Assembly (NCBI GenBank): GCA_964019135.1
Contig: OZ025253.1
Coordinates: 40,846,548-40,910,547, forward strand
Reading direction: 5' to 3'
Source: Arenicola marina
Taxonomy: Eukaryota > Annelida > Polychaeta > Arenicolidae
Length of the DNA stretch: 64,000 nucleotides
Shown in pieces: positions 1 through 64,000 of this stretch. The stretch's first letter is position 1; each line of letters starts with the position of its first letter. A model generated the notes under the pieces. It saw only the letters and a list, made by a program, of their open reading frames with translations, did not search any database and was not told the DNA's origin. Made by a program: the position numbers and the translations under genes.

Positions 1-312
1 ATCTGTCCGATGATGTGCTAAAGAGAGGAGCCGCCGCTGCAAATACATTTCCAATGTTTCTGTAATAAACTTAAACATTTGCATCAAGTTGTATGCCTTG
101 GTCCTCTGAAATACAGTTTCTTTCAAAATACGAATACCAGATTCGGCGTAATTGTTAGTATTATGACCTCTCATGATAAATTGATCTCTATAAGCCAGCA
201 CCCACTCCGACCGCCGGTCCCACCAGGAACTGTAATATGGCAGAAATTGTGGATACCGGTCTTTGACAAGCGGAGAGTCAATTAAAGCTCTATGGGCGCG
301 ATCCATTCCCAA
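1..312 (-). pseudogene. MULE transposase C-terminal part in a shifted frame
   Basis: Immediately downstream of the exon above, a second minus-strand frame stays open to the window edge and reads as the natural continuation of a MULE transposase. It includes GMDRAHRALIDSPLVKD, then YSSWWDRRSEWVLAYRD, then RGHNTNNYAESGIRILK and VFQRTKAYNL. The last two match the conserved block after the catalytic core, and the Glu in NYAESG could be the third acidic residue. The two frames differ by one base, and the switch falls at about 300-320. No intron signal separates them. This is either a real frameshift in a dead copy or a sequencing error. A SWIM zinc finger would be expected further left, outside the window. 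Confidence 0.65.
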
Positions 313-3300
313 CAAACGTTTCTGAATATAAAACTGATCGAAACAGTCCTAGAATTACTTGGCGGTCACATATATCGCGGATATCACTCTTTGCATTCCA
401 CAACCACCTCCACACGGCTTGTAAAACATGAAATACACAAAGGAATAACTTGGAGTCTGGCCAACAATTTTGTAACGCTTGCCTCTCGGCTGTCGAATCG
501 TCGGTCATGACAACTTTGGGACCAGAATCTCCTCTACCATGGAAAGCAACGTTTGGAAACACACTTTTCAAGAAACTGAAACCAGAATTAAGGGTGGGCG
601 TTGCTTCACCCGACGTAATGACAACCCCAAGCGGCAGTGCGCCAGCCGGTGAAGCGGCGGATAAAATAAATGTAGAGCACGAGAAAGAATCTAGAGAGGA
701 AGTCGAATCACAAAAGATTAATTCGGAAGACTGGGGTATGAGTTCATGAACTCTCGACATGATTGGTGTACACACCGCTAAAACTAAGGGAGTGTCGTGT
801 TCCGAGGGAGTAGGCTTCTTAATTTTATTGTAGTCATGGTCCGTCGATTCAACGTCTAAGACGGATGAATAACAGGATTGTACGACAGCTTTACCTCCGT
901 TAACCTTTTCTTGTTCATTATATTCATCTACTTTCAAATGCAAATCTTTAAACATTTCTTTGCCATTGAGAGGTCCTATCTCGTTTTTTAGCCACTTTTG
1001 ATGCAAATGATATATATCACTTTTAGAGGGATTAATACTGCGATCCGCCAACTTTAGGTGCAGGGAGCAAGGATTAGCAGAAAGTTGAAGTTCAGTTTCA
1101 ATAATCAATTTAGCTGATGCCGGCGAGTGGCCGCTTTTGAACAGGGAATAAATGTTGTCTATGGTCTGAGATTTAATATCTAAGAAACTAAGTTGGTGGG
1201 CAGTACCAATGGGATGTGAATGACAATAGTCTATCTCTACTTTACATCGCCTTTTCATGTCCTCATTGGAAAATATCCTCGCCTTTAATGTGGAATGACA
1301 ATCTGCCATTGTATTACGTTTGTTGCGTACGAGATCGGATCGCTTTGATTTTAGGTTCCCTTTACGCGATAGATATCTTCGACTCCGATGGATACAGTGT
1401 CGGGTAGTTTTATAATCTAGTTTAACTTTATTTATCTTGTTATAAGTTCGAGATACTTTATAATTAACATGGCACATTTCTTCGAAATCCGCTATCCACA
1501 GTTCCAAGTCCGCTTGCGTCGCGATATTAATCCACATGGTGGCTTTAAACTGGTCTTTGGGGGCTCCCAGATATTGCTCATCCTCATATGCGTGAAAATA
1601 TTCAATATCATAATCATGATTTTTAGGAAGAAGAGAGTTTATTACGCTTGAATCTACACCACCTGGAGGTCGGGTTGCATTTATGTCGTCATTACATCTT
1701 AGGTTTTTTGGGTCACATACATTTTGGGGGAGCGACTTCGACTTTGCGTACACGTGATCATCTTCTAACTGTCCAGAATTGGACTCCGATTCCTCATTTT
1801 GCGGGATACCTTTAGAGGCATGTTGAGGTTTAGGGATACTCATGGGGGCTTGCTGACCTTTAGAGGCACTCTTGGGGACATGTTTGCTTTTAGGGGTACT
1901 CTTGGGGACATGTTTACTTTTATGGATAATCTTGGGGGCTTGCTGGCTCTTAGGGACAGTCTTGGAGGCATGCTCTTTCTTAGGGATAATTTTACGTGGG
2001 GCTGGAACAAAGTCACTGTCATCGCTGTCATGATTGGACTGCTCGCTGACTACCTTAATTGGCGAACGACTCTGGACCCACACTGGAACGTTTCTATCAC
2101 CTGCACCGTAACCCTTACGCTTCTTGCTTGGCGGTTCACAAGGGGCATCTTCAGAGGAACAGCTAGATGACATTCCATGACAAAGACCAGATACAGCACG
2201 AGCACCAGAAGAATTACCAGCACCAACAGTCAAATGGTCAGGACAAACACCAGATATATCATCCACAGACGAAACCACATGACCAACAGCAGGCGCATCA
2301 CCGCTGACACCATCGAAATCGACACATCGGCGAGTCTTCTTCAGGGACAGACGACCTTTGCCATATTTGGCGGGGATTTTCTGCGGCGATGCCTTCTTAA
2401 CGCCGTAGACCTCTTGCACTGTGGGCCACTCGGAAACGAATTCGCTGGCTGAACTTTGCGATGGCGTCGGAAAACAATCACCGGTCACATCTCCAGTTTG
2501 CCCTGGTTTGTGAGACCAAAGAGATTTAGGGATTCTCTTCCGCATAACTGTAGCCCAATCTTGATCAGATTGCATGGGCCCATTGGTGCTCTGAGATGCA
2601 CCCAATGGTGCATAGACCAGCCGACCTTGGAGCAAGGTCAGTAAACAAGACAAACGCATCTCCGCCGAGTACCTGGAGGCTTGGGAATACTTTCCCATTA
2701 AGTGGTGACTCCCTTGCAAGAACGACCTTATTTGGTTTGCAGGGGAGGTGGACAGTAGTATTGATACAAAAGCCACAACTGGACCGCAGGAATGACCGTC
2801 TTCTTGAAGAGGAAAAGTGCGTCCGATGGACCGAACAAAACAAGAAGATACAATGGCCTTCAAAGATTCAGGCACTTTTTGCCGAATTATCTGGCAAAGA
2901 TCCGAGGGAACATTCCACCGAAGGCTGTCTCCATAATAGACTGCTTTCGCTCTGACGTCAAACACAGCGAGGGCCCAGTGACTACCAACAGTCTGTGAGA
3001 TCACTGTCGACGAACCAACCATCGTCACATTAAGGGGAAAGGCATAAAAGTCAAAATTGTCAGGAAGCTCCGAAGTAGCATGGATTGGTGAGAAAAACAC
3101 CTTGCTGGAGGACACGTTGAGAATTTTGGAAACAGCATCAATGTTACTTTCACTGAACCAGTTTTCACACAAAAACGCCCGTAGAGAAAGTGGACTCATA
3201 TTGAGCGCCCCAGAACCACAGGAATCTAAATACGGAGTGTCCCAAAGAACATGCTTAATCAGTTCTACATCTCCCACATGACTATCAAAAAAGTCTGGAT

Positions 3301-3625
3301 ACTTCGAATGTAACAAACTGAGCCAAGTTCGCTCTCTGCTGACTTCCCCTGCGAATGACCTCCACTGATGATATCTGCGGCAAAGCAACAATCCTTCCTG
3401 ATCGTAAGATCCCCAGGAAAAGACAACGGCACAACCGTTACCCTGTTCAAGCAGAGAAAGAGCGCGAGCACATGCAGAATCCGGGGGCAGAAAAGGGGCA
3501 TTCAGGGGGTCTATTATGACGTCACCTTTTAAAAGCGAAACTCTGTACTTACCGTCTCCTGTCGGAGGAATGGGCAATCCGGCAATTACCCCCCTTGACG
3601 GTACCGAAGTATCTGTGCCGGTTGT
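290..3625 (-). CDS. MULE transposase with N-terminal Ulp1/C48 cysteine protease domain (exon)
   Basis: A minus-strand exon of about 1,111 codons. No ATG lies at its 5' end. The frame instead begins just after a good splice acceptor (AG at 3627-3626, preceded by a T-rich tract), so upstream coding exons are expected to the right. Residue numbers count from 3655. Residues 220-300 form a Ulp1-type catalytic core: SHWALAVFD (His226), YGDSL (Asp243) and PLQEDGHSCG (Gln284, Cys290), so the whole His-Asp-Gln-Cys set is present. Residues 510-630 are a Lys/Pro/Ser-rich linker with degenerate 11-12-residue repeats. Residues 700-765 resemble the FLYWCH/GCM1-type zinc-binding region of MULEs (ending RHCIHRS). 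Residues 975-1090 match the MULE transposase core, with LIFCDSTSSLD (Asp983), VVMTDDSTAERQAL (Asp1052/1053) and the FLCVFHVLQAVWRW helix. The expected role is DNA transposition in the nucleus. The protease may cut SUMO or ubiquitin-like conjugates, which is inference. Confidence 0.8.
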   Translation of the reverse strand, partial: TTGTDTSVPSRGVIAGLPIPPTGDGKYRVSLLKGDVIIDPLNAPFLPPDSACARALSLLEQGNGCAVVFSWGSYDQEGLLLCRRYHQWRSFAGEVSRERTWLSLLHSKYPDFFDSHVGDVELIKHVLWDTPYLDSCGSGALNMSPLSLRAFLCENWFSESNIDAVSKILNVSSSKVFFSPIHATSELPDNFDFYAFPLNVTMVGSSTVISQTVGSHWALAVFDVRAKAVYYGDSLRWNVPSDLCQIIRQKVPESLKAIVSSCFVRSIGRTFPLQEDGHSCGPVVAFVSILLSTSPANQIRSFLQGSHHLMGKYSQASRYSAEMRLSCLLTLLQGRLVYAPLGASQSTNGPMQSDQDWATVMRKRIPKSLWSHKPGQTGDVTGDCFPTPSQSSASEFVSEWPTVQEVYGVKKASPQKIPAKYGKGRLSLKKTRRCVDFDGVSGDAPAVGHVVSSVDDISGVCPDHLTVGAGNSSGARAVSGLCHGMSSSCSSEDAPCEPPSKKRKGYGAGDRNVPVWVQSRSPIKVVSEQSNHDSDDSDFVPAPRKIIPKKEHASKTVPKSQQAPKIIHKSKHVPKSTPKSKHVPKSASKGQQAPMSIPKPQHASKGIPQNEESESNSGQLEDDHVYAKSKSLPQNVCDPKNLRCNDDINATRPPGGVDSSVINSLLPKNHDYDIEYFHAYEDEQYLGAPKDQFKATMWINIATQADLELWIADFEEMCHVNYKVSRTYNKINKVKLDYKTTRHCIHRSRRYLSRKGNLKSKRSDLVRNKRNTMADCHSTLKARIFSNEDMKRRCKVEIDYCHSHPIGTAHQLSFLDIKSQTIDNIYSLFKSGHSPASAKLIIETELQLSANPCSLHLKLADRSINPSKSDIYHLHQKWLKNEIGPLNGKEMFKDLHLKVDEYNEQEKVNGGKAVVQSCYSSVLDVESTDHDYNKIKKPTPSEHDTPLVLAVCTPIMSRVHELIPQSSELIFCDSTSSLDSFSCSTFILSAASPAGALPLGVVITSGEATPTLNSGFSFLKSVFPNVAFHGRGDSGPKVVMTDDSTAERQALQNCWPDSKLFLCVFHVLQAVWRWLWNAKSDIRDICDRQVILGLFRSVLYSETFVGNGSRP
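1800..1990 (-). repeat. Degenerate ~33-36-bp in-frame repeat encoding Lys/Pro linker
   Basis: About five to six imperfect copies of a 33-36-bp unit encode variants of KSKHVPKSxPK in the linker between the protease and transposase domains. Unit length stays a multiple of three, so the repeat expanded without breaking the frame. Confidence 0.6.
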
Positions 3626-3660
3626 CTGGAAAATTAAAGATATGAAGATGAACAACTTTA

Positions 3661-4892
3661 TACATTACAGATAATTCAACAAGGTTGGAATATAAAACTA
3701 AACATCATACATATTACAAGTATATACATGCACCATGTTATTTCACTTGACATTTACTGTGCCATGTTCACAAAAACTAGAATTGTCAGTACTATACTTA
3801 TATAATATTGAATTTTTTTAATTTAATTACATACAAGAGCAATTTAAAGGTTACAATACTATTCCTTGACCAGCATTACATAAAAACATATATCCATACC
3901 ATATTATCACAGTATTACCATGTTTTATCAATTATTATAAATCAATTATGAGGAAATATCATGATAAATATATATATTATACAAAACAAGAAAACAAACA
4001 GAATAACACAAAACAGCTTAAGTACATTATGTACATTCTAGAAAAATAATAATGTAGACCCTTTTCCGTTTCTAATCCCAGATATTGAGTATTGCAGTAT
4101 GCAGTAAAACCATTAAGTGTTGTATGTAAACATTTTCAATGGTAGGGATATTGACATCAAAGGGCCAGTGCACTTGTTGTTAGTGATCAATCTAGATGTT
4201 TGTCATTAATTTGTGCAAAAAATTCCGAACAAATTCTAAATATGGCAAACAGCTTCTTAAATTAAAACATTTGGACTCATTTATTGATATGAATATAGAC
4301 CATATCAGTTAAAAGTAATCATTGGTCATATTTACGTAATTTAAATCAAAGTGTTTGCATAGCTTTAACAAAATTGCAATTGTAAACCTGAATAAAGTAA
4401 ATATAAAACATTAAACATATAAGTAAAGTTAAACTATATCATAAGTAATATACCATGGTAACATCTGCCATTTGCTTAGAGACGCTCATGATGACCTGTA
4501 AATTTAATGGTACAGTATTGGCATTATAAAAAAGCTGCATGGAGTCTGTGATGAAAAGTTTACTCACTGCATTAATCATAATGACTTGATGAGTGCAGTG
4601 AGTTGTTGAAAATACTTAAAACAATTCTTGTAATTATTGTAACATTGTAAATATATTTAGTTCCAGAGTTTAGCCACCTTAAACTAATATCTGGTGAGAG
4701 GGGAGTAAGTCTGGGTGCGCGCTTGCTAAGCTAATATTACTAAATTTTGATCTTCATGGCATATAACCACTATTACTTGCTATTATACCCCTATTTGCAT
4801 ATTGTGGTGTTTTTGGAGACTTAATTACTGATTAATAAGGAAGTGCTCCAAATGTGTCGGAAAGGACAATTTGTGACAGGATCACTTTTCAG
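3661..4892. other. AT-rich non-coding DNA
   Basis: Strongly AT-rich unique sequence with no open frame of note on either strand. It probably holds intron or 5' sequence of the MULE gene, whose first visible exon starts at 3625 on the minus strand. I see no clear promoter or further exon here. Confidence 0.5.
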
Positions 4893-5295
4893 TTCCCTGC
4901 CCGGTCTATGTCAGCCGCTATCTAGCAGACAAAATGACTCCCATTGCCCTGCTTGGTCTATGTCAGCCACTATCTAGCAGACAGAATGGCTTGCCCTGCT
5001 GTCTCTGGCGGTCACTATATAACGGACAGAATGACGCCCTTTCCATATAGGGTATTGCCCCTTTCAGTCCATGTCAGCTATCATATAGTCACATAATGAC
5101 TTTCCATTAATGCCGCGCTCAGTCTATGTCAGCTACTATATAGCAGACAGAATGACTTTCCATTGCCCTGCTCAGTCATATGTCAGCCAATATATGGCAG
5201 CCAGAATGACTTACCATGGCCCTCTTGATCTAGTTTAGTCAACGTAGCAGACAGAATGACTTTGCCCCACTCGGTCAATGCCAGCCACTATAAAG
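4893..5295. repeat. Degenerate ~52-58-bp tandem repeat, about 7 copies
   Basis: Repeated words GTCTATGTCAGCCACTAT and AGCAGACAGAATGACTTTCC recur at 52-58-bp spacing (for example at 4904, 4956, 5122, 5176 and 5274). Copies are diverged in sequence and length, which suggests an old array that is no longer homogenised. Confidence 0.75.
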
Positions 5296-6029
5296 AATAT
5301 TCAACAATACAGTACATGTTTGGTCTTGATGGCCAGGCACGCACAGCCCATTGGCACATGGAGTTGTCTCAGTCTGGTGATCTCTTGGTCCACTCTTGTG
5401 TCTGGGTGAGTTTGCCCACTTTAAAAATATCATTTTCCCTGTATCTAGCAATCCTATCACCACCAATGCTATTCATCAAAGTTGCCAAAACCATCTAAAG
5501 AGGAATTAAAACATGCAGGTGATACTGGGAAGGGACTAAGAACATCTGTCAGGCAGGACAGTGGCCTGAAAGGACCTAAATAGAGAGGTTACCATAAGTT
5601 ATGATCCAATGTCAAAATAAATGTCCTTTCCGACAAACTTACTACCAATGTGATGGCTGCTGCATTGTGATACATACAACTTATAACTGGACCTAAACTG
5701 ATGTGCAAATCATTCTATTCATGTTGAGTCAACCAAACAACACAGAAACATATTGAAAAGTTCATATATTTCTCTGTGGTATTTGGTCAAGATACATGTC
5801 AAGCAAGTTTTTACCATCATTTACTCACGAAAAATTATAATTTACAGCAACATCCTTAAAGTCCATCTCTTATGTCCTATGTTACTTTGCATATATTTGA
5901 TCCATTTGCACTATATTAACGAAATTCCATACGCACTGAATTTATTCGCCATGAATATTAACAATATTAGCCATTTTATCACATACCTACGCAAAAAAGT
6001 AGAAGATAGACAGGGGCAATTTTTTCATT
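5296..6029. other. Unique AT-rich DNA, possible minus-strand exon near 5,300-5,410
   Basis: Mostly anonymous AT-rich sequence. On the minus strand an acceptor-like stretch (pyrimidines then CAG near 5405) is followed by about 33 codons that read like protein (RVDQEITRLRQLHVPMGCAC) and end in a stop. I could not link this to any neighbour, so it is only a weak exon candidate. Confidence 0.2.
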
Positions 6030-7011
6030 GATTCGTGACGTCACAAGATGAACCGGTTTTGTTGCGCAATATGGCAAACGCGTCTTTGAGCATGGCGTCT
6101 ATAGGATGGTCAGCGTCCTTCCGCATCGATCGGGATGCAGCGATACGCGCACGATTATTTGGAATTAATGATAGTGAGGGTGAGAAAGAAGAAGTGGAGG
6201 ATTCAAGCAACCGGAGCATGTATTCTGCCGCCGTACGTATCGCTTCGAGCCACCTCGAATGAAGACAGATTGCTAAGCCTAAGGGACTGTAAACGTTAAA
6301 AGCCTCGAAACGCCCTACGCAAAACAGTATTTTCGGAAAAAGTGCGAATATACCATGAATTATATCATGAGATCTAGATCAAAAACCTGCAAATATGCCT
6401 TGTAATCATATAAAGTATTAATTCGGCGACCAGCAGACATATTAGTGAAAAGCTACTTAGTTGTTTGTCCCAACCGGACACCATAACGTTCGGGTGTCCA
6501 CAAGTATTACTATCAAGAGTACGCGATGAAGAGTATTGCAAGATGTGCGCTGGGTGTGTTTTTTCTCCCTTCTGTCAAATTCTGATGGGCATGAACAACT
6601 TCTTTTAGTACATACATTTCATTTAACCCTGGATCTAGATTCTATGTCTACGATTCGACGGACATCCCCGCGACGGCCCGTCCACTACTGTAGCCTAGCC
6701 CACCCTTTTCATTTTTGGGAAGAAACGTAGGCTGGCAACACACTGGCAGTGGCAGTGGCCACTGCAGCTGTTTGGTTTTTGTCAGTCAGTGTCAGTGTCA
6801 CGAATGTTGCGCTAACCAACATTCACACACCTCTAATGTAATTGATCTAGGTCTATCTACATCTACATGTGGCAAATATTCATCATGAGTTAATGTTAAC
6901 CGAAATAAACATCTGAGCTTCCCTGTCGCACGTAGGCTACATTCAAACACCGCGGGCAGTCGAAGCGAGCGAGGCGCACTCAAACCGGTTCATCTTGTGA
7001 CGTCACAAATC
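6030..7011. mobile_element. Putative MITE or fragment bounded by 30-bp inverted repeats
   Basis: The left end (6030-6059) and right end (6982-7011) are inverted copies of one 30-bp sequence with one mismatch. The inner 25 bp are identical and begin with the palindrome GTGACGTCAC followed by AAGATGAACC. The 982-bp span looks like a non-autonomous DNA element, but no target duplication is obvious. TGACGTCA is also a CRE/ATF site, so a bidirectional promoter arrangement is the alternative. Confidence 0.5.
6071..6262 (+). CDS. Small open frame inside inverted-repeat element, unknown
   Basis: An ATG-started frame of 63 codons (MANASLSMASIGWSASFRID and onwards, with an acidic GEKEEVEDSS stretch) sits just inside the left inverted repeat. 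A donor-like GTACGT near its end (about 6232) would allow it to be a first exon. I recognise no domain. It could be the 5' remnant of a transposase gene, a host first exon, or chance. Confidence 0.2.
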   Translation: MANASLSMASIGWSASFRIDRDAAIRARLFGINDSEGEKEEVEDSSNRSMYSAAVRIASSHLE

Positions 7012-8465
7012 TCTACTCTGGGCGGGGGTTTGGAAATGGATCGTTCGCTGCTTGAGTTAATTTTGGTGACTTTAGATATTAATATTTATGGCATAAGAGA
7101 CATTGTAAAATAATTGCATCTGATAAATGGCTTTAGTAACCACTGAGAAATGTATATTTGAAAGTGGTTTCGAAACAAATACCCCCCCAAGAGATGGACT
7201 TTAAGCAAGCTAAACTTAAAAGGAAGACAGGTTGCTAGTACTCTGAACAACAGTTATTTTTCAAACTGAAATGTTTTTACTCAGACTGAGAATGGAGATG
7301 AAGCCTGAAGGTATTCCTACCATTTTCTCTGTGACAAACCTCAAAGAGGAGGTTCACATGGCCACTAAACCTAGCTAACAAGAACCAGCGATACAGTCAC
7401 TGACACTGTCTGTGCCCATCTGGTGACCAGGTCTATAGCGGCTGCCTGGGATACATTAACTGACACACCGGTAAGTCTAGTGCCATAGTGAGCAGATTTT
7501 GTATAGACAGCTAAAGTACAGCAGAGGGGGGGGGGTACAGTATGCTGTACGTGGGATAGGGCAATCAGTACAAAACAGCACAGGTTGGTGGAATATTGCA
7601 GTATTATGTACATACCATCAGATCATGGAGTACAGTTGGGACATACATTCATGACAGTTGCATTCCCAAATCACAAAAAAATCAATGTCTTTTTTCCCAT
7701 GTCATGATGTGTTAAATTGAAAATTCTTCATATACAATGGAAGGGGCGGATACATATGATATAAATTGGTGATATCTTAATTCACAGTTAGATCTATTTA
7801 ATATTAAGATTCTCAATTCACAACTAATGAAAATCATTGATCAGTCTAGTACAAATCCTATGCAAATGATCAAAGCTCATTTAAATATAATCTGCCAATT
7901 GATGATTGTGATTTTTGTAACTTCAATACACATGATTAACAATATAAATACACTTTATTTATAGGTAAGTCTTATTAAAAAAGATTTATTTCAAAAATGC
8001 TTGAGTCTCTTTCTAAAGGACTGTCACACAGGACGATGGATTTGTTCAGTACCCAATATTTAACTGATACCCTATGCTGTTGCTATATTTACATTACATC
8101 ATATTGCTTAAAAGCAATGCTATTTATGCCATTTGTTTATTGTCAGATTTTTATTTCGAACTTAATTATTATATAGATCTACTAGACTAATGAACTAAAA
8201 ATACAAGAGGGGGAGCAAGATTGATATTTTGTTTGTTCAAAATTGTTATACAAGTCAGCTGCTGTTCGGTCACTTTCCTAAAGCTTCAACTGTTAAAAAC
8301 ATCTAAAATAAATTCTAAAACTATTGCACTCAGTATGCATGAACAGGGCTAGGGGAGGGATATACTACTTGTTGACAGTCAGGGCCGCCTGTACAACATA
8401 GCAAAGTTTTACGCTACGCTTACATCACGTCATCAGCTGATCTGCACATGGCAATTCAAATTGTA
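7012..8465. other. AT-rich unique DNA, no gene seen
   Basis: Low-complexity AT-rich stretches and one G10 run near 7525. No open frame with recognisable protein character and no RNA gene signature. Confidence 0.5.
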
Positions 8466-8564
8466 GCCTGAATGTTCAGACGGTACAGTCTTGACACTTG
8501 TTCCTGTGACTGTAACAGTGAGTAAGCATCAGACTGTCAAACTGTAACGTCGGAACATTCAGGC
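8466..8564. mobile_element. 99-bp mini inverted-repeat element flanked by TA
   Basis: Arms starting GCCTGAATGTTC at 8466 and ending GAACATTCAGGC at 8564 extend inward for about 30 bp of imperfect inverted repeat (GACG.TACAGT...TTGACA). TA sits on both sides, as expected of Tc1/mariner-type insertions. A 15-bp direct repeat beginning ATTCAAATTGTAG also flanks the unit, so duplication of a hairpin is the alternative. Confidence 0.45.
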
Positions 8565-9218
8565 TATTCAAATTGTAGCCTAGCTGTATCCTACAGTTTG
8601 ACAGTCTTACTCTCATTATGTACTATATAGTATATGTACAGTAGGCCTAGCTAAGTAGGCTGTTAACTGTAGCGTCTGAACTTAGTTGTGGCTGTCTCAT
8701 ATATGGGACTAGCCTACGGAGGGAGGAAGAGGGGGTGGAGGTCCAAATGTCTATATAAAGACCATAAGCGCCCCCCCCCCCTCACCCTATATTGCCTGTT
8801 CAAGGCAGTTAACAGGTTAATTGTTATGGATGCCGCACTGATCAGCTGATCACTGTTGATACAGTCACTGCAACTGAGTGACTGACAGGTCAAGATGTGC
8901 ACATGACATGTCAAATAAAACACCTGGACTGCCAAGTTGCAAATACCAAGCCAAATAGCCTAATAGTTTACTTACTGGTAGATCTAGTCTGTATATTCAA
9001 AGCAGGTCTTCACCTTTCAGCAGTTGAAGTAGCAATGATTCGGCGCGGCGCTCTCGAAAAGTTCCACGTCCATTCGAAACATCTCGAACAACACGCGCGG
9101 AAAACTTCACTGTTTTCCCGCTCACATACAGATATCGGTTTGAATATTCATAAGTTCAAAATATGCAAGAAAAGAGGAACCGGAAGCGCCCAAGTGGGTG
9201 TGAATTGCAAAAACGCTG
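8565..9218. other. Unique DNA with a C-run, no gene seen
   Basis: Contains CTGTTAACTGTAGCGTCTGAAC, partly similar to the neighbouring mini-element arms, and a homopolymer of about 13 C near 8770. No supportable gene. Confidence 0.4.
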
Positions 9219-9705
9219 CGTTTCACGAAGCCTTCGTAAGCTTACTTTCTTCGTATTCTGTAGATCTATGGCTGAATTCCATCGTACGAACCTTCGTACC
9301 ACATTCTTTAACGCCAGAAGTGAAAAAAATGCCACTGAGCATGTGATAAATGCAAGAGGTTTTACATGAAAACATTTAATCGAATCGAAGAAGGGCCTAA
9401 CGTAAGCTTTTGCAAAAATCTAGTGTTTTTGCCGTTCCCCGCTATGTTAATTCGTGTCATTTTGGCTCATATATTTGTGCAGATTCAACCAAAGGATTCA
9501 ACCCATTCATAATGTCCAAGGCGTCATGCGACCGTTGCTAGGAGACTCGCATTGTGACGTAATGAATATGTTGGATAGATTTTGACATTATACGTAACAT
9601 AGCAACGATTCCAGCGTTCACCGATATCGTAGACATAAATGTATGTCTTTATCAGGTACGAAGGGTGTACGATAGGGTCGAGGCACTCGTAGATGTACCA
9701 AAGAC
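9219..9705 (+). mobile_element. Dispersed element copy A (right-end sequence of the 7.57-kb element)
   Basis: From GTTTCACGAAGCCTTCGTA to about 9705 the sequence aligns along its length with 44851 to about 45,315. Shared blocks include AACGCCGGAAGTGAAA-like, AATCGAATCGAAGAAGGGCC, CATAATGTCCAAGGCGTCAT and AGGGTGTACGATAGGGTCGA. Copy A lacks the outer terminal repeat present at 45,425, so it is truncated or is a shorter derivative of the same family. Confidence 0.8.
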
Positions 9706-9984
9706 TATACTGCGCCATTCTCAATTTCTGCAGCTGACATTTTAATTTCTTCTTGCCAGGGGAGACGTCTGGGTCTGGGGATCATGGCACATAGCATTCC
9801 TCTCATCGCCCCAGATTCCTCAGTCCGTGTAGCTCATGTGTGCACCAAGCTGGCCCAAATCACCCATTCATCCTTCAATCTGGCCCATTCACGCCTCCCA
9901 TTATGCTTTGAGCCAATATCCACGCTCACGATTCACCGGACGATTCACCGGACACCCTTTCGTCGGTCAAACCTCATTTCAGCC
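9706..9984. other. Unique DNA between dispersed element and 37-bp array
   Basis: Nothing beyond short low-complexity words. No supportable gene. Confidence 0.4.
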
Positions 9985-10228
9985 AGCATTATAAGAACTG
10001 CTTCTGTTTCAGGGCTTTAAAATGTGTATGTGAACTGTTTCTGTTTCAGGGCTTTAATATGTGTATGTGAACTGTTTCTGTTTCAGGGTTTTAATATGTG
10101 TATGACAGTATGTGAACTGTTTCTGTTTCAGGGCTTTAATATGTGTATGTGAACTGCTTCTGTTTCAGGGCTTTAATATGTGTATGTGAACTGTTTCTGT
10201 TTCAGGGTTTTATTATGTGTGTCTGGCG
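9985..10228 (+). repeat. 37-bp tandem repeat, about 6 copies
   Basis: The unit contains CTGTTTCTGTTTCAGGGCTTT and TAATATGTGTATGTGAACTG. Copies are nearly identical and the last runs straight into the LINE fragment. Each unit carries a pyrimidine tract plus CAG that looks like a splice acceptor. Confidence 0.85.
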
Positions 10229-10246
10229 TGTGCCAATCACACACAA

Positions 10247-11435
10247 ATGAGAACCGGAACTTTCAACACCAATGGTCTAGTTTCAGACTAAATTAGGAGG
10301 GCAAACATAATAGATTTTTCAAATTGAATAACCTGGACATTGTTTGCATCCAGGAGACGCATTTTACTTCGTCGCTGGAAGCTAGCCAGTTACTGGACCC
10401 TCTCCCGGGGATTGTTGCATTTAGTGTCAACAATTCGCTGGAGAGGAAAGCCGGTAAATTCTACATGTGTTTGGTTCTCACCCCGACTAACAAATATATC
10501 GATTATAAGCACAAAGGCCGACCACGAGGGCAGAATTATCAGTGTAAGATTTAAGACAAATAACCTATGTATTAACCTCATAAACGTATATGCCCCCAAT
10601 ATACCCAGAGAAAGATGCCTCTTTTTTAACATTTGGCTGGGTTTATAAAAGAACAATCCGACCTAGAGAACGAGCTAATATATGTGGGCATTATAACTGC
10701 ATAGAAGATTTCGATCTAGATAAAATGGGAGGCGGCGATTGGAATGGATGCCTTGCAGGCAGGACAGAACTAAACAACATCAACACCGAACATAACCTTA
10801 CAGACACCTTCAGATATTGGTTGGCATCCGTCCGTCTGCGAAAGACGATGGATTTTGCAGCGTTGTTAGATATCCAGTGATACGATTTACGTCGCGGCAT
10901 TTGCGCTTATGACTGGATAAGCCTATCTGTGACCGACAGAGCTTCCCGCAGTCACGAGTCGCATCGATGACCTGTCGATAGGTCTTGGTTTGTACTCACT
11001 TGGTGCCTAGATTGGCGTTTCAAGTCCAGTTTGTCAAACCATGCAGAGCCCATCGTGGTGGGCCATTCCCTCACGCACAACACGTCCTCTTTTCGAATTA
11101 TACACAACCAGAAACACAACAATTCACACACTACAGCAAACGATACAACGTGAAAACACGCATTGACAGAATATACGTAACACCTCTCATCCCCTCAATG
11201 ATAAATAACCATACGTACAAGCCATGCACACGTATGGAAGGGAGGAGGAAGAGGAAGGGGAAATATGCACCCGTTATTTTCGTCGGGCTAGAAAAACTAA
11301 ACGGAAAAAACAGAACGATTACTGCTTTAAGAGAAGCAAACGGACAGCCCCGACATTTTAAAAGAGGAGGCGACTTTCTACAAGAAATTGTACCCGCGAG
11401 AAGACACAAGTCAGTTTGCCCAAATCATATATTAC
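10247..11435 (+). mobile_element. LINE fragment: APE-type endonuclease domain, decayed
   Basis: Pieces of a non-LTR retrotransposon ORF2 lie in order on the plus strand in changing frames. First comes MRTGTFNTNGLVSD at 10247. Next is NNLDIVCIQETHF, holding the endonuclease QETH motif. Then come GRIISVRF and INLINVYAPNIPRERCLFF, followed by TRIDRIYVTPLIP near 11160. The last piece is FYKKLYPREDTSQFAQ near 11390, the linker ahead of the reverse transcriptase in L1/Tx1-like elements. At least four frame changes and several stops show that it is dead. The reverse transcriptase is absent, because the sequence turns into GC-rich unrelated DNA at about 11,440. An L1/Tx1-type lineage is my best guess from the NVYAPN and FYKKLY blocks. 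Confidence 0.8.
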
Positions 11436-11439
11436 TTGT

Positions 11440-11650
11440 CTCTATTATACCGCGCGATTGGCTTTTCCCGAGCCTCAGCCCTTCTGGACCTCTCGGAGCC
11501 ATTCGGCACAGCTCGGCCCCACAACGCAGCACCCCACACCCCCACCCCGGGGATGCCCCGCAAACACTGTAAACTGCATCTCCAATCAGACCTCTACGTC
11601 GCCCACCCCCTCCACCCTGTCCTCTCCTGACCCCCCACCGCGCGCGGCAC
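11440..11650. other. GC-rich unique stretch
   Basis: Cytosine-rich sequence between the LINE remnant and the degenerate repeat. Open frames on both strands are proline/alanine-rich composition effects. Confidence 0.4.
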
Positions 11651-11985
11651 ACCCCAGTCATATGTGCGTAGAAGGGGGAGGGAGGGGCGGTGCTTGGCCC
11701 GAGTGCGCTGTTATTTGAAACCCCTCGCCGTCCAGGATAGCCGGAGGGGGGGGGGGGGGGTGCGGGGGGCGGTGCTTGGCGCAGTGCGCTGTGGATAAAC
11801 CACCCGCTGTCCAAAATAGAGGGGGAGGGCGTTGCTTGACATTAGTGCGCTCTGGATTTAATTTGCTCTCAGTCCAGCGGGGATGAGGAGGGGCGATGAT
11901 GGGCCCGCGTTGGCTGTAGATTAAAAAAGCCTCTCTGTCCGAGGAGCGGTGGGGGGGGGGGGGGGGGGCAGCCTGGCCCTGCATA
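11651..11985. repeat. Degenerate ~80-95-bp GC-rich repeat, about 4 copies
   Basis: Recurring words GGGGCGGTGCTTGGC, AGTGCGCTGT and CTGTCCAGGATAG at about 80-95-bp spacing, each copy with a G-run of 6-18. A short diverged minisatellite. Confidence 0.6.
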
Positions 11986-12245
11986 ATAGGTTGCGCGCGC
12001 CACCTTTAGCATGTGCATATACACATACTAGCCGCCCCGCTCGCTCCGCTCACGGCTACTACTAGCGCTCGTAGTAATAAGCGAAAGAAATAACAGTATG
12101 ACAGTAGTTTGTTTTATACGTCAAATAGTAGCAGGCAAAAGGTAGACATTGGGCAGAAATAATATCGATAATTATATTGACATCAATTGAGACCGGGAGC
12201 TAATGAATAACGGGACATAAATGTTAATGAGGTGATTGAGTTCCG
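11986..12245. other. Unique DNA before LTR-like end
   Basis: No gene seen. Contains a compact GC-rich inverted word pair near 12,030-12,070 (CCGCTCGCTCCGCTCACGG then TAGCGCTCGTAG). Confidence 0.3.
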
Positions 12246-12710
12246 GCTCCCAGTGGCTGGGGTAGGCGGGACACACTCCACCCACTCCCTCATACCCGCC
12301 TGGCTTGGCCAGGACGGACCCACAACTGTGGGTCCCGCACGCCTCCGACTCGCGACTCCCCCCACCCCTTCGCCCTACCCGTCGGAGTTGGCGAGGACCC
12401 TGACCTCTAGTTAAAGACGAGGGCCGGACCTACAGTTTTAGGTCCCGACCTCCAACTGTGGGTCCAACTGTAGGTCCAGACCTCTAGTTTTGGGTAGGGT
12501 TATCCCGTATATAAGGAGCCGGAACCTGAGAGGGAGGGGGAGGAAGGAGAAGGACTGACCGGGACTTGTCGGAGCTTTTGATTTAGACTTGGTGTAGATG
12601 AAATGTGCATGCGAAATAAATGCAAGAAAAATTAAGAGACCAATGCTGTTGTTCCAATTGAATCAAGTAAACGGATTAAGATAGGCGTGAACCCTCGACA
12701 GGGTACTCCA
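12246..12710 (+). mobile_element. LTR-like element family A, 3' portion (copy 1)
   Basis: The sequence matches 57,000-57,170 plus 59,100-59,338 and the reverse of 29,735-30,100. It carries TATATAAG at 12508 and AATAAA at 12615, about 105 bp apart, the layout of an LTR promoter, R region and poly(A) signal. It ends with GAACCCTCGACAGGG and CTCCA. Only a few copies of the GGGTCCA.ACCTACA motif are present in this copy. No coding region is attached. The 5' part seen in the other copies is missing, so this is a truncated fossil. Confidence 0.6.
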
Positions 12711-15288
12711 CAGAAACGAAGCTCTCCACGTACCTAGCGAATGGGAGCTGGCGTGAGATCCGTCCTCACTATACAAACAGTTATAAGGAACGAAGCTCTC
12801 CACGTACCTAGCGAATGGGAGCTGGCGTGAGATCCGTCCTCACTATACAAACAGTTATAAGGAACGAAGCTCTCCACGTACCTAGCGAATGGGAGCTGGC
12901 GTGAGATCCGTCCTCACTATACAAACAGTTATAAGGAACGAAGCTCTCCACGTACCTAGCGAATGGGAGCTGGCGTGAGATCGGTCTACACTATACAAAC
13001 AGTTATAAGGAACAAAGCTCTCCACGTACCTAGCGAATGGGAGCTGGCGTGAGATCCGTCCTCACTATACAAACAGTTATAAGGAACGAAGCTCTCCACG
13101 TACCTAGCGAATGGGAGCTGGCGTGAGATCCGTCCTCACTATACAAACAGTTATAAGGAACGAAGCTCTCCACGTACCTAGCGAATGGGAGCTGGCGTGA
13201 GATCCGTCCTCACTATACAAACAGTTATAAGGAACAAAGCTCTCCACGTACCTAGCGAATGGGAGCTGGCGTGAGATCCGTCCTCACTATACAAACAGTT
13301 ATGAGGAACGAAGCTCTCCACGTACCTAGCGAATGGGAGCTGGCGTGAGATCCGTCCTCACTAGACAAACAGTTATAAGGAACGAAGCTCTCCACGTACC
13401 TAGCGAATGGGAGCTGGCGTGAGATCCGTCCTCACTATACAAGCAGTTATAAGGAACGAAGCTCTCCACGTACCTAGCGAATGGGAGCTGGCGTGAGATC
13501 CGTCCTCACTATACAAACAGTTATAAGGAACGAAGCTCTCCACGTACCTAGCGAATGGGAGCTGGCGTGAGATCCGTCCTCACTATACAAGCAGTTATAA
13601 GGAACGAAGCTCTCCACGTACCTAGCGAATGGGAGCTGGCGTGAGATCCGTCCTCGCTATACAAACAGTCATAAGGAACGAAGCTCTCCACGTACCTAGC
13701 GAATGGGAGCTGGCGTGAGATCCGTCCTCACTATACAAACAGTTATAAGGAACGAAGCTCTCCACGTACCTAGCGAATGGGAGCTGGCGTGAGATCCGTC
13801 CTCACTATACAAACAGTTATAAGGAACGAAGCTCTCCACGTACCTAGCGAATGGGAGCTGGCGTGAGATCCGTCTTCACTATACAAACAGTTATAAGGAA
13901 CGAAGCTCTCCACGTACCTAGCGAATGGGAGCTGGCGTGAGATCCGTCCTCACTATACAAACAGTTATATGGAACGAAGCTCTCCACGTACCTAGCGAAT
14001 GGGAGCTGGCGTGAGATCCGTCCTCACTAGACAAACAGTTATAAGGAACGAAGCTCTCCACGTACCTAGCGAATGGGAGCTGGCGTGAGATCCGTCCTCA
14101 CTATACAAGCAGTTATAAGGAACGAAGCTCTCCACGTACCTAGCGAATGGGAGCTGGCGTGAGATCCGTCTTCACTATACAAACAGTTATAAGGAACGAA
14201 GCTCTCCACGTACCTAGCGAATGGGAGCTGGCGTAAGATCCGTCCCCACTATACAAACAGTTATAAGGAACGAAGCTCTCCACGTGCCTAGCGAATGGGA
14301 GCTGGCGTGAGATCGGTCCACACTATACAAACAATTATAAGGAACGAAGCTCTCCACGTACCTAGCGAATGGGAGCTGGCGTGAGATCCGTCTTCACTAT
14401 ACAAACAGTTATAAGGAACGAAGCTCTCCACGTACCTAGCGAATGGGAGCTGGCGTGAGATCCGTCCTCACTATACAAGCAGTTATAAGGAACGAAGCTC
14501 TCCACGTACCTAGCGAATGGGAGCTAGCGTGAGATCCGTCTTCACTATACAAACAGTTATAAGGAACGAAGCTCTCCACGTACCTAGCGAATGGGAGCTG
14601 GCGTGAGATCCGTCCCCACTATACAAACAGTTATAAGGAACGAAGCTCTCCACGTACCTAGCGAATGGGAGCTGGCGTGAGATCGGTCCACACTATACAG
14701 ACAGTTATAAGGAACGAAGCTCTCCACGTACCTAGCGAATGGGAGCTGGCGTGAGATCCGTCCTCACTATACCAACAGTTATAAGGAACGAAGCTCTCCA
14801 CGTACCTGGCGAATGGGAGCTGGCGTGAGATCCGTCCTCACTATACAAACAGTTATAAGGAACGAAGCTCTCCACGTACCTAGCGAATGGGAGCTGGCGT
14901 GAGATCGGTCCACACTATACAAACAGTTATAAGGAACGAAGCTCTCCACGTACCTAGCGAATGGGAGCTGGCGTGAGATCCGTCCTCACTATACAAACAG
15001 TTATAAGGAACGAAGCTCTCCACGTACCTAGCGAATGGGAGCTGGCGTGAGATCCGTCCTCACTATACAAACAGTTATAAGGAACGAAGCTCTCCACGTA
15101 CCTAGCGAATGGGAGCTGGCGTGAGATCGGTCCACACTATACAAACAGTTATAAGGAACGAAGCTCTCCACGTACCTAGCGAATGGGAGCTGGCGTGAGA
15201 TCCGTCATCACTATACAAACAGTTATAAGGAACGAAGCTCTCCACGTACCTAGCGAATGGGAGCTGGCGTGAGATCAGTCCACACTAT
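12711..15288 (+). repeat. 74-bp satellite, about 35 copies
   Basis: Exact 74-bp spacing (GCTCTCCACG at 12721, 12795, 12869 and onwards). Key words are GAAGCTCTCCACGTACCTAG, GGGAGCTGGCGTGAGATC and ACTATACAAACAGTTATAAG. Copies differ at only a few sites, and a recurrent variant reads GATCGGTCCACACT. The array starts immediately at the end of the LTR-like copy. Confidence 0.95.
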
Positions 15289-15477
15289 ACACAAAGATGT
15301 GGGCGCGAGACAGTACGGGATTTGTTTGTTTTGATGACGGTTTCGGGGCGATAAGGCGTTGAAAGAAATAGTATTACTGTTGGCACCAAGCAAAGTAGCC
15401 CGCCGCAGACATGGTCAAAATGCGGGATAATCACCCGAAAGCGATATTATGCGCGGGATAAGGTGATAAGCACCCAG
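15289..15477. other. Unique DNA after 74-bp satellite
   Basis: No gene or repeat recognised. Confidence 0.3.
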
Positions 15478-15550
15478 CGATAGTGTTGACACATGCGATA
15501 GTGTTGACACATGCGATAGTGTTGACACATCTGAGAGCGACAATGTTGAT
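15478..15550 (+). repeat. 17-19-bp tandem repeat (GCGATAGTGTTGACACAT), 3-4 copies
   Basis: Three near-perfect units, then a diverged fourth (GACAATGTTGATACAT) and an echo at about 15,637. Confidence 0.8.
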
Positions 15551-15862
15551 ACATCCAAGGCGGACCATGCACTGCATGCAGTGGTTCGATTGCATATACA
15601 ACCAAGGCGGCCCACATCCAAGGAAAAGCGATACGCACAATGTTGACACATTCAACATGTTCAAGGCGGCTGCTGGTGCCAATATGCTAGTGCATGAAGC
15701 GGCATAGGCGCAGCGGCATAGGTGGGACAGACGGCTTCATTTTATTAGTATAGATATAGATGAAATATATATATATTGCCGCGTCAGCGTCGATATATAC
15801 ATTTTCCATAACGCATTTAATCCCAGTAAAAGGTGCATGCGAATTTACCAATATATAGTTTT

Positions 15863-15950
15863 TTTGCCGTTGGACCTTTCTCGCCCGGTTATGTAGACGG
15901 CATGTGATCAAACCGGACACGATATGCGAGATTCCGGATTATACAAGATA
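15863..15950 (+). repeat. Dispersed duplicate, copy 1
   Basis: Shares TAGACGGCATGTGATC, AACCGGACACGAT and CCGGATTATACAAGA with 17,420-17,523, with small insertions and deletions between them. Confidence 0.7.
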
Positions 15951-17409
15951 CATAGACAACTGGCGCTGAGGTCCTGTTCTGGCCAGCACAGCTCGCATCT
16001 AGTAGCGCCATCTAGTGAGTCAGTTATAGCTGACTAATTGTGCTCCCATCCAGTGGGCCATTTGATAGTAATATTGTAATAACAGAAGATACCGACAGCG
16101 GGCGTGCCATCAAAGAGAAGCCCGCCTCTTCGAGTGATTATGGTAGGCGCTGGGGGGGGGGGGGGGGGGGAGCGGGGGCAGGACACCAAAAATTCATCAA
16201 GCGGGTTGCGGCGAAAAAGTACTTCTACCGTGCACATTTTGACGGTAAAACTCTTGTCTCTGTTTCCACCGACATTTTGCATTTTCTTGGCACGCCCGAT
16301 ATGGATTCTGATCTGACAGGGGCGGATCCAAAGGGAGAGCCTGTAAGATTCTGTCTTCCGTTTCGCTCCCAGGTTCACCTGTACCGCAGGATTTTAAATG
16401 CAACGATCTGACTCCCGTTTATTCCGTTTCGGTCTTCATTTTCGTTTCTACATCCATACCATGCACATTAGTATGGAACTCAATAATCCCACCACCTCAG
16501 CTTGAACCCGCCCGCCCCCATACACACACCGCGGCCCTTGTCACCGCTCACGACCGCCCACCGCCTCGCCGCCTTGTTGCTGTATCCCTCATTGGCAGAT
16601 AAGTGAGCCGAGCGTGTTTATGTAGAGATGATAAGCTACGCCGTTGTGTGGGTCTGTGACTGTTACCACACGATAAGTCGACCAACTGTCCTGAGACTCA
16701 TTGCTTCATAATCCCAATACTTTAGTTATATTAATATAATTTGAAAATAATTTTAATTACAATGTGAATCCCTAAAACCTTTGCACGCTAAACTTGTTAA
16801 ACTTTACACTCGACCCGGCCCGGCCCCGGCCCCCACTTTCAGGACCGAAATTTATACGGCACTGGAGTGTACTATTTACCACATGAAAACCAAAAACCTT
16901 TGCCATTCCACGAAATCGCTCCCCCCCCCCCCACCCCTCCGCCCCCGCCCCCTCCTCTCCAGCGTATCAGGATCCTCCCCTGCCGGCCTCACTTTAGATC
17001 TTAGTGTAAAAGACGAAACAAAACGTCGAACCGAAACGTCGAAACGCATCTAAACGAAATGTCAAAACGCATCAAAACAAAGCGGAATGACTCTGTGCGT
17101 GGTGCGTGCGTGTGGGCTCATGCGTATATATTGTTGATGAATATCTTTGTCATGATTTGGGTGACTCCGGTGCGTGTGTGCTTGTGGGCTCGTGCGCTTT
17201 CTGGTGGGCGTTTAGGCCTACACTGTAATGTGGCAAAACTATATACAAAACTTCAACAGTCAGCCTCTGCGCTTGGCCCCGAGATATCATCCCGCCTGGG
17301 CTGGAATATAACACAGCTACCACAGGGTGTCAGTGAGCTGATCATGACGTTAAACATTGTCGAATGTTGTGAACAGCCGGCAATGGATGGCTAGTTTTGG
17401 TAAATGTTC

Positions 17410-17523
17410 AGGGTTTTTTTTCGTTTGGCTTTCTCACCCGGTGTCGTTTTAGGTTACGTAGACGGCATGTGATCCAACCGGACACGATGCACGAGATGCC
17501 GGGATCCGGATTATACAAGAGAA
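17410..17523 (+). repeat. Dispersed duplicate, copy 2
   Basis: Second copy of the segment at 15,863. It ends about 85 bp before the 88-bp satellite begins. The 1.5-kb spacing suggests an old segmental duplication or two copies of one short element. Confidence 0.7.
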
Positions 17524-17599
17524 GCGAATAACTAATCAAAGCAGACACAACCGTCCCGTCGACCAGAGTAGCAATGCATTACGTACATTGGTATTAATC

Positions 17600-20500
17600 A
17601 ATACAGATAAAGGGAGGGAGATAAAGAGGGGTGGAGAGCGGCACATATAGAGAGATGGCGTGAGAGAGACATACATGGACAGAGTGAGAGACAGATAGAG
17701 GGAGAGAGATAAAGGGAGGTGGAGAGCGGCACATATAGAGAGATGGCGTGAGAGAGACATACATGGAAAGACTGAGAGATAGATAGAGGGAGAGAGATAA
17801 AGGGAGGTGGAGAGCGGCACATATAGAGAGAGGTAGTGAGAGAGACATACATGGACAGAGTGAGAGACAGATAGAGGGAGAGAGATAAAGGGAGGTGAAG
17901 AGAGGCACATATAGAGAGAGGGAGTGACAGAGACATACATGGACAGAGTGAGAGACAGATAGAGGGAGAGAGATAAAGGGGGGTGAAGAGAGGCACATAT
18001 AGAGAGAGGGAGTGACAGAGACATACATGGACAGAGTGAGAGACAGATAGAGGGAGAGAGATAAAGGGAGGTGAAGAGAGGCACATATAGAGAGAGGGAG
18101 TGACAGAGACATACATGGACAGAGTGAGAGACAGATAGAGGGAGAGAGATAAAGGGGGGTGAAGAGAGGCACATATAGAGAGAGGGAGTGACAGAGACAT
18201 ACATGGACAGAGTGAGAGACAGATAGAGGGAGAGAGATAAAGGGGGGTTGAGAGAGGCACATATAGAGAGAGGGAGTGACAGAGACATACATGGACAGAG
18301 TGAGAGACAGACAGAAGGAGAGAGATAAAGGGAGGTGGAGAGAGGCACATATAGAGAGAGGGAGTGACAGAGACATACATGGACAGAGTGAGAGACAGAT
18401 AGAGGGAGAGAGATAAAGGGGGGTGAAGAGAGGCACATATAGAGAGAGGGAGTGACAGAGACATACATGGACAGAGTGAGAGACAGATAGAGGGAGAGAG
18501 GTAAAGGGGGGTGAAGAGAGGCACATATAGAGAGAGGGAGTGACAGAGACATACATGGACAGAGTGAGAGACAGATAGAGGGAGAGAGATAAAGGGAGGT
18601 GGAGAGAAGCACATATAGAGAGAGGGAGTGAGAGAGACATACATGGACAGAGTGAGAGACAGATAGAGGGAGAGAGGTAAAGGGGGGTGGAGAGGGGCAC
18701 ATATAGAGAGCGGGAGTGACAGAGACATACATGGACAGAGTGAGAGACAGATAGAGGGAGAGAGATAAAGGGGGGTGGAGAGAGGCACATATAGAGAGAG
18801 GGAGTGAGGGAGACATACATGGACAGAGTGAGAGACAGACAGAGGGAGAGATATAAAGGGAGGTGGAGAGAGGCACATATAGAGAGAGGGAGTGAGAGAG
18901 ACATACATGGACAGAGTGAGAGACAGATAGAGGGAGAGAGATAAAGGGGGGTGGAGAGAGGCACATATAGAGAGAGGGAGTGAGAGAGACATACATGGAC
19001 AGAGTGAGAGACAGATAGAGGGAGAGAGATAAAGGGGGGTGGAGAGAGGCACATATGGAGAGAGGGAGTGAGAGAGACATACATGGACAGAGTGAGAGAC
19101 AGATAGAGGGAGAGAGATAAAGGGAGGTGGAGAGAGGCACATACAGCGGGAGGGGGTGAGAGAGACATACATGGACAGACTGAGAGACAGATAGAGGGAG
19201 AGAGGTAAAGGGGGGTGGAGAGGGGCACATATAGAGAGCGGGAGTGACAGAGACATACATGGACAGAGTGAGAGACAGATAGAGGGAGAGAGATAAAGGG
19301 GGGTGGAGAGAGGCACATAAAGAGAGAGGGAGTGAGGGAGACATACATGGACGGAGTGAGAGACAGACAGAGGGAGAGATATAAAGGGAGGTGGAGAGAG
19401 GCACATATAGAGAGAGGGAGTGAGGGAGACATACGTGGACAGAGTGAGAGACAGATAGAGGGAGAGAGATAAAGGGGGGTGGAGAGAGGCACATATAGAG
19501 AGAGGGAGTGAGAGAGACATACATGGACAGAGTGAGAGACAGACAGAGGGAGAGATATAAAGGGAGGTGGAGAGAGGCACATATAGAGAGAGGGAGTGAG
19601 AGAGACATACATGGACAGAGTGAGAGACAGATAGAGGGAGAGAGATAAAGGGGGGTGGAGAGAGGCACATATAGAGAGAGGGAGTGAGAGAGACATACAT
19701 GGACAGACTGAGAGACAGATAGAGGGAGAGCGGTAAAGGGGGGTGGAGAGAGGCACATATAGAGAGAGGGAGTGAGAGAGACATACATGGACATAGTGAG
19801 AGACAGATAGAGGGAGAGAGATAAAGGGGGCTGGAGAGAGGCACATATAGAGAGAGGGAGTGAGAGAAACATACATGGACAGAGTGAGAGACAGATAGAG
19901 GGAGAGAGATAAAGTGAGGTGGAGAGAGGCACATATAGAGGGAGGGAGTGAGAGAGACATACATGGACAGAGTGAGAGACAGATAGAGGGAAAGAGATAA
20001 AGGGGGGTGGAGAGAGGCACATATAGAGAGAGGGAGTGAGAGAGACATACATGGACAGAGTGAGAGACAGCTAGAGGGAGAGAGATAAAGGGGGGTGGAG
20101 AGAGGCACATATAGAGAGAGGGAGTGAGAGTGACATACATGGACAGAGTGAGAGACAGATAGAGGGAGAGAGATAACGGGAGGTGGAGAGAGGCACATAT
20201 AGAGAGAGGGAGTGAGAGAGACATACATGGACAGAGTGAGAGACAGATAGAGGGAGAGAGATAAAGGGAGGTAGAGAGAGGCACATATAGAGAAAGGGAG
20301 TGAGAGAGACATACATGGACAGAGTGAGAGACAGACAGAAGGAGAGAGATAAAGGGAGGTGGAGAGAGGCACATATAGAGAGAGAAGGAGTGAGATAAAG
20401 GGAGGTGGAGAGAGGCACATATAGAGAGAGGGAGTGAGAGAGACATACATGGACAGAGTGAGAGACAGATAGAGGGAGAGAGATAAAGTGAGGTGGAGAG

Positions 20501-23500
20501 AGGCACATATAGAGGGAGGGAGTGAGAGAGACATACATGGACAGAGTGAGAGACAGATAGAGGGAAAGAGATAAAGGGGGGTGGAGAGAGGCACATATAG
20601 AGAGAGGGAGTGAGAGAGACATACATGGACAGAGTGAGAGACAGATAGAGGGAGAGAGATAAAGGGAGGTGGAGAGGGGCACATATAGAGAGAGGGAGTG
20701 AGAGAGACATACATGGACAGAGTGAGAGACAGATAGAGAGAGAGAGATAAAGGGGGGTGGAGAGAGGCACATACAGCGGGAGGGGGTGAGAGAGACATAC
20801 ATGGACAGACTGAGAGACAGATAGAGGCAGAGAGGTAAAGGGGGTTGGAGAGGGGCACATATAGAGAGCGGGAGTGACAGAGACATACATGGACAGAGTG
20901 AGAGACAGATAGAGGGAGAGAGATAAAGGGGGGTGGAGAGAGGCACATATAGAGAGAGGGAGTGAGGGAGACATACATGGACAGAGTGAGAGACAGATAG
21001 AGGGAGAGAGAAAAAGGGGGATTGAGAGAGGCACATATAGAGAGAGGGAGTGACAGAGACATACATGGACAGAGTGAGAGACAGACAGAAGGAGAGAGAT
21101 AAAGGGAGGTGGAGAGAGGCACATATAGAGAGAGGGAGTGACAGAGACATACATGGACAGAGTGAGAGACAGATAGAGGGAGAGAGATAAAGGGGGGTGA
21201 AGAGAGGCACATATAGAGAGAGGGAGTGACAGAGACATACATGGACAGAGTGAGAGACAGATAGAGGGAGAGAGGTAAAGGGGGTTGAAGAGAGGCACAT
21301 ATAGAGAGAGGGAGTGACAGAGACATACATGGACAGAGTGAGAGACAGATAGAGGGAGAGAGATAAAGGGAGGTGGAGAGAAGCACATATAGAGAGAGGG
21401 AGTGAGAGAGACATACATGGACAGAGTGAGAGACAGATAGAGGGAGAGAGATAAAGGGGGGTGGAGAGAGGCACATATAGAGAGAGGGAGTGAGAGAGAC
21501 ATACATGGACAGAGTGAGAGACAGATAGAGGGAGAGAGATAAAGGGAGGTGGAGAGGGGCACATATAGAGAGGAGGAGTGAGAGAGACATACATGGACAG
21601 AGTGAGAGACAGATAGAGGGAGAGAGATAAAGGGGGGTGGAGAGAGGCACATACAGCGGGAGGGGGTGAGAAAGACATACATGGACAGACTGAGAGACAG
21701 ATAGAGGGAGAGAGGTAAACGGGGGTGGAGAGGGGCACATATAGAGAGCGGGAGTGACAGAGACATACATGGACAGAGTGAGAGACAGATAGAGGGAGAG
21801 AGATAAAGGGGGGTGGAGAGAGGCACATATAGAGAGAGGGAGTGAGGGAGACATACATGGACAGAGTGAGAGACGGACAGAGGGAGAGATATAAAGGGAG
21901 GTGGAGAGAGGCACATATAGAGAGAGGGAGTGAGAGAGACATACATGGACAGAGTGAGAGACAGATAGAGGGAGAGAGATAAAGGGGGGTGGAGAGAGGC
22001 ACATATAGAGAGAGGGAGTGAGAGAGACATACATGGACAGAGTGAGAGACAGATAGAGGGAGAGAGATAAAGGGGGGTGGAGAGAGGCACATATAGAGAG
22101 AGGGAGTGAGAGAGACATACATGGACAGAGTGAGAGACAGATAGAGGGAGAGAGATAAAGGGAGGTGGAGAGAGGCACATACAGCGGGAGGGGGTGAGAG
22201 AGACATACATGGACAGACTGAGAGACAGATAGAGGGAGAGAGGTAAAGGGGGGTGGAGAGGGGCACATATAGAGAGCGGGAGTGACAGAGACATACATGG
22301 ACAGAGTGAGAGACAGATAGAGGGAGAGAGATAAAGGGGGGTGGAGAGAGGCACATATAGAGAGAGGGAGTGAGGGAGACATACATGGACAGAGTGAGAG
22401 ACAGACAGAGGGAGAGATATAAAGGGAGGTGGAGAGAGGCACATATAGATAGAGGGAGTGAGGGAGACATACATGGACAGAGTGAGAGACAGATAGAGGG
22501 AGAGAGATAAAGGGGGGTGGAGAGAGGCACATATAGAGAGAGGGAGTGAGAGAGACATACATGGACAGAGTGAGAGACAGACAGAGGGAGAGATATAAAG
22601 GGAGGTGGAGAGAGGCACATATACAGAGAGGGAGTGAGAGAGACATACATGGACAGAGTGAGAGACAGATAGAGGGAGAGAGATAAAGGGGGGTGGAGAG
22701 AGGCACATATAGAGAGAGGGAGTGAGAGAGACATACATGGACAGACTGAGAGACAGATAGAGGGAGAGAGGTAAAGGGGGGTGGAGAGAGGCACATATAG
22801 AGAGAGGGAGTGAGAGAGACATACATGGACAGAGTGAGAGACAGATAGAGGGAGAGAGATAAAGGGGGGTGGAGAGAGGCACATATAGAGAGAGGGAGTG
22901 AGAGAGACATACATGGACAGAGTGAGAGACAGATAGAGGGAGAGAGACAAAGTGAGGTGGAGAGAGGCACATATAGAGGGAGGGAGTGAGAGAGACATAC
23001 ATGGACAGAGTGAGAGACAGCTAGAGGGAGAGAGATAAAGGGGGGTGGAGAGAGGCACATATAGAGAGAGGGAGTGAGAGTGACATACATGGACAGAGTG
23101 AGAGACAGATAGAGGGAGAGAGATAAAGGGAGGTGGAGAGAGGCACATATAGAGAGAGGGAGTGAGAGAGACATACATGGACAGAGTGAGAGACAGATAG
23201 AGGGAGAGATAAAAAGGGAGGTGGAGAGAGGCACATATAGAGAAAGGGAGTGAGAGAGACATACATGGACAGAGTGAGAGACAGACAGAAGGAGAGAGAT
23301 AAAGGGAGGTGGAGAGAGGCACATATAGAGGGAGAAGGAGTGAGATAAAGGGAGGTGGAGAGAGGCACATATAGAGAGAGGGAGTGAGAGAGACATACAT
23401 GGACAGAGTGAGAGACAGATAGAGGGAGAGAGATAAAGTGAGGTGGAGAGGGGCACATATAGAGGGAGGGAGTGAGAGAGACATACATTGACAGAGTGAG

Positions 23501-26500
23501 AGACAGATAGAGGGAAAGAGATAAAGGGGGGTGGAGAGAGGCACATATAGAGAGAGGGAGTGAGAGAGACATACATGGACAGAGTGAGAGACAGATAGAG
23601 GGAGAGAGATAAAGGGAGGTGGAGAGGGGCACATATAGAGAGAGGGAGTGAGAGAGACATACATGGACAGAGTGAGAGACAGATAGAGGGAGAGAGATAA
23701 AGGGGGGTGGAGAGAGGCACATACAGCCGGAGGGGGTGAGAGAGACATACATGGACAGACTGAGAGACAGATAGAGGGAGAGAGGTAAAGGGGGTTGGAG
23801 AGGGGCACATATAGAGAGCGGGAGTGACAGAGACATACATGGACAGAGTGAGAGACAGATAGAGGGAGAGAGATAAAGGGGGGTGGAGAGAGGCACATAT
23901 AGAGAGAGGGAGTGAGGGAGACATACATGGACAGAGTGAGAGACAGACAGAGGGAGAGATATAAAGGGAGGTGGAGAGAGGCACATATAGAGAGAGGGAG
24001 TGAGAGAGACATACATGGACAGAGTGAGAGACAGATAGAGGGAGAGGGATAAAGGGGGGTGGAGAGAGGCACATATAGAGAGAGGGAGTGAGAGAGACAT
24101 ACATGGACAGAGTGAGAGACAGATAGAGGGAGAGAGATAAAAGGAGGTGGAGAGAGGCACATACAGCGGGAGGGGGTGAGAGAGACATACATGGACAGAC
24201 TGAGAGACAGATAGAGGGAGAGAGGTAAAGCTGGGTGGAGAGAGGCACATATAGAGAGAGGGAGTGAGAGAGACATACATGGACAGAGTGAGAGACAGAT
24301 AGAGGGAGAGAGATAAAGGGGGGTGGAGAGAGGCACATATAGAGAGAGGGAGTGAGAGAGACATACATGGACAGAGTGAGAGACAGATAGAGGGAGAGAG
24401 ATAAAGTGAGGTGGAGAGAGGCACATATAGAGGGAGGGAGTGAGAGGGACATACATGGACAGAGTGAGAGACAGATAGAGGGAAAGAGATAAAGGGGGGT
24501 GGAGAGAGGCACATATAGAGAGAGGGAGTGAGGGAGACATACATGGACAGAGTGAGAGACAGACAGAGGGAGAGATATAAAGGGAGGTGGAGAGGGGCAC
24601 ATATAGAGAGCGGGAGTGACAGAGACATACATGGACAGAGTGAGAGACAGATAGAGGGAGAGAGATAAAGGGGGGTGGAGAGAGGCACATATAGAGAGAG
24701 GGAGTGAGGGAGACATACATGGACAGAGTGAGAGACAGACAGAGGGAGAGATATAAAGGGAGGTGGAGAGAGGCACATATAGAGAGAGGGAGTGAGAGAG
24801 ACATACATGGACAGAGTGAGAGACAGATAGAGGGAGAGAGATAAAGGGGGGTGGAGAGAGGCACATATAGAGAGAGGGAGTGAGAGTGACATACATGGAC
24901 AGAGTGAGAGACAGATAGAGGGAGAGAGATAAAGGGGGGTGGAGAGAGGCACATATAGAGAGAGGGAGTGAGAGAGACATACATGGACAGAGTGAGAGAC
25001 AGATAGAGGGAGAGAGATAAAGGGAGGTGGAGAGAGGCACATACAGCGGGAGGGGGTGAGAGAGACATACATGGACAGAGTGAGAGACAGATAGAGGGAG
25101 AGAGGTAAAGGGGGGTGGAGAGGGGCACATATAGAGAGCGGGAGTGACAGAGACATACATGGACAGAGTGAGAGACAGATAGAGGGAGAGAGATAAAGGG
25201 GGGTGGAGAGAGGCACATATAGAGAGAGGGAGTGAGGGAGACATACATGGGCAGAGTGAGAGACAGACAGAGGGAGAGATATAAAGGGAGGTGGAGAGAG
25301 GCACATATAGAGAGAGGGAGAGAGGGAGACATACATGGACAGAGTGAGAGACAGATAGAGGGAGAGAGATAAAGGGGGGTGGAGAGAGGCACATATAGAG
25401 AGAGGGAGTGAGAGAGACATACATGGACAGAGTGAGAGACAGACAGAGGGAGAGATATAAAGGGAGGTGGAGAGAGGCACATATAGAGAGAGGGAGTGAG
25501 AGAGACATACATGGACAGAGTGAGAGACAGATAGAGGGAGAGAGATAAAGGGGGGTGGAGAGAGGCACATATAGAGAGAGGGAGTGAGAGAGACATACAT
25601 GGACAGACTGAGAGACAGATAGAGGGAGAGAGATAAAGGGGGGTGGAGAGAGGCACTTATAGAGAGAGGGAGTGAGAGAGACATACATGGACAGAGTGAG
25701 AGACAGATAGAGGGAGAGAGATAAAGGGGGGTGGAGAGAGGCACATATAGAGAGAGGGAGTGAGAGAGACATACATGGACAGAGTGAGAGACAGATAGAG
25801 GGAGAGAGATAAAGTGAGGTGGAGAGAGGCACATATAGAGGGAGGGAGTGAGAGAGACATACATGGACAGAGTGAGAGACAGATAGAGGGAAAGAGATAA
25901 AGGGGGGTGGAGAGAGGCACATATAGAGAGAGGGAGTGAGAGAGACATACATGGACAGAGTGAGAGACAGCTAGAGGGAGAGAGATAAAGGGGGGTGGAG
26001 AGAGGCACATATAGAGAGAGGGAGTGAGAGTGACATACATGGACAGAGTGAGAGACAGATAGAGGGAGAGAGATAAAGGGAGGTGGAGAGAGGCACATAT
26101 AGAGAGAGGGAGTGAGAGAGACATACATGGACAGAGTGAGAGACAGATAGAGGGAGGGAGATAAAGGGAGGTGGAGAGAGGCACATATAGAGAAAGGGAG
26201 TGAGAGAGACATACATGGACAGAGTGAGAGACAGACAGAAGGAGAGAGATAAAGGGAGGTGGAGAGAGGCACATATAGAGAGAGAAGGAGTGAGATAAAG
26301 GGAGGTGGAGAGAGGCACATATAGAGAGAGGGAGTGAGAGAGACATACATGGACAGAGTGAGAGACAGATAGAGGGAGAGAGATAAAGTGAGGTGGAGAG
26401 AGGCACATATAGAGGGAGGGAGTGAGAGAGACATACATGGACAGAGTGAGAGACAGATAGAGGGAAAGAGATAAAGGGGGGTGGAGAGAGGCACATATAG

Positions 26501-27487
26501 AGAGAGGGAGTGAAAGAGAGACATACATGGACAGAGTGAGAGACAGCTAGAGGGAGAGAGATAAAGGGAGGTGGAGAGAGGCACATATAGAGAGAGGGAG
26601 TGAGCGAGACATACATGGACAGACTGAGAGACAGATAGAGGGAGAGAGATAAAGTGGGGTGGAGAGAGGCACATATAGAGAGAGGGGGCGAGAGAGACAT
26701 ACATGGACAGAGTGAGAGACAGACAGAGGGAGAGAGATAAAGGGAGGTGGAGACAGGCACATATAGAGAGAGGGAGTGCGAGAGACATACATGGACAGAG
26801 TGAGCGACAGAAGGAGAGAGATAAAGGGAGGTGGAGAGAGGCACATATAGAGAGAGGGAGTGAGGGAGACATACATGGACAGAGTGAGAGACAGATAGAG
26901 GGAGAGAGATAAAGGGAGGTGAAGAGAAGCACATATAGAGAGAGGGAGTGACAGAGACATACGTGGACAGAGTGAGAGACAGATAGAGGGAGAGAGATAA
27001 AGGGGGGTGGAGAGAGGCACATATAGAGAGAGGGAGTGAGAGAGACATACATGGACAGAGTGAGAGACAGACAGAGGGAGAGAGATAAAGGGAGGTGGAG
27101 ACAGGCACATATAGAGAGAGGGAGTGCGAGAGACATACATGGACAGAGTGAGCGACAGAAGGAGAGAGATAAAGGGAGGTGGAGAGAGGCACATATAGAG
27201 AGAGGGAGTGAGGGAGACATACATGGACAGAGTGAGAGACAGACAGAGGGAGAGAGATAAAGGGAGGTGGAGAGGGGCACATATAGAGAGAGGGAGTGAG
27301 GGAGACATACATGGACAGAGTGAGAGACAGACAGAGGGAGAGAGATAAAGGGGGGTGGAGAGAGGCACATATAGAGAGAGGGAGTGAGAGAGACATACAT
27401 GGACAGAGTGAGAGACAGCTAGAGGGAAAGAGATAAAGGGAGGTGGAGAGGGGCACATATAGAGAGCGGGAGAGAGAGAGACATACA
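17600..27487 (+). repeat. 88-bp purine-rich satellite, about 112 copies, 2,950-bp higher-order repeat
   Basis: ACATACATGGACAG recurs at exact 88-bp steps (17669, 17757 and onwards). The unit also contains GTGAGAGACAGATAGAGGGA, AGAGATAAAGGG and GGCACATATAGAGAG. Plus-strand bases are overwhelmingly purines. Marker variants show higher-order structure: a shortened unit at 20,381, 23,331 and 26,281, and the CTAGAGGGAG variant at 20,071, 23,021 and 25,971, are each exactly 2,950 bp apart. The minus strand rarely forms stop codons, so all three minus frames stay open for kilobases. That reflects composition, not coding. Confidence 0.97.
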
Positions 27488-27519
27488 GTCTTATTACACG
27501 GACAGAGCAAGAGAGATGT

Positions 27520-27681
27520 TTCTACCTCTTCCCCCGCAGCCCATCCGTGAAACTGGCTGCCCTTGCATTGTGCTTCTACCCTTCCCCCCGCCGCCCATCC
27601 CTGTTACAGGCCGCCCTCCCATTGTGTTTCTACCCTCCCCCTCGCCGCCCATCTCTGATACTGGCCGCACTCCCATTGATG
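27520..27681 (+). repeat. 54-bp tandem repeat, 3 copies
   Basis: Units share CTTCTACCCT, CCCGCCGCCCATC and GCCCTCCCATTGTG, spaced exactly 54 bp (27543, 27597, 27651). Forms the edge of the 21-bp array. Confidence 0.85.
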
Positions 27682-29165
27682 ACACTGCAACGATCAGTGA
27701 TGACACTGCAGCGATCAATGATGACACTGCAGCAATCAGTGGGGAACCGGCAGCGTTCAGTGGGGAAACAGTAGCGATCAGTGGGGGCACTGCAGCGATC
27801 AGTGGGGGCACTGCAGCGATCAGTGGGGACACAGCAGCGATCAGTGGGGGCACTGCAGCATTCAGCGGGGCATCTGCAGCGATCAGTGTAGGCACTGCAG
27901 AGATCAGTGGGGGCACTGCAGCGATCAGTGGGGACACAGCAGCGATCAGTGGGGACAATGCAGCGATCAGTGGGGGCACTGCAGCGATCAGTGTAGGCAC
28001 TGCAGCGGTCAGTGTAGGCACTGCAGCAATTAGTGGGGGCACCGCAGCGATCAGTGGGGACACTGCAGCGATCAGTGGTGACACTGCAGCGATCAGTGGG
28101 GACACTGCAGCGATCAGTGGGGACACTGCTGCGATCAGTGGGGAACCTGTAGCGATCAGTGGGGGCACTGCAGCGATCAGTGTCGGCACTTCAGCCATCA
28201 GTGGGGAAACTGCAGCGATCAGTGTCGGCACTTCAGCCATCAGTGGGGAAACTGCAGCGATCAGTGGGGGCCCTGCAGCGATTAGGGGGGAAACTTCAGC
28301 GATCAGTGTCGGCACTTCAGCCATCAGTGAAGAAACTGCAGCGATCAGTGGGGACACTGCAGCGATCAGTGGGGGCATTGCAGCGATTAGGGGGGAAACT
28401 GCAGCGATCAGTGTCGGCACTTCAGCCATAAGTGGGGAACCTGCAGCGATCAGTGGGGGCACTGCAGCGATCAGTGGGTAAACTACAGCGATCAGTGGGC
28501 AACCTGCAGCGATCAGTGGGGGCACTGCAGCGATCAGTGGGGAAACTGCAGCGATCAGTGGGGAAACTGCAACGATCAGTGGGGACACTGTTGCGATCAG
28601 TGGGTACACTGTTGCGATCAGTGGGGAAACTGCAACGATCAGTGGGGACACTGTTGCGATCAGTGGGTACACTGTTGCGATCAGTGGGGAAACTGCAACG
28701 ATCAGTGGGGACACTGTTGCGATCAGTGGGTCCACTGTTGCGATCAGTGGGGAAACTGCAACGATCAGTGGGTACACTGTTGCGATCAGTGGGGAAACTG
28801 CAACGATCAGTGGGGACACTGTGGCGATCAGTGGGTACACTGTTGCGATCAGTGGGGAAACTGCAACGATCAGTGGGGAACCTGCAGCGATCAGTGGGGA
28901 CACTGCAGCGATCAGTGGGGACACTGCAGCGATCAGTGGGGAAACTGCAACGATCAGTGGGGACACTTTTGCGATCAGTGGGTGCACTGTTGCGATCAGT
29001 GGGGAAACTGCAACGATCAGTGGGGACACTGCAGCGATCAGTGGGGACACTGCAACGATCAGTGGGGACACTGTTGCGGTTAGTGGGGACACGGTTGCGA
29101 TCAGTGGGGACTCATCATCGATCAGTGGGGAACTGCAGCGATCAGTGGGGACACTGCAGCCGCCC
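27682..29165 (+). repeat. 21-bp minisatellite, about 70 copies
   Basis: Unit ACTGCAGCGATCAGTGGGGAC and variants. The first half favours CTGCAGCGATCAG and the second half mixes in ACTGTTGCGATCAG. Because 21 is a multiple of three, both strands hold long frames with a seven-residue repeat (for example SPLIAAV on the minus strand). The minus frame of 561 codons lacks a leading ATG, so I do not call a gene. Confidence 0.95.
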
Positions 29166-29734
29166 TCTACACATCGCACAAAATTAGGTCAGCTTCCTGC
29201 TACCCGTGTATCTGAAGCAAGACATACTACGGAGTTGTCCAGCGGTGCGATTTGTAACGTGGTGTGACTGCATTGATTTGTTGTGTGTGTAGGGTATAGA
29301 GGGGTGAGACTGTGGAGGGGGCGGGGGGGGGGGGGTGCTTTGTTGCCCTCTAGCACCCAACTGCCAGCGCAATAGCGTTAAGTCCGCTCTTCAGTTTGCA
29401 TCCGGCTGCATCATAATCAGTCATGTGTCCGTCAGCACACGACAGTGCTGACGGTGTGCTATAGATTTCGATGGGTAATATCATTTTTAGCAACGTTGTT
29501 ATTGGATCTTTGTTTGTGTTTTTTTTTAGTATATGAAGTACTATTTTTATATCTTTTCTTTAGACCATATATTGGTATCATAGTAAACTTTATTTTAAAT
29601 ATAATAAAATTACTTTGTCTTGGACCAAGCAACGTTGTGTGTACTTTCTCAGGCCTCATCGGCCAAATCCCAGGCAAAACCAACCTAGTTATTTATAGTT
29701 AGTTACGTGGGTCGCACGTTACACATATATCCTG
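29166..29734. other. Unique DNA with G-run
   Basis: Contains a G-rich run near 29,320 and an AT-rich block at 29,500-29,700. No gene supported. The plus-strand open frame from 29,445 is hydrophobic because it is T-rich. Confidence 0.35.
29429..29454. other. Perfect 10-bp hairpin
   Basis: CCGTCAGCAC, a 6-nt spacer, then GTGCTGACGG. A stable stem-loop of unknown role; it could be a terminator-like or foldback scrap. Confidence 0.6.
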
Positions 29735-30310
29735 TGGAGAACTCTGCCGAGGGTTCACGGCTATCTTCATCTGTTTATTTAATTCAATTGAAACAGCAGC
29801 ATTGGTCTTTTTTCTTGTATTTATTCCTCATAAACATTTCTTACACACAAAGCCTAAATAAAAAAGCTCTAAAACTGGTCCCGACCAGCCCCTCCTACTC
29901 TCGGACCCACAGTTGGACCCACAGTTGTAGGTCCGGACCTACAACGAGGTCATCACGTCCCCCCATAACTAGTGCCTCCTCCGCGCGTATACCCGAACTG
30001 CAGGGGGGGACACGCTGTCATGGCGGGGGGGGGGGGGGCGGCTGGTCATGTTACACCGGACCTACAACTAGGTCATCACGCCGGCACCACGCACCAACCA
30101 GGCCCCGGCGGGTAGGGCGGGACCGTCCCTCGCCGGGAAGCCCCGTGGGACAGGGTGGATGGGTGGGGCGCTACCTGGGTGCCTCCCTCGCCCAGCAGCA
30201 GCCTCAGTTTTCTCCCCGCCCGCTCCCCCACTGTACTGGCTTTGCACTCACTAAGCCCACGCGCTGTCTGGATCCTGCGCCGCCTATACCAGTACTGTAT
30301 GTCCCTTCTA

Positions 30311-30597
30311 CTGTGGCCTATAGGTGCAACGGTTGCGCTGAGGGTATTTCTTCGCTCCGCGCGGTGAAAACGGCTCCGCGGTGAAAACGGCTCCGCGCAG
30401 TGCATTTCTCCGCTCCGCGCGATATATTTCTCCGCTCCGCGCGATACATTTCTCCGCTCCGCGCGGTAAATGTCTCCGCTCCGCGCAGTACATTTCTCCT
30501 CTCCGCACAGTATATCTCGCCGTTCCGCGCATAGCCGTTTTCACCGCGCGGGGCGAACAAATACCCTCAGGGCAACCGTTGTACCTTTGGGCCACAG
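30311..30597. mobile_element. Mariner-type MITE with 65-bp inverted repeats, TA target duplication
   Basis: Left arm 30,311-30,375 and right arm 30,533-30,597 are inverted copies (about six mismatches in 65). They begin CTGTGGCC and share CTGAGGGTATTT and CCGCGCGGTGAAAACGGCT. TA lies at 30,309-30,310 and 30,598-30,599. The element interrupts the LTR-like copy 2. It has no coding capacity. Confidence 0.85.
30376..30532 (+). repeat. 22-bp tandem repeat inside the MITE, about 7 copies
   Basis: Unit CATTTCTCCGCTCCGCGCGATA with variants. The CTCCGCGCGGT word also ends the inverted-repeat arm, so the array probably grew from the arm tip. Confidence 0.85.
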
Positions 30598-30623
30598 TAC
30601 CCTTGCCCCCAGCCTGCGTAACA

Positions 30624-30902
30624 CTAGTTCACCACAATACTCTGTTTGTCTGTGTTGGATGCGGAAAGCGGCTTTTTACTAGTTATCTTTAACCCATTAA
30701 TGCCCAGGCATAAACCTCGTCGACAAAGTTTTCTTTTTTTTGGCCGTTTATTATCATCAAGAACGACAAAATGCTTTTGCTCTACTTGAACATGAACATT
30801 TTGGGCGTCCTATGTATATATGTCGCTAGGAACAGCAGGGAACAGGTACAGTTTACAGATATAAATCACTCTACGGCTTATTCTATGAACATTTCTGCAG
30901 TT
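30624..30902. other. Unique DNA before the 19-bp array
   Basis: No gene recognised; short AT-rich words only. Confidence 0.3.
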
Positions 30903-33900
30903 CAGGGCGCAGGCTGCGGCTCCGGCATGGGTTATGGGTCCTGCGTTGGACTATTGCTCCGGACGCGGGCTATGGCTATGTATGCCGGATTAATGTTCCA
31001 AGCTCCGGGTTATGGCTCAGGGCGCGGGTTGTGGCTCAGAGCGTGGGCTATGGCTCAGGGCGCGGGCTGAGGCTCAGGGCGCGGGCTATGGCTCAGGGCG
31101 CGGGCTATGGCTCAGGGCGTGGGTTGTGGCTCAGGGCGAGGGCTATGGCTCAGGGCGTGGGTTTTGGCTCAGGGCGAGGGCTGTGGCTCAGGGCGAGGGC
31201 TATGGCTCTGTATGCTGGACTATTGTTCAAGGCTCCGGGCGTGGGCTGTGGCTCAGGGCGCGGGCTGAGGCTCAGGGCGCGGGCTATGGCCTAGGGCGAG
31301 GGCTATGGCTCCGGGCGTGGGCTGTGGCTCAGGGCGTGGGCTGAGGCTCAGGGCGTGGGCTGAGGCTCAGAGCGTGGGCTATGGCTCAGGGCGTGGGCTG
31401 AGGCTCTGTATGCTGGACTATTGTTCAAGGCTCCGGGCGTGGGCTGTGGCTCAGGGCGCGGGCTGAGGCTCAGGGCGCGGGCTATGGCCTAGGGCGAGGG
31501 CTATGGCTCCGGGCGTGGGCTGTGGCTCAGGGCGTGGGCTGAGGCTCAGGGCGTGGGCTGAGGCTCAGAGCGTGGGCTATGGCTCAGGGCGTGGGCTGAG
31601 GCTCAGGGCGCGGGCTGTGGCTCAGGGCGCGGGCTGTGGCTCAGGGCGCGGGCTGTGGCTCAGGGCGCGGGCTGTGGCTCAGGTCGAGGGTTATGGTTCA
31701 GGGCGCGGGCTATGGTTCAGGACGCGGGCTGAGGCTCAGGGCGTGGGCTGAGGCTCAGGGCGTGGGATGTGGCTCAGGGCGTGGGCTGTGACTCAGGGCG
31801 CGGGCTATGGCTCAGGGCGAGGGCTATGGCTCAGGGCGAGGGCTGTGGCTCAGGGCGCGAGCTGTGGCTCAGGGCGTGGGCTATGGCTCTGGGCGAGGGC
31901 TATGTCTCAGGGCGAGGGCTATGGCTCTGTATGCTGGACTAGTGCTCTGGGCGCGGGGTATGGCTCCGGACGCGGGCTATAGCTTAGGGCGTGGGCTACG
32001 GCTCCGGGTGAGGGCTATGGCTCAGGGCGCGGGCTATGGCTCAGGGCGCGGGGTATGGCTCAGGGCGTGGGCTATGGCTCCGGACGCGGGCTATGGCCCA
32101 GGGCGAGGGCTGTGGCTCAGGGCGTGGGCTATGGCTCAGGGCGTGGGCTGTGGCTCAGGGCGTGGGCTGTGGCTCAGGGTAAAGGCTGTGGCTCAGGGCG
32201 TGGGCTATGGCTCAGGGCAAGGGCTGTGGCCCAGGGCGCGAGCTGTGGTTCAGGGCGTGGGCTATGGCACTGGGCGAGGGCTATGTCTCAGTGCGTGTGC
32301 TATGGCTCCGGACGCGGGCTATGGCTCTGTATGCTGAACTAGTGTTCCAGGCTCCAGGCGCGGGCTGTGGCTCAGGGCGTGGGCTGTGGCTCAGGGCGTG
32401 GGCTGTGGCTCAGGGCGTGGGTTTTGGCTCAGGGCGCGGGCTGTGGCTCTGGGCGAGGGCTGTGACTCAGGGCGTTGGTTGTGGCTCAGGGTGCGGGCTG
32501 TGGCTCCTAGCGCGGGCTATGGCCCAGGGCGTGGGCAATGGCTCAGGGCGAGGGCTATGGCTCAGGGCGCGGGCTATGGCTCAGGGCGCGGGTTGTGGCT
32601 CAGGGTGTGGGCTGTGGTTCAGGGCGAGGGCTATGGCTCAGGGCACGGGCTATGGCTCAGGGCGCGGGCTATGGCTCAGGGCGAGGGCTATGGCTCAGGG
32701 CGCTGGTTGTGGCTCAGGGTGTGGGCTATGGCTCAGGGCGTGGGCTATGGCTCAGGGCGAGGGCTGTGGCTCAGGGCGAGGGCTATGACTCAGGGTGCGG
32801 GCTGTGGCTGCTAGCGCGGGCTATGGCTCAGGGCGTGGGCTATGGCTCAGGGCGTGGGCTATGGCTCAGGGCGCAGGCTATGGCCCAGGGCGTGGGCAAT
32901 GGCTCAGGGCGAGGGCTATGGCTCAGGGCGAGGGCTGTGGCTCAGGGCGAGAGCTGTGGCTCAGGGCGTGGGCTGTGGCTCAGGGCGCGGGCTATGGCCC
33001 AGGGCGTGGGATGTGGCTCAGGGCGTGGGCTGTGGCTCAGGGCGTGGGCTGTGGCTCAGGGCGAGGGCTATAGCTCAGGGCGAGGGCAGTGGCTCAGGGC
33101 GAGGGCTGTGGCTCCTAGCGCGGGCTATGGCTCAGGGCGAGGGCTGTGGCTCAGGGCGAGGGTGTGACTCAGGGTGCGGGCTGTGGCTCCTAGCGCGGGC
33201 TATGGCTCAGGGCGCGGGCTATGGCTCAGGGCGTGGGCTGTGGCTCAGGGCGTGGGCTGTGGCTCAGGGCGAGGGCTGTGGCTCAGGGGGCGAGCTGTGG
33301 TTCAGGGCGTGGGCTATGGCACTGGGCGAGGGCTATGTCTCAGTGCGAGGGCTATGGCTCAGGGCGCGGGCTATGGTTCAGGGCGCGGGCTGTGACTCAG
33401 GGCGCGGGCTATGGCTCAGGGCGCGGGCTGAGGCTCAGGGCGTGGGCTGTGGCTCAGGGCGTGGGCTGTGGCTCAGGGCGTGGGCTGTGGCTCAGGGCGT
33501 TGGTTGTGGCTCAGGGCGCGGGCTGAGGCTCAGGGCGCGGGCTGAGGCTCAGGGCGTGGGCTGTGGCTCAGGGCGTGGGCTGTGGCTCAGGGTAAAGGCT
33601 GTGGCTCAGGGCGTGGGCTATGGCTCAGGGCGAGGGTTGTGGCTCAGGGCGCGAGCTGTGGTTCAGGGCGTGGGCTATGGTTCAGGGCGCGGGCTATGGC
33701 TCAGGGACCGGGCTGTGGCTCCGGGCGCGTTCTATGGCCCAGGGCGTGTGCTATGGCTCCGGACGCGGGCTATGGCTCTGTATGCTGAACTAGTGTTCCA
33801 GGCTCCAGGCTCGGGCTGTGGCTCAGGGCGTGGGCTGTGGCTCAGGGCGTGGGCTATGGCTCAGGGCGCGGGCTGTGGCTCAGGGCGAGGGCTGTGGCTC

Positions 33901-36900
33901 AGGGCGTGGGCTGTGGCTCAGGGCGCGGGCTATGGCCCAGGGCGTGGGATGTGGCTCAGGGCGTGGGCTGTGGCTCAGGGCGTGGGCTGTGGCTCAGGGC
34001 GAGGGCTATAGCTCAGGGCGAGGGCAGTGGCTCAGGGCGAGGGCTGTGGCTCCTAGCGCGGGCTATGGCTCAGGGCGAGGGCTGTGGCTCAGGGCGAGGG
34101 TGTGACTCAGGGTGCGGGCTGTGGCTCCTAGCGCGGGCTATGGCTCAGGGCGCGGGCTATGGCTCAGGGCGTGGGCTGTGGCTCAGGGCGTGGGCTGTGG
34201 CTCAGGGCGAGGGCTGTGGCTCAGGGGGCGAGCTGTGGTTCAGGGCGTGGGCTATGGCACTGGGCGAGGGCTATGTCTCAGTGCGAGGGCTATGGCTCAG
34301 GGCGCGGGCTATGGTTCAGGGCGCGGGCTGTGACTCAGGGCGCGGGCTATGGCTCAGGGCGCGGGCTGAGGCTCAGGGCGTGGGCTGTGGCTCAGGGCGT
34401 GGGCTGTGGCTCAGGGCGTGGGCTGTGGCTCAGGGCGTTGGTTGTGGCTCAGGGCGCGGGCTGAGGCTCAGGGCGCGGGCTGAGGCTCAGGGCGTGGGCT
34501 ATGGCACTGGGCGAGGGCTATGTCTCAGTGCGAGGGCTATGGCTCAGGGCGCGGGCTATGGTTCAGGGCGCGGGCTGTGACTCAGGGCGCGGGCTATGGC
34601 TCAGGGCGCGGGCTGAGGCTCAGGGCGTGGGCTATGGCTCAGGGCGTGGGCTGTGGCTCAGGGCGTGGGCTGTGGCTCAGGGTAAAGGCTGTGGCTCAGG
34701 GCGTGGGCTATGGCTCAGGGCGAGGGTTGTGGCTCAGGGCGCGAGCTGTGGTTCAGGGCGTGGGCTATGGTTCAGGGCGCGGGCTATGGCTCAGGGACCG
34801 GGCTGTGGCTCCGGGCGCGTTCTATGGCCAAGGGCGTGTGCTATGGCTCCGGACGCGGGCTATGGCTCTGTATGCTGAACTAGTGTTCCAGGCTCCAGGC
34901 TCGGGCTGTGGCTCAGGGCGTGGGCTGTGGCTCAGGGCGCGGGCTATGGCTCAGGGCGCGGGCTATGGCTCAGGGCGTGGGCTGTGGCTCAGGGCGTGGG
35001 CTGTGGCTCAGGGCGTGGGTTTTGGCTCAGGGCGCGGGCTGTGGCTCTGGGCGAGGGCTGTGACTCAGGGCGTTGGTTGTGGCTCAGGGTGCGGGCTGTG
35101 GCTCATAGCGCGGGCTATGGCCCAGGGCGTGGGCAATGGCTCAGGGCGAGGGCTATGGCTCAGGGCGCGGGCTATGGCTCAGGGCGCGGGTTGTGGCTCA
35201 GGGTGTGGGCTGTGGTTCAGGGCGAGGGCTATGGCTAAGGGCACGGGCTATGGCTCAGGGCGCGGCCTATGGCCCAGGGCGTGGGCTATGGCTCAGGGCG
35301 AGGGCTGTGGCTCAGGGCGAGGGCTATGACTCAGGGTGCGGGCTGTGGCTGCTAGCGCGGGCTATGGCTCAGGGCGTGGGCTATGGCTCAAGGCGTGGGC
35401 TATGGCTCAGGGCGCGGGCTATGGCCCAGGGCGTGGGCAATGGCTCAGGGCGAGGGCTATGGCTCAGGGCGAGGGCTGTGGCTCAGGGCGAGAGCTGTGG
35501 CTCAGGGCGTGGGCTGTGGCTCAGGGCGCGGGCTATGGCCCAGGGCGTGGGACGTGGCTCAGGGCGTGGGCTGTGGCTCAGGGCGTGGGCTGTGGCTCAG
35601 GGCGAGGGCTATAGCTCAGGGCGAGGGCTGTGGCTCAGGGCGAGGGCTGTGGCTCCTAGCGCGGGCTATGGCTCAGGGCGAGGGCTGTGGCTCAGGGCGA
35701 GGGTGTGACTCAGGGTGCGGGCTGTGGCTCCTAGCGCGGGCTATGGCTCAGGGCGCGGGCTATGGCTCAGGGCGTGGGCTGTGGCTCAGGGCGTGGGCTG
35801 TGGCTCAGGGCGTGGGTTTTGGCTCAGGGCGCGGGCTGCGGCTCAGGGCGAGGGCTGTGGCTCAGGGCGTGGGCTGTGGCTCAGGGCGAGGGCTGTGGCT
35901 CAGGGCGCGAGCTATGTCTCAGGGCGAGGGCTATGGCTCAGGGCGCGGGCTATGGCTTAGGCCGTGGGCTATGGCTCCTGACGCGGGCTATGGCTCTGTA
36001 TGCTGGACTAGTGCTCTGGGCGCGGGGTATGGCTCCGGACGCGGGCTATGACTCAAGGCGCGGGCTATAGCTTAGGGCGTGGGCTACGGCTCCGGGTGAG
36101 GGCTATGGCTCAGGGCGCGGGCTATGGCTCAGGGCGCGGGGTATGGCTCAGGGCGTGGGCTATGGCTCCGGACGCGGGCTATGGCCAAGGGCGAGGGCTG
36201 TGGCTCAGGGCGTGGGCTATGGCTCAGGGCGTGGGCTGTGGCTCAGGGCGTGGGCTGTGGCTCAGGGTAAAGGCTGTGGCTCAGGGCGTGGGCTATGGCT
36301 CAGGGCGTGGGCTGTGGCTCAGGGCGCGAGCTGTGGTTCAGGGCGTGGGCTATGGCACTGGGCGAGGGCTATGTCTCAGTGCGAGGGCTATGGCTCAGGG
36401 CGCGGGCTATGGTTCAGGGCGCGGGCTGTGGCTCAGGGCGTGGGCTGAGGCTCAGGGCGCGGGCTGAGGCTCAGGGCGTGGGCTGTGGCTCAGGGCGTGG
36501 GCTGTGGCTCAGGGCGTGGGCTGTGGCTCTGAGCGAGGGCTATGTCAGTGCGAGGGCTATGGCTCAGGGCGCGGGCTATGGTTCAGGGCGTGGGCTATGG
36601 CTCAGTGCCCGGGCTGTGGCTCAGGGCGTGGGCTATGGCTCAGGGCGCGGGCTATGGCTCAGGGCGCGGGCTATGGCTCAGGGCGCGGGCTGAGGCTCAG
36701 GGCGTGGGCTGTGGCTCAGGGCGTGGGCTGAGGCTCAGGGCGTGGGCTGTGGCTCAGGGCGCGAGCTGTGGTTCAGGGCGTGAGCTATGGCTCTGAGCGA
36801 GGGCTATGTCAGTGCGAGGGCTATGGCTCAGGGCGCGGGCTATGGTTCAGGGCGTGGGCTATGGCTCAGTGCCCGGGCTGTGGCTCAGGGCGTGGGCTGA

Positions 36901-37853
36901 GGCTCAGGGCGTGGGCTGTGGCTCAGGGCGCGAGCTGTGGTTCAGGGCGTGGGCTTTGGCTCTGAGCGAGGGCTATGTCTCAGGGCGCGGGCTATGGTTC
37001 AGGGCGCGAGCTATGGCTCAGGGACTCAGGGACTGTGGCTCAGGGCCCACGCCCTGAGCCACAGCCCACGCCCTGAGCCTGAGCTGAGGCTCAGGGCGCG
37101 GGCTGAGGCTCAGGGCAAGGGCTGTGGCCCAGGGCGCGAGCTGTGGTTCAGGGCGTGGGCTATGGCTAAGGGCACGGGCTATGGCTCAGGGCGCGGGCTA
37201 TGGCCCAGGGCGTGGGCTATGGCTCAGGGCGAGGGCTATGGTTCAGGCGCGGGCTATGGCTCAGGGTAAAGGTTGTGGCTCAGGGCGTGGGCTATGGCTC
37301 AGGGCAAGGGCTGTGGCCCAGGGCGCGAGCTGTGGTTCAGGGCGTGGGCTATGGCACTGGGCGAGGGCTATGTCTCAGTGAGAGGGCTATGGCTCAGGGC
37401 GCGGGCTATGGTTCAGGGCGCGGGCTATGGCTCAGGGCGCGGGCTGAGGCTCAGGGCGCGGGCTGAGGCTCAGGGCGTGGGCTGTGGCTCAGGGCGTGGG
37501 CTGTGGCTCAGGGTAAAGGCTGTGGCTCAGGGCGTGAGCTATGGCTCAGGGCGAGGGCTGTGGCTCAGGGCGCGAGCTGTGGTTCAGGGCGTGGGCTATG
37601 GCTCAGGGCGCGGGCTATGGTTCAGGGCGTGGGCTATGGCTCAGGGCGCGGGCTGAGGCTCAGGGCGCGGGCTGAGGCTCAGGGCGTGGGCTGTGGCTCA
37701 GGGCGTGGGCTGAGGCTCAGGGCGCGGGCTGAGGCTCAGGGCGTGGGCTGTGGCTCAGGGCGTGGGCTGTGGCTCAGGGCGCGGGCTGAGGCTCAGGGCG
37801 TGGGCTGTGGCTCAGGGCGTGGGCTGTGGCTCAGGGCGTGGGCTGTGGCTCAG
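30903..37853 (+). repeat. 19-bp minisatellite, left block, about 365 units
   Basis: Unit GGGCTATGGCTCAGGGCGC with variants (CTGTGG, GGCGTG, GGCGAG). A divergent unit with TCTGTATGCTGGACTAGT and GTTCCAGGCTCC recurs as punctuation (31,203, 31,405, 31,926, 32,328, 33,777, 34,866, 35,996). Internal duplications are visible: 33,174-33,526 repeats at +938 bp, and 32,386-33,073 repeats at about +2,541 bp. Arginine/leucine- and glycine-rich open frames in this block are composition effects. Confidence 0.95.
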
Positions 37854-37890
37854 GGGCCAGTTTCACCTTCAACATAAGAGCTGGCCAAAG

Positions 37891-38345
37891 TCAAAGAATA
37901 GCCAAAACCAACATAACGAGCATACAACAAACATGCAACAGAAGGATAACATTGGACAGGAACACAACATAGCAGGACGGCTGTCTCACCAGCAACAACT
38001 GAAACAGTACAGCGAATGCGACCGCATCCTCGTTTTCGCTGGCAGAGATCCGTGCACTGAACGCATTGCACTGCTGAAGAAGAACGTTGAAATCCACGAC
38101 GTCCCAGGAGAGTGACTTGAGTTTGTCTTGGGACGCCGACTTGGAAGCAACCTGAGTCTGGAAGACTCTGGTGGCCACGTGAAGTCCTTCATCCAACTCC
38201 TTGGCATCCTCTTGTAGTTGGCTTCTAAACTTGCTGAGGTTTGCAGCGTATGCCATCTGGTCACCCTCTTTGGACAATGTGATGAGGAGTTTCTGGCGTT
38301 TCTCGTATCTCTCCCTCAGTCGTTCTAGTTCACCATCCCCAAGTC
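37891..38345 (-). pseudogene. Frame-shifted 3' continuation of the SANT-like gene
   Basis: Beyond the in-frame TAG, another minus frame carries clearly protein-like, highly helical sequence for about 145 codons (GELERLRERYEKRQKLLITL, then LSKFRSQLQEDAKELDEGLH and SWDVVDFNVLLQQCNAFSAR). The frames can be connected by a one-base length difference in the G4 run at 38,337-38,340, so a homopolymer error or a recent frameshift is likely. The last ~28 residues are strongly hydrophobic (CYVVFLSNVILLLHVCCMLV), which could be a membrane anchor or simply translated non-coding DNA. The stop at 37,891 is only 37 bp from the element's left end. Confidence 0.55.
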
Positions 38346-41300
38346 TTCATCCCCATTCCACACACCTTTCTGGGTCTCCTGTAGGCCAGATTTAAGGTCC
38401 GTCGCATCCGCACATATCCAAAAGCGCCCTTCCGGATTTGCAGTTCGCAATGTCTTCAGGATTGACATCTACAAGGGCATATTGAGTCACAACATTCCCC
38501 AAATCCATTTACACAATACAGCGAGCCATAAAGACCAGACTGCATCGCAAATAAATCAGAGGAAGATATTATGTCTTCTTCGCACTATGTATGAAATATA
38601 TATCTTCACTAAAACACTGTGGAGATCCCGCATGTCGTTACTAGCGATAGAGCACAGCCGAGAGACAAACACACAACCGAGAGACTACGAGACCGACGAC
38701 AACGGAAGTGTCGTGCTTTTAACACAAAGTCAAAAGCATTGAAACAATTGCATCCCAAAATGCAAGAATATACGTACTAACAACATACGTGAGATACAAA
38801 CTGCGACTAATTAGTGAAATTTATCACCTGAACAACCGGCTCGGTTGAGACTGGAAGATCATCTTTCGCCAGGGATTTGTTTAACGTCTGCAAGCTGACG
38901 CTGGCAACATTTACGCGAGCCTCCAGGGGCCTCCCGAAGGTTTCTTGGGGTTGCCCACTCCACATAGGCCCACGAAGTATGCGAAATTGACGACTGTACA
39001 GTTCAGATGACATGGTCTCGAGCCAAGTCATGAAGTCACTTGGCATCTCGATCTGAAAAAGACATAGTAACTTGTATGCAGGAAGATATTGCAATTAAGA
39101 TTAGGGTGCTGGCCATTAAGGGTTACAAAAGTCACACCAGCGACGATGGCATAAATATTACCAGGTGTTCATTAAATTTTAACAACATCTATAATTATGA
39201 TATTACATTTTTATTTCTGATTTCTATTAAATTCATACTTTCTTTCTACATGAAGATGGCGCAGGCGCAAGACGCCAAGATAGTTGTTCATCTAATACAT
39301 GTATGTATATCATATATATATAGTAATAATATAATATAATCATAGATTATTTATATAATGATACATATTTGTCACAATTCGTCCGGAATAACAAGAAAAT
39401 CAATTCAAAGTAAATATAACATACGCATGCATAAACACAGACATGGCCACAGAAGGGCTCGAACCATCGATCCACGTGCCGTTAGGCTCTCAGGTGGCCA
39501 GGGCACTCAATACGAGCGCTCTAGCCCACTGAGCTATCGCGCCGGCCCCTGTAATACGTTGTCAATGTATTCAATGAATGAATGATTAAGGTAGTAACAA
39601 AAACTAGTGGGGAAAAATGCAACCAAACTCTAATACAATAATGAAATGCAACACAAATCCGGAACTCCTGGACATCTGGCACTAGTACCTGACAGATATG
39701 AGTAGACGAGAAGAACTCTATCTGATACTGGATGAGGCCAAATGGCATCCGCTCTAGGGGCATCAGAGAAGTTTCTGACCCTGGTCTCTTGGCACCAATG
39801 CAGTGAGCAAACTTGCTCACTAGATATGGATTCTTTCCAACCTGTTTCAAAGCTAACATGGCTTCGAGTGACATGGATGCATATTTAGGTAAATTTCCAA
39901 AACCATGGAGCCCGAATGAAGTGTGGAGAATTTTGTCTAAGAGGGGTATGACAAGGTTCAACTGCGTCATTTTGTCAGTGGGAAAGAAAGCAAATAATTT
40001 GATTATGAAGGAAGCAAGCTCGTCCGAAAGCAGATGCGAAAGACTATCTAGAAGGGCCTGAATTATGGTTTCTTTTGGCAGCACCTTGAGTACATGATGA
40101 AACAAATTGGCTAGTTCTTTGGGGCTAAGGCTGTTTGGATTGGAGGGTTTTGAGGCCGGACTTGAACCGCCACAACTACTACCATCCAGGTAGCTCTCCA
40201 CCGTCACACCCAAGGCATCCTCTGCTTCATTGACAGATGCATATAGCGCCCGTAGCTTTCCGACTTTGGAACGCACAGCACTGGCTGGGAGTAAAATAAG
40301 TACACAAAATATGTGACATCACGTTGTGGCGCATTGGCAATTAGTATGAATTGGCCACCTAATTACAACAAAAACAATAATATGGAACACATATAGGTAT
40401 GTTTAAGAATCCCTCTTCATTTGATACGAAACGCCTTTTCCAGTCACAAGTCCATTTCATCAGCTAGACTAAATAACTTAGACTAGATTAGTAGGAATGT
40501 AACCTCAGCAAATCACACATTTTTCATAAAATTTAGTTCAATTAAGACGTCATGGTGAATTAATTATATGCTTAACAAAAGACAACACCACCTGACATAA
40601 TTACGTGGTCATTTTTAACTTCTTCAAACTGTGAGAGACATGTTTCATACATTGGCTTTCAAGGGAGCTGGGTGATGCCGGCTATCATAAGGATATATAC
40701 TGCAAAATCATACCTAGTCCGCGACTGGAACCATATTGGAGCGGACTGCGTTACATCTATCATGTCTATGGAACAATGTCATACCTTGCCTGCATGTCTT
40801 AGCGCCAGAAGCTTGCTGAACTTCGCCAGCAATCCGGCTCCAAAATGTCTGATCCTTGTATGAGGGCCAATCAGGCTGATCAGGGTTCTCCATCTTGCCA
40901 AGGGCCAAAGCTTGCACGAGGCAACAAACTTCTTTGTGGGACCATGGCGTATTCTTTGTCTTTCCCCTCTGGGAGACCGGAGACTGAGGCAATCGGATGG
41001 GTGAGAAGGCTCTCCTCAATATTCTTCTTGCAGCCTGAAAATTTAACAAACTTTTATGGCCGGTCAGAGACAATGGTATATACAGTGACATATGTTGACA
41101 GATGTGCATCAGATAGCTGGATCGGTAATGTTATCATAGTAGAATTTTTTTTCTCACTAAATTGGATAATTCCTAGTGTTCTGAAAGGAGATTACAGTAA
41201 AGTCATGTTGTCAAAAAAATCAAAAATCTTATAATGCTTATTTTTTAAAAGAGGCTATAGACTCACATGTTAATTACCTACCCAGCATATATGCTTACCC

Positions 41301-41391
41301 GCTTTGCCTTATATATAGGCGTGGAAGTAACCGAAAATGTTCTCTTGCGAGGTAATGCAGTCTTTGAGGTGGATGCTCCATTGCTATCCAT
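38325..41391 (-). CDS. Five-exon SANT/Myb-like DNA-binding protein gene
   Basis: Minus-strand exons are 41391-41299 (from ATG), 41034-40785, 40284-39689, 39052-38828 and 38468 onward. All introns are GT...AG and phases match (0, 1, 0, 0), which strongly supports a real gene. An acceptor at 41398-41397 implies a 5' untranslated exon upstream. The spliced product is 435 residues to the first stop at 38325. Exon 1 ends with a basic stretch (PRKR) that may be a nuclear signal. Residues 60-125 form a SANT/trihelix-like domain: NTPWSHKEVCCLVQALALG, then QTFWSRIAGEVQQASGAK, then CRQASAVRSKVGKLR. Residues 160-310 are a helical region I do not recognise (NLFHHVLKVLPKETIIQALL onwards). In Harbinger elements such a protein recruits the transposase to DNA; that role is inferred from context. 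A host gene captured or hit by repeats is the alternative. Confidence 0.7.
39440..39550 (-). mobile_element. tRNA-derived SINE head in intron 3
   Basis: On the minus strand GCGCGATAGCTCAGTGGGC holds a near-perfect pol III A box (39,536-39,525) and GGTTCGAGCCC a B box (about 39,466-39,456), roughly 65 nt apart. The cloverleaf is not clean and the DNA sits in an intron between exons 3 and 4, so a SINE is more likely than a working tRNA gene. The 3' tail boundary is not clear. Confidence 0.7.
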
Positions 41392-41396
41392 GATAA

Positions 41397-43213
41397 CTGG
41401 AAAATAAGAACATCATGTAAAATGTAAAATGTAGTTCAGGGAAGAAATAGACAAGTACACTGGCCCTATACTACCCAATGGTAGCTAGGTGTTTGGAATG
41501 GAATGGTTTGGAATTGTTCGGTGTTTGGAATGGAATGGTTTGGCTTACTGTTGCAGAAATAAGCCATGAAAAAAATTAGATATGTTATAGATATTGGAAT
41601 ATATATTATATGATAGATTAATTGTCCACTTTTCCCCCTGATATTTTGTTCTTGCGTGATCAAAGAAGTGTTTCACAATATTGTTTTACAGTTACTGGTA
41701 CATTATTACCACATTATTTTGGCTCATTTAAATTTGATACATCCAATGAACATATATAGCCCTTCCATGAACACAAATTATAAAGACAAGAATTAACACA
41801 ATGAGTTCACTCAAATAGAATTTCACCTTTAATTATCAACTAAAAAATATATTTAGCAATTCAACTTGAATGACATGTACTGTAATTAAATCTAGATATA
41901 ATTTACTGGATCTAGACATTTAATGAATGTCACTGGATATGGACATAGTTCATTTACAACATGATCAAATATCTTTTTCTAATTACCCACAGTTCGCTCT
42001 ATAAGATACCACATTTAATTTGCATGGTTACACTTACAGAAGAGAATAGCCTAAACATGTCAACCATAATGATTGTAAAGGGAAAAGCCCCTTGCCTTGG
42101 GTAGATTGGCAAAAGATAAGATAGAGTTAAATTATCCTGTCAGTCAATTTGTCTTCTTCATAATGGCTTTATACTCTAGCTACCGCTGGATGTGTAAATC
42201 TAACTATGTAAACATGTTATAAACGACAATATAGCTCCTACAAATATAGATCTAAGACTTATATATACTTACTCCCTTACTATATAGATCACTGTGTGTA
42301 AGCTAGTGTAACTGTAACTTGTAAGTGTGACACTGCATTAGCCTTTTTTAGGCATACATATTTCGCAGATCTAGTTAATCCGGTTCATTCATTAACCTGG
42401 AACTTGACAGGTGATAACGTTAGATTCAATACCATGAATCTGATTAGCTTTGTCCTACAAAACGCTGACACGTAGCCGTAGGCATACCTGCTTATCAGAA
42501 GGCGTTTTTGTTGACAAAGTTAAGCAGGGGCAAGCCACAGGCACCGTGAAGGGGGGAGGCCGTGGCGGGGGGGGGGGGGTAGGGGGCCCCACAACGTGTG
42601 TTTAGGGCGTTGTGGGGCCCCCTACCCCCCCCCCCTCCACTGATTTACTGTGCCTGTGGCAGTGTGGGGCAAGCCATATATGACAGTATGAGATTGACAT
42701 CAATGGCAATGGCCAAAGCATATCATCAGATCATATGATGATTAAGCCTATGACTAGCAGACTAGCTGTGATCTCTCCAGCGTTAGAATGCTATAGCCTA
42801 GCCTATGACATGTCGATAAAAGACGATATGACCACTATCCTGGCTTGACATGACAACATCGATCGATCCACAAGCCAAGTGACACAACGAACGAGAACGT
42901 CAAGCGTAGCTTGAGGAGGAGACGAAAATCTGGGGTTAAGTCCAACTGGAATATATATATATATAGTGCCGACTATGTACATGCATTGCTGACAGAGTAT
43001 AGGCCGAAATGTCCGCGCGCCGTCAGTCATTTGGCGTATCGAAGCTTTATAATGGGATCGGCCATGTTAAATGTCTTTGTTTTTTTGCGTGCAAAGCACT
43101 CGTCTGATTTGAAAGGCATTTGGCACACATGATGTCAGTAATATTGATACCTATTCCACGACATAAAGGATGTCTATCTGCATTTATTTAGGCACAGCGA
43201 TTTTTCTCCATTT
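41397..43213. other. AT-rich DNA, probable 5' intron of the SANT-like gene
   Basis: Unique AT-rich sequence with no recognisable exon. A 31-bp word containing TTTGGAATGGAATGGTTTGG occurs twice at about 41,490 and 41,521. No DDE transposase-like frame was found here on either strand. Confidence 0.4.
42527..42675. mobile_element. Foldback element with long G/C stem and 10-bp flanking repeat
   Basis: The stem arms end CCCCACAACG (42,596) and begin CGTTGTGGGG (42,608), with G-rich and C-rich tracts continuing the pairing for about 28-30 bp. An outer pair GCCACAGGCAC / GTGCCTGTGGC closes it. GGGGCAAGCC occurs at 42,527 and again at 42,666, which could be a 9-10-bp target duplication. This looks like a small foldback or MULE-type MITE. 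Confidence 0.6.
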
Positions 43214-44245
43214 TTATTCAGGTCAAATTTAACCATCCAATAGCTCGAAACCTATAAATGTGAGGTGAAATCTGAGACCACATTTCTTTTGTGCCTCTCT
43301 CAGAAGAATACCGTGAGACAACCCGCGGATCTCTGGAGCCAATATTAACGGAGCTACGAAGAAAAACAAAATTCGTGACCTTGACCTTGTTGTGACCTTG
43401 ACCTTGGAAGAGTGACCTTGATCAATATAGTGCTTTGGCCCAAATACTAATGTCATGTCTCACGCAAGGTGTCGTTTGTCTGACATGTCCCCTTCATGGA
43501 GAAATTGGGGAGCCCATTTTCCCACCAAAATGCTCCCGTAGGGTCCTATGTTAAACTTTGGGAATTTTTAGCAGGAAAACTATTTGGGCGATTTGCATAA
43601 ATAAAAGACGATATAGAAGGTACTAATGGGCCCAATACGTGAAATAATTGGCAGCGTAATTAAATGGAAACTGCGAATGTTATAGCGATTTTTCCGTTTT
43701 TTGGTCCTATCTTTCAATGGTTAAGCGAAATTCGAAAAATTCCTGCGACCTTGACCTTTGACCTACACGGCCCATCTACAAAGTTGGCCTGACGGTGGGC
43801 TGTGGCATTGTCTGTGCAGAAGGCGGAGTCGATATCTGAAACTTTATAAAAAAAAAAAAAAAATCCAAAATTTGCAATTTTCAAGAGGCTGTGACGCGAA
43901 AACTTTTCACCATACGTCAAATCTGATGTCAGTGGCGCGAAAGAGTTTGAGGAGCTGAGTATTTTGACACTAGTTGCGGCTCTCTAACTGCAATATTAAG
44001 AGAGCTAGAGCGAAAATGTGTTTTGGACGTATGACGTCATCGTGACCTTGACCTTTGAGTTATATTGCCCATTCACGAACTTGACCTGTCGATTGGCTGT
44101 CGGAATGTTTTGGTAAAAGAAGAGAACGATATCTTTAGGTATTCGACAGATAATGCGTCTACAGACAGACAGACAGACAGACACACAGACAGACAGACAG
44201 ACAAACCGAACACACCGACATAAGACGAAAATCGTAGATTTTCAT
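43214..44245. repeat. GACCTTGACC-rich dispersed-type repeat
   Basis: Clusters of TGACCTTGACCTT at 43,378-43,425, 43,745-43,764 and 44,041-44,058 sit in conserved-looking surroundings, with an A15 run at 43,847 and a terminal (ACAG)n tract. The layout resembles an unclassified interspersed element, but only one copy is in the window. Confidence 0.4.
44162..44204 (+). repeat. (ACAG)n microsatellite
   Basis: About ten tetranucleotide units with one interruption. Confidence 0.95.
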
Positions 44246-44778
44246 CTTAATAAAGACCGCGAAACTTCCTTAAAAATAAACCAAGACGACGACTGACACA
44301 TCACAGCGTTAACCGATGGCTTATTTGCAAAAATCGGCTGAATATTGATCACAAAATTCGGCTCATACCTCAATACATCATGGGGATCTTTGGGGATCTT
44401 TGAACATTTTGTGCAGACGACATCTGAACCTTGAATTGGGTACATGTCGGATGTTGTTCTTGCCTCTTTTTGGTAAAAATTTGCATATTCAAAGTTTGTC
44501 AACAGACACGTGAGGTCGGATTACTTTTTTGTGAAGCCGTTTTGCACCAATAATAATATTTTTTTCTAATGTCTCAAATTCGATGTTTTTCAATGCCAAA
44601 TTTGTAAAGACTCTTCAACTGTGTATGCATATCATCATTCTTATCATTTAAGCAAAGTAAATGGCAAATAAATCAATTTCTTTTCAGTGATTTTCTCCAA
44701 AATATGGCGCGAAAATTACACGTGTGCATGCCGGCATGTAAACATTTTGCACACGGCACGCCTTGCGATCCTCCTTAA
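44246..44778. other. Unique AT-rich DNA
   Basis: No gene or repeat recognised between the GACCTTGACC repeat and the terminal inverted-repeat block. Confidence 0.35.
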
Positions 44779-45425
44779 GTTTCACCAAGCCTTCGTACCG
44801 TACGTTACACGTGGCCCATATACGAAGGTTTGTACGAGAACTGTACGTGCGTTTCACGAAGCCTTCGTACCTCCTTCGTATTTTGTATGGCTAAAGCCCA
44901 TCGTACGAACCTTCGTACCATATTTTTTAACGCCGGAAGTGAAAGAAGTATGAATATGCATGTTATAAATGCATGACATTTTCCATGAAAACATTTAATC
45001 GAATCGAAGAAGGGCCTTTGACGTAAGCTTTTGCATAAATCTAGTGTTTTTGCCGTTGCCAACAATAATAATTCGCGTCATTTTTGTATATAATGTGTGC
45101 AGTGTCAAGCTATTCATAATGTCCAAGGCGTCATGCGACCGTTGCTAGGATACTCGCATTGTGACGTTTTGAATATGTGGGATGGATTTTGACCTTATAA
45201 GTAACGTAGCATCTAGCAACGATTCCAACTTTCACAGATACCGTAAACAGAAATGATGCTGGCACGAAGGGTGTACGATAGGGTCGAGGCACTTGTAATG
45301 TACGAAGGAACCTACGATGTATCTTATGTTAATTAGAGGTACGAAGGCTTCGTGAAACCGGATTTACGGGTCACAATCTTCGTACGAAGGTTCGTACACG
45401 TACGAAGGCTTTGTGAAACTGGCCC
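44779..45425 (+). mobile_element. Right end of the 7.57-kb element / dispersed element copy B with nested inverted repeats
   Basis: An inner pair, GTTTCACGAAGCCTTCGTAC at 44,851 and its complement ending at 45,358, bounds 508 bp. An outer related pair (TTTCACCAAGCCTTCGTAC at 44,780 and its partner ending at 45,425) surrounds it. The inner 465 bp match copy A at 9,219-9,705. It may be a MITE of the same family, or the complex subterminal repeat of the large element. Confidence 0.75.
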
Positions 45426-45428
45426 CAG

Positions 45429-47640
45429 TGCGCTGGCTGTGGCTTAGGGCGCGGAGTATGGCTCAGGGCGAGGGCTGTGGCTCAGGGTGTGGGCTGTGGC
45501 TCAGGGCGTGGCCTCTGGCTCAGGGCGAGGGCTATGGCTCAGGGTGTGGGCTGTAGCTCAGGGCGTGGCCTCTGGCTCAGGGCGAGGGCTATGGCTCAGG
45601 GTGTGGGATGTGGTTCAGGGCGTGGGCTATGGCTCAGAGCGTGGGCTATGGCTCAGGGCGCGGGCTATGGATCAGGGCGTGGGCTATGGCTCAGGGCGCG
45701 CGTTATGGCTCAGGGCGTGGGCTGTGGCTCAGTGTGTGTGCTGTGGCTCAGGGCGTGGGCTATGGCTCAGGGCGAGGTATGTGGCTCAGGGCGAGTGCTG
45801 TGGCTCAGGGCGTGGGCTACGGCTCAGGGCGTGGGCTATGGCTCAGGGCGAGAGCTGTGGCTCCGGGCGCGGGCTATGGCTCCGGACGCGAGATATGGCT
45901 CTGTATGCTTGACTAGTATTCCAGGCTCCGGACGTGGGCTGTGGCTCAGGGCGTGGGCTGTGGCTCAGGGCGAGGGCTATGGCTCTGGGCGATGGCTATG
46001 GCTCAGGGCGAGGGCTGAGGCTCAGAGCGTGGGCTATGGCTCAGGGCAAGGGCTGTGGCTCAGGGCAAGGGCTGTGGCTCGGGACGCGGGCTGTGGCTCA
46101 GGGCGTGGGCTGTGGCTCAGGGCGAGGGCTGTTGCTTAGGGCAAGGGCTATGGCTCAGGGCGCGGGCTATGGCTCAGGGTGTGGGTTATGGCTCCTGACG
46201 CGGGCTATGGCTCTGTATGCTGGACTAGTGCTCTGGGCGCGGGGTATGGTTCCGGACGCAGGCGCGGGCTATGGCCCAGGGCGTGGGCTACGGCTCCGGG
46301 TTTTGGGCTATGGCTCAGGGCGCGGAGTATGGCTCAGGGCGCGGGCTATGGCTCAGGGCGTGGGCTATGGCTCAGGGCGTGGGCTATGGCTCCGGGTGAG
46401 TGCTATGGCTCAGGGCGCGGGCTATGGCTCAGGGCGCGGGGTATGGCTCAGGGCGCGGGCCATGGCTCAGGGCGCGGGCTATGGCTCAGGGCGTGGGCTA
46501 TGGCTCTGGGTGGGTGCTATGGCTCAGGGCGCGGGCTATGGCTCAGGGCGTGGGCTGTGGCTCAGGGCATGGGCTATGGCTCCGGGTGAGGGCTATGGCT
46601 CAGGGCGCGGGGTATGGCTCAGGGCGCGGGGTATGGCTCAGGGCGTGGGCTATGGCTCCTGACGCGTGCTATGGCTCTGTATGCTGGACTAGTGCTCTGG
46701 GCGCGGGGTATGGTTCCGGACGCAGGCTACGACTCAAGGCGCGGGCTATGGCCCAGGGCGTGGGCTACGGCTCCGGGTTTTGGGCTATGGCTCAGGGCGC
46801 GGAGTATGGCTCAGGGCGCGGGCTATGGCTCAGGGCGTGGGCTACGGCTCAGGGCGTGGGCTATGGCTCCGGGTGAGTGCTATGGCTCAGGGCGCGGGCT
46901 ATGGCTCAGGGCGTGGGGTATGGCTCAGGGCGCGGGCCATGGCTCAGGGCGCGGGCTATGGCTCAGGGCGTGGGCTATGGCTCCGGGTGGGTGCTATGGC
47001 TCAGGGCGCGGGCTATGGCTCAGGGCGTGGGCTGTGGCTCAGGGCATGGGCTATGGCTCCGGGTGAGGGCTATGGCTCAGGGCGCGGGGTATGGCTCAGG
47101 GCGCGGGGTATGGCTCAGGGCGCGGGGTATGGCTCAGGGCGCGGGGTATGGCTCAGGGCGTGGGCTATGGCTCCGGACGCGGGCCATGGCTCTGTATGCT
47201 GGACTAGTGTTCCGGGCCCGGGCTATGGCTCAAGGCGCGGACTATGGCTCAGGGCGTGGGCTGTGGCTCAGGGCATGGGCTATGGCTCCGGGTGGGTGCT
47301 ATGGCTCAGGGCGCGGGCTATGGCTCAGGGCGTGGGCTGTGGCTCAGGGCATGGGCTATGGCTCCGGGTGAGGGCTATGGCTCAGGGCGCGGGGTATGGC
47401 TCAGGGCGCGGGGTATGGCTCAGGGCGCGGGGTATGGCTCAGGGCGTGGGCTATGGCTCCGGACGCGGGCCATGGCTCTGTATGCTGGACTAGTGTTCCG
47501 GGCCCGGGCTATGGCTCAAGGCGCAGGCTACGGCTCAGGGCGGGGGCCATGGCTCTGGGTGTGGGCTACGGCTCAGGGTGTGGGCTATGGCTCAAGGGGC
47601 TGGTTCTGTGCGTTGGAATAATGTTCCAGGCTCCGGTCGC
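45429..47640 (+). repeat. 19-bp minisatellite, right block, about 116 units
   Basis: Same monomer (GGGCTATGGCTCAGGGCGC) and same punctuation unit (TCTGTATGCTGGACTAGT at 46,211, 46,677, 47,193, 47,479) as the block at 30.9-37.85 kb. It begins directly at the right edge of the 7.57-kb insertion, so the two blocks were once continuous. A stretch from about 46,180 is duplicated near 46,650. Confidence 0.95.
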
Positions 47641-50255
47641 CGGACCGTGGCTCCAGACTATGCCTCCGGACGCGGACTATGCCTCCGGACGCGGACTATG
47701 CCTTCGGACGCGGACTATGCCTCCGGACGCAGGCTATGCCTCCGGACGCGGACTATGCCTCCTGACGCGGACTATGCCTCCGGACGCGGACTATGCCTCC
47801 GGACGCAGGCTATGCCTCCTGATCCAGGCTATGCCTCCGGACGCGGACTATGCTTCCGGACGCGGACTATGCCTGCGGACGCGGACTATGCCTCCGGACG
47901 CAGGCTATGCCTCCGGACGCGGACTATGCTTCCGGACGCGGACTATGCCTGCGGACGCGGACTATGCCTCCTGACGCAGGCTATACCTCCGGACGCAGGC
48001 GATGCCTCCGGACGCAGGCTATGCCTCCAGACGCGGACTATGCCTCCGGACGCGGACTATGCCTCCTGACGCAGGCTATACCTCCGGACGCAGGCTATGC
48101 CTCCGGACGCAGGCTATGCCTCCAGACGCAGGCTATGCCTCCGGACGCGGACTATGCCTCCGGACGCGGACTATGCCTCCGGACGCAGGCTATGCCTCCT
48201 GACGCAGGCTATACCTCCGGACGCAGGCTATGCCTCCGGACGCAGGCTATGCCTCCGGACGCGGACTATGCCTCCGGACGCGGACTATGCCTCCGGACGC
48301 GGACTATGCCTCCGGACGCGGACTATGCCTCCGGACGCGGACTATGCCTCCGGACGCGGACTATGCCTCCGGACGCGGACTATGCCTCCGGACGCAGGCT
48401 ATGCCTCCGGACGCGGACTATGCCTCCGGACGCGGACTATGCCTCCGGACGCGGACTATGCCTCCGGACGCAGGCTATGCCTCCGGACGCGGACTATGCC
48501 TCCGGACGCGGACTGTGCCTCCTGACGCGGACTATGCCTCCGGACGCAGGCTATGCCTCCGGACGCGGACTATGCCTCCGGACGCAGGCTATGCCTCCGG
48601 ACGCGGACTATGCCTCCGGACGCGGACTATGCCTCCTGACGCGGACTATGCCTCCGGACGCAGGCTATGCCTCCGGACGCGGACTATGCCTCCGGACGCA
48701 GGCTATGCCTCCGGACGCGGACTATGCCTCCGGACGCGGACTATGCTTCCGGACGCGGACTATGCTTCCGGACGCGGACTATGCATCCGGACGCGGACTA
48801 TGCCTCCGGACGCAGGCTATGCCTCCGGACGCGGACTATGCCTCCGGACGCGGACTATGCTTCCGGACGCGGACTATGCTTCCGGACGCGGACTATGCTT
48901 CCGGACGCGGACTATGCTTCCGGACGCAGGCTATGCCTCCGGACGCAGGCAATGCCTCCTGATCCAGGCTATGCCTCCGGACGCGGACTATGCCTCCGGA
49001 CGCAGGCTATGCCTCCTGATCCAGGCTATGCCTTCGGACGCGGACTACGCCACCTGACGCAGGCTATGCCTCCAGACGCGGACTATGCCTCCGGACGCAG
49101 GCTATGCCTCCGGACGCGGACTATGCCTCCGGACGCAGGCTATGCCTCCGGACGCGGACTATGCCTCCGGACGCGGACTATGCCTCCGGACGCAGGCTAT
49201 GCCTCCGGACGCGGACTATGCCTCCGGACGCAGGCTATGCCTCCGGACGCGGACTATGCCTCCGGACGCAGGCTATGCCTCCGGACGCAGGCTATGCCTC
49301 CGGACGCGGACTATGCCTCCGGACGCAGGCTATGCCTCCGGACGCGGACTATGCCTCCGGACGCAGGCTATGCCTCCGGACGCGGACTATGCCTCCACAC
49401 GCAGGCTATGCCTCCGGACGCAGGCTATGCCTCCGGACGCGGACTATGCCTCCGGACGCGGACTATGCCTCCGGACGCAGGCTATGCCTTCGGACGCGGA
49501 CTATGCCTCCGGACGCAGGCTATGCCTCCGGACGCAGGCTATACCTCCGGACGCGGACTATGCCTCCTGATCCAGGCTATGCTTCCGGACGCGGACTATG
49601 CCACCGGACGCGGACTATGCCTCCGGACGCGGACTATGCCTCCGGACGCAGGCTATGCCTTCGGACGCGGACTATGCCTCCGGACGCAGGCTATGCCTCC
49701 GGACGCGGACTATGCCTCCGGACGCAGACTATGCCTCCGGACGCAGGCTATGCCTCCAGGCGCGGACTATGCCTCCGGACGCAGGCTATGCCTTCAGACG
49801 CGGACTATGCCTCCGGACGCAGGCTATGCTTCCGGACGCGGACTATGCCTCCGGACGCGGACTATGCCTCCGGACGCAGGCTATGCCTCCGGACGCAGGC
49901 TATGCCTCCGGACGCAGGATTTGCATCCGGACGCGGGATATGTCTCCGGCCGCGGACTATGCCTCCGGACGCGGACTATGCCTCCGGACGCGGACTATGC
50001 CTCCGGACGCAGGCTATGCCTCCGGACGCGGACTATGCTTCCGGACGCAGGCTATGCCTCCGGACGCAGGCTATGCCTCCGGACGCGGACTATGCCTCCG
50101 GACGCGGACTATGCCTCCGGACGCAGGCTATGCCTCCGGACGCAGGATTTGCATCCGGACGCGGGATATGTCTCCGGCCGCGGGATATGCCTCCGGACGC
50201 GGGATATGCCTCCGGACGCACGCTATGCCTTCGGACGCAGGCTATGGCTGTGGGC
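47641..50255 (+). repeat. Derived 19-bp minisatellite, about 137 units
   Basis: Unit GGACTATGCCTCCGGACGC or GGCTATGCCTCCGGACGCA. It aligns in register with the minority unit GGGCTATGGCTCCGGACGC of the neighbouring block, differing at two positions, so it is a homogenised daughter array. The plus-strand frames repeat words such as RTRTMPPDADYASGRGLCL and are not genes. Confidence 0.95.
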
Positions 50256-50984
50256 TATGGCTCTGGACACGGGCAGTGGATTCGTCCTATATTTAGGACA
50301 CCTGCAGAACGATGAAAGTTTCCAGTCTAATTTCAGAACTGACAAAGTACATTCGATGTGGCAGATAATATCAGAAGAAAACACCATAAACAGAAACATT
50401 AGTATGTGCTTGAGTAAGCTGTTGGTAACATTAATGACAGTGAGTGCCACGGTACCGCATAAATGTCGGCTAATGTAAAATGTCACATGACAATTGGCGA
50501 ATTTGTGTGCGACACAAAACGTCCTTTGCTAGTGATAACCAGAAGGGCCCGTTTGAACGATAAATAGACACGAGGGGTTGTATGTGTCACATTGGCCGTT
50601 ACATTTCAGCACGTGTATCAAACTTGAATATCCTGTAGGCAGGAAACAAATGGATTAAGCGGAAACCGGCTTGGTATCATGTTTATCGTGTCTGGCATCT
50701 CGTATGTCTAGTTTATCCATGCCGCCTGGCGCGGCCAGAATGAGGTCACCTCTTTCGGAAGCTAAACTCGTCCTGGATCTCGCCACGTGTAGTCAAGTGC
50801 ATATCCATGCCGTCTGGCGCGGCCAGAATGAGGTCACCTCTTGCGAAAGCTGAACTCGTCCTGGATCTTGCCACGTGTAGTCAAGTGCCACTTTCTTCAA
50901 ACTGGGTCCGTATTTCGGAAATCGTAGTTGGAGATACGGGGTCAGGATCCGGGTCGGAAATCAGCGAGTCCGCATCAGGCAGCT
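50256..50984. other. Unique DNA between arrays
   Basis: No gene recognised. Contains one 88-bp tandem duplication, listed separately. Confidence 0.35.
50715..50890 (+). repeat. 88-bp tandem duplication, 2 copies
   Basis: Two copies sharing CTGGCGCGGCCAGAATGAGG and CGCCACGTGTAGTCAAGTGC, 88 bp apart. The sequence is unrelated to the 88-bp purine satellite despite the equal length. Confidence 0.9.
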
Positions 50985-53150
50985 GCTTTAACACCCAGAG
51001 AGCCACTCGCTGTGTATCCTACAGTATCAACATCGAACATCACATCATACCCTACACGCTGCTTTAACACCCAGGTGGGGTGGGGGGGGGGGCACTCTCT
51101 GTGTATCCTACAGTATCAACATCGAACATCACATCATACCCTACACGCTGCTTTAACACCAAGGGGGAGGCGGTGGGGGGCACTCTCTGTGTATCCCACA
51201 GTATCATCATCGAACATCACATCATACCCTACACGCTGCTTTAACACCCAGGGGGGGGGGGGGGGGGCACTGGCTGTGTATCCTAGAGTATCATCATCGA
51301 ACATCACATCATACCCTACACGCTGCTCCATCACCCAGAGGGGGGGGGGCACTCTCTGTGTATCCTACAGTATCATCATCGAACATCACATCATACCCTA
51401 CACGCTGCTCCAAGACCCAGAGGGGGGTGGGGGGGCACTCGCTGGGTATCCTACAGTATCATCATCGAACATCACATCATACCCTACACCCTGCTCCAAC
51501 ACCCGGGGGGGGGGGGCACTCGCTGTGTATCCTACAGTATCATCATCGAACATCACATCATACCCTACATGCTGCTCCATCACCCAGGGGGGGGGCACTC
51601 GCTGTGTATCCTACAGTATCATCATCGAACATCACATCATACCCTACACGCTGCTCCAACACCCAGGTGGGGGGGGGGCACTGGCTGTGTATCCTACAGT
51701 ATCATCATCGAACATCACATCATACCCTACACGCTGCTCCAAGACCCAGAGGGGGAGGGGGGGGGCACTCGCTGGGTATCCTACAGTATCATCATCGAAC
51801 ATCACATCATACCCTACACGCTGCTCCAAGACCCAGAGGGGGGGAGGGCACTCGCTATGTATCCTACAGTATCATCATCGAACATCACATCATACCCTAC
51901 ACGCTGCTTCAACACCCAGGGGGGGGGGGCACTCGCTGTGTATGCTACAGTATCAACATCGAACATCACATCATACCCTACACGCTGCTTCAACACCCAG
52001 AGGGGGGGGGGCACTCGCTGTGTATCCTACAGTATCAACATCGAACATCACATCATACCCTACACGCTGCTTTAACACCAAGGGGGAGGCGGTGGGGGGC
52101 ACTCTCTGTGTATCCTACAGTATCATCATCGAACATCACATCATACCCTACACGCTGCTTTAAGACCCAGGGGGGGGGGGGGGTGGGGGGCACTGGCTGT
52201 GTTTCCTAGAGTATCATCATCGAACATCACATCATAACCTACACGCTGCTCCATCACCCAGAGGGGGGGGGGAGCACTCGCTGTGTATCCTACAGTATCA
52301 TAATCGAACATCACATCATACCCTACACGCTGCTCCAAGACCCAGATGGGGGGGGGGCACCCGCTGTGTATCCTACAGTATCATCATCGAACATCACATC
52401 ATACCCTACACGCTGCTCCAACACCCGGGGGGGGGGCACTCGCTGTGTATCCTACAGTATCATCATCGAACATCACATCATACCCTACACGCTGCTCCAA
52501 CACCCAGGGGGGGAGGGGGTGGGGCACTCGCTGTGTATCCTACAGTATCATCATCGAACATCACATCATACCCTACACGCTGCTTCAACACCCAGAGGGG
52601 GGGGGGGCACTCGCTGTGTATCCTACAGTATCAACATCGAACATCACATCATACCCTACACGCTGCTCCATCACCCAGGGGGGAGGGGGCACTCTCAGTG
52701 TATCCCACAGTATCAACATCGAACATCACATCATACCCTACACGCTGCTTCAACACCCAGGGGGGGGGGGCACTCGCTGTGTATGCTACAGTATCATCAT
52801 CAAACATCACATCATACCCTACACGCTGCTCCAAGACCCAGAGTGGGGGGGGGCACTCGCTGTGTATCCTACAGTATCAACATCGAACATCACATCATAC
52901 CCTACACGCTGCTTCAACACCCAGGGGGGGGGGGGCACTCGCTGTGTATGCTACAGTATCATCATCGAACATCACATCATACCCTACACGCTGCTCCAAG
53001 ACCCAGAGTGGGGGGGGGGGGCACTCGCTGTGTATCCTACAGTATCATCATCGAACATCACATCATACCCTACACGCTGCTCCAAGACCCAGAGGGGGGG
53101 GGGCACTCGCTGGGTATCCTACAGTATCATCATCGAACATCACATCATAC
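50985..53150 (+). repeat. G-tract satellite (80-89 bp), left block, about 26 units
   Basis: A constant 71-bp body (CACTCGCTGTGTATCCTACA, then CATCGAACATCACATCATAC, CCTACACGCTGCT and ACACCCAG) is followed by a G-tract of 8-19, which sets the unit length. Variants at ATCATCATC/ATCAACATC and CTCCA/CTTTA/CTTCA are mixed through the block. Confidence 0.95.
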
Positions 53151-53754
53151 TGTAGGGAACCTAGAATTTAGTGTAGATATCCCAGTGTAGTATAGAGTTC
53201 AGTTCAACCACAAGTAAGTCACCCCAGGGGCGTAGGGCCAGGGTGGACGGGTGGGGAGATATCCCACGGGAAATAGGCAGGTACTGGCCGGGAGGGTTTA
53301 CGACTGCTGACCAGCGGGGGGTCATCTGGTGTTTTAGTGCAGGCGGTCGGGATCCAGAGACAGAGGCAGGCCGCGTATGTTTAGGGCTAGACTAGGCTAG
53401 GCGGGGGGCGGTCAAGCTGTAGTTTATTTAGGAGGGAGGGTGGTTAAAAGATAGATTGGACGATCACGTTGCACGTTGCACGTGCTGGGAGTAATATGGC
53501 AGTGGGGGTAGACGGGAAGAGCTTTTTAGGGATATATAAAGGGGTGCGGGAATGCAGAGAAGGATCAGATCTTGACTACTTGAACGGAAGGCAGAACTTG
53601 AGAGACCAGAACTTGACAACTTAAAATAAACCCAAAGAAACAGAGACAACTTGTGTTGTGGACAACAACTGGTGTCAGAACTGGCGAAACGGATGAGAAC
53701 GAATGCGAAATGATTTATACAACCCGATAAGCGATAAAAACCGAGAACACTACA
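53151..53754 (+). mobile_element. Solo LTR, 604 bp, ATAC target duplication
   Basis: The element starts TGTAGGGAACC and ends GAACACTACA, so the tips are TGTAG/CTACA. ATAC is duplicated at 53,147-53,150 and 53,755-53,758. It splits one unit of the G-tract satellite, and the array continues on the far side in register. TATATAAA near 53,533 and AATAAA near 53,623 give a promoter/poly(A) layout. Orientation follows these signals. There is no internal region. It looks whole as a solo LTR and fairly young, because tips and duplication are perfect. Confidence 0.85.
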
Positions 53755-56040
53755 ATACCCTACACGCTGCTCCAAGACCCAGAGGGGGGGGGGAGGGGGG
53801 GCACTCGCTGTGTATCCTACAGCATCATCATCGAACATCACATCATACCCTACAGACTGCTCCATCACCCAGACGGGGGGGGGGAGGGGGGCCACTCGCT
53901 GTGTATCCTACGGTATCATCATCGAACATCACATCATACCCTACACGCTGCTCCATCACCCAGGGGGGGGGGCACTCTCTGTGTATCCTACAGTATCAAC
54001 ATCGAACATCACATCATACCCTACACGCTGCTCCATCACCCAGGTTGGGGGGGGGGCACTCGCTGTGTATCCTACAGTATCAACATCGAACATCACATCA
54101 TACCCTACACGCTGCTTCAACACCCAAAGGGGAGGGGGGCCACTCGCTGTGCATCCTGCAGTATCAACATCGAACATCACATCATACCCTACACGCTGCT
54201 TCAACACCCAGGGGGAGGGGGGGGGCACTCGCTGTGTATCCTACAGTATCATCATCGAACATCACATCATACCCTACACGCTGCTTTAACACCCAGGGGG
54301 AGGGGGGGGGGCACTCGCTGTGTATCCTGCAGTATCAACATCGAACATCACATCATACCCTACACGCTGCTCCATCACCCAGGGGGGGGGGGCACTCTCT
54401 GTGTATCCTACAGTATCAACATCGAACATCACATCATACCCTACACGCTGCTTTAACACCCAGGGGGAGGGGGGGGGGGGCACTCGCTGTGTATCCTACA
54501 GTATCATCATCGAACATCACATCATACCCTACACGCTGCTCCAACACCCGAGGGGGGGGGGGGCACTCGCTGCGTATCCCACAGTATCATCATCGAACAT
54601 CACATCATACCCTACACGCTGCTTCAACACACAAGGGGGGGGGGGGCACTCGCTGCGTATCCCACAGTATCATCATCGAACATCACATCATACCCTACAC
54701 GCTGCTTCAACACCCAGGGGGAGCGGGGGGGGGCACTCGCTGTGTATCCTACAGTATCAACATCGAACATCACATCATACCCTACATGCTGCTCCAACAC
54801 CCAGGGGGGGCGGGGGGGCACTCGCTGTGTATCCTACAGTATCAACATCGAACATTACATCATACCCTACACGCTGCTCCATCACCCAGGGGGGGGGGGC
54901 ACTCGCTGTGTATCCTACAGTATCATCATCGAACATCACATCATACCCTCCACGCTGCTCCATCACCCAGGGGGGGGGGCACTCGCTGTGTATCCTACAG
55001 TATCAACATCGAACATCACATCATACCCTACACGCTGCTCCATCACCCAGGGGGGGGGGGGGCACTCGCTGTGTATTCTACAGTATCAACATCGAACATC
55101 ACATCATACCCTACACGCTGCTCCATCACCCAGGGGGGAGGGGGGGGGGCACTCGCTGTGTATCGTACAATATCATCATCGAACATCACATCATACCCTA
55201 CACGCTGCTCCAACACCCAGGAAGGGGGGGGGGGCACTCGCTGTGTATCCTACAGCATCATCATCGAACATCACATCATACCATACACGCTGCTCCAACA
55301 CCCAAGGGTGGGGGGGGCACCCTCTGTGTATCCTACAGTATCATCATCGAACATCACATCATACCCTACACGCTGCTCCATCACCCAGGGGAGGGGGGGT
55401 GGCACTCGCATAACCTTACATGCTGCTTCAACACCCAGCCGAGGGAGGGGGGGGGGGCACTCGCTGTGAATCCTACAGTATCAACATCGAACATCACATC
55501 ATACCCTACACGCTGCTCCATCACCCAGGGGGGCACTCTCTGGGTATCCTACAGTATCAAAATCGAACATCACATCATACCCTACTCGCTGCTCTAACAA
55601 CCAGGGGGGAGGGGGGCACTCGCTGTGCATCCTACAGTATCATCATCGAACATTACATCACACCCTACAAGCTGCTCCAACACCCAGGGGGAGGGGGGGG
55701 GGCACTCGCTGTGCATCCTACAGCATCAACATCGAACATCACATCATAGCCTACACGCTGCTCCAACACCTTGTGGGGGGGGGGGTGGACTCGCTGTGTA
55801 TCCTACAGTATCATCATCGAACATCACATCATACCCTACACGCTGCTCCATCACCCAGACGGGGGGGGGGGCACTCGCTGTGTATCCTACAATATCATCA
55901 TCGAACATCACATCACACCCTACACCCTGCTCCAAAACCCAGGGGGGACACTCGTGGTTTATCCTACAGTATCAAATTCAAACATCGCATCATACCCTAC
56001 ACGCTGCTCCAACACCCAGGGGGGGGGGGGGGCACTCGCT
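53755..56040 (+). repeat. G-tract satellite, right block, about 27 units
   Basis: Continuation of the same satellite after the solo LTR. Units near the right end (after about 55,400) are more diverged and shorter, as expected at an array edge. Confidence 0.95.
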
Positions 56041-56682
56041 GCTTATGTCAGTCGGTAATGAAGCCAACACTTCAAATAATAACCAACATTGTTTGATGAG
56101 AGCCATATTGTAATGTGATTTCGTGATTCCGTTCCTGACAGTGGATGTTTCAACCACTGACAATGATGATGGACCGTGAACATAAAGCTCCTAAAATTGC
56201 ATGCGAATGGGAATCCTAAATGTGTGCTAACCAACATAGCTTATACACAAAAGGCTTCTTGGGTATGCGCATAAATATAGAATAGTGTCGAGGATTGCGA
56301 AAAATCCTAAAGAGAAAGAGAATGATGCTTAAAGTAGTACTAACATAGGAGTCTAAAGCAAAATGAAGGACACTTAATGTAGAACAAAATTGTTCTTCTC
56401 GCGCGTGTACAAGCACCCAAAGGTTAGAAAGGCATTGCGTGTAATTACGAATAACTACTATATTGACTGCACTCATCTTTGGAATCTAGCAGAACCCAAT
56501 TGTTGGCAAGTTCTCGATACATTTTACCGATCGAGAACTAATTACGTTTCAGCGATTTTCATTGGTGCTGTAAAGGATGGTTCACAAAATATGGCCATCG
56601 GATTTCAGCTGTCAAAACGGACTGATCAGTTTTGTAAAACTTTTAAACATAGATCCGGTATTATTGTGGTGAGTCTAGCTAG
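56041..56682. other. Unique DNA with one possible plus-strand exon (about 56,378-56,668)
   Basis: An open plus-strand frame of ordinary protein composition (VYKHPKVRKALRVITNNYYI, then WNLAEPNCWQVLDTFYRSRT and AIGFQLSKRTDQFCKTFKHR) ends at a strong donor-like GTGAGT at 56,669. It has no ATG start and no family I recognise. If real, it is an internal exon of an unknown gene, with the LTR-like element lying in the following intron. Confidence 0.25.
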
Positions 56683-59338
56683 TGTTACGCAGGTTGGTGG
56701 GGGTGGGGGGGGGGGGGGCAAGCAGGCGGCATAGGCGGTGCAGGATCCAGACAGCGCGTGGGTTGTGAGTGTAAATCTGGTACAGTGGGGGAGCGGGCGG
56801 GGAGACAGCTGTGGCTACTGGGCTGGGGAGTCACCCAAGTAGCGCCCCACCCCCTTCGTCCCACGGGGCTTCTAGGCGAGGTCCGCTCCCGGGACCTGCG
56901 TGGTGCGTGGTGACGGCGTGATGCCACACCCCACCCCCTCAGTTCTACCCGCCTGGTTTGGCGAGGTCCGAACCTCTGAAGCAAAGGCCGGCGCCCAGTG
57001 GCTGGGGTAGGCGGGACACACCCCAACCCCTCCCTCTTACCCTGCTGGTTTGGCGAGTCGGACCTGCGTGGATCCCGCTCGCTGTAGCTATAGTCTGCGC
57101 GACTCCCCCGACCCTTTCCCCCTACCCGCCGGACCCTGACCTCTAGTTCAAGACCTACAATAGTCCGGACCTACAATGGTGGGTCCAGACCTACAATGGT
57201 GGGTCCAGACCTACAATGGTGGGTCCAGACCTATAATGGTGGGTCCAGACCTACAATGGTGGGTCCAGACCTACAATGGTGGGTCCAGACCTACAATGGT
57301 GGGTCCAGACCTACAATGGTGGGTCCAGACCTACAATGGTGGGTCCAGACCTACAATGGTGGGTCCAGACCTATAATGGTGGGTCCAGACCTACAATGGT
57401 GGGTCCAGACCTATAATGGTGGGTCCAGACCTACAATGGTGGGTCCAGACCTACAATGGTGGGTCCAGACCTACAATGGTGGGTCCAGACCTACAATGGT
57501 GGGTCCAGACCTACAATGGTGGGTCCAGACCTACAATGGTGGGTCCAGACCTATAATGGTGGGTCCAGACCTACAATGGTGGGTCCAGACCTACAATGGT
57601 GGGTCCAGACCTACAATGGTGGGTCCAGACCTACAATGGTGGGTCCAGACCTACAATGGTGGGTCCAGACCTACAATGGTGGGTCCAGACCTACAATGGT
57701 GGGTCCAGACCTACAATGGTGGGTCCAGACCTACAATGGTGGGTCCAGACCTACAATGGTGGGTCCAGACCTACAATGGTGGGTCCAGACCTACAATGGT
57801 GGGTCCAGACCTACAATGGTGGGTCCAGACCTACAATGGTGGGTCCAGACCTACAATGGTGGGTCCAGACCTACAATGGTGGGTCCAGACCTACAATGGT
57901 GGGTCCAGACCTACAATGGTGGGTCCAGACCTACAATGGTGGGTCCAGGCCTACAATGGTGGGTCCGGACCTACAATGGTGGGTCCGGACCTACAATGGT
58001 GGGTCCGGACCTACAATGGTGGGTCCAGACCTACAATGGTGGGTCCAGACCTACAATGGTGGGTCCAGACCTACAATGGTGGGTCCAGTCCTACAATGGT
58101 GGGTCCAGACCTACAATGGTGGGTCCAGACCTACAATGGTGGGTCCAGACCTACAATGGTGGGTCCAGACCTACAATGGTGGGTCCAGACCTACAATGGT
58201 GGGTCCGGACCTACAATGGTGGGTCCGGACCTACAATGGTGGGTCCAGACCTACAATGGTGGGTCCAGACCTACAATGGTGGGTCCAGACCTACAATGGT
58301 GGGTCCAGACCTACAATGGTGGGTCCAGACCTATAATGGTGGGTCCAGACCTACAATGGTGGGTCCAGACCTACAATGGTGGGTCCAGACCTATAATGGT
58401 GGGTCCAGACCTACAATCGTGGGTCCAGACCTACAATGGTGGGTCCAGACCTATAATGGTGGGTCCAGACCTACAATGGTGGGTCCAGACCTACAATGGT
58501 GGGTCCAGACCTACAATGGTGGGTCCAGACCTACAATGGTGGGTCCAGACCTACAATGGTGGGTCCAGACCTACAATGGTGGGTCCAGACCTACAATGGT
58601 GGGTCCAGACCTACAATGGTGGGTCCAGACCTACAATGGTGGGTCCAGACCTACAATGGTGGGTCCAGACCTACAATGGTGGGTCCAGACCTATAATGGT
58701 GGGTCCAGACCTACAATGGTGGGTCCAGACCTACAATGGTGGGTCCAGACCTACAATGGTGGGTCCAGACCTACAATGGTGGGTCCAGACCTATAATGGT
58801 GGGTCCAGACCTACAATGGTGGGTCCAGACCTACAATGGTGGGTCCAGACCTACAATGGTGGGTCCAGACCTACAATGGTGGGTCCAGACCTATAATGGT
58901 GGGTCCAGACCTACAATGGTGGGTCCAGGCCTACAATGGTGGGTCCAGACCTACAATGGTGGGTCCAGACCTACAATGGTGGGTCCAGACCTACAATGGT
59001 GGGTCCAGACCTACAATGGTGGGTCCAGACCTACAATGGTGGGTCCAGACCTACAATGGTGGGTTCAGACCTACAATGGTGGGTCCAGACCTACAATTGT
59101 GGGTCCGGCACCTCTAGCTTTGGTTAGGGCCATCCCGGATATAAGGGGTCGGAATCTGGTAGAGGGGACTGGTCGGGACTTGTCGGAACTTGTCGGAACT
59201 GAATTGTTTTAGAGTTTTTACTTTGTGTATGGGAAATTGTGTATGAGGAATAAATACAAGGAAAGGGACCAATGCTGTTGTTTCGATTGAATCAAATAAC
59301 GGATGAAGATAGCCGTGAACCCTCGACAGGGTTCTCCA
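56683..59338 (+). mobile_element. LTR-like element family A, plus-strand copy 3, expanded by a 20-bp VNTR
   Basis: It starts TGTTACGCAGG and ends TCTCCA, matching copy 2 end to end and copy 1 in its 3' half. TATAAG is at 59,140 and AATAAA at 59,249. About 1.9 kb of its 2,656 bp is a 20-bp tandem array placed upstream of the TATA box, where U3 would be. Without the array it is about 0.7 kb, similar to copy 2. No coding region is attached. Confidence 0.65.
57172..59105 (+). repeat. 20-bp minisatellite, about 97 copies, inside LTR-like copy 3
   Basis: Unit GGGTCCAGACCTACAATGGT, almost perfectly homogeneous, with scattered ACCTATAATGG and GGGTCCGGACC variants. Perfect 20-bp phasing (each 60-base line is three units). 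Confidence 0.98.
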
Positions 59339-59441
59339 CCTTCCCCTCTTAATTGTTATTGGAGATTCGCGATTCAGAGGGGGTATTCCCTCCCCCGACA
59401 TAATCAAAGGATGCGCAGACCCCCTCCCCCCTGCCTTTGGA

Positions 59442-61650
59442 TCTGAGCGTACACTATGAAAGTCGGGATTGTGCATTGTGAAAGTCGGGATTGTGGATCT
59501 GAGCGTACACTGTGAAAGTCGGTATTGTAGATCTGAGCGTACACTGTGAAAGTCGGTATTGTGGATCTGAGCGTACACTGTGAAGTCGGGATTGTGAATC
59601 TAAGCGTGCACTGTGAAAGTCGGGATTGTGAATCTGAGCGTACACTGTGAAAGTATATATTGTGAATCTGAGCGTGCATTGTGAAAATCGAGATTGTCAA
59701 TCTGAGCGTACACTGTTCAAGTCTAGATTGTGGATCTGAGCGTAAATTATGAAAATCGAGATTGTTGATCTGAGCGTACACTGTGAAAGTCGTGATTGTT
59801 GATCTAAGCGTACACTGTGAAATCGGGATTGTGGATCTGAGCCTACACTGTGAAAGTCGGGATTGTGGATCTGAGCGTACACTGTGAAAGTCGAGATTGT
59901 GAATCTGAGCGTAAAATATGAAAGTCGGGATTGTGGATCTGAGCGTACACTGTGAAAGTCGTGATTGTGGATCTAAGCGTACACTGTGAAAGTCGGGATT
60001 GTGAATCGAAGCGTACACTTTGAAAGTTGAGATTGTGGATCTGAGCGTACACTGTGAAAGTCGAGATTGTGGATCTGAGCGTACACTGTAAAAGTCGGGA
60101 TTGTGAATCTGAGCGTACACTGTTCAAGTCGAGATTGTGGATCTGAGCGTAAATTATGAAAGTCGAGATTGTTGATCAGAGCGTACACTGTGAAAGTCGT
60201 GATTGTAGATCTAAGCGTACACTGTGAAATCGGGATTGTGGATCTGAGCGTACACTGTGAAAGTTGAGATTGTGGATCTAAGCGTACTCTGTGAGAGTCG
60301 TGATTGTTGATCTTAGCGTACACTGTGAAAGTCGGGATTGTGGATCTAAGCGTACACTGTTAAAGTCGAGATTGTGAATCTGAGCGTAAATTATGAAAGT
60401 CGGGATTGTTGATCTGAGCGTACACTGTGCAAGTCGAGATTGTGGATCTGAGCGTACACTGTGAAAGTCGGGATTGCTGATCTGAGCGTACACTGAGAAA
60501 GTCGGGATTGTTGATCTGAGCGTACACTGTGAAAGTCGTGATTGTGGATCTAAGCGTACACTGTGAAAATCGAGATTGTGGATCTGAGTGTACATTGTAA
60601 AAGTCGGGATTGTGGATTAGAGTGTACACTGTGAAAGTCGGGATTGTGGATCTGAGCCTACACTGTGAAAGTCGGGATTGTGGATCTGAGCGTACACTAT
60701 TAAAGTCGAGATTGTGAATCTGAGCATAAATTATGAAAGTCGGGATTGTGGATCTAAGCGTACACTGTGCAAGTCGAGATTGTTGATCTGAGCGTACACT
60801 GTGAAATTTGTGATTCTGGATCTAAGCGTACACTGTGAAAGTCTGGATTGCTGATCTGAGCGTACACTGAGAAAGTCGGGATTGTTGATCTGAGCGTACA
60901 CTATGAAAGTCTGGATTGCTGATCTGAGCGTACACTGAGAAAGTCGGGATTGTTGATCTGAGCGTACGCTGTGAAAATCGAGATTGTGGATCTGAGTGTA
61001 CATTGTAAAAGTCGGGATTGTGGATCTGAGCGTACACTTTGAAAGTCGGGATTGTGAATCTAAGCGTGCACTGTGAAAGTCGAGATTGTGAATCTGAGCG
61101 TACACTGTGAAAGTATAGATTGTGAATCTGAGCGTACACTGTGCAAGTCGAGATTGTTAATCTGAGCGTACACTGTTAAAGTCGAGATTGTGAATATGAG
61201 CGTTCACTGTAAATGTCGGGATTGTTGATCTGAGCGTACACTGTGAAAGTCGAGATTGTTGATCTGAGCGTACACTGTGAAAGTCGTGATTGCGGATCTA
61301 AGCGTACACTGTGAAAATCGAGATTGTGGATCTGAGTGTGCACTGTAGAAGTCGGGATTGTGGATCTGAGCGTACACTTTGAAAGTCGGGATTGTGAATC
61401 TAAGCGTGCACTGTGAAAGTCGAGATTGTGAATCTGAGCGTACACTGTGAAAGTATAGATTGTGAATCTGAGCGTGCATTGAGGAAGTCGAGATAATGGA
61501 TCTGAGCGCACATTGTGAAAGTCGGGATTGTCAATCTGAGCGTACACTTTGAAAGTCGGGATTGTAGATTTAAGCGTACACTGTGAAAGTCGGGATTGTG
61601 GATCCAGGAGAACATTGTGAAAGTCGTGTGAATCTGAGCTTGCACTGAGA
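59442..61650 (+). repeat. 34-bp minisatellite, about 65 copies
   Basis: Unit body GTACACTGTGAAAGTCGGGA plus TTGTGGATCTGAGC. Copies are more diverged than in the neighbouring arrays, with recurrent subtypes (CGTAAATTATGAAAGTCGAG, CACTGAGAAAGTCGGGATTG) arranged in repeating order, suggesting higher-order structure. Confidence 0.95.
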
Positions 61651-62359
61651 AAGGCGTTACTTCCAATTTCTGTGGATCACAAAGTGAAATTGTGTAAATG
61701 GCTACAGTACAGTAATTGTAGCGCTGGCTACTGTTCTACAGTAGGTGTAGAGCTGACCTCTCAGCGAGTGAGGAGCCCAGTGTATATAAAGAGAGCAGCC
61801 GAAACGACCGACCACCACCCGCGATAGAGAACCGAGAGACTACAACACCCACAACAACGGATATGTAACCACGCTACCTAGAATTTAAATGAAGAAACCA
61901 AAAATGGAAATACGTTATTTACTTCCAGTGTAAACGCTCGGCAGGAACGCAACAATATTTTGCGATACGCGATCGGCCGCTTAACAATGGTTCGCCCTAG
62001 CATGGGAGAACGACCGCGAGGTAACGCCCCCCCCCTTCCCCCCCACCCCCCCGGGCTGCAATATCAACGAACGCAGGTTTGGCTCGGGTTGCTGTGTGGG
62101 TGTACGTGTCGGCAAGCGGCTACGCTCAGTCTGAGGTACTTGAACCTCAACTGTTTCACCGGGCCTTCTTTTTTTATATAGTTTTACATTCGGTAGCTAG
62201 CTGACATCTTAGTACTGACGTGGATGGGGGGGGGGGGGGCGGGGGGTGTATGTATGTGTAAGCTAGCCTCCGCCACTCGCGGCTGGGCTGGTGTATGTGG
62301 TGGGGAGCTCCGGGGCAAAGGTTGCATTGCGCCTGCGTGACTGGGAGAGGCCACTCGGC
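61651..62359. other. Unique DNA with homopolymer runs
   Basis: C-runs near 62,030 and a G14 run near 62,230. Contains the first of two TATA-like sites. No coding region recognised. Confidence 0.35.
61783..61790 (+). promoter_or_regulatory. TATA-like site
   Basis: TATATAAA followed by a transcribed-looking, A/C-rich stretch. Could be a host promoter or an unrecognised LTR promoter. Context gives no gene. Confidence 0.3.
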
Positions 62360-62366
62360 TATATAA
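62360..62366 (+). promoter_or_regulatory. TATA box of a possible first exon (to 62,591)
   Basis: TATATAA, then about 230 bp of GA-rich sequence without a clear start codon frame, ending at a textbook donor CTG/GTAAGT (GT at 62,592). This is the layout of a non-coding first exon. The downstream exon is not visible before the window ends. Confidence 0.35.
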
Positions 62367-62754
62367 CGCCCCTGTTTGCGGTCCAGAAACCATTCTCTCG
62401 GACACGTCGACGGTTGTTCTGCGATATCTCACGTCGTTTGGCATCAGCAGCACTAGCGTACGTGGCAGGAGACCAGAGCGAGAGAGAGAGAGACAGGGAG
62501 AGCAACAGAGACAGAGCGAGAGAAAGAGACTGAGAGAAGGACTGAGACAGACCGAGAGAAGTTAGAGAGGCGACACTCGTGGATCCGGCTGGTAAGTCAT
62601 CAGTTATTTACCTTGGTTTCAAGACAACCAGGGGGCTGGAATATACACCTAAGGGGTCGAACCCTTCCAGCCCCACCTCGTGGACCCCGCAGTGTCGCCA
62701 CCTGGCGAATCCGGTCGGTCGTGTTGTCAGCCGCCGGGTGCTTATCTATGGAGA

Positions 62755-63155
62755 GCTATTTTATCTTTAAATACTTATTTGCACATATCTTTAAATAATT
62801 GCTGATATGTCCAAATATTTCCACATATCTCTAAATAATTGCGCATATATCCAAATATATGCACATATCGTTAAATGGTTTCAGCATATCTCAAAGTATT
62901 TGTACACATCACAAATTTCATTCCACATATCTCTGAATAATGGCACATATGCATAAATATTTATATATGTCAAAACATATATATCAAATTATTTATGTAT
63001 GTCAAATATGTATGTCAAATTATCTCAGAATATGTTGAAAGGATTTGGACATGACATTCAAGCTTTGAAACATATATCTAAATAGCCACGAATTTAGCAT
63101 ATGTGCAATTGTTTTAATGAATTGGTCAGTTCATTTAATGATATGTTCAATTCAT
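62755..63155. repeat. AT-rich degenerate repeat, unit about 38-42 bp
   Basis: Recurring words CACATATCTTTAAATAATTG and CAAATATTTGCACATAT to about 63,030, then TTCATTTAATGATATGTTCAA units that continue on the far side of the foldback at about 63,455-63,510. Confidence 0.65.
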
Positions 63156-63160
63156 TTAAT

Positions 63161-63454
63161 AACGCCCTGTTTACGGCCTCCAAGCTTGTCCGCTCCCAAA
63201 GAAGCGGGCCGGAGCGCGAGCTTCGCCTGGCACAGGGGAGAGCATAGTGGTTGTCTTCTGCCGTTTGTGGCAGAAGAGAAAACGTAGTACCCACCGTTTA
63301 AACACCTAATTTCTGTTCCTTATATGTATATCCACAAAAGGTAGAGGACAACCTCTATGCTCTTACCTGTGCCCCGCGGAGCTCGCACTCCATGGCTGTT
63401 TATAGCGGCCTGTCAGACTTTTGCCGCATTAACAGCCATGAACAGGGCTACGTT
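63161..63454. mobile_element. Foldback/MITE inserted in the AT-rich repeat
   Basis: Ends AACGCCCTGTTTACGGCC and (complement of right end) AACGTAGCCCTGTTCATGGC are related inverted repeats. A second inner pair of 27-bp arms (63,229-63,255 and 63,347-63,373, sharing GGCACAGG, AGAGCATAG and GGTTGTC) and a hairpin CTTCTGCC/GGCAGAAG lie inside. The flanks on both sides are the same TTCAATTCATTTAAT repeat. Confidence 0.6.
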
Positions 63455-63589
63455 CAACTCATTTAATATGTTCGGTTCATTTAATGATATGTTCAATTCA
63501 GATAATGATATGTGGAAATGATTTTAAAACAACACTATTTCAAGCAGGGATGAGGGAAGAAATGGCAGGGACAGAGGGAAAGAACGGGC

Positions 63590-64000
63590 AGGGCGGGCTC
63601 GCTAAGCCGGAGGGCTCGCTAGACTGAAGGGCTCGCTAAGCTTAAGGTTTGCTAGGGTGAAGGGCTCGCTAGGGTAGAGGACCCGCTAAGCCGTATGGCT
63701 TGCTAGGGTAGAGGGCCCGCTAAGTCGTAGGGTTTTCTATGGTAGAGGGCCCGCTAAGCCGTAGGGTTTTCTATGGTAGAGGGCCCGCTAAGCCGTAGGG
63801 CTTGCTAGGGTAGAGCGCCCGCTAAGCCGTAGCGCTTGCTAGGGTAGAGGACCCGCTAAACCGTAGGATTTGCTAGGGTAGAGGGCCCGCTAAGCCGTGG
63901 GGCTTGCTAGGGTAGAGGGCCCGCTAAGCCGTAGCGCTTGCTAGGGTAGAGGACCCGCTAAGCCGTAGGACTTATCAGGGTAGAGGGCCCGCTAGGCCGT
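63590..64000 (+). repeat. 34-bp minisatellite, about 12 copies, running off the window
   Basis: Unit GCTAGGGTAGAGGGCCCGCT plus AAGCCGTAGGGCTT. The first units are diverged and later ones nearly identical. It is not related in sequence to the 34-bp array at 59.4-61.65 kb. Confidence 0.9.

Follow-up and report, generated by a model that had tools for sequence, protein, structure and literature searches.

A 7.57-kb minisatellite interruption in Arenicola marina that looks like a capture event within a Harbinger-like MITE

In Arenicola marina, a 19-bp minisatellite is interrupted by 7.57 kb of DNA with the same 13-bp motif, inverted, at its two edges and a CAG triplet on either side. Such a structure raises the question of whether everything between the two motifs arrived as one transposon, as a preliminary description of the locus had proposed. 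We favour another reading, to which we assign a probability of about 0.75: the interruption seems to record a capture, not the arrival of a single large transposon, and a break in a MITE already in place would have been filled by templated copying from a locus on contig C1, yielding a single-copy, Pack-TIR-like composite of unusually large size. Positions refer to the window, meaning the whole stretch of 64,000 nucleotides that was analysed, and its main features are as follows.

31013-37853 (+): 19-bp minisatellite, left part (TRF row 31013-37855, period 19)
37851-37853: CAG target-site duplication, left copy (sequence and register test)
37854-37864 (+): MITE nucleotides 1-11, GGGCCAGTTTC (junction compared with the donor and 20 MITE copies)
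37865-44776 (-): captured copy of G000:C1:22140140-22145942, with later changes and a nested repeat (blastn pieces)
39436-39551 (no strand assigned): many-locus repeat of about 115 bp, which by eye resembles the head of a SINE
44777: one additional A where the filler meets the right MITE part, found in neither donor nor MITE consensus
44778-45425 (+): MITE nucleotides 6-656 with intact right TIR (88-93% to 23 full-length matches)
45426-45428: CAG target-site duplication, right copy (sequence)
45429-50249 (+): 19-bp minisatellite, right part (TRF rows)

The insertion site and the MITE family

The window contains the motif GGGCCAGTTTCAC a single time on each strand, at 37854 (+) and, as its reverse complement, at 45413-45425 (-), and these two copies form both edges of the array interruption. 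The array, whose unit is TGGCTCAGGGCGCGGGCTG, begins at 31013, resumes past the insert and continues up to 50249. When 37854-45428 (the insert plus one CAG) is excised, both halves fall into one 19-bp phase, phase 8 matching the unit at 94% on the left and 86% on the right in a register test, against 55% and 52% for the next-best phases; a 3-bp duplication therefore explains the site exactly. Our analysis thus confirms what had been described for the edges, namely the inverted motif (37854/45413), the doubled CAG (37851-37853/45426-45428) and a restored site that is a normal array unit. An outer duplication of identical appearance would be seen had the composite moved as one unit.

Within the 867-Mb genome (762 contigs), GGGCCAGTTTCAC was counted 317 times against 11 for a reversed control, and CWG followed by GGGCCAGTTTCAC 252 times against 1, so that the motif is well above chance frequency. 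Part of the forward excess of GGGCCAGTTTCAC comes from a 22-bp satellite on contig C9; the longer pattern CWGGGGCCAGTTTCACRAANC, which the C9 satellite units seen in locus L090 do not fit, has 108 occurrences, whereas its control has none.

The outer parts of the insert belong to one 656-bp MITE of a multi-copy family. A search with 44777-45425 yielded 49 matches, among them 23 other full-length copies at 88-93% identity (best 40 of 245 candidates scored). The consensus of 20 aligned copies is 656 bp long and starts GGGCCAGTTTCACGAAACC, and its TIR of about 26 nt, GGGCCAGTTTCACGAA(A/G)CCTTCGTAC, begins with GGG. These copies, which are partly dependent (flanks are common to L084, L087 and L088, and to L082 and L089), lie 1.1-5.7% from the consensus, the window copy at 3.6% (23 of 642 sites, 16 of them private). 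The same CWG stands on both sides in 11 of the 20 and ATG in 1, the remaining 8 having differing or eroded flanks. We also paired facing TIRs less than 12 kb apart from 100 of the 108 ends, leaving out unpaired ends and one pair of about 20 kb; among the ends listed this gave 25 pairs, 11 of them spanning 620-665 bp, with the same CWG on both sides in 20 and disagreement in 5, although about half would agree by chance because the pair pattern demanded CWG at both ends. Target-site duplications are thus imperfectly kept in this family. The full-length matches and the facing pairs bear out the expectation that other genomic copies bounded by both ends with CWG would be found.

Some family members are enlarged. 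Among the longer TIR pairs, L069, L070, L071 and, within L008, the third MITE are MITEs whose inserts do not match the one studied here. Two of these inserts were considered as further captures: that of L070 consists for the greater part of a high-copy repeat, and that of L071, which has four matching loci and is bordered by some 11 nt of MITE at either end, contains a widespread repeat of about 500 bp. A form with an insert of about 1.06 kb has matches at four loci, and larger forms of the MITE therefore seem to have moved. The long TIR pair at C4:9570284-9578136 was considered as a sister copy and rejected, as it has no match to the filler (the sequence inserted into our MITE); it consists of a MITE split by an insert of about 1.16 kb and by a 6-kb stretch in which open reading frames resemble, by eye, a retrotransposon reverse transcriptase.

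The filler, its donor locus and the junctions

When the whole insert was used as query (best 40 of 6248 candidates scored), the sole other locus covering it was C1:22140140-22145942, in reversed orientation, so that the C1 plus strand corresponds to the window minus strand. The match extends over insert positions 12 to 6923 except for about 5037-6398, and the other listed matches are to a nested repeat, the 115-bp repeat and a short inverted G-rich stretch. Beyond short repeats, positions 37865-42880 alone retrieved the same C1 locus only (best 40 of 2333 candidates scored). The blastn alignment of filler and donor falls into three main pieces of 94-98% identity and a short fourth one of 89%, with differences at 108 of 5116 aligned sites (2.1%) once window positions 42500-44251, which hold the nested repeat and a low-complexity stretch, are left out. 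With its nested repeat the filler measures 6912 bp against 5803 bp in the donor (119%), and 5544 sites align. About 209 bp adjoining the 115-bp repeat in C1 are missing from the filler, which could be a deletion in the filler or an insertion in C1. The alignments show, at the level of sequence comparison, that the split MITE contains a copy of the C1 locus.

Neither a third copy of the filler nor another composite with the same ends was found among the best 40 candidates scored per genome search. The proposal of one large 7.57-kb element is supported for its outer edges, where the termini of a single transposon family stand next to a duplicated CAG. For its body it is not supported: this matches a single donor locus and no other copy with these ends turned up among the candidates scored, which is essentially the outcome that the preliminary description had itself named as its refutation. 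At both edges of the donor, C1 runs into flanks unrelated to the window, and neither the 656-bp MITE nor its TIR was found there. Open frames continue on the donor strand beyond the left edge of the C1 segment and would belong to one gene. Because a single MITE encloses the filler between its two parts, while the donor passes unbroken into its flanks, these comparisons strongly support C1 as the source and C6 as the recipient of the copy.

At the left junction, GGGCCAGTTTC is followed by ACC and then by donor sequence. This ACC is common to the window MITE (AGTTTCACCAAG) and the donor (GAACCTTC), and since other MITE copies have G at its third base, the microhomology amounts to 2 or 3 bp; MITE sequence to the left of the filler is thus limited to nt 1-11 plus the 2-3 nt shared with the donor. 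At the right junction, the donor sequence ends in CCTCCTT, a single A follows, and the MITE then continues from nt 6 (AGTTTCACC), the same base, 5 nt inside the TIR, from which 22 of the 23 other full-length matches align. The segment AGTTTC(ACC), corresponding to TIR nt 6-11 (up to 14), is consequently present on both sides of the filler, a doubling of 6-9 bp, and this places the split of one MITE in its left TIR. Judged from the two junctions, the whole insert is shown to be such a split MITE, without two ends of its own.

Order of events and competing explanations

In our favoured reading, a non-autonomous NuwaI-type MITE of 656 bp would have entered the 19-bp minisatellite, doubling CAG. 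A later break or stalled fork in the left TIR, between nt 6 and nt 14, would have been repaired with about 5.8 kb copied from the C1 locus on another contig, with the 2-3-bp microhomology (ACC) at its left join and one extra nucleotide at its right. The filler would then have decayed through indels, a frameshift and the loss of a splice donor, and would have taken up a 1.36-kb repeat. We infer that the capture took place after the MITE was in position, that break repair or template switching was the mechanism, and the order of the later changes in the filler. It is quite unlikely, in our judgement, that a NuwaI transposase instead made a staggered cut at the TIR tip, giving the 6-9-bp duplication, and that this cut was filled from another chromosome.

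Could the composite of 11-13 bp of TIR, filler and MITE have been built elsewhere and transposed into the array as a unit? There is a TIR at each end and a CAG on each side, excision restores the array register, larger forms of the MITE have apparently moved, and published NuwaI TIRs are as short as 12 bp (PMC4482050). Against this, the composite was found once (best 40 candidates scored per genome search), and its left end lacks the subterminal sequence common to MITE copies beyond about nt 14. The MITE also appears older than the filler if divergence is evenly split: it lies 3.6% from its consensus, and with half of the total filler-donor divergence of 2.1% placed on the filler the difference is significant (Fisher p=0.006), although it vanishes when all of that divergence is put on the filler (p=0.56). 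Standing polymorphism in the donor would make the capture younger still. We therefore regard movement as a unit as unlikely.

The other explanations fare worse. Two adjacent MITEs flanking the C1 segment might have mobilised it jointly, in the way that the neighbouring-TIR model proposes for Pack-TYPE elements of plants (PMC8903248), which would account for one nearly complete MITE and one TIR stub; the lack of MITE or TIR at either donor edge, and a left filler edge that meets TIR nt 11-14 instead of a MITE end, make this very improbable. We give just as little probability to the idea that the filler is a transposon or retrocopy in its own right, which landed in the TIR and duplicated 8-9 bp there. 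AGTTTC(ACC) does flank the filler on both sides, but the filler stays colinear with genomic DNA also in the intervals that separate open frames, has no poly-A at its ends and, by eye, no inverted or Helitron-like ends, and was found in two copies in total, with the donor extending past both edges. An assembly chimera of two loci in a repeat-rich region is the least credible of all, given the 2.1% divergence, the 209-bp difference, the small indels, a nested repeat missing from the donor and the exact array register.

The composite may be compared with the Pack-TIRs of Tan et al. 2021 (PMC8277862), a study of 100 animal genomes whose authors attribute most single-copy animal Pack-TIRs to transposition-independent gap filling. 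As reported there, microhomology (median 2 bp) occurs at one or both breakpoints in 67.6%, breakpoints are skewed inwards, 59.8% of 281 cases are intrachromosomal and 56.9% lie within 15 kb of the parent; hAT and TcMariner make up 87.2% of 370 cases, and the word Harbinger is absent from the main text. Our locus resembles these cases in that a TIR element is split by DNA copied from a unique parental locus, that 10 bp or more of the element's termini flank this DNA at either end (here 11 nt left and 648 nt right), and that one of its two junctions shows microhomology. Like them it is single-copy, its parental locus is free of the element (donor edges checked for MITE and TIR), and one donor was found for the unique-sequence parts of the filler (best 40 candidates scored); its interior/parent length ratio of 119% lies within the 80-120% used there. 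It differs in that the break lies in the terminal TIR, with a 6-9-bp duplication and no gap, and in that the parent is on another contig. A distant filler source and a terminal break are both atypical of Pack-TIRs. The filler, at 5.8 kb (6.9 kb with the nested repeat), also exceeds the 5,000 bp up to which interiors were screened in that study, but this limit is a screening rule, not biology, and does not bar a Pack-TIR-like assignment. We accordingly file the composite, on the structure of its sequence, as a putative Pack-TIR-like capture within a MITE of NuwaI type.

The NuwaI group of PHIS (Harbinger-like) transposons is described as having a 5'-CWG-3' duplication and TIRs of 12-61 bp starting with GGG, and as moved by a DDE transposase together with a Myb/SANT protein (PMC4482050). 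Our MITE agrees in its CWG duplication, here CAG, and its GGG-starting TIR of about 26 nt; it differs in being non-autonomous, and no transposase or Myb gene linked to the TIR was found. Plant Pack-TYPE/Pack-PIF elements, as presented in PMC8903248, are likewise Harbinger-PIF-type elements with gene fragments, but singletons were removed there and clusters described, whereas ours is single. Class 2 templated sequence insertions (PMC5110952) share the patching of a double-strand break from a distant locus; those are human, and here the break would lie in a transposon tip. Our literature search found no paper on gene capture by Harbinger MITEs in molluscs, a statement that we do not extend beyond that search.

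For a Harbinger-like MITE of CWG type, the locus allows a capture to be dissected cleanly, from the donor and the two junctions to the probable succession of events, and its filler is larger than the cut-off of the published animal screen (PMC8277862); screens limited to 5 kb would overlook such captures. A TIR pair and a target duplication around kilobases of DNA do not prove that those kilobases moved as a transposon. If the break was made by a NuwaI transposase, the version that we hold to be quite unlikely, the resulting unit with both TIRs and CWG flanks could in principle carry more than 5 kb of gene sequence, which would offer animal Harbinger-type MITEs a route to very large Pack elements.

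Transposase search, captured gene and nested repeat

The preliminary description had also suggested checking whether any copy has a DDE (DDE_Tnp_4) gene. No such match was obtained in seven insert open reading frames, nor at the insert among the 150 genome matches listed. The domain is common in the genome, with at least 150 matches, and none of the 150 listed lies within 20 kb of the 109 listed TIR places, the closest being about 22 kb away. A CAG-flanked GGGATCGTTTCAC end occurs near 3 of 30 DDE loci, oriented away from the gene, and inverted CWG-GGG ends were found around none of the 30 within 1.5-kb flanks. An autonomous 7.6-kb Harbinger was rejected as a candidate, as no Pfam family scored above cut-off in the seven chosen insert frames. 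The features within the filler are the following.

37894-38468 (-): captured donor open frame, broken by a 1-base deletion relative to the donor
38810-39094 (-): captured 95-aa open reading frame, still open
39524-40318 (-): captured 265-aa open frame, 99% identical to the donor
40662-41108 (-): captured donor open frame, broken by 7- and 2-base insertions
42890-44254 (+): nested high-copy 1.36-kb repeat that the donor lacks, with an ACAG microsatellite and a hairpin at its 3' end

The captured gene region looks like a decaying fragment, in which the frame at 37894-38468 has, besides its deletion, lost the GT of an apparent splice donor near 38000. Eight donor-region frames were likewise without a Pfam family above cut-off, and the few sub-threshold names (best E 0.0049, DUF2408) were disregarded. 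Apart from donor and filler themselves, the 267-aa donor frame matches at 10 more places, at 28-52% identity and five of them without internal stops, and is a member of a multigene family. Over its 795 sites the 265-aa frame shows three differences from the donor and a 6-base deletion, compared with 105 differences at 4321 sites elsewhere (p=2e-5), which speaks against simple decay. Constraint on the donor only would predict about 10 changes on the filler in this frame, and three or fewer has p=0.013. Its low divergence is, in our view, most easily explained if part of the overall divergence is old donor polymorphism; selection on the filler may be the alternative.

Of the 70 match rows listed for the whole-insert search, 58 fall on the 1.36-kb repeat, the long ones at 78-97%. 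Since this repeat is absent from the donor, it was inserted either after the capture or in an unassembled donor allele. By eye, its ACAG microsatellite and 3' hairpin resemble features described for Helentron-type elements (PMC4067079).

Divergence and minisatellite surroundings of the filler

The captured frame and the rest of the filler differ in their divergence from the donor copy on another contig of the same genome, which is markedly lower in the frame (39524-40318; 3/795) than in the remaining filler (105/4321). A strong difference between filler and donor is seen in a G-rich stretch, around the inverted repeat listed here. Minisatellites make up more than half of the part of the window from 12715 to 64000.

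42569-42635, inverted repeat whose 28-bp arms match perfectly around a loop of 11 nt, inside the G-rich stretch
12715-64000, many unrelated, adjoining minisatellites with units of 74, 88, 21, 19, 83, 20 and 34 bp

Other copies and larger forms of the MITE

9217-9704, older MITE copy lacking the ends, 79% over 497 bp

A form of the MITE carrying an insert of about 1.06 kb has matches at four loci (L071, at C3:13956700-13958560, and three others), and in the L071-type form the insert is bordered on each side by about 11 nt of MITE, which is why we suggest that larger forms may have multiplied within the family.

Possibly related ends and a satellite on C9

G000:C9:23383060 onwards (L090), 22-bp satellite, unit approximately CCAGGGG(C/T)CAGTTTCACGGAGA

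A transposon end together with its target duplication was possibly the seed of this satellite, whose unit has 17 nt in common with CAG plus the start of the MITE TIR. Ends reading GGGATCGTTTCACTAAG, flanked by CAG, lie near three DDE_Tnp_4 genes of the same genome (L050, L066 and L068). They possibly represent a related TIR family; at all three loci they are oriented away from the neighbouring DDE_Tnp_4 genes.
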